The notes under the pieces: generated by a model
What the model saw: only the letters and a program-made list of their open reading frames with translations
The model's database searches: none
Told to the model about the DNA's origin: nothing
DNA from: Tetradesmus obliquus
Taxonomy: Eukaryota > Chlorophyta > Chlorophyceae > Sphaeropleales > Scenedesmaceae
Length of the DNA stretch: 64,000 nt
Assembly: GCA_030272155.1 (NCBI GenBank)
Contig: CP126193.1
Coordinates: 3,224,001-3,288,000 of the forward strand
Reading direction: 5' to 3'
Translations under genes and position numbers: made by a program
Shown here: in pieces, positions 1 through 64,000 of the stretch
Layout of the letters: every line of letters starts with the position of its first letter
How positions within the stretch are numbered: position 1 is the stretch's first letter

Positions 1-876
1 CCATGGTGGCCAGCAGGGAGTTGTAGACCGGGGTGATGCCCAGCAGCAGGCAGAAGACGCCGCCCAGGGTCTGGATGATCCAGAGCGCCCACAGCCTGCC
101 GCGCATGCCGTAGTGGCGGGCAGCGAGGTCTGCAGGGGATGGTTTGACAGACAAGCAGAAGGTGCGGCAGCAGGTGGTCAGGTCCAGGCTCTTGTCGAGT
201 GTGGTTGGGTTACAATCTGTGCTGCATGTGGTTGCATCAGCTGTCAAGATCTGAACGCAGCACGCCTTGCAGGCGGAGGTGTCAACGGGTGCGTGCAGGC
301 AACCTGTACTGCAGTGCAGTACACTGTACTACAATGCAATGCAGTACACTGTACACTGATGAGCAGGCGCCCCGGCCAGCACCTGCACCTACCTGAGATC
401 ATGCCACCTGATGCGCGTGTGAAGATGTTCATCATGCCGAAGATACTACCCAGCGCGCCTGCCAGCACGGGTGTCAGGCGGAACTGGTCGTACTGCAGGA
501 GCAGCAGCAGCGGCAGGAGCAGCAGCAGCAGCGGAGGTCTGTCAGATGTCTAGCGTGATGACCGCAGCTTGATGTCCACACATTCCGCAACCTTCTGCAA
601 GCCACTCCACTGCACACAGCTTCAGTGCTTTGTGTTTTATACATTGTGTCCCGTAGTGATACGTAACACGGCAAATAGCATGTCATTCTCAGCTCACCAG
701 GTAGTACACGATCACGTTGTCCACCACCAGCTCCACTCCGAAGCAGTAGCCGTAGTTGAGGCACATGATCCAGCTGCGGTAGTTGAGCAGGGCTGCCTTG
801 AGTGTGTTGGGGCTCCTGTCCTTGACCTTGGCCTTGGAGGCCAACAGCTCACGGAAGTTGCCCTCGGGAAGGTCCT

Positions 877-910
<34 letters not shown>

Positions 911-2694
911 TTTTGTCACATCCTGTCACCACCAGCAACTGTGTTACATCCTGTCACCATTGAGCATGTGTACCACCTGGTGCATCCAAGCACGCGGCAG
1001 CCAGCAGCAGCTGTCCAATGCACATGTAAAGCTGAAAACAACCGACTGCAGCAGCAGCAGCAGCAGCAGCAGGGGCATGGCCAGCGCCGCGTCTCACCTG
1101 AGCGAACAGCATGATGGATGCTCCCAGGATGATGTGTGCAGCAGCAGGCACAAAGAAGGCCCAGCGCCACGCAATGAAGCTCGGCTGGCTGGCTGAGATG
1201 CCCTTCCACAGCAGCGGCATCAGGAAATGAGTCACGCCTCCTCCCATGTTTCCCCAGCCTGCTGCAATGGCGTTGGCGCTGCCCACAATCTTGGTGTTGA
1301 ACATGGAGGTGCACCAGAACTGGCAGCACACAAAGGCCGCCAGGGAGAATCCGATGAACAGGCGCAGCACGATGAAGCCGGCAGCACCTGCAGGGCGTGC
1401 CATGAAAGAAGAAGCGTTGTGTCAGACTTGGATTGTGGCAGTAACAGCAGGTGTGGCAGGATGTGGGTTCTACAATACACCATGAGGTTAGCCAGAACAA
1501 GTTGTGAGCCATTGAACCAGGCCAACTGAGCAATTGCTGCACATCACTGCTGGACAGCAATGCGTGCTAGCCTAGCCTGGGGCGTATCGCCTGCAGCTGT
1601 GTTGGGCATGCTACAGGGGCGCTGCTCTGCAGCTCACCTTGCACGATGGACATGCAGAAGATGGCCGGGCTTGTGAGTAGCAGCAGGAAGCCAAAGCCAT
1701 ACCTGCAGCAGCAGCAGCAAGATGCAGCAAAGTAAGCAAGGTGTGGAGCACTGTGACATTGTTGCAGTTCAGAGACTGCTTCCCGTAGGCAGGTGCTGCT
1801 GGCGAGAAAACACACTCAGTTGCTATGCATGCAAGACCTTGCAGCTGCTGTGTGGGGGCACAAGCTGCTGCTGCAGCAACGCCTGCGCACCTTGGACCAT
1901 ACATGTCCACCATGTTGCCCATCATAACACGGGATGCTGCAGCAGAAGCAACGCAGCACAGCAGCAGCAGCAGCAGCAGCGGTGAGCAGTGTGCTTCCCT
2001 GTCATGACACATGGTGCACTGAGGAAGTGCTCCAGCACTGCTGTCAGGCCTCAGCCTGCTGCAATCCCAAACAGCTGGGTAAAGCTGTAACTTGCATCTG
2101 TGCTGCTACCGCAGCCAGGCTGCTGTTGTGATGTGTGCACTGCTAGTTGCTGCTGTGCTGCTTGCTTTGGCACTCACCAACAGCGCCGACCACTGCTGCA
2201 ATGCCTGCATTTCCAACATCCACCCTGGTGAGGTCCAGGCTGTCACGAATGACTGGTAGCAGGGCCTGCAGGAAGAAGCCAAGGGAGCAAGCAGTTGCAA
2301 CGACAGCAGCAGGGCAGCAAATCGCATCAGCAAAGCAAGGTAAGTTTAGCATGCATGTAGAGTAATGCCTGGAGCCATCACGTGATTGAAGTCGAGCAAT
2401 GAGTGCGTGTTTCCGCTGGCTAGCCCAGGCGATTGGCAGGGCTGCATGCGCCCACGTGACTAGCAATACTGTACAGGCGGCAACGCGTGACACCGAGCCA
2501 TCGTCGTTGCTTACCGCAGGTGCAAACGTGCTGATGAACGTAAGCATAAACGCAATCCAGTTGAGGTGGAATGCGCGCATGTAGGGAGGGCCAAAGGACA
2601 GAATCCTGATCGTCTTTGCCTTGCCCTCAGAGTCCTTGGGCATCGGCTGGTCGCCCGTACAGAACTGGAAAAGCGGTGGGTTTGGTTCTGCCAT
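1..2694 (-). CDS. NRT2: NRT2-type MFS nitrate/nitrite transporter, 5' eight exons (partial)
   Basis: High-affinity nitrate importer of the plasma membrane (MFS, nitrate-nitrite porter family). I place exons, reading leftwards, at 2694-2515, 2265-2178, 1936-1891, 1702-1638, 1387-1098, 874-698, 492-393 and 129-1. All junctions have GT donors and CAG acceptors, and the phases join without a break, giving about 358 codons. NRT2 signatures are visible: [20 protein letters not shown] before TM1, PVIRDSLDL, a [12 protein letters not shown] segment, the family signature region GFSLAAF then [20 protein letters not shown] in exon 5, [17 protein letters not shown] in exon 6, and [20 protein letters not shown] in exon 8. 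NRT2 proteins are usually about 500-550 aa, so roughly 150-190 residues lie beyond the left edge. The start is the ATG at 2694, giving a short hydrophilic N-terminus as in the family. No break is seen in the visible part. Confidence 0.93.
315..354. repeat. Short direct and inverted repeat in an NRT2 intron
   Basis: The 15-mer TGCAGTACACTGTAC occurs at 315-329 and again at 340-354. Just upstream, GTACTGCAGTGCAGTAC forms a near-perfect palindrome. The segment lies in the intron between exons 7 and 8 and could form a hairpin in the RNA. No function is evident. Confidence 0.5.
878..907. repeat. (CAG)10 tract inside an NRT2 intron, next to the exon 6 acceptor
   Basis: Ten perfect CAG triplets (CTG on the coding strand) end a few bases before the 3' splice site of exon 6 and appear to serve as its pyrimidine-containing tract. 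Similar shorter tracts occur at 1049-1072 (8 units), 1706-1717 (4 units, next to the exon 4 acceptor) and 1959-1979 (7 units). The polyglutamine or polyleucine frames they create are not genes. Confidence 0.85.
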
Positions 2695-3507
2695 GTTTGC
2701 GTTTCCTTCGTCGAGTCAGGCAAGACGGGTTGGGGTGAGCCAAGCGATTACTGGCTTGTTTTGTGCAAGAAAAGCATAAGAGGAGTGATTGTGCATGTGT
2801 ACTTGCACTCGTGATGCCCACATGGGCCCACGTGTGTACTATATACATGTGATCGGTCGGCCCAGGTGCCTGCCTCCTGCAAGGGACGTGGGTGATTTGC
2901 CTGGAGCACGCTAGGAGAGCCTTGGCAGCAGGCCCCTAACGTGGTAGATTTTTTATGGTGCTAGTTCTGATGCATCAAAGAGCACTTTCATTTCTGATTT
3001 AGTCATGAGTGCTTTCTGAAGTGCCCGAGCGGTTCTTGCCACGGCAAAGAAAAGGAGCCCGTGCTTGGCGCCGAGGTCACTGGCCTTCGCTGACGCAGAA
3101 GAGTCCCGTTTGATCACTATAAAAATACAATAACCCTCATGATTTTGAAACTTCAAGCAGTCTGAAAGCTGGCACGCCCCGGGTCACAGACTGTATGTCT
3201 ATGACAAAGCCAAGTTGGTCAGAGCTGTTGTTGGGCCAGTCGACACAGGTATCACGGCCACGAAGATCGCAACAACCAGAGTACGACATCAGTTTTGCAG
3301 GCAAAGAGCCTGCCAGACAGATGCAGTCCAAAAGGGCATGCAGTGGCATTGAGCGTTGGCCTAAGCCAGTGCTCAGTGACCAGTCAACAGGGAACTGAAA
3401 ATAAATCAAAAAGTCAAAACCCTTCGAACCCTTTGAACACGTAACCTTCATAGACCTGCTTGCCTCACGCAGTGCCATAACTGGCAGGCTGTCTCTCCTG
3501 GGCAGCA
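2695..3507. other. Intergenic and 3'-flanking stretch without a confident gene
   Basis: This 813-bp stretch separates the NRT2 start from the left half of the interrupted membrane-protein gene. It holds the NRT2 promoter region at its left end. Minus-strand frames open at 3137-3508 and 2953-3156 could be C-terminal exons of the interrupted gene: a CAG/GTGTGC donor lies just before its TAG near 3508. They match no family I recognise, so I do not call them. Confidence 0.5.
2840..2845 (-). promoter_or_regulatory. Candidate TATA box for the NRT2 gene
   Basis: A TATATA core lies 146 bp upstream of the NRT2 ATG and reads TGTATATAG on the minus strand. Position and composition suit a core promoter. 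No nitrate-responsive element was identified. Confidence 0.4.
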
Positions 3508-3670
3508 CTATGGCTGCACACCTGCTGTAGCGCTGCCAGCAGTCTGGCGGCCAGACTCTGCAGCGCGACAGTGACTGTCCTTATTCCTGAGCTCAATAGC
3601 CCGCCTGCTGGCATGCTGCTTATCCAGAGAAATTTGCAGGCTTGTTAGCCATGCAGACACAATGCCATTG

Positions 3671-3691
3671 CTGCTGCTGCTGCTGCTGCTG
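3671..3691. repeat. (CTG)7 triplet tract
   Basis: Seven CTG units on the plus strand encode the run of serines in the interrupted membrane protein on the minus strand. The length is prone to slippage. Confidence 0.8.
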
Positions 3692-4259
3692 CCAGAGCAG
3701 CTGCAGCAGCGGTTGTACAGTTTGCTGACGTGCTGCCAGAGCTGCTGCCACTGCACGAGCCGTGCCAGCTTCCACACCACCGACGCAACAAACACCACAT
3801 TCAAAAACAGCAGCAAGGCACCAGCTGTCTTGGCGTATGCCGGGCTAGGCTGAGTGCTGCCATATGGCAAAAATGTGAGGGCGACATAGCTGGTCAAAGT
3901 CAAGCACACCATACTCTGCAGCGCAACATGGCCAGCAGCAATTGTGGAATGCGGCCGCAGTACTGCCAGCAGCAACCCCATCAATACAAATGTACCAGTC
4001 AGCGCAAGCGCCTGGTGGTAGATCTGCGTCTGTGCTGTGAAAGTGCTCACGGCAACAATGCCAGACGTCTGGAAGCATACCACGGCCTCAAACCATGCAC
4101 GATCCTTTCTGTAGCTCCGCACAAGGAAGCCATAGTGCAGCTGGAAATAACTATCATCTGTATGCGTGCGGTTGCGCCAGATGAACACCGCAAGGGCAGC
4201 TGGCAGCACAATGCACACAAGCAGCACTCCAGGCACCCCTACTGCTAGCGCCCAAGTCA

Positions 4260-4262
4260 GAT
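4260..4262. other. Target-site duplication (GAT), left copy
   Basis: GAT immediately precedes the left terminal CACTGGG of the array and is repeated directly after the right terminus at 63650-63652. Keeping one copy restores the host reading frame, which supports a true 3-bp duplication. Confidence 0.85.
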
Positions 4263-4287
4263 CACTGGGTCTCATATTCATTCTCAC
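4263..4287 (+). repeat. Left terminal inverted repeat of the array / module A
   Basis: It begins with 14 bp (CACTGGGTCTCATA) matched perfectly by the other end, then three mismatches, then ATTCTC matched again. CACTG termini with a 3-bp duplication recall CACTA/EnSpm elements, although the transposase inside the array belongs to another family. Confidence 0.8.
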
Positions 4288-4952
4288 AGGGCCTTTTGCC
4301 TGCCAAGTATCTGAGTTGCAACAGTATCAATCGCAAACTCGTACGTGTAAGGACGGTTACCACAGGCACACAATGCAGGGCTGAAGAGGCTGAATGCATG
4401 CACTCCTGCTGTGCTGCGTGCTGCTGCTGCTGTCGACCCCCCAGAAGTACTGCTTTTCAGCACATGTAACTTCCGCACAGAACAGCAACGAAAACGGTAC
4501 TTGGGGCAAGGCTGCCAACAGCACACATCAGCACAGCAAGGGGCCAGGAGCTGGTTGCAGGCAGCAGGTGGGCCAGCTGGGCTGCTGCTGCAGCGCGCTG
4601 CATCACTGTGTCACACCCAAATTATCGAGATGCACAAAACGCGTTATTTGCAAGTAGCAAAGCCAGGCAGGGCGAACATCACGAGTGCACACCAGCAATG
4701 TAATGCCATCACAGAAGCACACACAAGCCCACAGTGCATGGTCAGCCCTGCTGCTGCTGTCAGATGCAAGCATACTTTTTATGTTTCACTCGAAGCAGCA
4801 CAGCAGGGCCAAAACACGCAAATCCCCGCAGTTTCTTAGGGCGCCCAGGGACATACGTAAACTCGGTTTTCTGGACATGCACGCAGGCTGCGCACAATCT
4901 GAGCACACCAATAGATGCATACGGATCTTGACTATGTACCTGCATGTACGAG

Positions 4953-4977
4953 GCGAGAATCTTTATGAGACCCAGTG
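4953..4977 (-). repeat. Right terminal inverted repeat of module A (first internal copy)
   Basis: It ends TATGAGACCCAGTG, the reverse complement of the left terminus. Here it is followed by ACT and module B, whereas the last copy at 63625-63649 is followed by GAT and host sequence. Confidence 0.8.
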
Positions 4978-5165
4978 ACTTCAATTAAATATTCATGATT
5001 ACTCAACAGACAATACTGCATTCACAATACAGTGCTACACAATGACATAGCATGCTAATGCCGTCTGCACAGCCAAGCCGCACCCTCAACCAAGCACCGC
5101 CGGCGTCACTACTGCTCATGTCCAAGGTTCACCACTGACTAGGGTTTGTACTGTAACTGCAGAAC
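4978..5165 (+). promoter_or_regulatory. Transposase 5' flank in module B, AT-rich start
   Basis: The 188 bp before the transposase ATG open with an AT-rich patch (ATTAAATATT at 4983-4992) that could act as a TATA-like element about 175 bp upstream. They also contain CAATAC repeated within about 20 bp. This is the only promoter-like sequence between module A and the gene. Confidence 0.35.
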
Positions 5166-7078
5166 ATGACCTTGACAGTCGGCCTGGAGGCTGCCGCTGG
5201 CCTTGCATACAGGGCCAACAGGGGCAATGTCAATGCAGCCACAGCGGCCATGCGCACCATGCTAGAGGACGCAGGCCTGCCTGTGCCCTCTAATCCACTG
5301 CAATACATGCGGATTTGGGGCCCGCGCATGGATGTTGACGGCAACATTGTCGTCCCTGAGTCAGGCAGCGGCCGTCCGCCAAAACTGACTGATGCTCAGA
5401 CGCACACATGCTATGCTGAATGCCTCAACTGGTATGCAGCAGGCAGGCCGCGGCCGTACGAGTCGGTACACGCGCTCATGACAACCAACCCCGTGGTGCG
5501 TGACATCATCACAGCCGCTGGCGTCTCCGGCGAGACCCTGACCAGGCACATGAGGCAGATTGACCCGCACTTCCAGTATGGCAAGGTGCGCAACCGGCCC
5601 TACCTGGACGCGCAGCACAAGCGGGACAGGGTGACATCGTGTGGTGAGAAGCTGCAGGTGTTTGAGGAGCAGAAGCCTTGGGTGGTGTATGTGGATGAAA
5701 AGGTGATGTGCCTCAGCCAATGCTGCACCAGGGGCTGGTATAGCAGCGATGCAGAGGACTTTGCCTGGAGCATGCCACGGCTCACGCGCAACCGCAAGAC
5801 GATCAAGCTGAAGTACATCATTGGCGTCAACTACCAGCTGGGGCCTGTGTGGATCAAGTTCTTCACAGGCACAACTGGCATGCCATGGGACAGGGAGGGC
5901 TGTGCTTACCGGGTGAGTTCATGCCATGAACAGCTTGGGGGGCCTGCCAGCAGTAACGTGCTGCACCGCCTGCTGCAGAGCTGCTGCCCAGCGCACGGCG
6001 CGGCCGCACGGGTCATCAGCAGCACCCGCGTGAAGCCACAGCACACTGAACCCAAAGGCCAGTGCTGCTGTTGCCAGTGCCTCATCCTTGGCTTGCCTGA
6101 TTGCCAGCGTGTCACCCCGGTTGTTGCGCCTGCCATCCTCTGTATCTATGTGTTGCTCCCCTTGAACCTCAATCAGCAAGCTGTGTGGCTTCAGCAGCAT
6201 GGCATCCCACTTGTGCCGGTTCAGCCACAGCCCCTTGCTGCTGCCAGCTACCTGCAGCTGTATCTTCTTGCTAATAGCAACTGCCTCAACAGCATAGCAG
6301 TCAACAGCTGCAGACTGGTCCAGCAATTGATACAGCAACCTCTCATGCTTGCTGCCCCTGCGCGTGCACACGTGGCATGCGAATGGCTGCTGGCCACGGG
6401 ATGCTGTTTGCAGTGCCAGCAGCCTTGTGTGCTTCCTGTTGCAGCACTTGCACTTGAACACAAGCTTGAGGGTGCTGTATGCTGCTTGGTCCTTCAGCAG
6501 CATGTAGTTTAATTCTGGCTTATACAGCTGTTCAGCCTCCTTGCTAAACTTCCCCCTGGGCCTGCCGCCGCGTGCCGCTGCTGCTGTGCTGCTGCCTGCA
6601 CTGCTGCTGGTACCTGCAGACCACCACAAATGAGGAGGCAACAGGCATGACAGCTGATGAGTATGAGGATTGCATCTGGGACCTCAACCTCAACCTGGAC
6701 ACCATCTCAGAACGCCTGGGTTTGCAGCGCCACGCGCCCTGGCTGCTGTCACAGGACAACAGCACAGCCCACACCAAGGCTGAGCTTGCGTCGCTAGGCA
6801 TCTGGCCTGCAGGCAGGCTTTTGAGTTTGCCAGCCCTGAGTCCTGACATGCACAAGGTAGTGGAGCATGTGCATGCATACCTGACCCAGGCAATGACAGC
6901 CTGGCGTTATGCGCGCTGGAACAACAAGCCCAATGACAAGGAGTGCATAGCCAAGTTGGTGGAATTGTTCTTTGCCTACCCAGCTGCTTCTGTCCAGGCT
7001 GATATTGATAGCCTCCCAGCAACCTACCAGGCAATCATTAACAGTGGTGGGCTGTATGCCCCACCAGGCCTGAGGTAG
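5166..7078 (+). CDS. IS630/Tc1-mariner-type DDE transposase, two exons (unit 1)
   Basis: Exon 1 is 5166-5912 and exon 2 is 6620-7078. The intron 5913-6619 has a GTGAGT donor and a CTGCAG acceptor and lies in phase 0. The spliced product is 401 aa. Residues about 68-135 hold a helix-turn-helix region (GSGRPPKLTD onwards) followed by a linker typical of mariner proteins (VRNRPYLDAQHKRDR). The DDE domain shows VVYVDEK (D177), a strand near 214-238 (KLKYIIGVNY, then WIKFFTGTTG), LSQDNSTAH (D295) and SPDMHKVVEH (E331). The spacing from D295 to E331 is 35 residues (DD35E-like). The intron falls between the first and second catalytic aspartates, so unspliced RNA cannot give a complete active site. 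An unspliced frame runs on to 6512 only because the intron carries a gene on the other strand. The enzyme would act in the nucleus to cut and join transposon ends; which ends it recognises is not shown. Confidence 0.85.
5913..6619 (+). other. Spliceosomal intron of the transposase hosting an antisense gene (unit 1)
   Basis: This 707-bp intron is bounded by GTGAGT and CTGCAG. The nuclease frame on the minus strand ends at 5919, directly next to the donor hexamer (5913-5918), and runs open through the acceptor. The intron is therefore almost entirely coding sequence for the other strand. Confidence 0.8.
5919..6503 (-). CDS. Zinc-ribbon, PD-(D/E)xK / Vsr-like endonuclease nested antisense in the transposase intron (unit 1)
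   Basis: The frame is open from 6683 to 5919. I use the first in-frame ATG at 6503 (194 aa). Upstream only TTG at 6641 or CTG codons occur, so a longer N-terminus (240 aa from the TTG) would need a non-AUG start or a spliced upstream exon. Numbering from the TTG: C64/C67 and C89/C92 form a zinc ribbon; E100 lies in SKHERLLYQLL; D146 in HKWDAMLL; E158 and Q160 in LLIEVQGEQH; H164; then an alpha/beta end with D186 and GFSVLWL near 197-203. The order helix-E, D, E-x-Q, GEQH and a final strand matches restriction-like nucleases of the Vsr/DUF559 type, in which IEVDGEQH is common. It is probably a DNA nuclease acting in the nucleus; its target is unknown. It may act like a homing endonuclease for the intron or assist transposon mobility. 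It is not a reverse-transcriptase-linked endonuclease, since no such domain is present. Confidence 0.72.
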   Translation of the reverse strand: MLLKDQAAYSTLKLVFKCKCCNRKHTRLLALQTASRGQQPFACHVCTRRGSKHERLLYQLLDQSAAVDCYAVEAVAISKKIQLQVAGSSKGLWLNRHKWDAMLLKPHSLLIEVQGEQHIDTEDGRRNNRGDTLAIRQAKDEALATAALAFGFSVLWLHAGAADDPCGRAVRWAAALQQAVQHVTAGRPPKLFMA

Positions 7079-7929
7079 AGGTTGGTGCATGCACTGCTTG
7101 CGCAACTCATGCAGATGGGTTGCCTGCTGCTGTTCAACTTGGTTGCTGCAAGCTGTTGCAACAGCTGATGTGGTGTAGTGACAGCACTGCATATGCTGGA
7201 TGCATTTCATACCTGCTGCAACGTGATTGTCTTGGTTGTTGATGGGCATGGTGTGTTGGCACCCACAGCTGCTGGCGGCACTCGCGCTGCTGCTGCTGCC
7301 GAGTGCCTGGCAGCAATGCTCCATGCCTGACATGTGCCTGCAGGAGGCAATGGCACAGTAGAGATGGTATGTTACTGGCGGAGGTTCTGGTGCTGATAAG
7401 TAAATCGTGTAGAGCCTGGCTGCTGCTGAAATGCAGCAGACCAGTTCTGCCAGGAGGGCGCAGCTGCTGCTCTGGCCAGCATGCTGCACAGCTGCAATGC
7501 TCATGCTAGGTAGCACGCTGTGTGTTCTACTGAAATATCACTTCTGAACTGCGGATGCGTGTTGCAATACATCGATGTCTGGCCAGGTTGTTGCTCCTCA
7601 CCTGCTGCACGATTGCGTGATGCCTGCTCGTCCTCGCCCGACCTCCTGCTCCTGCCGTGCTCCTATCCGACATTTGAAGCCATATAGTATATTTCCGCGG
7701 TTGTGATCAGGGATTCCTGTCGCGCTACAGCAAGCAAGGTGGTAAGATCATGCCGAGTCAAACTTGGCAACGGCAAAGCTATGCGTGCAGCGATGCTTAC
7801 ATCCGGTGATAGTAGTCAGAAACTGCGAACTTCGATGCTGTATCACTGCAAATATTACCAGCGGCTGAGCTGCTGGTTCGCAACACACGTCAACAGCCCT
7901 AAACCCATGCCATGCAGGGGCTCGATACT
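7079..7929. other. Non-coding 3' part of module B (unit 1)
   Basis: These 851 bp follow the transposase stop and reach the next module A. The visible frames are short or are antisense shadows. A TATA-like patch (CATATAGTATAT near 7681-7692) lies in a locally AT-richer segment, and a pyrimidine-rich stretch (TCGTCCTCGCCCGACCTCCT) lies just before it. The segment ends GATACT, which abuts the next A terminus. It could hold a promoter, a replication start or captured host DNA. I cannot tell which. Confidence 0.4.
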
Positions 7930-8832
7930 CACTGGGTCTCATATTCATTCTCACAGGGCCTTTTGCCTGCCAAGTATCTGAGTTGCAACAGTATCAATCG
8001 CAAACTCGTACGTGTAAGGACGGTTACCACAGGCACACAATGCAGGGCTGAAGAGGCTGAATGCATGCACTCCTGCTGTGCTGCGTGCTGCTGCTGCTGT
8101 CGACCCCCCAGAAGTACTGCTTTTCAGCACATGTAACTTCCGCACAGAACAGCAACGAAAACGGTACTTGGGGCAAGGCTGCCAACAGCACACATCAGCA
8201 CAGCAAGGGGCCAGGAGCTGGTTGCAGGCAGCAGGTGGGCCAGCTGGGCTGCTGCTGCAGCGCGCTGCATCACTGTGTCACACCCAAATTATCGAGATGC
8301 ACAAAACGCGTTATTTGCAAGTAGCAAAGCCAGGCAGGGCGAACATCACGAGTGCACACCAGCAATGTAATGCCATCACAGAAGCACACACAAGCCCACA
8401 GTGCATGGTCAGCCCTGCTGCTGCTGTCAGATGCAAGCATACTTTTTATGTTTCACTCGAAGCAGCACAGCAGGGCCAAAACACGCAAATCCCCGCAGTT
8501 TCTTAGGGCGCCCAGGGACATACGTAAACTCGGTTTTCTGGACATGCACGCAGGCTGCGCACAATCTGAGCACACCAATAGATGCATACGGATCTTGACT
8601 ATGTACCTGCATGTACGAGGCGAGAATCTTTATGAGACCCAGTGACTTCAATTAAATATTCATGATTACTCAACAGACAATACTGCATTCACAATACAGT
8701 GCTACACAATGACATAGCATGCTAATGCCGTCTGCACAGCCAAGCCGCACCCTCAACCAAGCACCGCCGGCGTCACTACTGCTCATGTCCAAGGTTCACC
8801 ACTGACTAGGGTTTGTACTGTAACTGCAGAAC

Positions 8833-10745
8833 ATGACCTTGACAGTCGGCCTGGAGGCTGCCGCTGGCCTTGCATACAGGGCCAACAGGGGCAATGTCAA
8901 TGCAGCCACAGCGGCCATGCGCACCATGCTAGAGGACGCAGGCCTGCCTGTGCCCTCTAATCCACTGCAATACATGCGGATTTGGGGCCCGCGCATGGAT
9001 GTTGACGGCAACATTGTCGTCCCTGAGTCAGGCAGCGGCCGTCCGCCAAAACTGACTGATGCTCAGACGCACACATGCTATGCTGAATGCCTCAACTGGT
9101 ATGCAGCAGGCAGGCCGCGGCCGTACGAGTCGGTACACGCGCTCATGACAACCAACCCCGTGGTGCGTGACATCATCACAGCCGCTGGCGTCTCCGGCGA
9201 GACCCTGACCAGGCACATGAGGCAGATTGACCCGCACTTCCAGTATGGCAAGGTGCGCAACCGGCCCTACCTGGACGCGCAGCACAAGCGGGACAGGGTG
9301 ACATCGTGTGGTGAGAAGCTGCAGGTGTTTGAGGAGCAGAAGCCTTGGGTGGTGTATGTGGATGAAAAGGTGATGTGCCTCAGCCAATGCTGCACCAGGG
9401 GCTGGTATAGCAGCGATGCAGAGGACTTTGCCTGGAGCATGCCACGGCTCACGCGCAACCGCAAGACGATCAAGCTGAAGTACATCATTGGCGTCAACTA
9501 CCAGCTGGGGCCTGTGTGGATCAAGTTCTTCACAGGCACAACTGGCATGCCATGGGACAGGGAGGGCTGTGCTTACCGGGTGAGTTCATGCCATGAACAG
9601 CTTGGGGGGCCTGCCAGCAGTAACGTGCTGCACCGCCTGCTGCAGAGCTGCTGCCCAGCGCACGGCGCGGCCGCACGGGTCATCAGCAGCACCCGCGTGA
9701 AGCCACAGCACACTGAACCCAAAGGCCAGTGCTGCTGTTGCCAGTGCCTCATCCTTGGCTTGCCTGATTGCCAGCGTGTCACCCCGGTTGTTGCGCCTGC
9801 CATCCTCTGTATCTATGTGTTGCTCCCCTTGAACCTCAATCAGCAAGCTGTGTGGCTTCAGCAGCATGGCATCCCACTTGTGCCGGTTCAGCCACAGCCC
9901 CTTGCTGCTGCCAGCTACCTGCAGCTGTATCTTCTTGCTAATAGCAACTGCCTCAACAGCATAGCAGTCAACAGCTGCAGACTGGTCCAGCAATTGATAC
10001 AGCAACCTCTCATGCTTGCTGCCCCTGCGCGTGCACACGTGGCATGCGAATGGCTGCTGGCCACGGGATGCTGTTTGCAGTGCCAGCAGCCTTGTGTGCT
10101 TCCTGTTGCAGCACTTGCACTTGAACACAAGCTTGAGGGTGCTGTATGCTGCTTGGTCCTTCAGCAGCATGTAGTTTAATTCTGGCTTATACAGCTGTTC
10201 AGCCTCCTTGCTAAACTTCCCCCTGGGCCTGCCGCCGCGTGCCGCTGCTGCTGTGCTGCTGCCTGCACTGCTGCTGGTACCTGCAGACCACCACAAATGA
10301 GGAGGCAACAGGCATGACAGCTGATGAGTATGAGGATTGCATCTGGGACCTCAACCTCAACCTGGACACCATCTCAGAACGCCTGGGTTTGCAGCGCCAC
10401 GCGCCCTGGCTGCTGTCACAGGACAACAGCACAGCCCACACCAAGGCTGAGCTTGCGTCGCTAGGCATCTGGCCTGCAGGCAGGCTTTTGAGTTTGCCAG
10501 CCCTGAGTCCTGACATGCACAAGGTAGTGGAGCATGTGCATGCATACCTGACCCAGGCAATGACAGCCTGGCGTTATGCGCGCTGGAACAACAAGCCCAA
10601 TGACAAGGAGTGCATAGCCAAGTTGGTGGAATTGTTCTTTGCCTACCCAGCTGCTTCTGTCCAGGCTGATATTGATAGCCTCCCAGCAACCTACCAGGCA
10701 ATCATTAACAGTGGTGGGCTGTATGCCCCACCAGGCCTGAGGTAG
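8833..10745 (+). CDS. DDE transposase, unit 2
   Basis: Translations match unit 1. Exons 8833-9579 and 10287-10745. Confidence 0.84.
9586..10170 (-). CDS. Intron-nested nuclease, unit 2
   Basis: Translation matches unit 1. The TTG-initiated frame extends to 10308. Confidence 0.7.
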   Translation of the reverse strand: MLLKDQAAYSTLKLVFKCKCCNRKHTRLLALQTASRGQQPFACHVCTRRGSKHERLLYQLLDQSAAVDCYAVEAVAISKKIQLQVAGSSKGLWLNRHKWDAMLLKPHSLLIEVQGEQHIDTEDGRRNNRGDTLAIRQAKDEALATAALAFGFSVLWLHAGAADDPCGRAVRWAAALQQAVQHVTAGRPPKLFMA

Positions 10746-12499
10746 AGGTTGGTGCATGCACTGCTTGCGCAACTCATGCAGATGGGTTGCCTGCTGCTGT
10801 TCAACTTGGTTGCTGCAAGCTGTTGCAACAGCTGATGTGGTGTAGTGACAGCACTGCATATGCTGGATGCATTTCATACCTGCTGCAACGTGATTGTCTT
10901 GGTTGTTGATGGGCATGGTGTGTTGGCACCCACAGCTGCTGGCGGCACTCGCGCTGCTGCTGCTGCCGAGTGCCTGGCAGCAATGCTCCATGCCTGACAT
11001 GTGCCTGCAGGAGGCAATGGCACAGTAGAGATGGTATGTTACTGGCGGAGGTTCTGGTGCTGATAAGTAAATCGTGTAGAGCCTGGCTGCTGCTGAAATG
11101 CAGCAGACCAGTTCTGCCAGGAGGGCGCAGCTGCTGCTCTGGCCAGCATGCTGCACAGCTGCAATGCTCATGCTAGGTAGCACGCTGTGTGTTCTACTGA
11201 AATATCACTTCTGAACTGCGGATGCGTGTTGCAATACATCGATGTCTGGCCAGGTTGTTGCTCCTCACCTGCTGCACGATTGCGTGATGCCTGCTCGTCC
11301 TCGCCCGACCTCCTGCTCCTGCCGTGCTCCTATCCGACATTTGAAGCCATATAGTATATTTCCGCGGTTGTGATCAGGGATTCCTGTCGCGCTACAGCAA
11401 GCAAGGTGGTAAGATCATGCCGAGTCAAACTTGGCAACGGCAAAGCTATGCGTGCAGCGATGCTTACATCCGGTGATAGTAGTCAGAAACTGCGAACTTC
11501 GATGCTGTATCACTGCAAATATTACCAGCGGCTGAGCTGCTGGTTCGCAACACACGTCAACAGCCCTAAACCCATGCCATGCAGGGGCTCGATACTCACT
11601 GGGTCTCATATTCATTCTCACAGGGCCTTTTGCCTGCCAAGTATCTGAGTTGCAACAGTATCAATCGCAAACTCGTACGTGTAAGGACGGTTACCACAGG
11701 CACACAATGCAGGGCTGAAGAGGCTGAATGCATGCACTCCTGCTGTGCTGCGTGCTGCTGCTGCTGTCGACCCCCCAGAAGTACTGCTTTTCAGCACATG
11801 TAACTTCCGCACAGAACAGCAACGAAAACGGTACTTGGGGCAAGGCTGCCAACAGCACACATCAGCACAGCAAGGGGCCAGGAGCTGGTTGCAGGCAGCA
11901 GGTGGGCCAGCTGGGCTGCTGCTGCAGCGCGCTGCATCACTGTGTCACACCCAAATTATCGAGATGCACAAAACGCGTTATTTGCAAGTAGCAAAGCCAG
12001 GCAGGGCGAACATCACGAGTGCACACCAGCAATGTAATGCCATCACAGAAGCACACACAAGCCCACAGTGCATGGTCAGCCCTGCTGCTGCTGTCAGATG
12101 CAAGCATACTTTTTATGTTTCACTCGAAGCAGCACAGCAGGGCCAAAACACGCAAATCCCCGCAGTTTCTTAGGGCGCCCAGGGACATACGTAAACTCGG
12201 TTTTCTGGACATGCACGCAGGCTGCGCACAATCTGAGCACACCAATAGATGCATACGGATCTTGACTATGTACCTGCATGTACGAGGCGAGAATCTTTAT
12301 GAGACCCAGTGACTTCAATTAAATATTCATGATTACTCAACAGACAATACTGCATTCACAATACAGTGCTACACAATGACATAGCATGCTAATGCCGTCT
12401 GCACAGCCAAGCCGCACCCTCAACCAAGCACCGCCGGCGTCACTACTGCTCATGTCCAAGGTTCACCACTGACTAGGGTTTGTACTGTAACTGCAGAAC

Positions 12500-14412
12500 A
12501 TGACCTTGACAGTCGGCCTGGAGGCTGCCGCTGGCCTTGCATACAGGGCCAACAGGGGCAATGTCAATGCAGCCACAGCGGCCATGCGCACCATGCTAGA
12601 GGACGCAGGCCTGCCTGTGCCCTCTAATCCACTGCAATACATGCGGATTTGGGGCCCGCGCATGGATGTTGACGGCAACATTGTCGTCCCTGAGTCAGGC
12701 AGCGGCCGTCCGCCAAAACTGACTGATGCTCAGACGCACACATGCTATGCTGAATGCCTCAACTGGTATGCAGCAGGCAGGCCGCGGCCGTACGAGTCGG
12801 TACACGCGCTCATGACAACCAACCCCGTGGTGCGTGACATCATCACAGCCGCTGGCGTCTCCGGCGAGACCCTGACCAGGCACATGAGGCAGATTGACCC
12901 GCACTTCCAGTATGGCAAGGTGCGCAACCGGCCCTACCTGGACGCGCAGCACAAGCGGGACAGGGTGACATCGTGTGGTGAGAAGCTGCAGGTGTTTGAG
13001 GAGCAGAAGCCTTGGGTGGTGTATGTGGATGAAAAGGTGATGTGCCTCAGCCAATGCTGCACCAGGGGCTGGTATAGCAGCGATGCAGAGGACTTTGCCT
13101 GGAGCATGCCACGGCTCACGCGCAACCGCAAGACGATCAAGCTGAAGTACATCATTGGCGTCAACTACCAGCTGGGGCCTGTGTGGATCAAGTTCTTCAC
13201 AGGCACAACTGGCATGCCATGGGACAGGGAGGGCTGTGCTTACCGGGTGAGTTCATGCCATGAACAGCTTGGGGGGCCTGCCAGCAGTAACGTGCTGCAC
13301 CGCCTGCTGCAGAGCTGCTGCCCAGCGCACGGCGCGGCCGCACGGGTCATCAGCAGCACCCGCGTGAAGCCACAGCACACTGAACCCAAAGGCCAGTGCT
13401 GCTGTTGCCAGTGCCTCATCCTTGGCTTGCCTGATTGCCAGCGTGTCACCCCGGTTGTTGCGCCTGCCATCCTCTGTATCTATGTGTTGCTCCCCTTGAA
13501 CCTCAATCAGCAAGCTGTGTGGCTTCAGCAGCATGGCATCCCACTTGTGCCGGTTCAGCCACAGCCCCTTGCTGCTGCCAGCTACCTGCAGCTGTATCTT
13601 CTTGCTAATAGCAACTGCCTCAACAGCATAGCAGTCAACAGCTGCAGACTGGTCCAGCAATTGATACAGCAACCTCTCATGCTTGCTGCCCCTGCGCGTG
13701 CACACGTGGCATGCGAATGGCTGCTGGCCACGGGATGCTGTTTGCAGTGCCAGCAGCCTTGTGTGCTTCCTGTTGCAGCACTTGCACTTGAACACAAGCT
13801 TGAGGGTGCTGTATGCTGCTTGGTCCTTCAGCAGCATGTAGTTTAATTCTGGCTTATACAGCTGTTCAGCCTCCTTGCTAAACTTCCCCCTGGGCCTGCC
13901 GCCGCGTGCCGCTGCTGCTGTGCTGCTGCCTGCACTGCTGCTGGTACCTGCAGACCACCACAAATGAGGAGGCAACAGGCATGACAGCTGATGAGTATGA
14001 GGATTGCATCTGGGACCTCAACCTCAACCTGGACACCATCTCAGAACGCCTGGGTTTGCAGCGCCACGCGCCCTGGCTGCTGTCACAGGACAACAGCACA
14101 GCCCACACCAAGGCTGAGCTTGCGTCGCTAGGCATCTGGCCTGCAGGCAGGCTTTTGAGTTTGCCAGCCCTGAGTCCTGACATGCACAAGGTAGTGGAGC
14201 ATGTGCATGCATACCTGACCCAGGCAATGACAGCCTGGCGTTATGCGCGCTGGAACAACAAGCCCAATGACAAGGAGTGCATAGCCAAGTTGGTGGAATT
14301 GTTCTTTGCCTACCCAGCTGCTTCTGTCCAGGCTGATATTGATAGCCTCCCAGCAACCTACCAGGCAATCATTAACAGTGGTGGGCTGTATGCCCCACCA
14401 GGCCTGAGGTAG
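12500..14412 (+). CDS. DDE transposase, unit 3
   Basis: Translations match unit 1. Exons 12500-13246 and 13954-14412. Confidence 0.84.
13253..13837 (-). CDS. Intron-nested nuclease, unit 3
   Basis: Translation matches unit 1. The TTG-initiated frame extends to 13975. Confidence 0.7.
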   Translation of the reverse strand: MLLKDQAAYSTLKLVFKCKCCNRKHTRLLALQTASRGQQPFACHVCTRRGSKHERLLYQLLDQSAAVDCYAVEAVAISKKIQLQVAGSSKGLWLNRHKWDAMLLKPHSLLIEVQGEQHIDTEDGRRNNRGDTLAIRQAKDEALATAALAFGFSVLWLHAGAADDPCGRAVRWAAALQQAVQHVTAGRPPKLFMA

Positions 14413-16166
14413 AGGTTGGTGCATGCACTGCTTGCGCAACTCATGCAGATGGGTTGCCTGCTGCTGTTCAACTTGGTTGCTGCAAGCTGTTGCAACAGCT
14501 GATGTGGTGTAGTGACAGCACTGCATATGCTGGATGCATTTCATACCTGCTGCAACGTGATTGTCTTGGTTGTTGATGGGCATGGTGTGTTGGCACCCAC
14601 AGCTGCTGGCGGCACTCGCGCTGCTGCTGCTGCCGAGTGCCTGGCAGCAATGCTCCATGCCTGACATGTGCCTGCAGGAGGCAATGGCACAGTAGAGATG
14701 GTATGTTACTGGCGGAGGTTCTGGTGCTGATAAGTAAATCGTGTAGAGCCTGGCTGCTGCTGAAATGCAGCAGACCAGTTCTGCCAGGAGGGCGCAGCTG
14801 CTGCTCTGGCCAGCATGCTGCACAGCTGCAATGCTCATGCTAGGTAGCACGCTGTGTGTTCTACTGAAATATCACTTCTGAACTGCGGATGCGTGTTGCA
14901 ATACATCGATGTCTGGCCAGGTTGTTGCTCCTCACCTGCTGCACGATTGCGTGATGCCTGCTCGTCCTCGCCCGACCTCCTGCTCCTGCCGTGCTCCTAT
15001 CCGACATTTGAAGCCATATAGTATATTTCCGCGGTTGTGATCAGGGATTCCTGTCGCGCTACAGCAAGCAAGGTGGTAAGATCATGCCGAGTCAAACTTG
15101 GCAACGGCAAAGCTATGCGTGCAGCGATGCTTACATCCGGTGATAGTAGTCAGAAACTGCGAACTTCGATGCTGTATCACTGCAAATATTACCAGCGGCT
15201 GAGCTGCTGGTTCGCAACACACGTCAACAGCCCTAAACCCATGCCATGCAGGGGCTCGATACTCACTGGGTCTCATATTCATTCTCACAGGGCCTTTTGC
15301 CTGCCAAGTATCTGAGTTGCAACAGTATCAATCGCAAACTCGTACGTGTAAGGACGGTTACCACAGGCACACAATGCAGGGCTGAAGAGGCTGAATGCAT
15401 GCACTCCTGCTGTGCTGCGTGCTGCTGCTGCTGTCGACCCCCCAGAAGTACTGCTTTTCAGCACATGTAACTTCCGCACAGAACAGCAACGAAAACGGTA
15501 CTTGGGGCAAGGCTGCCAACAGCACACATCAGCACAGCAAGGGGCCAGGAGCTGGTTGCAGGCAGCAGGTGGGCCAGCTGGGCTGCTGCTGCAGCGCGCT
15601 GCATCACTGTGTCACACCCAAATTATCGAGATGCACAAAACGCGTTATTTGCAAGTAGCAAAGCCAGGCAGGGCGAACATCACGAGTGCACACCAGCAAT
15701 GTAATGCCATCACAGAAGCACACACAAGCCCACAGTGCATGGTCAGCCCTGCTGCTGCTGTCAGATGCAAGCATACTTTTTATGTTTCACTCGAAGCAGC
15801 ACAGCAGGGCCAAAACACGCAAATCCCCGCAGTTTCTTAGGGCGCCCAGGGACATACGTAAACTCGGTTTTCTGGACATGCACGCAGGCTGCGCACAATC
15901 TGAGCACACCAATAGATGCATACGGATCTTGACTATGTACCTGCATGTACGAGGCGAGAATCTTTATGAGACCCAGTGACTTCAATTAAATATTCATGAT
16001 TACTCAACAGACAATACTGCATTCACAATACAGTGCTACACAATGACATAGCATGCTAATGCCGTCTGCACAGCCAAGCCGCACCCTCAACCAAGCACCG
16101 CCGGCGTCACTACTGCTCATGTCCAAGGTTCACCACTGACTAGGGTTTGTACTGTAACTGCAGAAC

Positions 16167-18079
16167 ATGACCTTGACAGTCGGCCTGGAGGCTGCCGCTG
16201 GCCTTGCATACAGGGCCAACAGGGGCAATGTCAATGCAGCCACAGCGGCCATGCGCACCATGCTAGAGGACGCAGGCCTGCCTGTGCCCTCTAATCCACT
16301 GCAATACATGCGGATTTGGGGCCCGCGCATGGATGTTGACGGCAACATTGTCGTCCCTGAGTCAGGCAGCGGCCGTCCGCCAAAACTGACTGATGCTCAG
16401 ACGCACACATGCTATGCTGAATGCCTCAACTGGTATGCAGCAGGCAGGCCGCGGCCGTACGAGTCGGTACACGCGCTCATGACAACCAACCCCGTGGTGC
16501 GTGACATCATCACAGCCGCTGGCGTCTCCGGCGAGACCCTGACCAGGCACATGAGGCAGATTGACCCGCACTTCCAGTATGGCAAGGTGCGCAACCGGCC
16601 CTACCTGGACGCGCAGCACAAGCGGGACAGGGTGACATCGTGTGGTGAGAAGCTGCAGGTGTTTGAGGAGCAGAAGCCTTGGGTGGTGTATGTGGATGAA
16701 AAGGTGATGTGCCTCAGCCAATGCTGCACCAGGGGCTGGTATAGCAGCGATGCAGAGGACTTTGCCTGGAGCATGCCACGGCTCACGCGCAACCGCAAGA
16801 CGATCAAGCTGAAGTACATCATTGGCGTCAACTACCAGCTGGGGCCTGTGTGGATCAAGTTCTTCACAGGCACAACTGGCATGCCATGGGACAGGGAGGG
16901 CTGTGCTTACCGGGTGAGTTCATGCCATGAACAGCTTGGGGGGCCTGCCAGCAGTAACGTGCTGCACCGCCTGCTGCAGAGCTGCTGCCCAGCGCACGGC
17001 GCGGCCGCACGGGTCATCAGCAGCACCCGCGTGAAGCCACAGCACACTGAACCCAAAGGCCAGTGCTGCTGTTGCCAGTGCCTCATCCTTGGCTTGCCTG
17101 ATTGCCAGCGTGTCACCCCGGTTGTTGCGCCTGCCATCCTCTGTATCTATGTGTTGCTCCCCTTGAACCTCAATCAGCAAGCTGTGTGGCTTCAGCAGCA
17201 TGGCATCCCACTTGTGCCGGTTCAGCCACAGCCCCTTGCTGCTGCCAGCTACCTGCAGCTGTATCTTCTTGCTAATAGCAACTGCCTCAACAGCATAGCA
17301 GTCAACAGCTGCAGACTGGTCCAGCAATTGATACAGCAACCTCTCATGCTTGCTGCCCCTGCGCGTGCACACGTGGCATGCGAATGGCTGCTGGCCACGG
17401 GATGCTGTTTGCAGTGCCAGCAGCCTTGTGTGCTTCCTGTTGCAGCACTTGCACTTGAACACAAGCTTGAGGGTGCTGTATGCTGCTTGGTCCTTCAGCA
17501 GCATGTAGTTTAATTCTGGCTTATACAGCTGTTCAGCCTCCTTGCTAAACTTCCCCCTGGGCCTGCCGCCGCGTGCCGCTGCTGCTGTGCTGCTGCCTGC
17601 ACTGCTGCTGGTACCTGCAGACCACCACAAATGAGGAGGCAACAGGCATGACAGCTGATGAGTATGAGGATTGCATCTGGGACCTCAACCTCAACCTGGA
17701 CACCATCTCAGAACGCCTGGGTTTGCAGCGCCACGCGCCCTGGCTGCTGTCACAGGACAACAGCACAGCCCACACCAAGGCTGAGCTTGCGTCGCTAGGC
17801 ATCTGGCCTGCAGGCAGGCTTTTGAGTTTGCCAGCCCTGAGTCCTGACATGCACAAGGTAGTGGAGCATGTGCATGCATACCTGACCCAGGCAATGACAG
17901 CCTGGCGTTATGCGCGCTGGAACAACAAGCCCAATGACAAGGAGTGCATAGCCAAGTTGGTGGAATTGTTCTTTGCCTACCCAGCTGCTTCTGTCCAGGC
18001 TGATATTGATAGCCTCCCAGCAACCTACCAGGCAATCATTAACAGTGGTGGGCTGTATGCCCCACCAGGCCTGAGGTAG
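16167..18079 (+). CDS. DDE transposase, unit 4
   Basis: Translations match unit 1. Exons 16167-16913 and 17621-18079. Confidence 0.84.
16920..17504 (-). CDS. Intron-nested nuclease, unit 4
   Basis: Translation matches unit 1. The TTG-initiated frame extends to 17642. Confidence 0.7.
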   Translation of the reverse strand: MLLKDQAAYSTLKLVFKCKCCNRKHTRLLALQTASRGQQPFACHVCTRRGSKHERLLYQLLDQSAAVDCYAVEAVAISKKIQLQVAGSSKGLWLNRHKWDAMLLKPHSLLIEVQGEQHIDTEDGRRNNRGDTLAIRQAKDEALATAALAFGFSVLWLHAGAADDPCGRAVRWAAALQQAVQHVTAGRPPKLFMA

Positions 18080-19833
18080 AGGTTGGTGCATGCACTGCTT
18101 GCGCAACTCATGCAGATGGGTTGCCTGCTGCTGTTCAACTTGGTTGCTGCAAGCTGTTGCAACAGCTGATGTGGTGTAGTGACAGCACTGCATATGCTGG
18201 ATGCATTTCATACCTGCTGCAACGTGATTGTCTTGGTTGTTGATGGGCATGGTGTGTTGGCACCCACAGCTGCTGGCGGCACTCGCGCTGCTGCTGCTGC
18301 CGAGTGCCTGGCAGCAATGCTCCATGCCTGACATGTGCCTGCAGGAGGCAATGGCACAGTAGAGATGGTATGTTACTGGCGGAGGTTCTGGTGCTGATAA
18401 GTAAATCGTGTAGAGCCTGGCTGCTGCTGAAATGCAGCAGACCAGTTCTGCCAGGAGGGCGCAGCTGCTGCTCTGGCCAGCATGCTGCACAGCTGCAATG
18501 CTCATGCTAGGTAGCACGCTGTGTGTTCTACTGAAATATCACTTCTGAACTGCGGATGCGTGTTGCAATACATCGATGTCTGGCCAGGTTGTTGCTCCTC
18601 ACCTGCTGCACGATTGCGTGATGCCTGCTCGTCCTCGCCCGACCTCCTGCTCCTGCCGTGCTCCTATCCGACATTTGAAGCCATATAGTATATTTCCGCG
18701 GTTGTGATCAGGGATTCCTGTCGCGCTACAGCAAGCAAGGTGGTAAGATCATGCCGAGTCAAACTTGGCAACGGCAAAGCTATGCGTGCAGCGATGCTTA
18801 CATCCGGTGATAGTAGTCAGAAACTGCGAACTTCGATGCTGTATCACTGCAAATATTACCAGCGGCTGAGCTGCTGGTTCGCAACACACGTCAACAGCCC
18901 TAAACCCATGCCATGCAGGGGCTCGATACTCACTGGGTCTCATATTCATTCTCACAGGGCCTTTTGCCTGCCAAGTATCTGAGTTGCAACAGTATCAATC
19001 GCAAACTCGTACGTGTAAGGACGGTTACCACAGGCACACAATGCAGGGCTGAAGAGGCTGAATGCATGCACTCCTGCTGTGCTGCGTGCTGCTGCTGCTG
19101 TCGACCCCCCAGAAGTACTGCTTTTCAGCACATGTAACTTCCGCACAGAACAGCAACGAAAACGGTACTTGGGGCAAGGCTGCCAACAGCACACATCAGC
19201 ACAGCAAGGGGCCAGGAGCTGGTTGCAGGCAGCAGGTGGGCCAGCTGGGCTGCTGCTGCAGCGCGCTGCATCACTGTGTCACACCCAAATTATCGAGATG
19301 CACAAAACGCGTTATTTGCAAGTAGCAAAGCCAGGCAGGGCGAACATCACGAGTGCACACCAGCAATGTAATGCCATCACAGAAGCACACACAAGCCCAC
19401 AGTGCATGGTCAGCCCTGCTGCTGCTGTCAGATGCAAGCATACTTTTTATGTTTCACTCGAAGCAGCACAGCAGGGCCAAAACACGCAAATCCCCGCAGT
19501 TTCTTAGGGCGCCCAGGGACATACGTAAACTCGGTTTTCTGGACATGCACGCAGGCTGCGCACAATCTGAGCACACCAATAGATGCATACGGATCTTGAC
19601 TATGTACCTGCATGTACGAGGCGAGAATCTTTATGAGACCCAGTGACTTCAATTAAATATTCATGATTACTCAACAGACAATACTGCATTCACAATACAG
19701 TGCTACACAATGACATAGCATGCTAATGCCGTCTGCACAGCCAAGCCGCACCCTCAACCAAGCACCGCCGGCGTCACTACTGCTCATGTCCAAGGTTCAC
19801 CACTGACTAGGGTTTGTACTGTAACTGCAGAAC

Positions 19834-21746
19834 ATGACCTTGACAGTCGGCCTGGAGGCTGCCGCTGGCCTTGCATACAGGGCCAACAGGGGCAATGTCA
19901 ATGCAGCCACAGCGGCCATGCGCACCATGCTAGAGGACGCAGGCCTGCCTGTGCCCTCTAATCCACTGCAATACATGCGGATTTGGGGCCCGCGCATGGA
20001 TGTTGACGGCAACATTGTCGTCCCTGAGTCAGGCAGCGGCCGTCCGCCAAAACTGACTGATGCTCAGACGCACACATGCTATGCTGAATGCCTCAACTGG
20101 TATGCAGCAGGCAGGCCGCGGCCGTACGAGTCGGTACACGCGCTCATGACAACCAACCCCGTGGTGCGTGACATCATCACAGCCGCTGGCGTCTCCGGCG
20201 AGACCCTGACCAGGCACATGAGGCAGATTGACCCGCACTTCCAGTATGGCAAGGTGCGCAACCGGCCCTACCTGGACGCGCAGCACAAGCGGGACAGGGT
20301 GACATCGTGTGGTGAGAAGCTGCAGGTGTTTGAGGAGCAGAAGCCTTGGGTGGTGTATGTGGATGAAAAGGTGATGTGCCTCAGCCAATGCTGCACCAGG
20401 GGCTGGTATAGCAGCGATGCAGAGGACTTTGCCTGGAGCATGCCACGGCTCACGCGCAACCGCAAGACGATCAAGCTGAAGTACATCATTGGCGTCAACT
20501 ACCAGCTGGGGCCTGTGTGGATCAAGTTCTTCACAGGCACAACTGGCATGCCATGGGACAGGGAGGGCTGTGCTTACCGGGTGAGTTCATGCCATGAACA
20601 GCTTGGGGGGCCTGCCAGCAGTAACGTGCTGCACCGCCTGCTGCAGAGCTGCTGCCCAGCGCACGGCGCGGCCGCACGGGTCATCAGCAGCACCCGCGTG
20701 AAGCCACAGCACACTGAACCCAAAGGCCAGTGCTGCTGTTGCCAGTGCCTCATCCTTGGCTTGCCTGATTGCCAGCGTGTCACCCCGGTTGTTGCGCCTG
20801 CCATCCTCTGTATCTATGTGTTGCTCCCCTTGAACCTCAATCAGCAAGCTGTGTGGCTTCAGCAGCATGGCATCCCACTTGTGCCGGTTCAGCCACAGCC
20901 CCTTGCTGCTGCCAGCTACCTGCAGCTGTATCTTCTTGCTAATAGCAACTGCCTCAACAGCATAGCAGTCAACAGCTGCAGACTGGTCCAGCAATTGATA
21001 CAGCAACCTCTCATGCTTGCTGCCCCTGCGCGTGCACACGTGGCATGCGAATGGCTGCTGGCCACGGGATGCTGTTTGCAGTGCCAGCAGCCTTGTGTGC
21101 TTCCTGTTGCAGCACTTGCACTTGAACACAAGCTTGAGGGTGCTGTATGCTGCTTGGTCCTTCAGCAGCATGTAGTTTAATTCTGGCTTATACAGCTGTT
21201 CAGCCTCCTTGCTAAACTTCCCCCTGGGCCTGCCGCCGCGTGCCGCTGCTGCTGTGCTGCTGCCTGCACTGCTGCTGGTACCTGCAGACCACCACAAATG
21301 AGGAGGCAACAGGCATGACAGCTGATGAGTATGAGGATTGCATCTGGGACCTCAACCTCAACCTGGACACCATCTCAGAACGCCTGGGTTTGCAGCGCCA
21401 CGCGCCCTGGCTGCTGTCACAGGACAACAGCACAGCCCACACCAAGGCTGAGCTTGCGTCGCTAGGCATCTGGCCTGCAGGCAGGCTTTTGAGTTTGCCA
21501 GCCCTGAGTCCTGACATGCACAAGGTAGTGGAGCATGTGCATGCATACCTGACCCAGGCAATGACAGCCTGGCGTTATGCGCGCTGGAACAACAAGCCCA
21601 ATGACAAGGAGTGCATAGCCAAGTTGGTGGAATTGTTCTTTGCCTACCCAGCTGCTTCTGTCCAGGCTGATATTGATAGCCTCCCAGCAACCTACCAGGC
21701 AATCATTAACAGTGGTGGGCTGTATGCCCCACCAGGCCTGAGGTAG
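19834..21746 (+). CDS. DDE transposase, unit 5
   Basis: Translations match unit 1. Exons 19834-20580 and 21288-21746. Confidence 0.84.
20587..21171 (-). CDS. Intron-nested nuclease, unit 5
   Basis: Translation matches unit 1. The TTG-initiated frame extends to 21309. Confidence 0.7.
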   Translation of the reverse strand: MLLKDQAAYSTLKLVFKCKCCNRKHTRLLALQTASRGQQPFACHVCTRRGSKHERLLYQLLDQSAAVDCYAVEAVAISKKIQLQVAGSSKGLWLNRHKWDAMLLKPHSLLIEVQGEQHIDTEDGRRNNRGDTLAIRQAKDEALATAALAFGFSVLWLHAGAADDPCGRAVRWAAALQQAVQHVTAGRPPKLFMA

Positions 21747-23500
21747 AGGTTGGTGCATGCACTGCTTGCGCAACTCATGCAGATGGGTTGCCTGCTGCTG
21801 TTCAACTTGGTTGCTGCAAGCTGTTGCAACAGCTGATGTGGTGTAGTGACAGCACTGCATATGCTGGATGCATTTCATACCTGCTGCAACGTGATTGTCT
21901 TGGTTGTTGATGGGCATGGTGTGTTGGCACCCACAGCTGCTGGCGGCACTCGCGCTGCTGCTGCTGCCGAGTGCCTGGCAGCAATGCTCCATGCCTGACA
22001 TGTGCCTGCAGGAGGCAATGGCACAGTAGAGATGGTATGTTACTGGCGGAGGTTCTGGTGCTGATAAGTAAATCGTGTAGAGCCTGGCTGCTGCTGAAAT
22101 GCAGCAGACCAGTTCTGCCAGGAGGGCGCAGCTGCTGCTCTGGCCAGCATGCTGCACAGCTGCAATGCTCATGCTAGGTAGCACGCTGTGTGTTCTACTG
22201 AAATATCACTTCTGAACTGCGGATGCGTGTTGCAATACATCGATGTCTGGCCAGGTTGTTGCTCCTCACCTGCTGCACGATTGCGTGATGCCTGCTCGTC
22301 CTCGCCCGACCTCCTGCTCCTGCCGTGCTCCTATCCGACATTTGAAGCCATATAGTATATTTCCGCGGTTGTGATCAGGGATTCCTGTCGCGCTACAGCA
22401 AGCAAGGTGGTAAGATCATGCCGAGTCAAACTTGGCAACGGCAAAGCTATGCGTGCAGCGATGCTTACATCCGGTGATAGTAGTCAGAAACTGCGAACTT
22501 CGATGCTGTATCACTGCAAATATTACCAGCGGCTGAGCTGCTGGTTCGCAACACACGTCAACAGCCCTAAACCCATGCCATGCAGGGGCTCGATACTCAC
22601 TGGGTCTCATATTCATTCTCACAGGGCCTTTTGCCTGCCAAGTATCTGAGTTGCAACAGTATCAATCGCAAACTCGTACGTGTAAGGACGGTTACCACAG
22701 GCACACAATGCAGGGCTGAAGAGGCTGAATGCATGCACTCCTGCTGTGCTGCGTGCTGCTGCTGCTGTCGACCCCCCAGAAGTACTGCTTTTCAGCACAT
22801 GTAACTTCCGCACAGAACAGCAACGAAAACGGTACTTGGGGCAAGGCTGCCAACAGCACACATCAGCACAGCAAGGGGCCAGGAGCTGGTTGCAGGCAGC
22901 AGGTGGGCCAGCTGGGCTGCTGCTGCAGCGCGCTGCATCACTGTGTCACACCCAAATTATCGAGATGCACAAAACGCGTTATTTGCAAGTAGCAAAGCCA
23001 GGCAGGGCGAACATCACGAGTGCACACCAGCAATGTAATGCCATCACAGAAGCACACACAAGCCCACAGTGCATGGTCAGCCCTGCTGCTGCTGTCAGAT
23101 GCAAGCATACTTTTTATGTTTCACTCGAAGCAGCACAGCAGGGCCAAAACACGCAAATCCCCGCAGTTTCTTAGGGCGCCCAGGGACATACGTAAACTCG
23201 GTTTTCTGGACATGCACGCAGGCTGCGCACAATCTGAGCACACCAATAGATGCATACGGATCTTGACTATGTACCTGCATGTACGAGGCGAGAATCTTTA
23301 TGAGACCCAGTGACTTCAATTAAATATTCATGATTACTCAACAGACAATACTGCATTCACAATACAGTGCTACACAATGACATAGCATGCTAATGCCGTC
23401 TGCACAGCCAAGCCGCACCCTCAACCAAGCACCGCCGGCGTCACTACTGCTCATGTCCAAGGTTCACCACTGACTAGGGTTTGTACTGTAACTGCAGAAC

Positions 23501-25413
23501 ATGACCTTGACAGTCGGCCTGGAGGCTGCCGCTGGCCTTGCATACAGGGCCAACAGGGGCAATGTCAATGCAGCCACAGCGGCCATGCGCACCATGCTAG
23601 AGGACGCAGGCCTGCCTGTGCCCTCTAATCCACTGCAATACATGCGGATTTGGGGCCCGCGCATGGATGTTGACGGCAACATTGTCGTCCCTGAGTCAGG
23701 CAGCGGCCGTCCGCCAAAACTGACTGATGCTCAGACGCACACATGCTATGCTGAATGCCTCAACTGGTATGCAGCAGGCAGGCCGCGGCCGTACGAGTCG
23801 GTACACGCGCTCATGACAACCAACCCCGTGGTGCGTGACATCATCACAGCCGCTGGCGTCTCCGGCGAGACCCTGACCAGGCACATGAGGCAGATTGACC
23901 CGCACTTCCAGTATGGCAAGGTGCGCAACCGGCCCTACCTGGACGCGCAGCACAAGCGGGACAGGGTGACATCGTGTGGTGAGAAGCTGCAGGTGTTTGA
24001 GGAGCAGAAGCCTTGGGTGGTGTATGTGGATGAAAAGGTGATGTGCCTCAGCCAATGCTGCACCAGGGGCTGGTATAGCAGCGATGCAGAGGACTTTGCC
24101 TGGAGCATGCCACGGCTCACGCGCAACCGCAAGACGATCAAGCTGAAGTACATCATTGGCGTCAACTACCAGCTGGGGCCTGTGTGGATCAAGTTCTTCA
24201 CAGGCACAACTGGCATGCCATGGGACAGGGAGGGCTGTGCTTACCGGGTGAGTTCATGCCATGAACAGCTTGGGGGGCCTGCCAGCAGTAACGTGCTGCA
24301 CCGCCTGCTGCAGAGCTGCTGCCCAGCGCACGGCGCGGCCGCACGGGTCATCAGCAGCACCCGCGTGAAGCCACAGCACACTGAACCCAAAGGCCAGTGC
24401 TGCTGTTGCCAGTGCCTCATCCTTGGCTTGCCTGATTGCCAGCGTGTCACCCCGGTTGTTGCGCCTGCCATCCTCTGTATCTATGTGTTGCTCCCCTTGA
24501 ACCTCAATCAGCAAGCTGTGTGGCTTCAGCAGCATGGCATCCCACTTGTGCCGGTTCAGCCACAGCCCCTTGCTGCTGCCAGCTACCTGCAGCTGTATCT
24601 TCTTGCTAATAGCAACTGCCTCAACAGCATAGCAGTCAACAGCTGCAGACTGGTCCAGCAATTGATACAGCAACCTCTCATGCTTGCTGCCCCTGCGCGT
24701 GCACACGTGGCATGCGAATGGCTGCTGGCCACGGGATGCTGTTTGCAGTGCCAGCAGCCTTGTGTGCTTCCTGTTGCAGCACTTGCACTTGAACACAAGC
24801 TTGAGGGTGCTGTATGCTGCTTGGTCCTTCAGCAGCATGTAGTTTAATTCTGGCTTATACAGCTGTTCAGCCTCCTTGCTAAACTTCCCCCTGGGCCTGC
24901 CGCCGCGTGCCGCTGCTGCTGTGCTGCTGCCTGCACTGCTGCTGGTACCTGCAGACCACCACAAATGAGGAGGCAACAGGCATGACAGCTGATGAGTATG
25001 AGGATTGCATCTGGGACCTCAACCTCAACCTGGACACCATCTCAGAACGCCTGGGTTTGCAGCGCCACGCGCCCTGGCTGCTGTCACAGGACAACAGCAC
25101 AGCCCACACCAAGGCTGAGCTTGCGTCGCTAGGCATCTGGCCTGCAGGCAGGCTTTTGAGTTTGCCAGCCCTGAGTCCTGACATGCACAAGGTAGTGGAG
25201 CATGTGCATGCATACCTGACCCAGGCAATGACAGCCTGGCGTTATGCGCGCTGGAACAACAAGCCCAATGACAAGGAGTGCATAGCCAAGTTGGTGGAAT
25301 TGTTCTTTGCCTACCCAGCTGCTTCTGTCCAGGCTGATATTGATAGCCTCCCAGCAACCTACCAGGCAATCATTAACAGTGGTGGGCTGTATGCCCCACC
25401 AGGCCTGAGGTAG
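23501..25413 (+). CDS. DDE transposase, unit 6
   Basis: Translations match unit 1. Exons 23501-24247 and 24955-25413. Confidence 0.84.
24254..24838 (-). CDS. Intron-nested nuclease, unit 6
   Basis: Translation matches unit 1. The TTG-initiated frame extends to 24976. Confidence 0.7.
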   Translation of the reverse strand: MLLKDQAAYSTLKLVFKCKCCNRKHTRLLALQTASRGQQPFACHVCTRRGSKHERLLYQLLDQSAAVDCYAVEAVAISKKIQLQVAGSSKGLWLNRHKWDAMLLKPHSLLIEVQGEQHIDTEDGRRNNRGDTLAIRQAKDEALATAALAFGFSVLWLHAGAADDPCGRAVRWAAALQQAVQHVTAGRPPKLFMA

Positions 25414-27167
25414 AGGTTGGTGCATGCACTGCTTGCGCAACTCATGCAGATGGGTTGCCTGCTGCTGTTCAACTTGGTTGCTGCAAGCTGTTGCAACAGC
25501 TGATGTGGTGTAGTGACAGCACTGCATATGCTGGATGCATTTCATACCTGCTGCAACGTGATTGTCTTGGTTGTTGATGGGCATGGTGTGTTGGCACCCA
25601 CAGCTGCTGGCGGCACTCGCGCTGCTGCTGCTGCCGAGTGCCTGGCAGCAATGCTCCATGCCTGACATGTGCCTGCAGGAGGCAATGGCACAGTAGAGAT
25701 GGTATGTTACTGGCGGAGGTTCTGGTGCTGATAAGTAAATCGTGTAGAGCCTGGCTGCTGCTGAAATGCAGCAGACCAGTTCTGCCAGGAGGGCGCAGCT
25801 GCTGCTCTGGCCAGCATGCTGCACAGCTGCAATGCTCATGCTAGGTAGCACGCTGTGTGTTCTACTGAAATATCACTTCTGAACTGCGGATGCGTGTTGC
25901 AATACATCGATGTCTGGCCAGGTTGTTGCTCCTCACCTGCTGCACGATTGCGTGATGCCTGCTCGTCCTCGCCCGACCTCCTGCTCCTGCCGTGCTCCTA
26001 TCCGACATTTGAAGCCATATAGTATATTTCCGCGGTTGTGATCAGGGATTCCTGTCGCGCTACAGCAAGCAAGGTGGTAAGATCATGCCGAGTCAAACTT
26101 GGCAACGGCAAAGCTATGCGTGCAGCGATGCTTACATCCGGTGATAGTAGTCAGAAACTGCGAACTTCGATGCTGTATCACTGCAAATATTACCAGCGGC
26201 TGAGCTGCTGGTTCGCAACACACGTCAACAGCCCTAAACCCATGCCATGCAGGGGCTCGATACTCACTGGGTCTCATATTCATTCTCACAGGGCCTTTTG
26301 CCTGCCAAGTATCTGAGTTGCAACAGTATCAATCGCAAACTCGTACGTGTAAGGACGGTTACCACAGGCACACAATGCAGGGCTGAAGAGGCTGAATGCA
26401 TGCACTCCTGCTGTGCTGCGTGCTGCTGCTGCTGTCGACCCCCCAGAAGTACTGCTTTTCAGCACATGTAACTTCCGCACAGAACAGCAACGAAAACGGT
26501 ACTTGGGGCAAGGCTGCCAACAGCACACATCAGCACAGCAAGGGGCCAGGAGCTGGTTGCAGGCAGCAGGTGGGCCAGCTGGGCTGCTGCTGCAGCGCGC
26601 TGCATCACTGTGTCACACCCAAATTATCGAGATGCACAAAACGCGTTATTTGCAAGTAGCAAAGCCAGGCAGGGCGAACATCACGAGTGCACACCAGCAA
26701 TGTAATGCCATCACAGAAGCACACACAAGCCCACAGTGCATGGTCAGCCCTGCTGCTGCTGTCAGATGCAAGCATACTTTTTATGTTTCACTCGAAGCAG
26801 CACAGCAGGGCCAAAACACGCAAATCCCCGCAGTTTCTTAGGGCGCCCAGGGACATACGTAAACTCGGTTTTCTGGACATGCACGCAGGCTGCGCACAAT
26901 CTGAGCACACCAATAGATGCATACGGATCTTGACTATGTACCTGCATGTACGAGGCGAGAATCTTTATGAGACCCAGTGACTTCAATTAAATATTCATGA
27001 TTACTCAACAGACAATACTGCATTCACAATACAGTGCTACACAATGACATAGCATGCTAATGCCGTCTGCACAGCCAAGCCGCACCCTCAACCAAGCACC
27101 GCCGGCGTCACTACTGCTCATGTCCAAGGTTCACCACTGACTAGGGTTTGTACTGTAACTGCAGAAC

Positions 27168-29080
27168 ATGACCTTGACAGTCGGCCTGGAGGCTGCCGCT
27201 GGCCTTGCATACAGGGCCAACAGGGGCAATGTCAATGCAGCCACAGCGGCCATGCGCACCATGCTAGAGGACGCAGGCCTGCCTGTGCCCTCTAATCCAC
27301 TGCAATACATGCGGATTTGGGGCCCGCGCATGGATGTTGACGGCAACATTGTCGTCCCTGAGTCAGGCAGCGGCCGTCCGCCAAAACTGACTGATGCTCA
27401 GACGCACACATGCTATGCTGAATGCCTCAACTGGTATGCAGCAGGCAGGCCGCGGCCGTACGAGTCGGTACACGCGCTCATGACAACCAACCCCGTGGTG
27501 CGTGACATCATCACAGCCGCTGGCGTCTCCGGCGAGACCCTGACCAGGCACATGAGGCAGATTGACCCGCACTTCCAGTATGGCAAGGTGCGCAACCGGC
27601 CCTACCTGGACGCGCAGCACAAGCGGGACAGGGTGACATCGTGTGGTGAGAAGCTGCAGGTGTTTGAGGAGCAGAAGCCTTGGGTGGTGTATGTGGATGA
27701 AAAGGTGATGTGCCTCAGCCAATGCTGCACCAGGGGCTGGTATAGCAGCGATGCAGAGGACTTTGCCTGGAGCATGCCACGGCTCACGCGCAACCGCAAG
27801 ACGATCAAGCTGAAGTACATCATTGGCGTCAACTACCAGCTGGGGCCTGTGTGGATCAAGTTCTTCACAGGCACAACTGGCATGCCATGGGACAGGGAGG
27901 GCTGTGCTTACCGGGTGAGTTCATGCCATGAACAGCTTGGGGGGCCTGCCAGCAGTAACGTGCTGCACCGCCTGCTGCAGAGCTGCTGCCCAGCGCACGG
28001 CGCGGCCGCACGGGTCATCAGCAGCACCCGCGTGAAGCCACAGCACACTGAACCCAAAGGCCAGTGCTGCTGTTGCCAGTGCCTCATCCTTGGCTTGCCT
28101 GATTGCCAGCGTGTCACCCCGGTTGTTGCGCCTGCCATCCTCTGTATCTATGTGTTGCTCCCCTTGAACCTCAATCAGCAAGCTGTGTGGCTTCAGCAGC
28201 ATGGCATCCCACTTGTGCCGGTTCAGCCACAGCCCCTTGCTGCTGCCAGCTACCTGCAGCTGTATCTTCTTGCTAATAGCAACTGCCTCAACAGCATAGC
28301 AGTCAACAGCTGCAGACTGGTCCAGCAATTGATACAGCAACCTCTCATGCTTGCTGCCCCTGCGCGTGCACACGTGGCATGCGAATGGCTGCTGGCCACG
28401 GGATGCTGTTTGCAGTGCCAGCAGCCTTGTGTGCTTCCTGTTGCAGCACTTGCACTTGAACACAAGCTTGAGGGTGCTGTATGCTGCTTGGTCCTTCAGC
28501 AGCATGTAGTTTAATTCTGGCTTATACAGCTGTTCAGCCTCCTTGCTAAACTTCCCCCTGGGCCTGCCGCCGCGTGCCGCTGCTGCTGTGCTGCTGCCTG
28601 CACTGCTGCTGGTACCTGCAGACCACCACAAATGAGGAGGCAACAGGCATGACAGCTGATGAGTATGAGGATTGCATCTGGGACCTCAACCTCAACCTGG
28701 ACACCATCTCAGAACGCCTGGGTTTGCAGCGCCACGCGCCCTGGCTGCTGTCACAGGACAACAGCACAGCCCACACCAAGGCTGAGCTTGCGTCGCTAGG
28801 CATCTGGCCTGCAGGCAGGCTTTTGAGTTTGCCAGCCCTGAGTCCTGACATGCACAAGGTAGTGGAGCATGTGCATGCATACCTGACCCAGGCAATGACA
28901 GCCTGGCGTTATGCGCGCTGGAACAACAAGCCCAATGACAAGGAGTGCATAGCCAAGTTGGTGGAATTGTTCTTTGCCTACCCAGCTGCTTCTGTCCAGG
29001 CTGATATTGATAGCCTCCCAGCAACCTACCAGGCAATCATTAACAGTGGTGGGCTGTATGCCCCACCAGGCCTGAGGTAG
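27168..29080 (+). CDS. DDE transposase, unit 7
   Basis: Translations match unit 1. Exons 27168-27914 and 28622-29080. Confidence 0.84.
27921..28505 (-). CDS. Intron-nested nuclease, unit 7
   Basis: Translation matches unit 1. The TTG-initiated frame extends to 28643. Confidence 0.7.
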   Translation of the reverse strand: MLLKDQAAYSTLKLVFKCKCCNRKHTRLLALQTASRGQQPFACHVCTRRGSKHERLLYQLLDQSAAVDCYAVEAVAISKKIQLQVAGSSKGLWLNRHKWDAMLLKPHSLLIEVQGEQHIDTEDGRRNNRGDTLAIRQAKDEALATAALAFGFSVLWLHAGAADDPCGRAVRWAAALQQAVQHVTAGRPPKLFMA

Positions 29081-30834
29081 AGGTTGGTGCATGCACTGCT
29101 TGCGCAACTCATGCAGATGGGTTGCCTGCTGCTGTTCAACTTGGTTGCTGCAAGCTGTTGCAACAGCTGATGTGGTGTAGTGACAGCACTGCATATGCTG
29201 GATGCATTTCATACCTGCTGCAACGTGATTGTCTTGGTTGTTGATGGGCATGGTGTGTTGGCACCCACAGCTGCTGGCGGCACTCGCGCTGCTGCTGCTG
29301 CCGAGTGCCTGGCAGCAATGCTCCATGCCTGACATGTGCCTGCAGGAGGCAATGGCACAGTAGAGATGGTATGTTACTGGCGGAGGTTCTGGTGCTGATA
29401 AGTAAATCGTGTAGAGCCTGGCTGCTGCTGAAATGCAGCAGACCAGTTCTGCCAGGAGGGCGCAGCTGCTGCTCTGGCCAGCATGCTGCACAGCTGCAAT
29501 GCTCATGCTAGGTAGCACGCTGTGTGTTCTACTGAAATATCACTTCTGAACTGCGGATGCGTGTTGCAATACATCGATGTCTGGCCAGGTTGTTGCTCCT
29601 CACCTGCTGCACGATTGCGTGATGCCTGCTCGTCCTCGCCCGACCTCCTGCTCCTGCCGTGCTCCTATCCGACATTTGAAGCCATATAGTATATTTCCGC
29701 GGTTGTGATCAGGGATTCCTGTCGCGCTACAGCAAGCAAGGTGGTAAGATCATGCCGAGTCAAACTTGGCAACGGCAAAGCTATGCGTGCAGCGATGCTT
29801 ACATCCGGTGATAGTAGTCAGAAACTGCGAACTTCGATGCTGTATCACTGCAAATATTACCAGCGGCTGAGCTGCTGGTTCGCAACACACGTCAACAGCC
29901 CTAAACCCATGCCATGCAGGGGCTCGATACTCACTGGGTCTCATATTCATTCTCACAGGGCCTTTTGCCTGCCAAGTATCTGAGTTGCAACAGTATCAAT
30001 CGCAAACTCGTACGTGTAAGGACGGTTACCACAGGCACACAATGCAGGGCTGAAGAGGCTGAATGCATGCACTCCTGCTGTGCTGCGTGCTGCTGCTGCT
30101 GTCGACCCCCCAGAAGTACTGCTTTTCAGCACATGTAACTTCCGCACAGAACAGCAACGAAAACGGTACTTGGGGCAAGGCTGCCAACAGCACACATCAG
30201 CACAGCAAGGGGCCAGGAGCTGGTTGCAGGCAGCAGGTGGGCCAGCTGGGCTGCTGCTGCAGCGCGCTGCATCACTGTGTCACACCCAAATTATCGAGAT
30301 GCACAAAACGCGTTATTTGCAAGTAGCAAAGCCAGGCAGGGCGAACATCACGAGTGCACACCAGCAATGTAATGCCATCACAGAAGCACACACAAGCCCA
30401 CAGTGCATGGTCAGCCCTGCTGCTGCTGTCAGATGCAAGCATACTTTTTATGTTTCACTCGAAGCAGCACAGCAGGGCCAAAACACGCAAATCCCCGCAG
30501 TTTCTTAGGGCGCCCAGGGACATACGTAAACTCGGTTTTCTGGACATGCACGCAGGCTGCGCACAATCTGAGCACACCAATAGATGCATACGGATCTTGA
30601 CTATGTACCTGCATGTACGAGGCGAGAATCTTTATGAGACCCAGTGACTTCAATTAAATATTCATGATTACTCAACAGACAATACTGCATTCACAATACA
30701 GTGCTACACAATGACATAGCATGCTAATGCCGTCTGCACAGCCAAGCCGCACCCTCAACCAAGCACCGCCGGCGTCACTACTGCTCATGTCCAAGGTTCA
30801 CCACTGACTAGGGTTTGTACTGTAACTGCAGAAC

Positions 30835-32747
30835 ATGACCTTGACAGTCGGCCTGGAGGCTGCCGCTGGCCTTGCATACAGGGCCAACAGGGGCAATGTC
30901 AATGCAGCCACAGCGGCCATGCGCACCATGCTAGAGGACGCAGGCCTGCCTGTGCCCTCTAATCCACTGCAATACATGCGGATTTGGGGCCCGCGCATGG
31001 ATGTTGACGGCAACATTGTCGTCCCTGAGTCAGGCAGCGGCCGTCCGCCAAAACTGACTGATGCTCAGACGCACACATGCTATGCTGAATGCCTCAACTG
31101 GTATGCAGCAGGCAGGCCGCGGCCGTACGAGTCGGTACACGCGCTCATGACAACCAACCCCGTGGTGCGTGACATCATCACAGCCGCTGGCGTCTCCGGC
31201 GAGACCCTGACCAGGCACATGAGGCAGATTGACCCGCACTTCCAGTATGGCAAGGTGCGCAACCGGCCCTACCTGGACGCGCAGCACAAGCGGGACAGGG
31301 TGACATCGTGTGGTGAGAAGCTGCAGGTGTTTGAGGAGCAGAAGCCTTGGGTGGTGTATGTGGATGAAAAGGTGATGTGCCTCAGCCAATGCTGCACCAG
31401 GGGCTGGTATAGCAGCGATGCAGAGGACTTTGCCTGGAGCATGCCACGGCTCACGCGCAACCGCAAGACGATCAAGCTGAAGTACATCATTGGCGTCAAC
31501 TACCAGCTGGGGCCTGTGTGGATCAAGTTCTTCACAGGCACAACTGGCATGCCATGGGACAGGGAGGGCTGTGCTTACCGGGTGAGTTCATGCCATGAAC
31601 AGCTTGGGGGGCCTGCCAGCAGTAACGTGCTGCACCGCCTGCTGCAGAGCTGCTGCCCAGCGCACGGCGCGGCCGCACGGGTCATCAGCAGCACCCGCGT
31701 GAAGCCACAGCACACTGAACCCAAAGGCCAGTGCTGCTGTTGCCAGTGCCTCATCCTTGGCTTGCCTGATTGCCAGCGTGTCACCCCGGTTGTTGCGCCT
31801 GCCATCCTCTGTATCTATGTGTTGCTCCCCTTGAACCTCAATCAGCAAGCTGTGTGGCTTCAGCAGCATGGCATCCCACTTGTGCCGGTTCAGCCACAGC
31901 CCCTTGCTGCTGCCAGCTACCTGCAGCTGTATCTTCTTGCTAATAGCAACTGCCTCAACAGCATAGCAGTCAACAGCTGCAGACTGGTCCAGCAATTGAT
32001 ACAGCAACCTCTCATGCTTGCTGCCCCTGCGCGTGCACACGTGGCATGCGAATGGCTGCTGGCCACGGGATGCTGTTTGCAGTGCCAGCAGCCTTGTGTG
32101 CTTCCTGTTGCAGCACTTGCACTTGAACACAAGCTTGAGGGTGCTGTATGCTGCTTGGTCCTTCAGCAGCATGTAGTTTAATTCTGGCTTATACAGCTGT
32201 TCAGCCTCCTTGCTAAACTTCCCCCTGGGCCTGCCGCCGCGTGCCGCTGCTGCTGTGCTGCTGCCTGCACTGCTGCTGGTACCTGCAGACCACCACAAAT
32301 GAGGAGGCAACAGGCATGACAGCTGATGAGTATGAGGATTGCATCTGGGACCTCAACCTCAACCTGGACACCATCTCAGAACGCCTGGGTTTGCAGCGCC
32401 ACGCGCCCTGGCTGCTGTCACAGGACAACAGCACAGCCCACACCAAGGCTGAGCTTGCGTCGCTAGGCATCTGGCCTGCAGGCAGGCTTTTGAGTTTGCC
32501 AGCCCTGAGTCCTGACATGCACAAGGTAGTGGAGCATGTGCATGCATACCTGACCCAGGCAATGACAGCCTGGCGTTATGCGCGCTGGAACAACAAGCCC
32601 AATGACAAGGAGTGCATAGCCAAGTTGGTGGAATTGTTCTTTGCCTACCCAGCTGCTTCTGTCCAGGCTGATATTGATAGCCTCCCAGCAACCTACCAGG
32701 CAATCATTAACAGTGGTGGGCTGTATGCCCCACCAGGCCTGAGGTAG
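30835..32747 (+). CDS. DDE transposase, unit 8
   Basis: Translations match unit 1. Exons 30835-31581 and 32289-32747. Confidence 0.84.
31588..32172 (-). CDS. Intron-nested nuclease, unit 8
   Basis: Translation matches unit 1. The TTG-initiated frame extends to 32310. Confidence 0.7.
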   Translation of the reverse strand: MLLKDQAAYSTLKLVFKCKCCNRKHTRLLALQTASRGQQPFACHVCTRRGSKHERLLYQLLDQSAAVDCYAVEAVAISKKIQLQVAGSSKGLWLNRHKWDAMLLKPHSLLIEVQGEQHIDTEDGRRNNRGDTLAIRQAKDEALATAALAFGFSVLWLHAGAADDPCGRAVRWAAALQQAVQHVTAGRPPKLFMA

Positions 32748-34501
32748 AGGTTGGTGCATGCACTGCTTGCGCAACTCATGCAGATGGGTTGCCTGCTGCT
32801 GTTCAACTTGGTTGCTGCAAGCTGTTGCAACAGCTGATGTGGTGTAGTGACAGCACTGCATATGCTGGATGCATTTCATACCTGCTGCAACGTGATTGTC
32901 TTGGTTGTTGATGGGCATGGTGTGTTGGCACCCACAGCTGCTGGCGGCACTCGCGCTGCTGCTGCTGCCGAGTGCCTGGCAGCAATGCTCCATGCCTGAC
33001 ATGTGCCTGCAGGAGGCAATGGCACAGTAGAGATGGTATGTTACTGGCGGAGGTTCTGGTGCTGATAAGTAAATCGTGTAGAGCCTGGCTGCTGCTGAAA
33101 TGCAGCAGACCAGTTCTGCCAGGAGGGCGCAGCTGCTGCTCTGGCCAGCATGCTGCACAGCTGCAATGCTCATGCTAGGTAGCACGCTGTGTGTTCTACT
33201 GAAATATCACTTCTGAACTGCGGATGCGTGTTGCAATACATCGATGTCTGGCCAGGTTGTTGCTCCTCACCTGCTGCACGATTGCGTGATGCCTGCTCGT
33301 CCTCGCCCGACCTCCTGCTCCTGCCGTGCTCCTATCCGACATTTGAAGCCATATAGTATATTTCCGCGGTTGTGATCAGGGATTCCTGTCGCGCTACAGC
33401 AAGCAAGGTGGTAAGATCATGCCGAGTCAAACTTGGCAACGGCAAAGCTATGCGTGCAGCGATGCTTACATCCGGTGATAGTAGTCAGAAACTGCGAACT
33501 TCGATGCTGTATCACTGCAAATATTACCAGCGGCTGAGCTGCTGGTTCGCAACACACGTCAACAGCCCTAAACCCATGCCATGCAGGGGCTCGATACTCA
33601 CTGGGTCTCATATTCATTCTCACAGGGCCTTTTGCCTGCCAAGTATCTGAGTTGCAACAGTATCAATCGCAAACTCGTACGTGTAAGGACGGTTACCACA
33701 GGCACACAATGCAGGGCTGAAGAGGCTGAATGCATGCACTCCTGCTGTGCTGCGTGCTGCTGCTGCTGTCGACCCCCCAGAAGTACTGCTTTTCAGCACA
33801 TGTAACTTCCGCACAGAACAGCAACGAAAACGGTACTTGGGGCAAGGCTGCCAACAGCACACATCAGCACAGCAAGGGGCCAGGAGCTGGTTGCAGGCAG
33901 CAGGTGGGCCAGCTGGGCTGCTGCTGCAGCGCGCTGCATCACTGTGTCACACCCAAATTATCGAGATGCACAAAACGCGTTATTTGCAAGTAGCAAAGCC
34001 AGGCAGGGCGAACATCACGAGTGCACACCAGCAATGTAATGCCATCACAGAAGCACACACAAGCCCACAGTGCATGGTCAGCCCTGCTGCTGCTGTCAGA
34101 TGCAAGCATACTTTTTATGTTTCACTCGAAGCAGCACAGCAGGGCCAAAACACGCAAATCCCCGCAGTTTCTTAGGGCGCCCAGGGACATACGTAAACTC
34201 GGTTTTCTGGACATGCACGCAGGCTGCGCACAATCTGAGCACACCAATAGATGCATACGGATCTTGACTATGTACCTGCATGTACGAGGCGAGAATCTTT
34301 ATGAGACCCAGTGACTTCAATTAAATATTCATGATTACTCAACAGACAATACTGCATTCACAATACAGTGCTACACAATGACATAGCATGCTAATGCCGT
34401 CTGCACAGCCAAGCCGCACCCTCAACCAAGCACCGCCGGCGTCACTACTGCTCATGTCCAAGGTTCACCACTGACTAGGGTTTGTACTGTAACTGCAGAA
34501 C

Positions 34502-36414
34502 ATGACCTTGACAGTCGGCCTGGAGGCTGCCGCTGGCCTTGCATACAGGGCCAACAGGGGCAATGTCAATGCAGCCACAGCGGCCATGCGCACCATGCTA
34601 GAGGACGCAGGCCTGCCTGTGCCCTCTAATCCACTGCAATACATGCGGATTTGGGGCCCGCGCATGGATGTTGACGGCAACATTGTCGTCCCTGAGTCAG
34701 GCAGCGGCCGTCCGCCAAAACTGACTGATGCTCAGACGCACACATGCTATGCTGAATGCCTCAACTGGTATGCAGCAGGCAGGCCGCGGCCGTACGAGTC
34801 GGTACACGCGCTCATGACAACCAACCCCGTGGTGCGTGACATCATCACAGCCGCTGGCGTCTCCGGCGAGACCCTGACCAGGCACATGAGGCAGATTGAC
34901 CCGCACTTCCAGTATGGCAAGGTGCGCAACCGGCCCTACCTGGACGCGCAGCACAAGCGGGACAGGGTGACATCGTGTGGTGAGAAGCTGCAGGTGTTTG
35001 AGGAGCAGAAGCCTTGGGTGGTGTATGTGGATGAAAAGGTGATGTGCCTCAGCCAATGCTGCACCAGGGGCTGGTATAGCAGCGATGCAGAGGACTTTGC
35101 CTGGAGCATGCCACGGCTCACGCGCAACCGCAAGACGATCAAGCTGAAGTACATCATTGGCGTCAACTACCAGCTGGGGCCTGTGTGGATCAAGTTCTTC
35201 ACAGGCACAACTGGCATGCCATGGGACAGGGAGGGCTGTGCTTACCGGGTGAGTTCATGCCATGAACAGCTTGGGGGGCCTGCCAGCAGTAACGTGCTGC
35301 ACCGCCTGCTGCAGAGCTGCTGCCCAGCGCACGGCGCGGCCGCACGGGTCATCAGCAGCACCCGCGTGAAGCCACAGCACACTGAACCCAAAGGCCAGTG
35401 CTGCTGTTGCCAGTGCCTCATCCTTGGCTTGCCTGATTGCCAGCGTGTCACCCCGGTTGTTGCGCCTGCCATCCTCTGTATCTATGTGTTGCTCCCCTTG
35501 AACCTCAATCAGCAAGCTGTGTGGCTTCAGCAGCATGGCATCCCACTTGTGCCGGTTCAGCCACAGCCCCTTGCTGCTGCCAGCTACCTGCAGCTGTATC
35601 TTCTTGCTAATAGCAACTGCCTCAACAGCATAGCAGTCAACAGCTGCAGACTGGTCCAGCAATTGATACAGCAACCTCTCATGCTTGCTGCCCCTGCGCG
35701 TGCACACGTGGCATGCGAATGGCTGCTGGCCACGGGATGCTGTTTGCAGTGCCAGCAGCCTTGTGTGCTTCCTGTTGCAGCACTTGCACTTGAACACAAG
35801 CTTGAGGGTGCTGTATGCTGCTTGGTCCTTCAGCAGCATGTAGTTTAATTCTGGCTTATACAGCTGTTCAGCCTCCTTGCTAAACTTCCCCCTGGGCCTG
35901 CCGCCGCGTGCCGCTGCTGCTGTGCTGCTGCCTGCACTGCTGCTGGTACCTGCAGACCACCACAAATGAGGAGGCAACAGGCATGACAGCTGATGAGTAT
36001 GAGGATTGCATCTGGGACCTCAACCTCAACCTGGACACCATCTCAGAACGCCTGGGTTTGCAGCGCCACGCGCCCTGGCTGCTGTCACAGGACAACAGCA
36101 CAGCCCACACCAAGGCTGAGCTTGCGTCGCTAGGCATCTGGCCTGCAGGCAGGCTTTTGAGTTTGCCAGCCCTGAGTCCTGACATGCACAAGGTAGTGGA
36201 GCATGTGCATGCATACCTGACCCAGGCAATGACAGCCTGGCGTTATGCGCGCTGGAACAACAAGCCCAATGACAAGGAGTGCATAGCCAAGTTGGTGGAA
36301 TTGTTCTTTGCCTACCCAGCTGCTTCTGTCCAGGCTGATATTGATAGCCTCCCAGCAACCTACCAGGCAATCATTAACAGTGGTGGGCTGTATGCCCCAC
36401 CAGGCCTGAGGTAG
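34502..36414 (+). CDS. DDE transposase, unit 9
   Basis: Translations match unit 1. Exons 34502-35248 and 35956-36414. Confidence 0.84.
35255..35839 (-). CDS. Intron-nested nuclease, unit 9
   Basis: Translation matches unit 1. The TTG-initiated frame extends to 35977. Confidence 0.7.
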   Translation of the reverse strand: MLLKDQAAYSTLKLVFKCKCCNRKHTRLLALQTASRGQQPFACHVCTRRGSKHERLLYQLLDQSAAVDCYAVEAVAISKKIQLQVAGSSKGLWLNRHKWDAMLLKPHSLLIEVQGEQHIDTEDGRRNNRGDTLAIRQAKDEALATAALAFGFSVLWLHAGAADDPCGRAVRWAAALQQAVQHVTAGRPPKLFMA

Positions 36415-38168
36415 AGGTTGGTGCATGCACTGCTTGCGCAACTCATGCAGATGGGTTGCCTGCTGCTGTTCAACTTGGTTGCTGCAAGCTGTTGCAACAG
36501 CTGATGTGGTGTAGTGACAGCACTGCATATGCTGGATGCATTTCATACCTGCTGCAACGTGATTGTCTTGGTTGTTGATGGGCATGGTGTGTTGGCACCC
36601 ACAGCTGCTGGCGGCACTCGCGCTGCTGCTGCTGCCGAGTGCCTGGCAGCAATGCTCCATGCCTGACATGTGCCTGCAGGAGGCAATGGCACAGTAGAGA
36701 TGGTATGTTACTGGCGGAGGTTCTGGTGCTGATAAGTAAATCGTGTAGAGCCTGGCTGCTGCTGAAATGCAGCAGACCAGTTCTGCCAGGAGGGCGCAGC
36801 TGCTGCTCTGGCCAGCATGCTGCACAGCTGCAATGCTCATGCTAGGTAGCACGCTGTGTGTTCTACTGAAATATCACTTCTGAACTGCGGATGCGTGTTG
36901 CAATACATCGATGTCTGGCCAGGTTGTTGCTCCTCACCTGCTGCACGATTGCGTGATGCCTGCTCGTCCTCGCCCGACCTCCTGCTCCTGCCGTGCTCCT
37001 ATCCGACATTTGAAGCCATATAGTATATTTCCGCGGTTGTGATCAGGGATTCCTGTCGCGCTACAGCAAGCAAGGTGGTAAGATCATGCCGAGTCAAACT
37101 TGGCAACGGCAAAGCTATGCGTGCAGCGATGCTTACATCCGGTGATAGTAGTCAGAAACTGCGAACTTCGATGCTGTATCACTGCAAATATTACCAGCGG
37201 CTGAGCTGCTGGTTCGCAACACACGTCAACAGCCCTAAACCCATGCCATGCAGGGGCTCGATACTCACTGGGTCTCATATTCATTCTCACAGGGCCTTTT
37301 GCCTGCCAAGTATCTGAGTTGCAACAGTATCAATCGCAAACTCGTACGTGTAAGGACGGTTACCACAGGCACACAATGCAGGGCTGAAGAGGCTGAATGC
37401 ATGCACTCCTGCTGTGCTGCGTGCTGCTGCTGCTGTCGACCCCCCAGAAGTACTGCTTTTCAGCACATGTAACTTCCGCACAGAACAGCAACGAAAACGG
37501 TACTTGGGGCAAGGCTGCCAACAGCACACATCAGCACAGCAAGGGGCCAGGAGCTGGTTGCAGGCAGCAGGTGGGCCAGCTGGGCTGCTGCTGCAGCGCG
37601 CTGCATCACTGTGTCACACCCAAATTATCGAGATGCACAAAACGCGTTATTTGCAAGTAGCAAAGCCAGGCAGGGCGAACATCACGAGTGCACACCAGCA
37701 ATGTAATGCCATCACAGAAGCACACACAAGCCCACAGTGCATGGTCAGCCCTGCTGCTGCTGTCAGATGCAAGCATACTTTTTATGTTTCACTCGAAGCA
37801 GCACAGCAGGGCCAAAACACGCAAATCCCCGCAGTTTCTTAGGGCGCCCAGGGACATACGTAAACTCGGTTTTCTGGACATGCACGCAGGCTGCGCACAA
37901 TCTGAGCACACCAATAGATGCATACGGATCTTGACTATGTACCTGCATGTACGAGGCGAGAATCTTTATGAGACCCAGTGACTTCAATTAAATATTCATG
38001 ATTACTCAACAGACAATACTGCATTCACAATACAGTGCTACACAATGACATAGCATGCTAATGCCGTCTGCACAGCCAAGCCGCACCCTCAACCAAGCAC
38101 CGCCGGCGTCACTACTGCTCATGTCCAAGGTTCACCACTGACTAGGGTTTGTACTGTAACTGCAGAAC

Positions 38169-40081
38169 ATGACCTTGACAGTCGGCCTGGAGGCTGCCGC
38201 TGGCCTTGCATACAGGGCCAACAGGGGCAATGTCAATGCAGCCACAGCGGCCATGCGCACCATGCTAGAGGACGCAGGCCTGCCTGTGCCCTCTAATCCA
38301 CTGCAATACATGCGGATTTGGGGCCCGCGCATGGATGTTGACGGCAACATTGTCGTCCCTGAGTCAGGCAGCGGCCGTCCGCCAAAACTGACTGATGCTC
38401 AGACGCACACATGCTATGCTGAATGCCTCAACTGGTATGCAGCAGGCAGGCCGCGGCCGTACGAGTCGGTACACGCGCTCATGACAACCAACCCCGTGGT
38501 GCGTGACATCATCACAGCCGCTGGCGTCTCCGGCGAGACCCTGACCAGGCACATGAGGCAGATTGACCCGCACTTCCAGTATGGCAAGGTGCGCAACCGG
38601 CCCTACCTGGACGCGCAGCACAAGCGGGACAGGGTGACATCGTGTGGTGAGAAGCTGCAGGTGTTTGAGGAGCAGAAGCCTTGGGTGGTGTATGTGGATG
38701 AAAAGGTGATGTGCCTCAGCCAATGCTGCACCAGGGGCTGGTATAGCAGCGATGCAGAGGACTTTGCCTGGAGCATGCCACGGCTCACGCGCAACCGCAA
38801 GACGATCAAGCTGAAGTACATCATTGGCGTCAACTACCAGCTGGGGCCTGTGTGGATCAAGTTCTTCACAGGCACAACTGGCATGCCATGGGACAGGGAG
38901 GGCTGTGCTTACCGGGTGAGTTCATGCCATGAACAGCTTGGGGGGCCTGCCAGCAGTAACGTGCTGCACCGCCTGCTGCAGAGCTGCTGCCCAGCGCACG
39001 GCGCGGCCGCACGGGTCATCAGCAGCACCCGCGTGAAGCCACAGCACACTGAACCCAAAGGCCAGTGCTGCTGTTGCCAGTGCCTCATCCTTGGCTTGCC
39101 TGATTGCCAGCGTGTCACCCCGGTTGTTGCGCCTGCCATCCTCTGTATCTATGTGTTGCTCCCCTTGAACCTCAATCAGCAAGCTGTGTGGCTTCAGCAG
39201 CATGGCATCCCACTTGTGCCGGTTCAGCCACAGCCCCTTGCTGCTGCCAGCTACCTGCAGCTGTATCTTCTTGCTAATAGCAACTGCCTCAACAGCATAG
39301 CAGTCAACAGCTGCAGACTGGTCCAGCAATTGATACAGCAACCTCTCATGCTTGCTGCCCCTGCGCGTGCACACGTGGCATGCGAATGGCTGCTGGCCAC
39401 GGGATGCTGTTTGCAGTGCCAGCAGCCTTGTGTGCTTCCTGTTGCAGCACTTGCACTTGAACACAAGCTTGAGGGTGCTGTATGCTGCTTGGTCCTTCAG
39501 CAGCATGTAGTTTAATTCTGGCTTATACAGCTGTTCAGCCTCCTTGCTAAACTTCCCCCTGGGCCTGCCGCCGCGTGCCGCTGCTGCTGTGCTGCTGCCT
39601 GCACTGCTGCTGGTACCTGCAGACCACCACAAATGAGGAGGCAACAGGCATGACAGCTGATGAGTATGAGGATTGCATCTGGGACCTCAACCTCAACCTG
39701 GACACCATCTCAGAACGCCTGGGTTTGCAGCGCCACGCGCCCTGGCTGCTGTCACAGGACAACAGCACAGCCCACACCAAGGCTGAGCTTGCGTCGCTAG
39801 GCATCTGGCCTGCAGGCAGGCTTTTGAGTTTGCCAGCCCTGAGTCCTGACATGCACAAGGTAGTGGAGCATGTGCATGCATACCTGACCCAGGCAATGAC
39901 AGCCTGGCGTTATGCGCGCTGGAACAACAAGCCCAATGACAAGGAGTGCATAGCCAAGTTGGTGGAATTGTTCTTTGCCTACCCAGCTGCTTCTGTCCAG
40001 GCTGATATTGATAGCCTCCCAGCAACCTACCAGGCAATCATTAACAGTGGTGGGCTGTATGCCCCACCAGGCCTGAGGTAG
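38169..40081 (+). CDS. DDE transposase, unit 10
   Basis: Translations match unit 1. Exons 38169-38915 and 39623-40081. Confidence 0.84.
38922..39506 (-). CDS. Intron-nested nuclease, unit 10
   Basis: Translation matches unit 1. The TTG-initiated frame extends to 39644. Confidence 0.7.
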   Translation of the reverse strand: MLLKDQAAYSTLKLVFKCKCCNRKHTRLLALQTASRGQQPFACHVCTRRGSKHERLLYQLLDQSAAVDCYAVEAVAISKKIQLQVAGSSKGLWLNRHKWDAMLLKPHSLLIEVQGEQHIDTEDGRRNNRGDTLAIRQAKDEALATAALAFGFSVLWLHAGAADDPCGRAVRWAAALQQAVQHVTAGRPPKLFMA

Positions 40082-41835
40082 AGGTTGGTGCATGCACTGC
40101 TTGCGCAACTCATGCAGATGGGTTGCCTGCTGCTGTTCAACTTGGTTGCTGCAAGCTGTTGCAACAGCTGATGTGGTGTAGTGACAGCACTGCATATGCT
40201 GGATGCATTTCATACCTGCTGCAACGTGATTGTCTTGGTTGTTGATGGGCATGGTGTGTTGGCACCCACAGCTGCTGGCGGCACTCGCGCTGCTGCTGCT
40301 GCCGAGTGCCTGGCAGCAATGCTCCATGCCTGACATGTGCCTGCAGGAGGCAATGGCACAGTAGAGATGGTATGTTACTGGCGGAGGTTCTGGTGCTGAT
40401 AAGTAAATCGTGTAGAGCCTGGCTGCTGCTGAAATGCAGCAGACCAGTTCTGCCAGGAGGGCGCAGCTGCTGCTCTGGCCAGCATGCTGCACAGCTGCAA
40501 TGCTCATGCTAGGTAGCACGCTGTGTGTTCTACTGAAATATCACTTCTGAACTGCGGATGCGTGTTGCAATACATCGATGTCTGGCCAGGTTGTTGCTCC
40601 TCACCTGCTGCACGATTGCGTGATGCCTGCTCGTCCTCGCCCGACCTCCTGCTCCTGCCGTGCTCCTATCCGACATTTGAAGCCATATAGTATATTTCCG
40701 CGGTTGTGATCAGGGATTCCTGTCGCGCTACAGCAAGCAAGGTGGTAAGATCATGCCGAGTCAAACTTGGCAACGGCAAAGCTATGCGTGCAGCGATGCT
40801 TACATCCGGTGATAGTAGTCAGAAACTGCGAACTTCGATGCTGTATCACTGCAAATATTACCAGCGGCTGAGCTGCTGGTTCGCAACACACGTCAACAGC
40901 CCTAAACCCATGCCATGCAGGGGCTCGATACTCACTGGGTCTCATATTCATTCTCACAGGGCCTTTTGCCTGCCAAGTATCTGAGTTGCAACAGTATCAA
41001 TCGCAAACTCGTACGTGTAAGGACGGTTACCACAGGCACACAATGCAGGGCTGAAGAGGCTGAATGCATGCACTCCTGCTGTGCTGCGTGCTGCTGCTGC
41101 TGTCGACCCCCCAGAAGTACTGCTTTTCAGCACATGTAACTTCCGCACAGAACAGCAACGAAAACGGTACTTGGGGCAAGGCTGCCAACAGCACACATCA
41201 GCACAGCAAGGGGCCAGGAGCTGGTTGCAGGCAGCAGGTGGGCCAGCTGGGCTGCTGCTGCAGCGCGCTGCATCACTGTGTCACACCCAAATTATCGAGA
41301 TGCACAAAACGCGTTATTTGCAAGTAGCAAAGCCAGGCAGGGCGAACATCACGAGTGCACACCAGCAATGTAATGCCATCACAGAAGCACACACAAGCCC
41401 ACAGTGCATGGTCAGCCCTGCTGCTGCTGTCAGATGCAAGCATACTTTTTATGTTTCACTCGAAGCAGCACAGCAGGGCCAAAACACGCAAATCCCCGCA
41501 GTTTCTTAGGGCGCCCAGGGACATACGTAAACTCGGTTTTCTGGACATGCACGCAGGCTGCGCACAATCTGAGCACACCAATAGATGCATACGGATCTTG
41601 ACTATGTACCTGCATGTACGAGGCGAGAATCTTTATGAGACCCAGTGACTTCAATTAAATATTCATGATTACTCAACAGACAATACTGCATTCACAATAC
41701 AGTGCTACACAATGACATAGCATGCTAATGCCGTCTGCACAGCCAAGCCGCACCCTCAACCAAGCACCGCCGGCGTCACTACTGCTCATGTCCAAGGTTC
41801 ACCACTGACTAGGGTTTGTACTGTAACTGCAGAAC

Positions 41836-43748
41836 ATGACCTTGACAGTCGGCCTGGAGGCTGCCGCTGGCCTTGCATACAGGGCCAACAGGGGCAATGT
41901 CAATGCAGCCACAGCGGCCATGCGCACCATGCTAGAGGACGCAGGCCTGCCTGTGCCCTCTAATCCACTGCAATACATGCGGATTTGGGGCCCGCGCATG
42001 GATGTTGACGGCAACATTGTCGTCCCTGAGTCAGGCAGCGGCCGTCCGCCAAAACTGACTGATGCTCAGACGCACACATGCTATGCTGAATGCCTCAACT
42101 GGTATGCAGCAGGCAGGCCGCGGCCGTACGAGTCGGTACACGCGCTCATGACAACCAACCCCGTGGTGCGTGACATCATCACAGCCGCTGGCGTCTCCGG
42201 CGAGACCCTGACCAGGCACATGAGGCAGATTGACCCGCACTTCCAGTATGGCAAGGTGCGCAACCGGCCCTACCTGGACGCGCAGCACAAGCGGGACAGG
42301 GTGACATCGTGTGGTGAGAAGCTGCAGGTGTTTGAGGAGCAGAAGCCTTGGGTGGTGTATGTGGATGAAAAGGTGATGTGCCTCAGCCAATGCTGCACCA
42401 GGGGCTGGTATAGCAGCGATGCAGAGGACTTTGCCTGGAGCATGCCACGGCTCACGCGCAACCGCAAGACGATCAAGCTGAAGTACATCATTGGCGTCAA
42501 CTACCAGCTGGGGCCTGTGTGGATCAAGTTCTTCACAGGCACAACTGGCATGCCATGGGACAGGGAGGGCTGTGCTTACCGGGTGAGTTCATGCCATGAA
42601 CAGCTTGGGGGGCCTGCCAGCAGTAACGTGCTGCACCGCCTGCTGCAGAGCTGCTGCCCAGCGCACGGCGCGGCCGCACGGGTCATCAGCAGCACCCGCG
42701 TGAAGCCACAGCACACTGAACCCAAAGGCCAGTGCTGCTGTTGCCAGTGCCTCATCCTTGGCTTGCCTGATTGCCAGCGTGTCACCCCGGTTGTTGCGCC
42801 TGCCATCCTCTGTATCTATGTGTTGCTCCCCTTGAACCTCAATCAGCAAGCTGTGTGGCTTCAGCAGCATGGCATCCCACTTGTGCCGGTTCAGCCACAG
42901 CCCCTTGCTGCTGCCAGCTACCTGCAGCTGTATCTTCTTGCTAATAGCAACTGCCTCAACAGCATAGCAGTCAACAGCTGCAGACTGGTCCAGCAATTGA
43001 TACAGCAACCTCTCATGCTTGCTGCCCCTGCGCGTGCACACGTGGCATGCGAATGGCTGCTGGCCACGGGATGCTGTTTGCAGTGCCAGCAGCCTTGTGT
43101 GCTTCCTGTTGCAGCACTTGCACTTGAACACAAGCTTGAGGGTGCTGTATGCTGCTTGGTCCTTCAGCAGCATGTAGTTTAATTCTGGCTTATACAGCTG
43201 TTCAGCCTCCTTGCTAAACTTCCCCCTGGGCCTGCCGCCGCGTGCCGCTGCTGCTGTGCTGCTGCCTGCACTGCTGCTGGTACCTGCAGACCACCACAAA
43301 TGAGGAGGCAACAGGCATGACAGCTGATGAGTATGAGGATTGCATCTGGGACCTCAACCTCAACCTGGACACCATCTCAGAACGCCTGGGTTTGCAGCGC
43401 CACGCGCCCTGGCTGCTGTCACAGGACAACAGCACAGCCCACACCAAGGCTGAGCTTGCGTCGCTAGGCATCTGGCCTGCAGGCAGGCTTTTGAGTTTGC
43501 CAGCCCTGAGTCCTGACATGCACAAGGTAGTGGAGCATGTGCATGCATACCTGACCCAGGCAATGACAGCCTGGCGTTATGCGCGCTGGAACAACAAGCC
43601 CAATGACAAGGAGTGCATAGCCAAGTTGGTGGAATTGTTCTTTGCCTACCCAGCTGCTTCTGTCCAGGCTGATATTGATAGCCTCCCAGCAACCTACCAG
43701 GCAATCATTAACAGTGGTGGGCTGTATGCCCCACCAGGCCTGAGGTAG
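41836..43748 (+). CDS. DDE transposase, unit 11
   Basis: Translations match unit 1. Exons 41836-42582 and 43290-43748. Confidence 0.84.
42589..43173 (-). CDS. Intron-nested nuclease, unit 11
   Basis: Translation matches unit 1. The TTG-initiated frame extends to 43311. Confidence 0.7.
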   Translation of the reverse strand: MLLKDQAAYSTLKLVFKCKCCNRKHTRLLALQTASRGQQPFACHVCTRRGSKHERLLYQLLDQSAAVDCYAVEAVAISKKIQLQVAGSSKGLWLNRHKWDAMLLKPHSLLIEVQGEQHIDTEDGRRNNRGDTLAIRQAKDEALATAALAFGFSVLWLHAGAADDPCGRAVRWAAALQQAVQHVTAGRPPKLFMA

Positions 43749-45502
43749 AGGTTGGTGCATGCACTGCTTGCGCAACTCATGCAGATGGGTTGCCTGCTGC
43801 TGTTCAACTTGGTTGCTGCAAGCTGTTGCAACAGCTGATGTGGTGTAGTGACAGCACTGCATATGCTGGATGCATTTCATACCTGCTGCAACGTGATTGT
43901 CTTGGTTGTTGATGGGCATGGTGTGTTGGCACCCACAGCTGCTGGCGGCACTCGCGCTGCTGCTGCTGCCGAGTGCCTGGCAGCAATGCTCCATGCCTGA
44001 CATGTGCCTGCAGGAGGCAATGGCACAGTAGAGATGGTATGTTACTGGCGGAGGTTCTGGTGCTGATAAGTAAATCGTGTAGAGCCTGGCTGCTGCTGAA
44101 ATGCAGCAGACCAGTTCTGCCAGGAGGGCGCAGCTGCTGCTCTGGCCAGCATGCTGCACAGCTGCAATGCTCATGCTAGGTAGCACGCTGTGTGTTCTAC
44201 TGAAATATCACTTCTGAACTGCGGATGCGTGTTGCAATACATCGATGTCTGGCCAGGTTGTTGCTCCTCACCTGCTGCACGATTGCGTGATGCCTGCTCG
44301 TCCTCGCCCGACCTCCTGCTCCTGCCGTGCTCCTATCCGACATTTGAAGCCATATAGTATATTTCCGCGGTTGTGATCAGGGATTCCTGTCGCGCTACAG
44401 CAAGCAAGGTGGTAAGATCATGCCGAGTCAAACTTGGCAACGGCAAAGCTATGCGTGCAGCGATGCTTACATCCGGTGATAGTAGTCAGAAACTGCGAAC
44501 TTCGATGCTGTATCACTGCAAATATTACCAGCGGCTGAGCTGCTGGTTCGCAACACACGTCAACAGCCCTAAACCCATGCCATGCAGGGGCTCGATACTC
44601 ACTGGGTCTCATATTCATTCTCACAGGGCCTTTTGCCTGCCAAGTATCTGAGTTGCAACAGTATCAATCGCAAACTCGTACGTGTAAGGACGGTTACCAC
44701 AGGCACACAATGCAGGGCTGAAGAGGCTGAATGCATGCACTCCTGCTGTGCTGCGTGCTGCTGCTGCTGTCGACCCCCCAGAAGTACTGCTTTTCAGCAC
44801 ATGTAACTTCCGCACAGAACAGCAACGAAAACGGTACTTGGGGCAAGGCTGCCAACAGCACACATCAGCACAGCAAGGGGCCAGGAGCTGGTTGCAGGCA
44901 GCAGGTGGGCCAGCTGGGCTGCTGCTGCAGCGCGCTGCATCACTGTGTCACACCCAAATTATCGAGATGCACAAAACGCGTTATTTGCAAGTAGCAAAGC
45001 CAGGCAGGGCGAACATCACGAGTGCACACCAGCAATGTAATGCCATCACAGAAGCACACACAAGCCCACAGTGCATGGTCAGCCCTGCTGCTGCTGTCAG
45101 ATGCAAGCATACTTTTTATGTTTCACTCGAAGCAGCACAGCAGGGCCAAAACACGCAAATCCCCGCAGTTTCTTAGGGCGCCCAGGGACATACGTAAACT
45201 CGGTTTTCTGGACATGCACGCAGGCTGCGCACAATCTGAGCACACCAATAGATGCATACGGATCTTGACTATGTACCTGCATGTACGAGGCGAGAATCTT
45301 TATGAGACCCAGTGACTTCAATTAAATATTCATGATTACTCAACAGACAATACTGCATTCACAATACAGTGCTACACAATGACATAGCATGCTAATGCCG
45401 TCTGCACAGCCAAGCCGCACCCTCAACCAAGCACCGCCGGCGTCACTACTGCTCATGTCCAAGGTTCACCACTGACTAGGGTTTGTACTGTAACTGCAGA
45501 AC

Positions 45503-47415
45503 ATGACCTTGACAGTCGGCCTGGAGGCTGCCGCTGGCCTTGCATACAGGGCCAACAGGGGCAATGTCAATGCAGCCACAGCGGCCATGCGCACCATGCT
45601 AGAGGACGCAGGCCTGCCTGTGCCCTCTAATCCACTGCAATACATGCGGATTTGGGGCCCGCGCATGGATGTTGACGGCAACATTGTCGTCCCTGAGTCA
45701 GGCAGCGGCCGTCCGCCAAAACTGACTGATGCTCAGACGCACACATGCTATGCTGAATGCCTCAACTGGTATGCAGCAGGCAGGCCGCGGCCGTACGAGT
45801 CGGTACACGCGCTCATGACAACCAACCCCGTGGTGCGTGACATCATCACAGCCGCTGGCGTCTCCGGCGAGACCCTGACCAGGCACATGAGGCAGATTGA
45901 CCCGCACTTCCAGTATGGCAAGGTGCGCAACCGGCCCTACCTGGACGCGCAGCACAAGCGGGACAGGGTGACATCGTGTGGTGAGAAGCTGCAGGTGTTT
46001 GAGGAGCAGAAGCCTTGGGTGGTGTATGTGGATGAAAAGGTGATGTGCCTCAGCCAATGCTGCACCAGGGGCTGGTATAGCAGCGATGCAGAGGACTTTG
46101 CCTGGAGCATGCCACGGCTCACGCGCAACCGCAAGACGATCAAGCTGAAGTACATCATTGGCGTCAACTACCAGCTGGGGCCTGTGTGGATCAAGTTCTT
46201 CACAGGCACAACTGGCATGCCATGGGACAGGGAGGGCTGTGCTTACCGGGTGAGTTCATGCCATGAACAGCTTGGGGGGCCTGCCAGCAGTAACGTGCTG
46301 CACCGCCTGCTGCAGAGCTGCTGCCCAGCGCACGGCGCGGCCGCACGGGTCATCAGCAGCACCCGCGTGAAGCCACAGCACACTGAACCCAAAGGCCAGT
46401 GCTGCTGTTGCCAGTGCCTCATCCTTGGCTTGCCTGATTGCCAGCGTGTCACCCCGGTTGTTGCGCCTGCCATCCTCTGTATCTATGTGTTGCTCCCCTT
46501 GAACCTCAATCAGCAAGCTGTGTGGCTTCAGCAGCATGGCATCCCACTTGTGCCGGTTCAGCCACAGCCCCTTGCTGCTGCCAGCTACCTGCAGCTGTAT
46601 CTTCTTGCTAATAGCAACTGCCTCAACAGCATAGCAGTCAACAGCTGCAGACTGGTCCAGCAATTGATACAGCAACCTCTCATGCTTGCTGCCCCTGCGC
46701 GTGCACACGTGGCATGCGAATGGCTGCTGGCCACGGGATGCTGTTTGCAGTGCCAGCAGCCTTGTGTGCTTCCTGTTGCAGCACTTGCACTTGAACACAA
46801 GCTTGAGGGTGCTGTATGCTGCTTGGTCCTTCAGCAGCATGTAGTTTAATTCTGGCTTATACAGCTGTTCAGCCTCCTTGCTAAACTTCCCCCTGGGCCT
46901 GCCGCCGCGTGCCGCTGCTGCTGTGCTGCTGCCTGCACTGCTGCTGGTACCTGCAGACCACCACAAATGAGGAGGCAACAGGCATGACAGCTGATGAGTA
47001 TGAGGATTGCATCTGGGACCTCAACCTCAACCTGGACACCATCTCAGAACGCCTGGGTTTGCAGCGCCACGCGCCCTGGCTGCTGTCACAGGACAACAGC
47101 ACAGCCCACACCAAGGCTGAGCTTGCGTCGCTAGGCATCTGGCCTGCAGGCAGGCTTTTGAGTTTGCCAGCCCTGAGTCCTGACATGCACAAGGTAGTGG
47201 AGCATGTGCATGCATACCTGACCCAGGCAATGACAGCCTGGCGTTATGCGCGCTGGAACAACAAGCCCAATGACAAGGAGTGCATAGCCAAGTTGGTGGA
47301 ATTGTTCTTTGCCTACCCAGCTGCTTCTGTCCAGGCTGATATTGATAGCCTCCCAGCAACCTACCAGGCAATCATTAACAGTGGTGGGCTGTATGCCCCA
47401 CCAGGCCTGAGGTAG
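45503..47415 (+). CDS. DDE transposase, unit 12
   Basis: Translations match unit 1. Exons 45503-46249 and 46957-47415. Confidence 0.84.
46256..46840 (-). CDS. Intron-nested nuclease, unit 12
   Basis: Translation matches unit 1. The TTG-initiated frame extends to 46978. Confidence 0.7.
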   Translation of the reverse strand: MLLKDQAAYSTLKLVFKCKCCNRKHTRLLALQTASRGQQPFACHVCTRRGSKHERLLYQLLDQSAAVDCYAVEAVAISKKIQLQVAGSSKGLWLNRHKWDAMLLKPHSLLIEVQGEQHIDTEDGRRNNRGDTLAIRQAKDEALATAALAFGFSVLWLHAGAADDPCGRAVRWAAALQQAVQHVTAGRPPKLFMA

Positions 47416-49169
47416 AGGTTGGTGCATGCACTGCTTGCGCAACTCATGCAGATGGGTTGCCTGCTGCTGTTCAACTTGGTTGCTGCAAGCTGTTGCAACA
47501 GCTGATGTGGTGTAGTGACAGCACTGCATATGCTGGATGCATTTCATACCTGCTGCAACGTGATTGTCTTGGTTGTTGATGGGCATGGTGTGTTGGCACC
47601 CACAGCTGCTGGCGGCACTCGCGCTGCTGCTGCTGCCGAGTGCCTGGCAGCAATGCTCCATGCCTGACATGTGCCTGCAGGAGGCAATGGCACAGTAGAG
47701 ATGGTATGTTACTGGCGGAGGTTCTGGTGCTGATAAGTAAATCGTGTAGAGCCTGGCTGCTGCTGAAATGCAGCAGACCAGTTCTGCCAGGAGGGCGCAG
47801 CTGCTGCTCTGGCCAGCATGCTGCACAGCTGCAATGCTCATGCTAGGTAGCACGCTGTGTGTTCTACTGAAATATCACTTCTGAACTGCGGATGCGTGTT
47901 GCAATACATCGATGTCTGGCCAGGTTGTTGCTCCTCACCTGCTGCACGATTGCGTGATGCCTGCTCGTCCTCGCCCGACCTCCTGCTCCTGCCGTGCTCC
48001 TATCCGACATTTGAAGCCATATAGTATATTTCCGCGGTTGTGATCAGGGATTCCTGTCGCGCTACAGCAAGCAAGGTGGTAAGATCATGCCGAGTCAAAC
48101 TTGGCAACGGCAAAGCTATGCGTGCAGCGATGCTTACATCCGGTGATAGTAGTCAGAAACTGCGAACTTCGATGCTGTATCACTGCAAATATTACCAGCG
48201 GCTGAGCTGCTGGTTCGCAACACACGTCAACAGCCCTAAACCCATGCCATGCAGGGGCTCGATACTCACTGGGTCTCATATTCATTCTCACAGGGCCTTT
48301 TGCCTGCCAAGTATCTGAGTTGCAACAGTATCAATCGCAAACTCGTACGTGTAAGGACGGTTACCACAGGCACACAATGCAGGGCTGAAGAGGCTGAATG
48401 CATGCACTCCTGCTGTGCTGCGTGCTGCTGCTGCTGTCGACCCCCCAGAAGTACTGCTTTTCAGCACATGTAACTTCCGCACAGAACAGCAACGAAAACG
48501 GTACTTGGGGCAAGGCTGCCAACAGCACACATCAGCACAGCAAGGGGCCAGGAGCTGGTTGCAGGCAGCAGGTGGGCCAGCTGGGCTGCTGCTGCAGCGC
48601 GCTGCATCACTGTGTCACACCCAAATTATCGAGATGCACAAAACGCGTTATTTGCAAGTAGCAAAGCCAGGCAGGGCGAACATCACGAGTGCACACCAGC
48701 AATGTAATGCCATCACAGAAGCACACACAAGCCCACAGTGCATGGTCAGCCCTGCTGCTGCTGTCAGATGCAAGCATACTTTTTATGTTTCACTCGAAGC
48801 AGCACAGCAGGGCCAAAACACGCAAATCCCCGCAGTTTCTTAGGGCGCCCAGGGACATACGTAAACTCGGTTTTCTGGACATGCACGCAGGCTGCGCACA
48901 ATCTGAGCACACCAATAGATGCATACGGATCTTGACTATGTACCTGCATGTACGAGGCGAGAATCTTTATGAGACCCAGTGACTTCAATTAAATATTCAT
49001 GATTACTCAACAGACAATACTGCATTCACAATACAGTGCTACACAATGACATAGCATGCTAATGCCGTCTGCACAGCCAAGCCGCACCCTCAACCAAGCA
49101 CCGCCGGCGTCACTACTGCTCATGTCCAAGGTTCACCACTGACTAGGGTTTGTACTGTAACTGCAGAAC

Positions 49170-51082
49170 ATGACCTTGACAGTCGGCCTGGAGGCTGCCG
49201 CTGGCCTTGCATACAGGGCCAACAGGGGCAATGTCAATGCAGCCACAGCGGCCATGCGCACCATGCTAGAGGACGCAGGCCTGCCTGTGCCCTCTAATCC
49301 ACTGCAATACATGCGGATTTGGGGCCCGCGCATGGATGTTGACGGCAACATTGTCGTCCCTGAGTCAGGCAGCGGCCGTCCGCCAAAACTGACTGATGCT
49401 CAGACGCACACATGCTATGCTGAATGCCTCAACTGGTATGCAGCAGGCAGGCCGCGGCCGTACGAGTCGGTACACGCGCTCATGACAACCAACCCCGTGG
49501 TGCGTGACATCATCACAGCCGCTGGCGTCTCCGGCGAGACCCTGACCAGGCACATGAGGCAGATTGACCCGCACTTCCAGTATGGCAAGGTGCGCAACCG
49601 GCCCTACCTGGACGCGCAGCACAAGCGGGACAGGGTGACATCGTGTGGTGAGAAGCTGCAGGTGTTTGAGGAGCAGAAGCCTTGGGTGGTGTATGTGGAT
49701 GAAAAGGTGATGTGCCTCAGCCAATGCTGCACCAGGGGCTGGTATAGCAGCGATGCAGAGGACTTTGCCTGGAGCATGCCACGGCTCACGCGCAACCGCA
49801 AGACGATCAAGCTGAAGTACATCATTGGCGTCAACTACCAGCTGGGGCCTGTGTGGATCAAGTTCTTCACAGGCACAACTGGCATGCCATGGGACAGGGA
49901 GGGCTGTGCTTACCGGGTGAGTTCATGCCATGAACAGCTTGGGGGGCCTGCCAGCAGTAACGTGCTGCACCGCCTGCTGCAGAGCTGCTGCCCAGCGCAC
50001 GGCGCGGCCGCACGGGTCATCAGCAGCACCCGCGTGAAGCCACAGCACACTGAACCCAAAGGCCAGTGCTGCTGTTGCCAGTGCCTCATCCTTGGCTTGC
50101 CTGATTGCCAGCGTGTCACCCCGGTTGTTGCGCCTGCCATCCTCTGTATCTATGTGTTGCTCCCCTTGAACCTCAATCAGCAAGCTGTGTGGCTTCAGCA
50201 GCATGGCATCCCACTTGTGCCGGTTCAGCCACAGCCCCTTGCTGCTGCCAGCTACCTGCAGCTGTATCTTCTTGCTAATAGCAACTGCCTCAACAGCATA
50301 GCAGTCAACAGCTGCAGACTGGTCCAGCAATTGATACAGCAACCTCTCATGCTTGCTGCCCCTGCGCGTGCACACGTGGCATGCGAATGGCTGCTGGCCA
50401 CGGGATGCTGTTTGCAGTGCCAGCAGCCTTGTGTGCTTCCTGTTGCAGCACTTGCACTTGAACACAAGCTTGAGGGTGCTGTATGCTGCTTGGTCCTTCA
50501 GCAGCATGTAGTTTAATTCTGGCTTATACAGCTGTTCAGCCTCCTTGCTAAACTTCCCCCTGGGCCTGCCGCCGCGTGCCGCTGCTGCTGTGCTGCTGCC
50601 TGCACTGCTGCTGGTACCTGCAGACCACCACAAATGAGGAGGCAACAGGCATGACAGCTGATGAGTATGAGGATTGCATCTGGGACCTCAACCTCAACCT
50701 GGACACCATCTCAGAACGCCTGGGTTTGCAGCGCCACGCGCCCTGGCTGCTGTCACAGGACAACAGCACAGCCCACACCAAGGCTGAGCTTGCGTCGCTA
50801 GGCATCTGGCCTGCAGGCAGGCTTTTGAGTTTGCCAGCCCTGAGTCCTGACATGCACAAGGTAGTGGAGCATGTGCATGCATACCTGACCCAGGCAATGA
50901 CAGCCTGGCGTTATGCGCGCTGGAACAACAAGCCCAATGACAAGGAGTGCATAGCCAAGTTGGTGGAATTGTTCTTTGCCTACCCAGCTGCTTCTGTCCA
51001 GGCTGATATTGATAGCCTCCCAGCAACCTACCAGGCAATCATTAACAGTGGTGGGCTGTATGCCCCACCAGGCCTGAGGTAG
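49170..51082 (+). CDS. DDE transposase, unit 13
   Basis: Translations match unit 1. Exons 49170-49916 and 50624-51082. Confidence 0.84.
49923..50507 (-). CDS. Intron-nested nuclease, unit 13
   Basis: Translation matches unit 1. The TTG-initiated frame extends to 50645. Confidence 0.7.
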   Translation of the reverse strand: MLLKDQAAYSTLKLVFKCKCCNRKHTRLLALQTASRGQQPFACHVCTRRGSKHERLLYQLLDQSAAVDCYAVEAVAISKKIQLQVAGSSKGLWLNRHKWDAMLLKPHSLLIEVQGEQHIDTEDGRRNNRGDTLAIRQAKDEALATAALAFGFSVLWLHAGAADDPCGRAVRWAAALQQAVQHVTAGRPPKLFMA

Positions 51083-52836
51083 AGGTTGGTGCATGCACTG
51101 CTTGCGCAACTCATGCAGATGGGTTGCCTGCTGCTGTTCAACTTGGTTGCTGCAAGCTGTTGCAACAGCTGATGTGGTGTAGTGACAGCACTGCATATGC
51201 TGGATGCATTTCATACCTGCTGCAACGTGATTGTCTTGGTTGTTGATGGGCATGGTGTGTTGGCACCCACAGCTGCTGGCGGCACTCGCGCTGCTGCTGC
51301 TGCCGAGTGCCTGGCAGCAATGCTCCATGCCTGACATGTGCCTGCAGGAGGCAATGGCACAGTAGAGATGGTATGTTACTGGCGGAGGTTCTGGTGCTGA
51401 TAAGTAAATCGTGTAGAGCCTGGCTGCTGCTGAAATGCAGCAGACCAGTTCTGCCAGGAGGGCGCAGCTGCTGCTCTGGCCAGCATGCTGCACAGCTGCA
51501 ATGCTCATGCTAGGTAGCACGCTGTGTGTTCTACTGAAATATCACTTCTGAACTGCGGATGCGTGTTGCAATACATCGATGTCTGGCCAGGTTGTTGCTC
51601 CTCACCTGCTGCACGATTGCGTGATGCCTGCTCGTCCTCGCCCGACCTCCTGCTCCTGCCGTGCTCCTATCCGACATTTGAAGCCATATAGTATATTTCC
51701 GCGGTTGTGATCAGGGATTCCTGTCGCGCTACAGCAAGCAAGGTGGTAAGATCATGCCGAGTCAAACTTGGCAACGGCAAAGCTATGCGTGCAGCGATGC
51801 TTACATCCGGTGATAGTAGTCAGAAACTGCGAACTTCGATGCTGTATCACTGCAAATATTACCAGCGGCTGAGCTGCTGGTTCGCAACACACGTCAACAG
51901 CCCTAAACCCATGCCATGCAGGGGCTCGATACTCACTGGGTCTCATATTCATTCTCACAGGGCCTTTTGCCTGCCAAGTATCTGAGTTGCAACAGTATCA
52001 ATCGCAAACTCGTACGTGTAAGGACGGTTACCACAGGCACACAATGCAGGGCTGAAGAGGCTGAATGCATGCACTCCTGCTGTGCTGCGTGCTGCTGCTG
52101 CTGTCGACCCCCCAGAAGTACTGCTTTTCAGCACATGTAACTTCCGCACAGAACAGCAACGAAAACGGTACTTGGGGCAAGGCTGCCAACAGCACACATC
52201 AGCACAGCAAGGGGCCAGGAGCTGGTTGCAGGCAGCAGGTGGGCCAGCTGGGCTGCTGCTGCAGCGCGCTGCATCACTGTGTCACACCCAAATTATCGAG
52301 ATGCACAAAACGCGTTATTTGCAAGTAGCAAAGCCAGGCAGGGCGAACATCACGAGTGCACACCAGCAATGTAATGCCATCACAGAAGCACACACAAGCC
52401 CACAGTGCATGGTCAGCCCTGCTGCTGCTGTCAGATGCAAGCATACTTTTTATGTTTCACTCGAAGCAGCACAGCAGGGCCAAAACACGCAAATCCCCGC
52501 AGTTTCTTAGGGCGCCCAGGGACATACGTAAACTCGGTTTTCTGGACATGCACGCAGGCTGCGCACAATCTGAGCACACCAATAGATGCATACGGATCTT
52601 GACTATGTACCTGCATGTACGAGGCGAGAATCTTTATGAGACCCAGTGACTTCAATTAAATATTCATGATTACTCAACAGACAATACTGCATTCACAATA
52701 CAGTGCTACACAATGACATAGCATGCTAATGCCGTCTGCACAGCCAAGCCGCACCCTCAACCAAGCACCGCCGGCGTCACTACTGCTCATGTCCAAGGTT
52801 CACCACTGACTAGGGTTTGTACTGTAACTGCAGAAC

Positions 52837-54749
52837 ATGACCTTGACAGTCGGCCTGGAGGCTGCCGCTGGCCTTGCATACAGGGCCAACAGGGGCAATG
52901 TCAATGCAGCCACAGCGGCCATGCGCACCATGCTAGAGGACGCAGGCCTGCCTGTGCCCTCTAATCCACTGCAATACATGCGGATTTGGGGCCCGCGCAT
53001 GGATGTTGACGGCAACATTGTCGTCCCTGAGTCAGGCAGCGGCCGTCCGCCAAAACTGACTGATGCTCAGACGCACACATGCTATGCTGAATGCCTCAAC
53101 TGGTATGCAGCAGGCAGGCCGCGGCCGTACGAGTCGGTACACGCGCTCATGACAACCAACCCCGTGGTGCGTGACATCATCACAGCCGCTGGCGTCTCCG
53201 GCGAGACCCTGACCAGGCACATGAGGCAGATTGACCCGCACTTCCAGTATGGCAAGGTGCGCAACCGGCCCTACCTGGACGCGCAGCACAAGCGGGACAG
53301 GGTGACATCGTGTGGTGAGAAGCTGCAGGTGTTTGAGGAGCAGAAGCCTTGGGTGGTGTATGTGGATGAAAAGGTGATGTGCCTCAGCCAATGCTGCACC
53401 AGGGGCTGGTATAGCAGCGATGCAGAGGACTTTGCCTGGAGCATGCCACGGCTCACGCGCAACCGCAAGACGATCAAGCTGAAGTACATCATTGGCGTCA
53501 ACTACCAGCTGGGGCCTGTGTGGATCAAGTTCTTCACAGGCACAACTGGCATGCCATGGGACAGGGAGGGCTGTGCTTACCGGGTGAGTTCATGCCATGA
53601 ACAGCTTGGGGGGCCTGCCAGCAGTAACGTGCTGCACCGCCTGCTGCAGAGCTGCTGCCCAGCGCACGGCGCGGCCGCACGGGTCATCAGCAGCACCCGC
53701 GTGAAGCCACAGCACACTGAACCCAAAGGCCAGTGCTGCTGTTGCCAGTGCCTCATCCTTGGCTTGCCTGATTGCCAGCGTGTCACCCCGGTTGTTGCGC
53801 CTGCCATCCTCTGTATCTATGTGTTGCTCCCCTTGAACCTCAATCAGCAAGCTGTGTGGCTTCAGCAGCATGGCATCCCACTTGTGCCGGTTCAGCCACA
53901 GCCCCTTGCTGCTGCCAGCTACCTGCAGCTGTATCTTCTTGCTAATAGCAACTGCCTCAACAGCATAGCAGTCAACAGCTGCAGACTGGTCCAGCAATTG
54001 ATACAGCAACCTCTCATGCTTGCTGCCCCTGCGCGTGCACACGTGGCATGCGAATGGCTGCTGGCCACGGGATGCTGTTTGCAGTGCCAGCAGCCTTGTG
54101 TGCTTCCTGTTGCAGCACTTGCACTTGAACACAAGCTTGAGGGTGCTGTATGCTGCTTGGTCCTTCAGCAGCATGTAGTTTAATTCTGGCTTATACAGCT
54201 GTTCAGCCTCCTTGCTAAACTTCCCCCTGGGCCTGCCGCCGCGTGCCGCTGCTGCTGTGCTGCTGCCTGCACTGCTGCTGGTACCTGCAGACCACCACAA
54301 ATGAGGAGGCAACAGGCATGACAGCTGATGAGTATGAGGATTGCATCTGGGACCTCAACCTCAACCTGGACACCATCTCAGAACGCCTGGGTTTGCAGCG
54401 CCACGCGCCCTGGCTGCTGTCACAGGACAACAGCACAGCCCACACCAAGGCTGAGCTTGCGTCGCTAGGCATCTGGCCTGCAGGCAGGCTTTTGAGTTTG
54501 CCAGCCCTGAGTCCTGACATGCACAAGGTAGTGGAGCATGTGCATGCATACCTGACCCAGGCAATGACAGCCTGGCGTTATGCGCGCTGGAACAACAAGC
54601 CCAATGACAAGGAGTGCATAGCCAAGTTGGTGGAATTGTTCTTTGCCTACCCAGCTGCTTCTGTCCAGGCTGATATTGATAGCCTCCCAGCAACCTACCA
54701 GGCAATCATTAACAGTGGTGGGCTGTATGCCCCACCAGGCCTGAGGTAG
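52837..54749 (+). CDS. DDE transposase, unit 14
   Basis: Translations match unit 1. Exons 52837-53583 and 54291-54749. Confidence 0.84.
53590..54174 (-). CDS. Intron-nested nuclease, unit 14
   Basis: Translation matches unit 1. The TTG-initiated frame extends to 54312. Confidence 0.7.
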   Translation of the reverse strand: MLLKDQAAYSTLKLVFKCKCCNRKHTRLLALQTASRGQQPFACHVCTRRGSKHERLLYQLLDQSAAVDCYAVEAVAISKKIQLQVAGSSKGLWLNRHKWDAMLLKPHSLLIEVQGEQHIDTEDGRRNNRGDTLAIRQAKDEALATAALAFGFSVLWLHAGAADDPCGRAVRWAAALQQAVQHVTAGRPPKLFMA

Positions 54750-56503
54750 AGGTTGGTGCATGCACTGCTTGCGCAACTCATGCAGATGGGTTGCCTGCTG
54801 CTGTTCAACTTGGTTGCTGCAAGCTGTTGCAACAGCTGATGTGGTGTAGTGACAGCACTGCATATGCTGGATGCATTTCATACCTGCTGCAACGTGATTG
54901 TCTTGGTTGTTGATGGGCATGGTGTGTTGGCACCCACAGCTGCTGGCGGCACTCGCGCTGCTGCTGCTGCCGAGTGCCTGGCAGCAATGCTCCATGCCTG
55001 ACATGTGCCTGCAGGAGGCAATGGCACAGTAGAGATGGTATGTTACTGGCGGAGGTTCTGGTGCTGATAAGTAAATCGTGTAGAGCCTGGCTGCTGCTGA
55101 AATGCAGCAGACCAGTTCTGCCAGGAGGGCGCAGCTGCTGCTCTGGCCAGCATGCTGCACAGCTGCAATGCTCATGCTAGGTAGCACGCTGTGTGTTCTA
55201 CTGAAATATCACTTCTGAACTGCGGATGCGTGTTGCAATACATCGATGTCTGGCCAGGTTGTTGCTCCTCACCTGCTGCACGATTGCGTGATGCCTGCTC
55301 GTCCTCGCCCGACCTCCTGCTCCTGCCGTGCTCCTATCCGACATTTGAAGCCATATAGTATATTTCCGCGGTTGTGATCAGGGATTCCTGTCGCGCTACA
55401 GCAAGCAAGGTGGTAAGATCATGCCGAGTCAAACTTGGCAACGGCAAAGCTATGCGTGCAGCGATGCTTACATCCGGTGATAGTAGTCAGAAACTGCGAA
55501 CTTCGATGCTGTATCACTGCAAATATTACCAGCGGCTGAGCTGCTGGTTCGCAACACACGTCAACAGCCCTAAACCCATGCCATGCAGGGGCTCGATACT
55601 CACTGGGTCTCATATTCATTCTCACAGGGCCTTTTGCCTGCCAAGTATCTGAGTTGCAACAGTATCAATCGCAAACTCGTACGTGTAAGGACGGTTACCA
55701 CAGGCACACAATGCAGGGCTGAAGAGGCTGAATGCATGCACTCCTGCTGTGCTGCGTGCTGCTGCTGCTGTCGACCCCCCAGAAGTACTGCTTTTCAGCA
55801 CATGTAACTTCCGCACAGAACAGCAACGAAAACGGTACTTGGGGCAAGGCTGCCAACAGCACACATCAGCACAGCAAGGGGCCAGGAGCTGGTTGCAGGC
55901 AGCAGGTGGGCCAGCTGGGCTGCTGCTGCAGCGCGCTGCATCACTGTGTCACACCCAAATTATCGAGATGCACAAAACGCGTTATTTGCAAGTAGCAAAG
56001 CCAGGCAGGGCGAACATCACGAGTGCACACCAGCAATGTAATGCCATCACAGAAGCACACACAAGCCCACAGTGCATGGTCAGCCCTGCTGCTGCTGTCA
56101 GATGCAAGCATACTTTTTATGTTTCACTCGAAGCAGCACAGCAGGGCCAAAACACGCAAATCCCCGCAGTTTCTTAGGGCGCCCAGGGACATACGTAAAC
56201 TCGGTTTTCTGGACATGCACGCAGGCTGCGCACAATCTGAGCACACCAATAGATGCATACGGATCTTGACTATGTACCTGCATGTACGAGGCGAGAATCT
56301 TTATGAGACCCAGTGACTTCAATTAAATATTCATGATTACTCAACAGACAATACTGCATTCACAATACAGTGCTACACAATGACATAGCATGCTAATGCC
56401 GTCTGCACAGCCAAGCCGCACCCTCAACCAAGCACCGCCGGCGTCACTACTGCTCATGTCCAAGGTTCACCACTGACTAGGGTTTGTACTGTAACTGCAG
56501 AAC

Positions 56504-58416
56504 ATGACCTTGACAGTCGGCCTGGAGGCTGCCGCTGGCCTTGCATACAGGGCCAACAGGGGCAATGTCAATGCAGCCACAGCGGCCATGCGCACCATGC
56601 TAGAGGACGCAGGCCTGCCTGTGCCCTCTAATCCACTGCAATACATGCGGATTTGGGGCCCGCGCATGGATGTTGACGGCAACATTGTCGTCCCTGAGTC
56701 AGGCAGCGGCCGTCCGCCAAAACTGACTGATGCTCAGACGCACACATGCTATGCTGAATGCCTCAACTGGTATGCAGCAGGCAGGCCGCGGCCGTACGAG
56801 TCGGTACACGCGCTCATGACAACCAACCCCGTGGTGCGTGACATCATCACAGCCGCTGGCGTCTCCGGCGAGACCCTGACCAGGCACATGAGGCAGATTG
56901 ACCCGCACTTCCAGTATGGCAAGGTGCGCAACCGGCCCTACCTGGACGCGCAGCACAAGCGGGACAGGGTGACATCGTGTGGTGAGAAGCTGCAGGTGTT
57001 TGAGGAGCAGAAGCCTTGGGTGGTGTATGTGGATGAAAAGGTGATGTGCCTCAGCCAATGCTGCACCAGGGGCTGGTATAGCAGCGATGCAGAGGACTTT
57101 GCCTGGAGCATGCCACGGCTCACGCGCAACCGCAAGACGATCAAGCTGAAGTACATCATTGGCGTCAACTACCAGCTGGGGCCTGTGTGGATCAAGTTCT
57201 TCACAGGCACAACTGGCATGCCATGGGACAGGGAGGGCTGTGCTTACCGGGTGAGTTCATGCCATGAACAGCTTGGGGGGCCTGCCAGCAGTAACGTGCT
57301 GCACCGCCTGCTGCAGAGCTGCTGCCCAGCGCACGGCGCGGCCGCACGGGTCATCAGCAGCACCCGCGTGAAGCCACAGCACACTGAACCCAAAGGCCAG
57401 TGCTGCTGTTGCCAGTGCCTCATCCTTGGCTTGCCTGATTGCCAGCGTGTCACCCCGGTTGTTGCGCCTGCCATCCTCTGTATCTATGTGTTGCTCCCCT
57501 TGAACCTCAATCAGCAAGCTGTGTGGCTTCAGCAGCATGGCATCCCACTTGTGCCGGTTCAGCCACAGCCCCTTGCTGCTGCCAGCTACCTGCAGCTGTA
57601 TCTTCTTGCTAATAGCAACTGCCTCAACAGCATAGCAGTCAACAGCTGCAGACTGGTCCAGCAATTGATACAGCAACCTCTCATGCTTGCTGCCCCTGCG
57701 CGTGCACACGTGGCATGCGAATGGCTGCTGGCCACGGGATGCTGTTTGCAGTGCCAGCAGCCTTGTGTGCTTCCTGTTGCAGCACTTGCACTTGAACACA
57801 AGCTTGAGGGTGCTGTATGCTGCTTGGTCCTTCAGCAGCATGTAGTTTAATTCTGGCTTATACAGCTGTTCAGCCTCCTTGCTAAACTTCCCCCTGGGCC
57901 TGCCGCCGCGTGCCGCTGCTGCTGTGCTGCTGCCTGCACTGCTGCTGGTACCTGCAGACCACCACAAATGAGGAGGCAACAGGCATGACAGCTGATGAGT
58001 ATGAGGATTGCATCTGGGACCTCAACCTCAACCTGGACACCATCTCAGAACGCCTGGGTTTGCAGCGCCACGCGCCCTGGCTGCTGTCACAGGACAACAG
58101 CACAGCCCACACCAAGGCTGAGCTTGCGTCGCTAGGCATCTGGCCTGCAGGCAGGCTTTTGAGTTTGCCAGCCCTGAGTCCTGACATGCACAAGGTAGTG
58201 GAGCATGTGCATGCATACCTGACCCAGGCAATGACAGCCTGGCGTTATGCGCGCTGGAACAACAAGCCCAATGACAAGGAGTGCATAGCCAAGTTGGTGG
58301 AATTGTTCTTTGCCTACCCAGCTGCTTCTGTCCAGGCTGATATTGATAGCCTCCCAGCAACCTACCAGGCAATCATTAACAGTGGTGGGCTGTATGCCCC
58401 ACCAGGCCTGAGGTAG
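56504..58416 (+). CDS. DDE transposase, unit 15
   Basis: Translations match unit 1. Exons 56504-57250 and 57958-58416. Confidence 0.84.
57257..57841 (-). CDS. Intron-nested nuclease, unit 15
   Basis: Translation matches unit 1. The TTG-initiated frame extends to 57979. Confidence 0.7.
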   Translation of the reverse strand: MLLKDQAAYSTLKLVFKCKCCNRKHTRLLALQTASRGQQPFACHVCTRRGSKHERLLYQLLDQSAAVDCYAVEAVAISKKIQLQVAGSSKGLWLNRHKWDAMLLKPHSLLIEVQGEQHIDTEDGRRNNRGDTLAIRQAKDEALATAALAFGFSVLWLHAGAADDPCGRAVRWAAALQQAVQHVTAGRPPKLFMA

Positions 58417-60170
58417 AGGTTGGTGCATGCACTGCTTGCGCAACTCATGCAGATGGGTTGCCTGCTGCTGTTCAACTTGGTTGCTGCAAGCTGTTGCAAC
58501 AGCTGATGTGGTGTAGTGACAGCACTGCATATGCTGGATGCATTTCATACCTGCTGCAACGTGATTGTCTTGGTTGTTGATGGGCATGGTGTGTTGGCAC
58601 CCACAGCTGCTGGCGGCACTCGCGCTGCTGCTGCTGCCGAGTGCCTGGCAGCAATGCTCCATGCCTGACATGTGCCTGCAGGAGGCAATGGCACAGTAGA
58701 GATGGTATGTTACTGGCGGAGGTTCTGGTGCTGATAAGTAAATCGTGTAGAGCCTGGCTGCTGCTGAAATGCAGCAGACCAGTTCTGCCAGGAGGGCGCA
58801 GCTGCTGCTCTGGCCAGCATGCTGCACAGCTGCAATGCTCATGCTAGGTAGCACGCTGTGTGTTCTACTGAAATATCACTTCTGAACTGCGGATGCGTGT
58901 TGCAATACATCGATGTCTGGCCAGGTTGTTGCTCCTCACCTGCTGCACGATTGCGTGATGCCTGCTCGTCCTCGCCCGACCTCCTGCTCCTGCCGTGCTC
59001 CTATCCGACATTTGAAGCCATATAGTATATTTCCGCGGTTGTGATCAGGGATTCCTGTCGCGCTACAGCAAGCAAGGTGGTAAGATCATGCCGAGTCAAA
59101 CTTGGCAACGGCAAAGCTATGCGTGCAGCGATGCTTACATCCGGTGATAGTAGTCAGAAACTGCGAACTTCGATGCTGTATCACTGCAAATATTACCAGC
59201 GGCTGAGCTGCTGGTTCGCAACACACGTCAACAGCCCTAAACCCATGCCATGCAGGGGCTCGATACTCACTGGGTCTCATATTCATTCTCACAGGGCCTT
59301 TTGCCTGCCAAGTATCTGAGTTGCAACAGTATCAATCGCAAACTCGTACGTGTAAGGACGGTTACCACAGGCACACAATGCAGGGCTGAAGAGGCTGAAT
59401 GCATGCACTCCTGCTGTGCTGCGTGCTGCTGCTGCTGTCGACCCCCCAGAAGTACTGCTTTTCAGCACATGTAACTTCCGCACAGAACAGCAACGAAAAC
59501 GGTACTTGGGGCAAGGCTGCCAACAGCACACATCAGCACAGCAAGGGGCCAGGAGCTGGTTGCAGGCAGCAGGTGGGCCAGCTGGGCTGCTGCTGCAGCG
59601 CGCTGCATCACTGTGTCACACCCAAATTATCGAGATGCACAAAACGCGTTATTTGCAAGTAGCAAAGCCAGGCAGGGCGAACATCACGAGTGCACACCAG
59701 CAATGTAATGCCATCACAGAAGCACACACAAGCCCACAGTGCATGGTCAGCCCTGCTGCTGCTGTCAGATGCAAGCATACTTTTTATGTTTCACTCGAAG
59801 CAGCACAGCAGGGCCAAAACACGCAAATCCCCGCAGTTTCTTAGGGCGCCCAGGGACATACGTAAACTCGGTTTTCTGGACATGCACGCAGGCTGCGCAC
59901 AATCTGAGCACACCAATAGATGCATACGGATCTTGACTATGTACCTGCATGTACGAGGCGAGAATCTTTATGAGACCCAGTGACTTCAATTAAATATTCA
60001 TGATTACTCAACAGACAATACTGCATTCACAATACAGTGCTACACAATGACATAGCATGCTAATGCCGTCTGCACAGCCAAGCCGCACCCTCAACCAAGC
60101 ACCGCCGGCGTCACTACTGCTCATGTCCAAGGTTCACCACTGACTAGGGTTTGTACTGTAACTGCAGAAC

Positions 60171-62083
60171 ATGACCTTGACAGTCGGCCTGGAGGCTGCC
60201 GCTGGCCTTGCATACAGGGCCAACAGGGGCAATGTCAATGCAGCCACAGCGGCCATGCGCACCATGCTAGAGGACGCAGGCCTGCCTGTGCCCTCTAATC
60301 CACTGCAATACATGCGGATTTGGGGCCCGCGCATGGATGTTGACGGCAACATTGTCGTCCCTGAGTCAGGCAGCGGCCGTCCGCCAAAACTGACTGATGC
60401 TCAGACGCACACATGCTATGCTGAATGCCTCAACTGGTATGCAGCAGGCAGGCCGCGGCCGTACGAGTCGGTACACGCGCTCATGACAACCAACCCCGTG
60501 GTGCGTGACATCATCACAGCCGCTGGCGTCTCCGGCGAGACCCTGACCAGGCACATGAGGCAGATTGACCCGCACTTCCAGTATGGCAAGGTGCGCAACC
60601 GGCCCTACCTGGACGCGCAGCACAAGCGGGACAGGGTGACATCGTGTGGTGAGAAGCTGCAGGTGTTTGAGGAGCAGAAGCCTTGGGTGGTGTATGTGGA
60701 TGAAAAGGTGATGTGCCTCAGCCAATGCTGCACCAGGGGCTGGTATAGCAGCGATGCAGAGGACTTTGCCTGGAGCATGCCACGGCTCACGCGCAACCGC
60801 AAGACGATCAAGCTGAAGTACATCATTGGCGTCAACTACCAGCTGGGGCCTGTGTGGATCAAGTTCTTCACAGGCACAACTGGCATGCCATGGGACAGGG
60901 AGGGCTGTGCTTACCGGGTGAGTTCATGCCATGAACAGCTTGGGGGGCCTGCCAGCAGTAACGTGCTGCACCGCCTGCTGCAGAGCTGCTGCCCAGCGCA
61001 CGGCGCGGCCGCACGGGTCATCAGCAGCACCCGCGTGAAGCCACAGCACACTGAACCCAAAGGCCAGTGCTGCTGTTGCCAGTGCCTCATCCTTGGCTTG
61101 CCTGATTGCCAGCGTGTCACCCCGGTTGTTGCGCCTGCCATCCTCTGTATCTATGTGTTGCTCCCCTTGAACCTCAATCAGCAAGCTGTGTGGCTTCAGC
61201 AGCATGGCATCCCACTTGTGCCGGTTCAGCCACAGCCCCTTGCTGCTGCCAGCTACCTGCAGCTGTATCTTCTTGCTAATAGCAACTGCCTCAACAGCAT
61301 AGCAGTCAACAGCTGCAGACTGGTCCAGCAATTGATACAGCAACCTCTCATGCTTGCTGCCCCTGCGCGTGCACACGTGGCATGCGAATGGCTGCTGGCC
61401 ACGGGATGCTGTTTGCAGTGCCAGCAGCCTTGTGTGCTTCCTGTTGCAGCACTTGCACTTGAACACAAGCTTGAGGGTGCTGTATGCTGCTTGGTCCTTC
61501 AGCAGCATGTAGTTTAATTCTGGCTTATACAGCTGTTCAGCCTCCTTGCTAAACTTCCCCCTGGGCCTGCCGCCGCGTGCCGCTGCTGCTGTGCTGCTGC
61601 CTGCACTGCTGCTGGTACCTGCAGACCACCACAAATGAGGAGGCAACAGGCATGACAGCTGATGAGTATGAGGATTGCATCTGGGACCTCAACCTCAACC
61701 TGGACACCATCTCAGAACGCCTGGGTTTGCAGCGCCACGCGCCCTGGCTGCTGTCACAGGACAACAGCACAGCCCACACCAAGGCTGAGCTTGCGTCGCT
61801 AGGCATCTGGCCTGCAGGCAGGCTTTTGAGTTTGCCAGCCCTGAGTCCTGACATGCACAAGGTAGTGGAGCATGTGCATGCATACCTGACCCAGGCAATG
61901 ACAGCCTGGCGTTATGCGCGCTGGAACAACAAGCCCAATGACAAGGAGTGCATAGCCAAGTTGGTGGAATTGTTCTTTGCCTACCCAGCTGCTTCTGTCC
62001 AGGCTGATATTGATAGCCTCCCAGCAACCTACCAGGCAATCATTAACAGTGGTGGGCTGTATGCCCCACCAGGCCTGAGGTAG
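60171..62083 (+). CDS. DDE transposase, unit 16
   Basis: Translations match unit 1. Exons 60171-60917 and 61625-62083. This is the last full unit before the terminal A module. Confidence 0.84.
60924..61508 (-). CDS. Intron-nested nuclease, unit 16
   Basis: Translation matches unit 1. The TTG-initiated frame extends to 61646. Confidence 0.7.
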   Translation of the reverse strand: MLLKDQAAYSTLKLVFKCKCCNRKHTRLLALQTASRGQQPFACHVCTRRGSKHERLLYQLLDQSAAVDCYAVEAVAISKKIQLQVAGSSKGLWLNRHKWDAMLLKPHSLLIEVQGEQHIDTEDGRRNNRGDTLAIRQAKDEALATAALAFGFSVLWLHAGAADDPCGRAVRWAAALQQAVQHVTAGRPPKLFMA

Positions 62084-62934
62084 AGGTTGGTGCATGCACT
62101 GCTTGCGCAACTCATGCAGATGGGTTGCCTGCTGCTGTTCAACTTGGTTGCTGCAAGCTGTTGCAACAGCTGATGTGGTGTAGTGACAGCACTGCATATG
62201 CTGGATGCATTTCATACCTGCTGCAACGTGATTGTCTTGGTTGTTGATGGGCATGGTGTGTTGGCACCCACAGCTGCTGGCGGCACTCGCGCTGCTGCTG
62301 CTGCCGAGTGCCTGGCAGCAATGCTCCATGCCTGACATGTGCCTGCAGGAGGCAATGGCACAGTAGAGATGGTATGTTACTGGCGGAGGTTCTGGTGCTG
62401 ATAAGTAAATCGTGTAGAGCCTGGCTGCTGCTGAAATGCAGCAGACCAGTTCTGCCAGGAGGGCGCAGCTGCTGCTCTGGCCAGCATGCTGCACAGCTGC
62501 AATGCTCATGCTAGGTAGCACGCTGTGTGTTCTACTGAAATATCACTTCTGAACTGCGGATGCGTGTTGCAATACATCGATGTCTGGCCAGGTTGTTGCT
62601 CCTCACCTGCTGCACGATTGCGTGATGCCTGCTCGTCCTCGCCCGACCTCCTGCTCCTGCCGTGCTCCTATCCGACATTTGAAGCCATATAGTATATTTC
62701 CGCGGTTGTGATCAGGGATTCCTGTCGCGCTACAGCAAGCAAGGTGGTAAGATCATGCCGAGTCAAACTTGGCAACGGCAAAGCTATGCGTGCAGCGATG
62801 CTTACATCCGGTGATAGTAGTCAGAAACTGCGAACTTCGATGCTGTATCACTGCAAATATTACCAGCGGCTGAGCTGCTGGTTCGCAACACACGTCAACA
62901 GCCCTAAACCCATGCCATGCAGGGGCTCGATACT

Positions 62935-63649
62935 CACTGGGTCTCATATTCATTCTCACAGGGCCTTTTGCCTGCCAAGTATCTGAGTTGCAACAGTATC
63001 AATCGCAAACTCGTACGTGTAAGGACGGTTACCACAGGCACACAATGCAGGGCTGAAGAGGCTGAATGCATGCACTCCTGCTGTGCTGCGTGCTGCTGCT
63101 GCTGTCGACCCCCCAGAAGTACTGCTTTTCAGCACATGTAACTTCCGCACAGAACAGCAACGAAAACGGTACTTGGGGCAAGGCTGCCAACAGCACACAT
63201 CAGCACAGCAAGGGGCCAGGAGCTGGTTGCAGGCAGCAGGTGGGCCAGCTGGGCTGCTGCTGCAGCGCGCTGCATCACTGTGTCACACCCAAATTATCGA
63301 GATGCACAAAACGCGTTATTTGCAAGTAGCAAAGCCAGGCAGGGCGAACATCACGAGTGCACACCAGCAATGTAATGCCATCACAGAAGCACACACAAGC
63401 CCACAGTGCATGGTCAGCCCTGCTGCTGCTGTCAGATGCAAGCATACTTTTTATGTTTCACTCGAAGCAGCACAGCAGGGCCAAAACACGCAAATCCCCG
63501 CAGTTTCTTAGGGCGCCCAGGGACATACGTAAACTCGGTTTTCTGGACATGCACGCAGGCTGCGCACAATCTGAGCACACCAATAGATGCATACGGATCT
63601 TGACTATGTACCTGCATGTACGAGGCGAGAATCTTTATGAGACCCAGTG
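62935..63649. mobile_element. Module A, terminal (17th) copy
   Basis: This 715-bp copy closes the array and is not followed by B. Its right inverted repeat ends at 63649 and is followed by GAT and host coding sequence instead of ACT and module B. Confidence 0.8.
63625..63649 (-). repeat. Right terminal inverted repeat of the whole array
   Basis: It ends TATGAGACCCAGTG, pairing with the left terminus at 4263-4287 (first 14 bp perfect, about 21 of 25 overall). Confidence 0.8.
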
Positions 63650-63652
63650 GAT
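63650..63652. other. Target-site duplication (GAT), right copy
   Basis: It matches GAT at 4260-4262. On the host coding strand it reads ATC, and a single ATC joins the two gene halves in frame. Confidence 0.85.
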
Positions 63653-64000
63653 GGTAACCAGCCAAGCACTGCTGGTCCATATCTAGCTCCCACCACAATC
63701 CAACTGCATTTGCAATCAACGGGGGCTGCACAGGGTCATCCAAGCGCATGCAGGCAAACATGGACAGCACAGTCCTGCTGAGCATCGGCCAGAAGAAAAA
63801 CAGCACCACAAGTGATAGCTGGCTAAGCTGGATGCCAATGTTGCTCACGCTGTCATCAGCAATGTCCTGACGTGCAGCAGATTGAGCACGCACATGCCAG
63901 CCGCTACTCATGTGTTGCTGATACAGTGATTTTGCCACTGCTTGCAGACCTTGAAGTCCCAGCAGCACTAGCAGCACCACAAGTGGCATCACCAAGGCAA
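63650..64000 (-). pseudogene. Upstream part of the same algal multi-pass membrane protein, split by the array
   Basis: This frame enters from the right edge and runs to the array boundary. It shows a hydrophobic segment (MPLVVLLVLLGLQG), a short polar loop, a second hydrophobic segment (LSLVVLFFFWPMLSRTVLSM) and the conserved stretch FACMRLDDPVQPPLIANAVG followed by LDMDQQCLAGYH, which is typical of this algal family just before the helix that begins LTWALAVGVPG on the other side of the array. The gene's N-terminal part, where related proteins often carry cysteine-rich repeats, is outside the window. Confidence 0.72.

Follow-up and report, generated by a model that had tools for sequence, protein, structure and literature searches.

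An antisense reading frame with nuclease signatures inside a candidate spliceosomal intron of a Tc1/mariner-like transposase gene

We describe here a transposase gene of the IS630/Tc1/mariner type that is interrupted by a 707-bp intron-like segment (positions 5913-6619 of the window, by which we mean the whole 64,000-nucleotide stretch of DNA that was analysed), and on the opposite strand of that segment a reading frame that appears to encode a nuclease. Three features can be read from the letters of the DNA: a DDE frame in two parts, splice sites that fit the consensus, and an antisense frame with biased codon usage and nuclease signatures. The comparisons draw on the window itself and on prokaryotic, viral, phage, and plasmid collections. 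Our favored explanation, to which we give about an even chance of being correct, is a Tc1/mariner/IS630-type transposon with an accessory endonuclease gene, placed antisense in a spliceosomal intron of the element's own transposase gene. We regard the observation as confirmed: a known pattern (a transposon with an accessory nuclease) may be present in a new form, and there is a real chance of something stranger.

Results

A transposase frame split within its DDE domain

The first exon (plus strand, 5166..5912; 249 aa) contains the first catalytic aspartate, in the motif YVDEK, and the second exon (plus strand, 6620..7078; 152 aa plus stop) contains the second aspartate, in QDN, and the glutamate, in VVEHVH, in a DD35E arrangement. 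The frame of exon 1 alone matches the IS630 profile NF033545 at 15.8 bits (E = 0.0073); joining the exons into a 401-aa DDE transposase raises the match to 25.4 bits (E = 8.8e-6), with an alignment that covers residues 64-347 of the spliced protein and is continuous over the exon junction. The proposal, made in the original prediction, that a GTGAGT...CTGCAG intron at 5913-6619 divides a transposase gene is supported by this gain. The unspliced 451-aa transposase frame gave zero matches at E<=10 in a profile search. Because the score of 25.4 bits lies below the curated NF033545 cut-off of 100 bits, and the spliced protein has zero Pfam matches at E<=10, the transposase is, as judged from its sequence, a remote member of the IS630/Tc1/mariner group.

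The catalytic triad of the spliced protein consists of D177, D295, and E331. In IS630/Tc1/mariner transposases about 34-37 residues normally lie between the second aspartate and the last acidic residue of the DDE/D triad, and the 35 residues that separate D295 from E331 fall within this norm. The intron lies inside the DDE domain, between the first and second aspartates (72 residues past the former and 46 ahead of the latter). A single-sequence structure model of exon 1 reached a pLDDT of 37. We also note that the plus-strand transposase frame (5157-6509) continues past the donor for 199 codons without a stop, and an unspliced transcript would therefore yield a protein with a different C-terminus. 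No transposase relative, whether it carried the intron or lacked it, was confirmed in viral contigs (scans and pattern search) or turned up in plasmids and phages (tblastn).

Splice signals at the ends of the intervening segment

The candidate spliceosomal intron (plus strand, 5913..6619, GTGAGT...CTGCAG, 707 bp) has GT-AG ends, with a consensus donor (GTGAGT, 5913-5918) and acceptor (CTGCAG, 6614-6619), and its removal restores the reading frame. The GTGAGT at 5913 is the sole copy of that hexamer on the plus strand of the first 3667-bp unit of the tandem array described below. Ahead of the acceptor lies an AG-free stretch of 82 nt, which ranks fourth (tied with one other) among the 184 AGs examined, and the pyrimidine content at the acceptor, 0.62 over 40 nt, ranks 10th in the same set. 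When eight donors and seven acceptors near the intron ends were combined, 21 pairs preserved the frame; the top-scoring among these were the pairs using donor 5913, which agrees with the consensus at 8 of 9 positions. Since four further AGs (6634, 6637, 6661, and 6667) are also in frame with this donor, CTGCAG at 6614-6619 is best regarded as the probable acceptor among five AGs. From these signals, taken together, we infer that 5913-6619 is removed by splicing.

The same signals bear on another explanation, in which a nuclease-bearing segment landed in the transposase gene and broke it, its ends resemble splice sites by chance, and the element relies on other copies. Such an insertion gains some plausibility from the frequency of CTGCAG, which occurs 9 times on the plus strand of one unit, and from the four alternative AGs in frame with the same donor. 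We nevertheless consider it distinctly improbable, as the frame is restored at a strong splice consensus that combines the unit's only plus-strand GTGAGT with a long AG-free tract, and no target duplication at 5912/6620 was seen by eye.

Coding signal of the antisense frame

The minus strand contains a frame that runs uninterrupted from 6683 to a stop codon at 5921-5919. This stop had been placed one base past the donor hexamer, whereas it in fact directly abuts the hexamer with no gap. The intron had likewise been described as filled almost end to end by the antisense frame, which holds for the open frame (701 of 707 bp, all but the donor hexamer) but not for the ORF that starts at the first ATG (minus strand, 5919..6503; 194 aa), which covers 585 of the 707 bp (83%). 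This ATG, at 6503, is codon 40 of the frame, and the protein that follows has a putative zinc ribbon and then E, D, and ExQ motifs. The 180 bp of open frame upstream of it (minus strand, 6504..6683) contain no ATG and overlap the pyrimidine-rich tract of the plus strand as well as sequence antisense to exon 2; the 116 bp between ATG 6503 and the acceptor also serve as the pyrimidine-rich tract of the plus-strand intron.

The length of the antisense frame is weak evidence of coding, because an open frame of 232 codons or more also appeared in 55 of 2000 introns after Markov shuffling, and the plus-strand frame is itself open for 199 codons of the intron; long frames are common in this sequence. 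Codon usage is stronger evidence for an antisense gene than length. Codon scores were trained on a small set of 652 codons (the two transposase exons and the host frame). The nuclease frame reaches 0.270 per codon, and none of the other five exceeds 0.133. No shuffle among 2000 attained 0.270; their mean was 0.146, and the best came close at 0.267. The nuclease frame also exceeds the training exons when these are left out (0.124, 0.169, and 0.128), an excess that is not fully explained and that is measured against a small training set. It is the best of the six frames in 4 of 4 quarters, in the last one narrowly (0.268 versus 0.227).

These measurements can be set against a further alternative: that the nuclease frame is a relic, decaying or silent, or else belongs to a longer antisense gene whose 5' exon has escaped notice, and has no tie to the transposon's life cycle. 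The ATG-less 180 bp of upstream open frame would fit such an origin, and several upstream exons for the nuclease can be drawn, none of them compelling. Codon bias extends over the whole frame and the motifs are intact, however, and the methionine at 6503 precedes the putative zinc ribbon; we regard this reading as improbable. A viral-type N-terminal repeat upstream of Met 6503, suggested by a pairwise resemblance, failed a profile test against 2000 shuffles, which also speaks against this reading.

Relationship of the antisense protein to viral nucleases

In our reading, the antisense protein belongs, with a divergent sequence, to the zinc-ribbon PD-(D/E)xK group of viral nucleases. The assignment to a zinc-ribbon/PD-(D/E)xK protein was already part of the original prediction and finds support in its sequence, and its apparent relatives are viral homing endonucleases and group I intron endonucleases. 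Among PHROG families, the long frame matches phrog_4538 (5.3e-7), a zinc-finger family (0.00099), a homing endonuclease family (0.009), an HNH family (0.015), and a family of unknown function (0.038); the Met-initiated protein matches phrog_4538 (3.5e-7), the zinc-finger family (0.0006), and phrog_9084, "homing endonuclease" (0.0054). When the LLIEVQGEQHID stretch, which contains the QGEQH motif, was masked, the zinc-finger match stayed at 6.2e-4, phrog_4538 weakened to 0.014, and the other matches vanished. One reversed and five shuffled control sequences gave nothing below 0.4 against PHROG. The protein went unrecognized by Pfam, NCBIfam, and PADLOC: its only Pfam match was UPF0167 at 0.12, and the curated profiles (Pfam DUF2726 and DUF4379, and those of NCBIfam) did not match it.

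For a closer comparison, a DNA pattern for IE[FY]QGEQHY yielded 115 viral stretches and from these 108 proteins of at least 90 aa, of which 69, trimmed, were used to build a panel profile. The nuclease scores 19.4 bits against this profile, above 1000 of 1000 shuffles and at the top of 76 ORFs of the window (the next scoring 6.4), a score that is partly circular because the recruiting pattern was modelled on the nuclease's own motif; with that motif masked it scores 4.6 bits, compared with 4.5 for the best of 1000 shuffles. In an alignment of 45 proteins (the nuclease and 44 viral proteins), the residues E93, D139, E151, Q153, G154, E155, Q156, H157, and D179 are invariant; those invariant outside the recruiting motif are C85, S90, E93, D139, and D179, at an identity of only 13-23%. 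The protein thereby displays the E, D, and ExQ(GEQH) motifs of the zinc-ribbon PD-(D/E)xK homing endonuclease group, of which the IExQGEQH part was the recruiting motif. Its candidate zinc-binding cysteines form two CxxC-like pairs, with only C85 invariant in the alignment. A profile of the alignment matches the homing endonuclease of phage PEf771 at 97.5% probability, a result that places the viral group and not the nuclease itself. DUF2726 is matched by 16 of the 45 alignment members, and the nuclease itself matches no Pfam family. The RAP domain, matched by 2 of the 45, was dropped since the nuclease does not match it.

Structural comparison gave a similar picture. An AlphaFold model of the nuclease, for which the input alignment consisted of viral homologues, has a mean pLDDT of 72.9 and a pTM of 0.60, and Foldseek returned 25 viral matches for it at E<=0.001, with query TM-scores of only 0.25-0.49; these include a Pithovirus "group I intron putative endonuclease," phage homing endonucleases, and DUF2726 proteins. 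Against the PDB, Foldseek found nothing at E<=0.001 (the best match, at 0.018 with probability 0.28, being to phenuivirus cap-snatching endonucleases), sequence matches below E=0.1 were to C2H2-type zinc fingers (best 0.0032), and a search with the alignment profile reached only 0.049. Relatives of the nuclease were not confirmed in scans and a pattern search of viral and prokaryotic contigs, and none turned up in plasmids (tblastn). The single phage match by tblastn, to a homing endonuclease, was weak (E=0.6), and a scan found zero relatives of that match. Rfam gave no match. Under the favored explanation, the nuclease would be transcribed from the opposite strand and would cut DNA.

A resemblance to homing and group I intron endonucleases raises the question of whether the intron itself is mobile. 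A homing endonuclease encoded in a spliceosomal intron could cut intronless transposase alleles at the exon junction, whereupon repair would copy in the intron together with its gene; we hold this to be unlikely, though worth weighing. Splicing might then conceal the insertion from the transposase. In such a case, a homing endonuclease would have colonized the niche of the nuclear spliceosomal intron, and a selfish intron would spread among transposon copies as one mobile element parasitizing another, which again we think has a small, appreciable chance of being correct. Beyond the family resemblance, the tight fit of the open frame (701 of 707 bp, with the stop abutting the donor) and the insertion within the DDE domain, between the first and second aspartates, would suit homing. 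The intron, on the other hand, also contains 116 bp that separate the ATG from the acceptor; its site, 72 residues past the first aspartate and 46 ahead of the second, does not coincide with a catalytic motif; homing does not call for an antisense orientation; and an intronless relative was not found in viral contigs, plasmids, or phages.

A tandem array bounded by CACTG-ended elements

The split gene belongs to a larger structure that the original prediction did not mention, a 16-unit tandem array with CACTG-ended elements. In the array (4263..63649), a 715-bp CACTG-ended element occurs 17 times, and between its copies lie 16 identical inner segments of 2952 bp, each of which holds the transposase and the nuclease; the period is 3667 bp. 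Its 16 units of 3667 bp show zero differences, and the 17th 715-bp element closes the array; exon 1, for instance, recurs at +3667n for n=0-15. As the units are identical, they count as one observation, and the copies add no independent evidence of conservation. Such perfect identity would reflect either very recent amplification or an assembly artefact.

The first 715-bp element, which is MITE-like, lies at 4263..4977 and has inverted ends CACTGGGTCTCATA / TATGAGACCCAGTG. Elements of the CACTA/EnSpm type have CACTR terminal inverted repeats and make a 3-bp target duplication. The 715-bp element agrees with this description, with its CACTGGGTCTCATA ends, GAT/GAT outside the array, and ACT/ACT inside it. 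The whole array is flanked by a 3-bp target-site duplication, GAT at 4260..4262 on the left and at 63650..63652 on the right, and 715-bp copies inside the array are flanked by ACT/ACT (4978-4980 and 7927-7929). In a search for an EnSpm transposase of its own, the frame 4351-4839 of the 715-bp element gave zero Pfam matches at E<=0.1, and the length of 715 bp suggests a non-autonomous element. Joining the flanks of the array restores an open minus-strand frame, which places the array within a host reading frame. This broken host gene (minus strand, 3508-4262 and 63653-64000) has a weak TRP-channel match (PF06011, E=0.0091, below the cut-off). The host frame, together with the style of the splice sites and a CTG-rich composition, points to a green alga. 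At the left end of the window, a minus-strand frame at about 1-1500 may resemble the NRT2 nitrate transporters of green algae; Pfam and PDB searches of the piece gave zero matches.

The ACT found on both sides of the 715-bp element suggests that, by the time of its entry, the inner segment was a circle or already repeated in tandem. The events could be explained simply if a 715-bp copy in the host recombined with a circle that also bore this element, and the product was then amplified.

Termini of the transposase element itself (TIR/TA) were sought as pairs by exact 7-seeds with ungapped extension, which yielded none, and by gapped alignment over the inner junction, where weak termini could be missed because the result is the single best alignment. 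That alignment is a 46-bp imperfect palindrome (7270-7315) downstream of the transposase, which is unconvincing as a pair of element ends (score 38, compared with up to 35 in 50 mononucleotide shuffles). The surrounding DNA (7260-7325) is predicted to form a hairpin of -22.1 kcal/mol (z -3.3, with 2 of 200 shuffles as good).

Discussion

An accessory nuclease could operate as follows. The transposase intron would be spliced out, and the nuclease would be transcribed from the other strand and cut DNA; that the cut favors the element's own retention or spread is conjecture as to its function. Element-free sites might, for example, be broken, and repair would then copy the element in. A comparable idea of cut-and-copy retention exists for TnpB-like transposon nucleases. 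With the nuclease placed antisense, one segment could yield both proteins and leave the transposase uninterrupted, and the two may be coupled through antisense transcription that runs over exon 1. Among 100 virus records (drawn from the 115 motif-bearing stretches), 1 had an IS630 match, and that a partial one, and the viral nuclease group is therefore not habitually paired with IS630-type transposases, which tells against this reading. We still favor an accessory role, which appears to have a closer published precedent than homing does (PMC3627910).

Several consequences would follow. If the accessory reading is correct, Tc1/mariner elements would have recruited a further nuclease fold, in an unusually compact antisense design. 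If instead a homing endonuclease occupies the spliceosomal intron of a transposase, this would bear on the origin and persistence of nuclear mobile introns. Separately, the perfect array of 16 units between CACTG ends offers a testable instance of amplification associated with transposons.

In a limited literature search, we found no precedent for a nuclease gene lying antisense inside a transposase intron, and nothing on DUF559 with algal transposons or on an introner with homing. The nearest published system comprises three mariner elements of algal viruses, each encoding a transposase and an endonuclease. One of these endonucleases is a GIY-YIG protein, another a hypothetical restriction enzyme, and the third is EcoRII-like; their genes occupy the element's 3' portion (PMC3627910). 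These elements resemble the present one in having an endonuclease gene together with a Tc1/mariner-type transposase in an algal context, and differ in that their nuclease lies in the 3' portion, whereas here it is of the zinc-ribbon PD-(D/E)xK type and its gene is antisense within an intron. The main text of that paper nowhere uses the word "intron" (PMC3627910).

Introners resemble the candidate intron in that DNA-transposon-derived sequence serves as a spliceosomal intron (PMC9860276); the word "endonuclease" is absent from the main text of that report, whereas here the intron bears its own putative nuclease gene. Fanzor nucleases, which sit in Mariner and other eukaryotic transposons, share with the present protein, as do TnpB proteins, the character of an accessory nuclease on diverse DNA transposons including Mariner (PMC3627910, PMC10711439). 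They are RNA-guided and belong to another family, none of which was among the matches of the nuclease in Pfam and NCBIfam profile searches.

Homing endonuclease genes, finally, are often embedded in self-splicing introns and inteins, and the EDxHD enzyme I-Bth0305I is named among the homing endonucleases in the same source (PMC3943268). The likeness of our protein to the zinc-ribbon, Vsr-like or DUF2726-type, viral homing endonucleases, drawn from the 44 aligned viral proteins, consists of a putative zinc-binding part ahead of a domain that bears E, D, and ExQGEQH motifs, together with the fold matches. The viral proteins come from virus records, some of them annotated as group I intron proteins, whereas the protein described here is encoded antisense in the GT-AG intron of a transposase gene.
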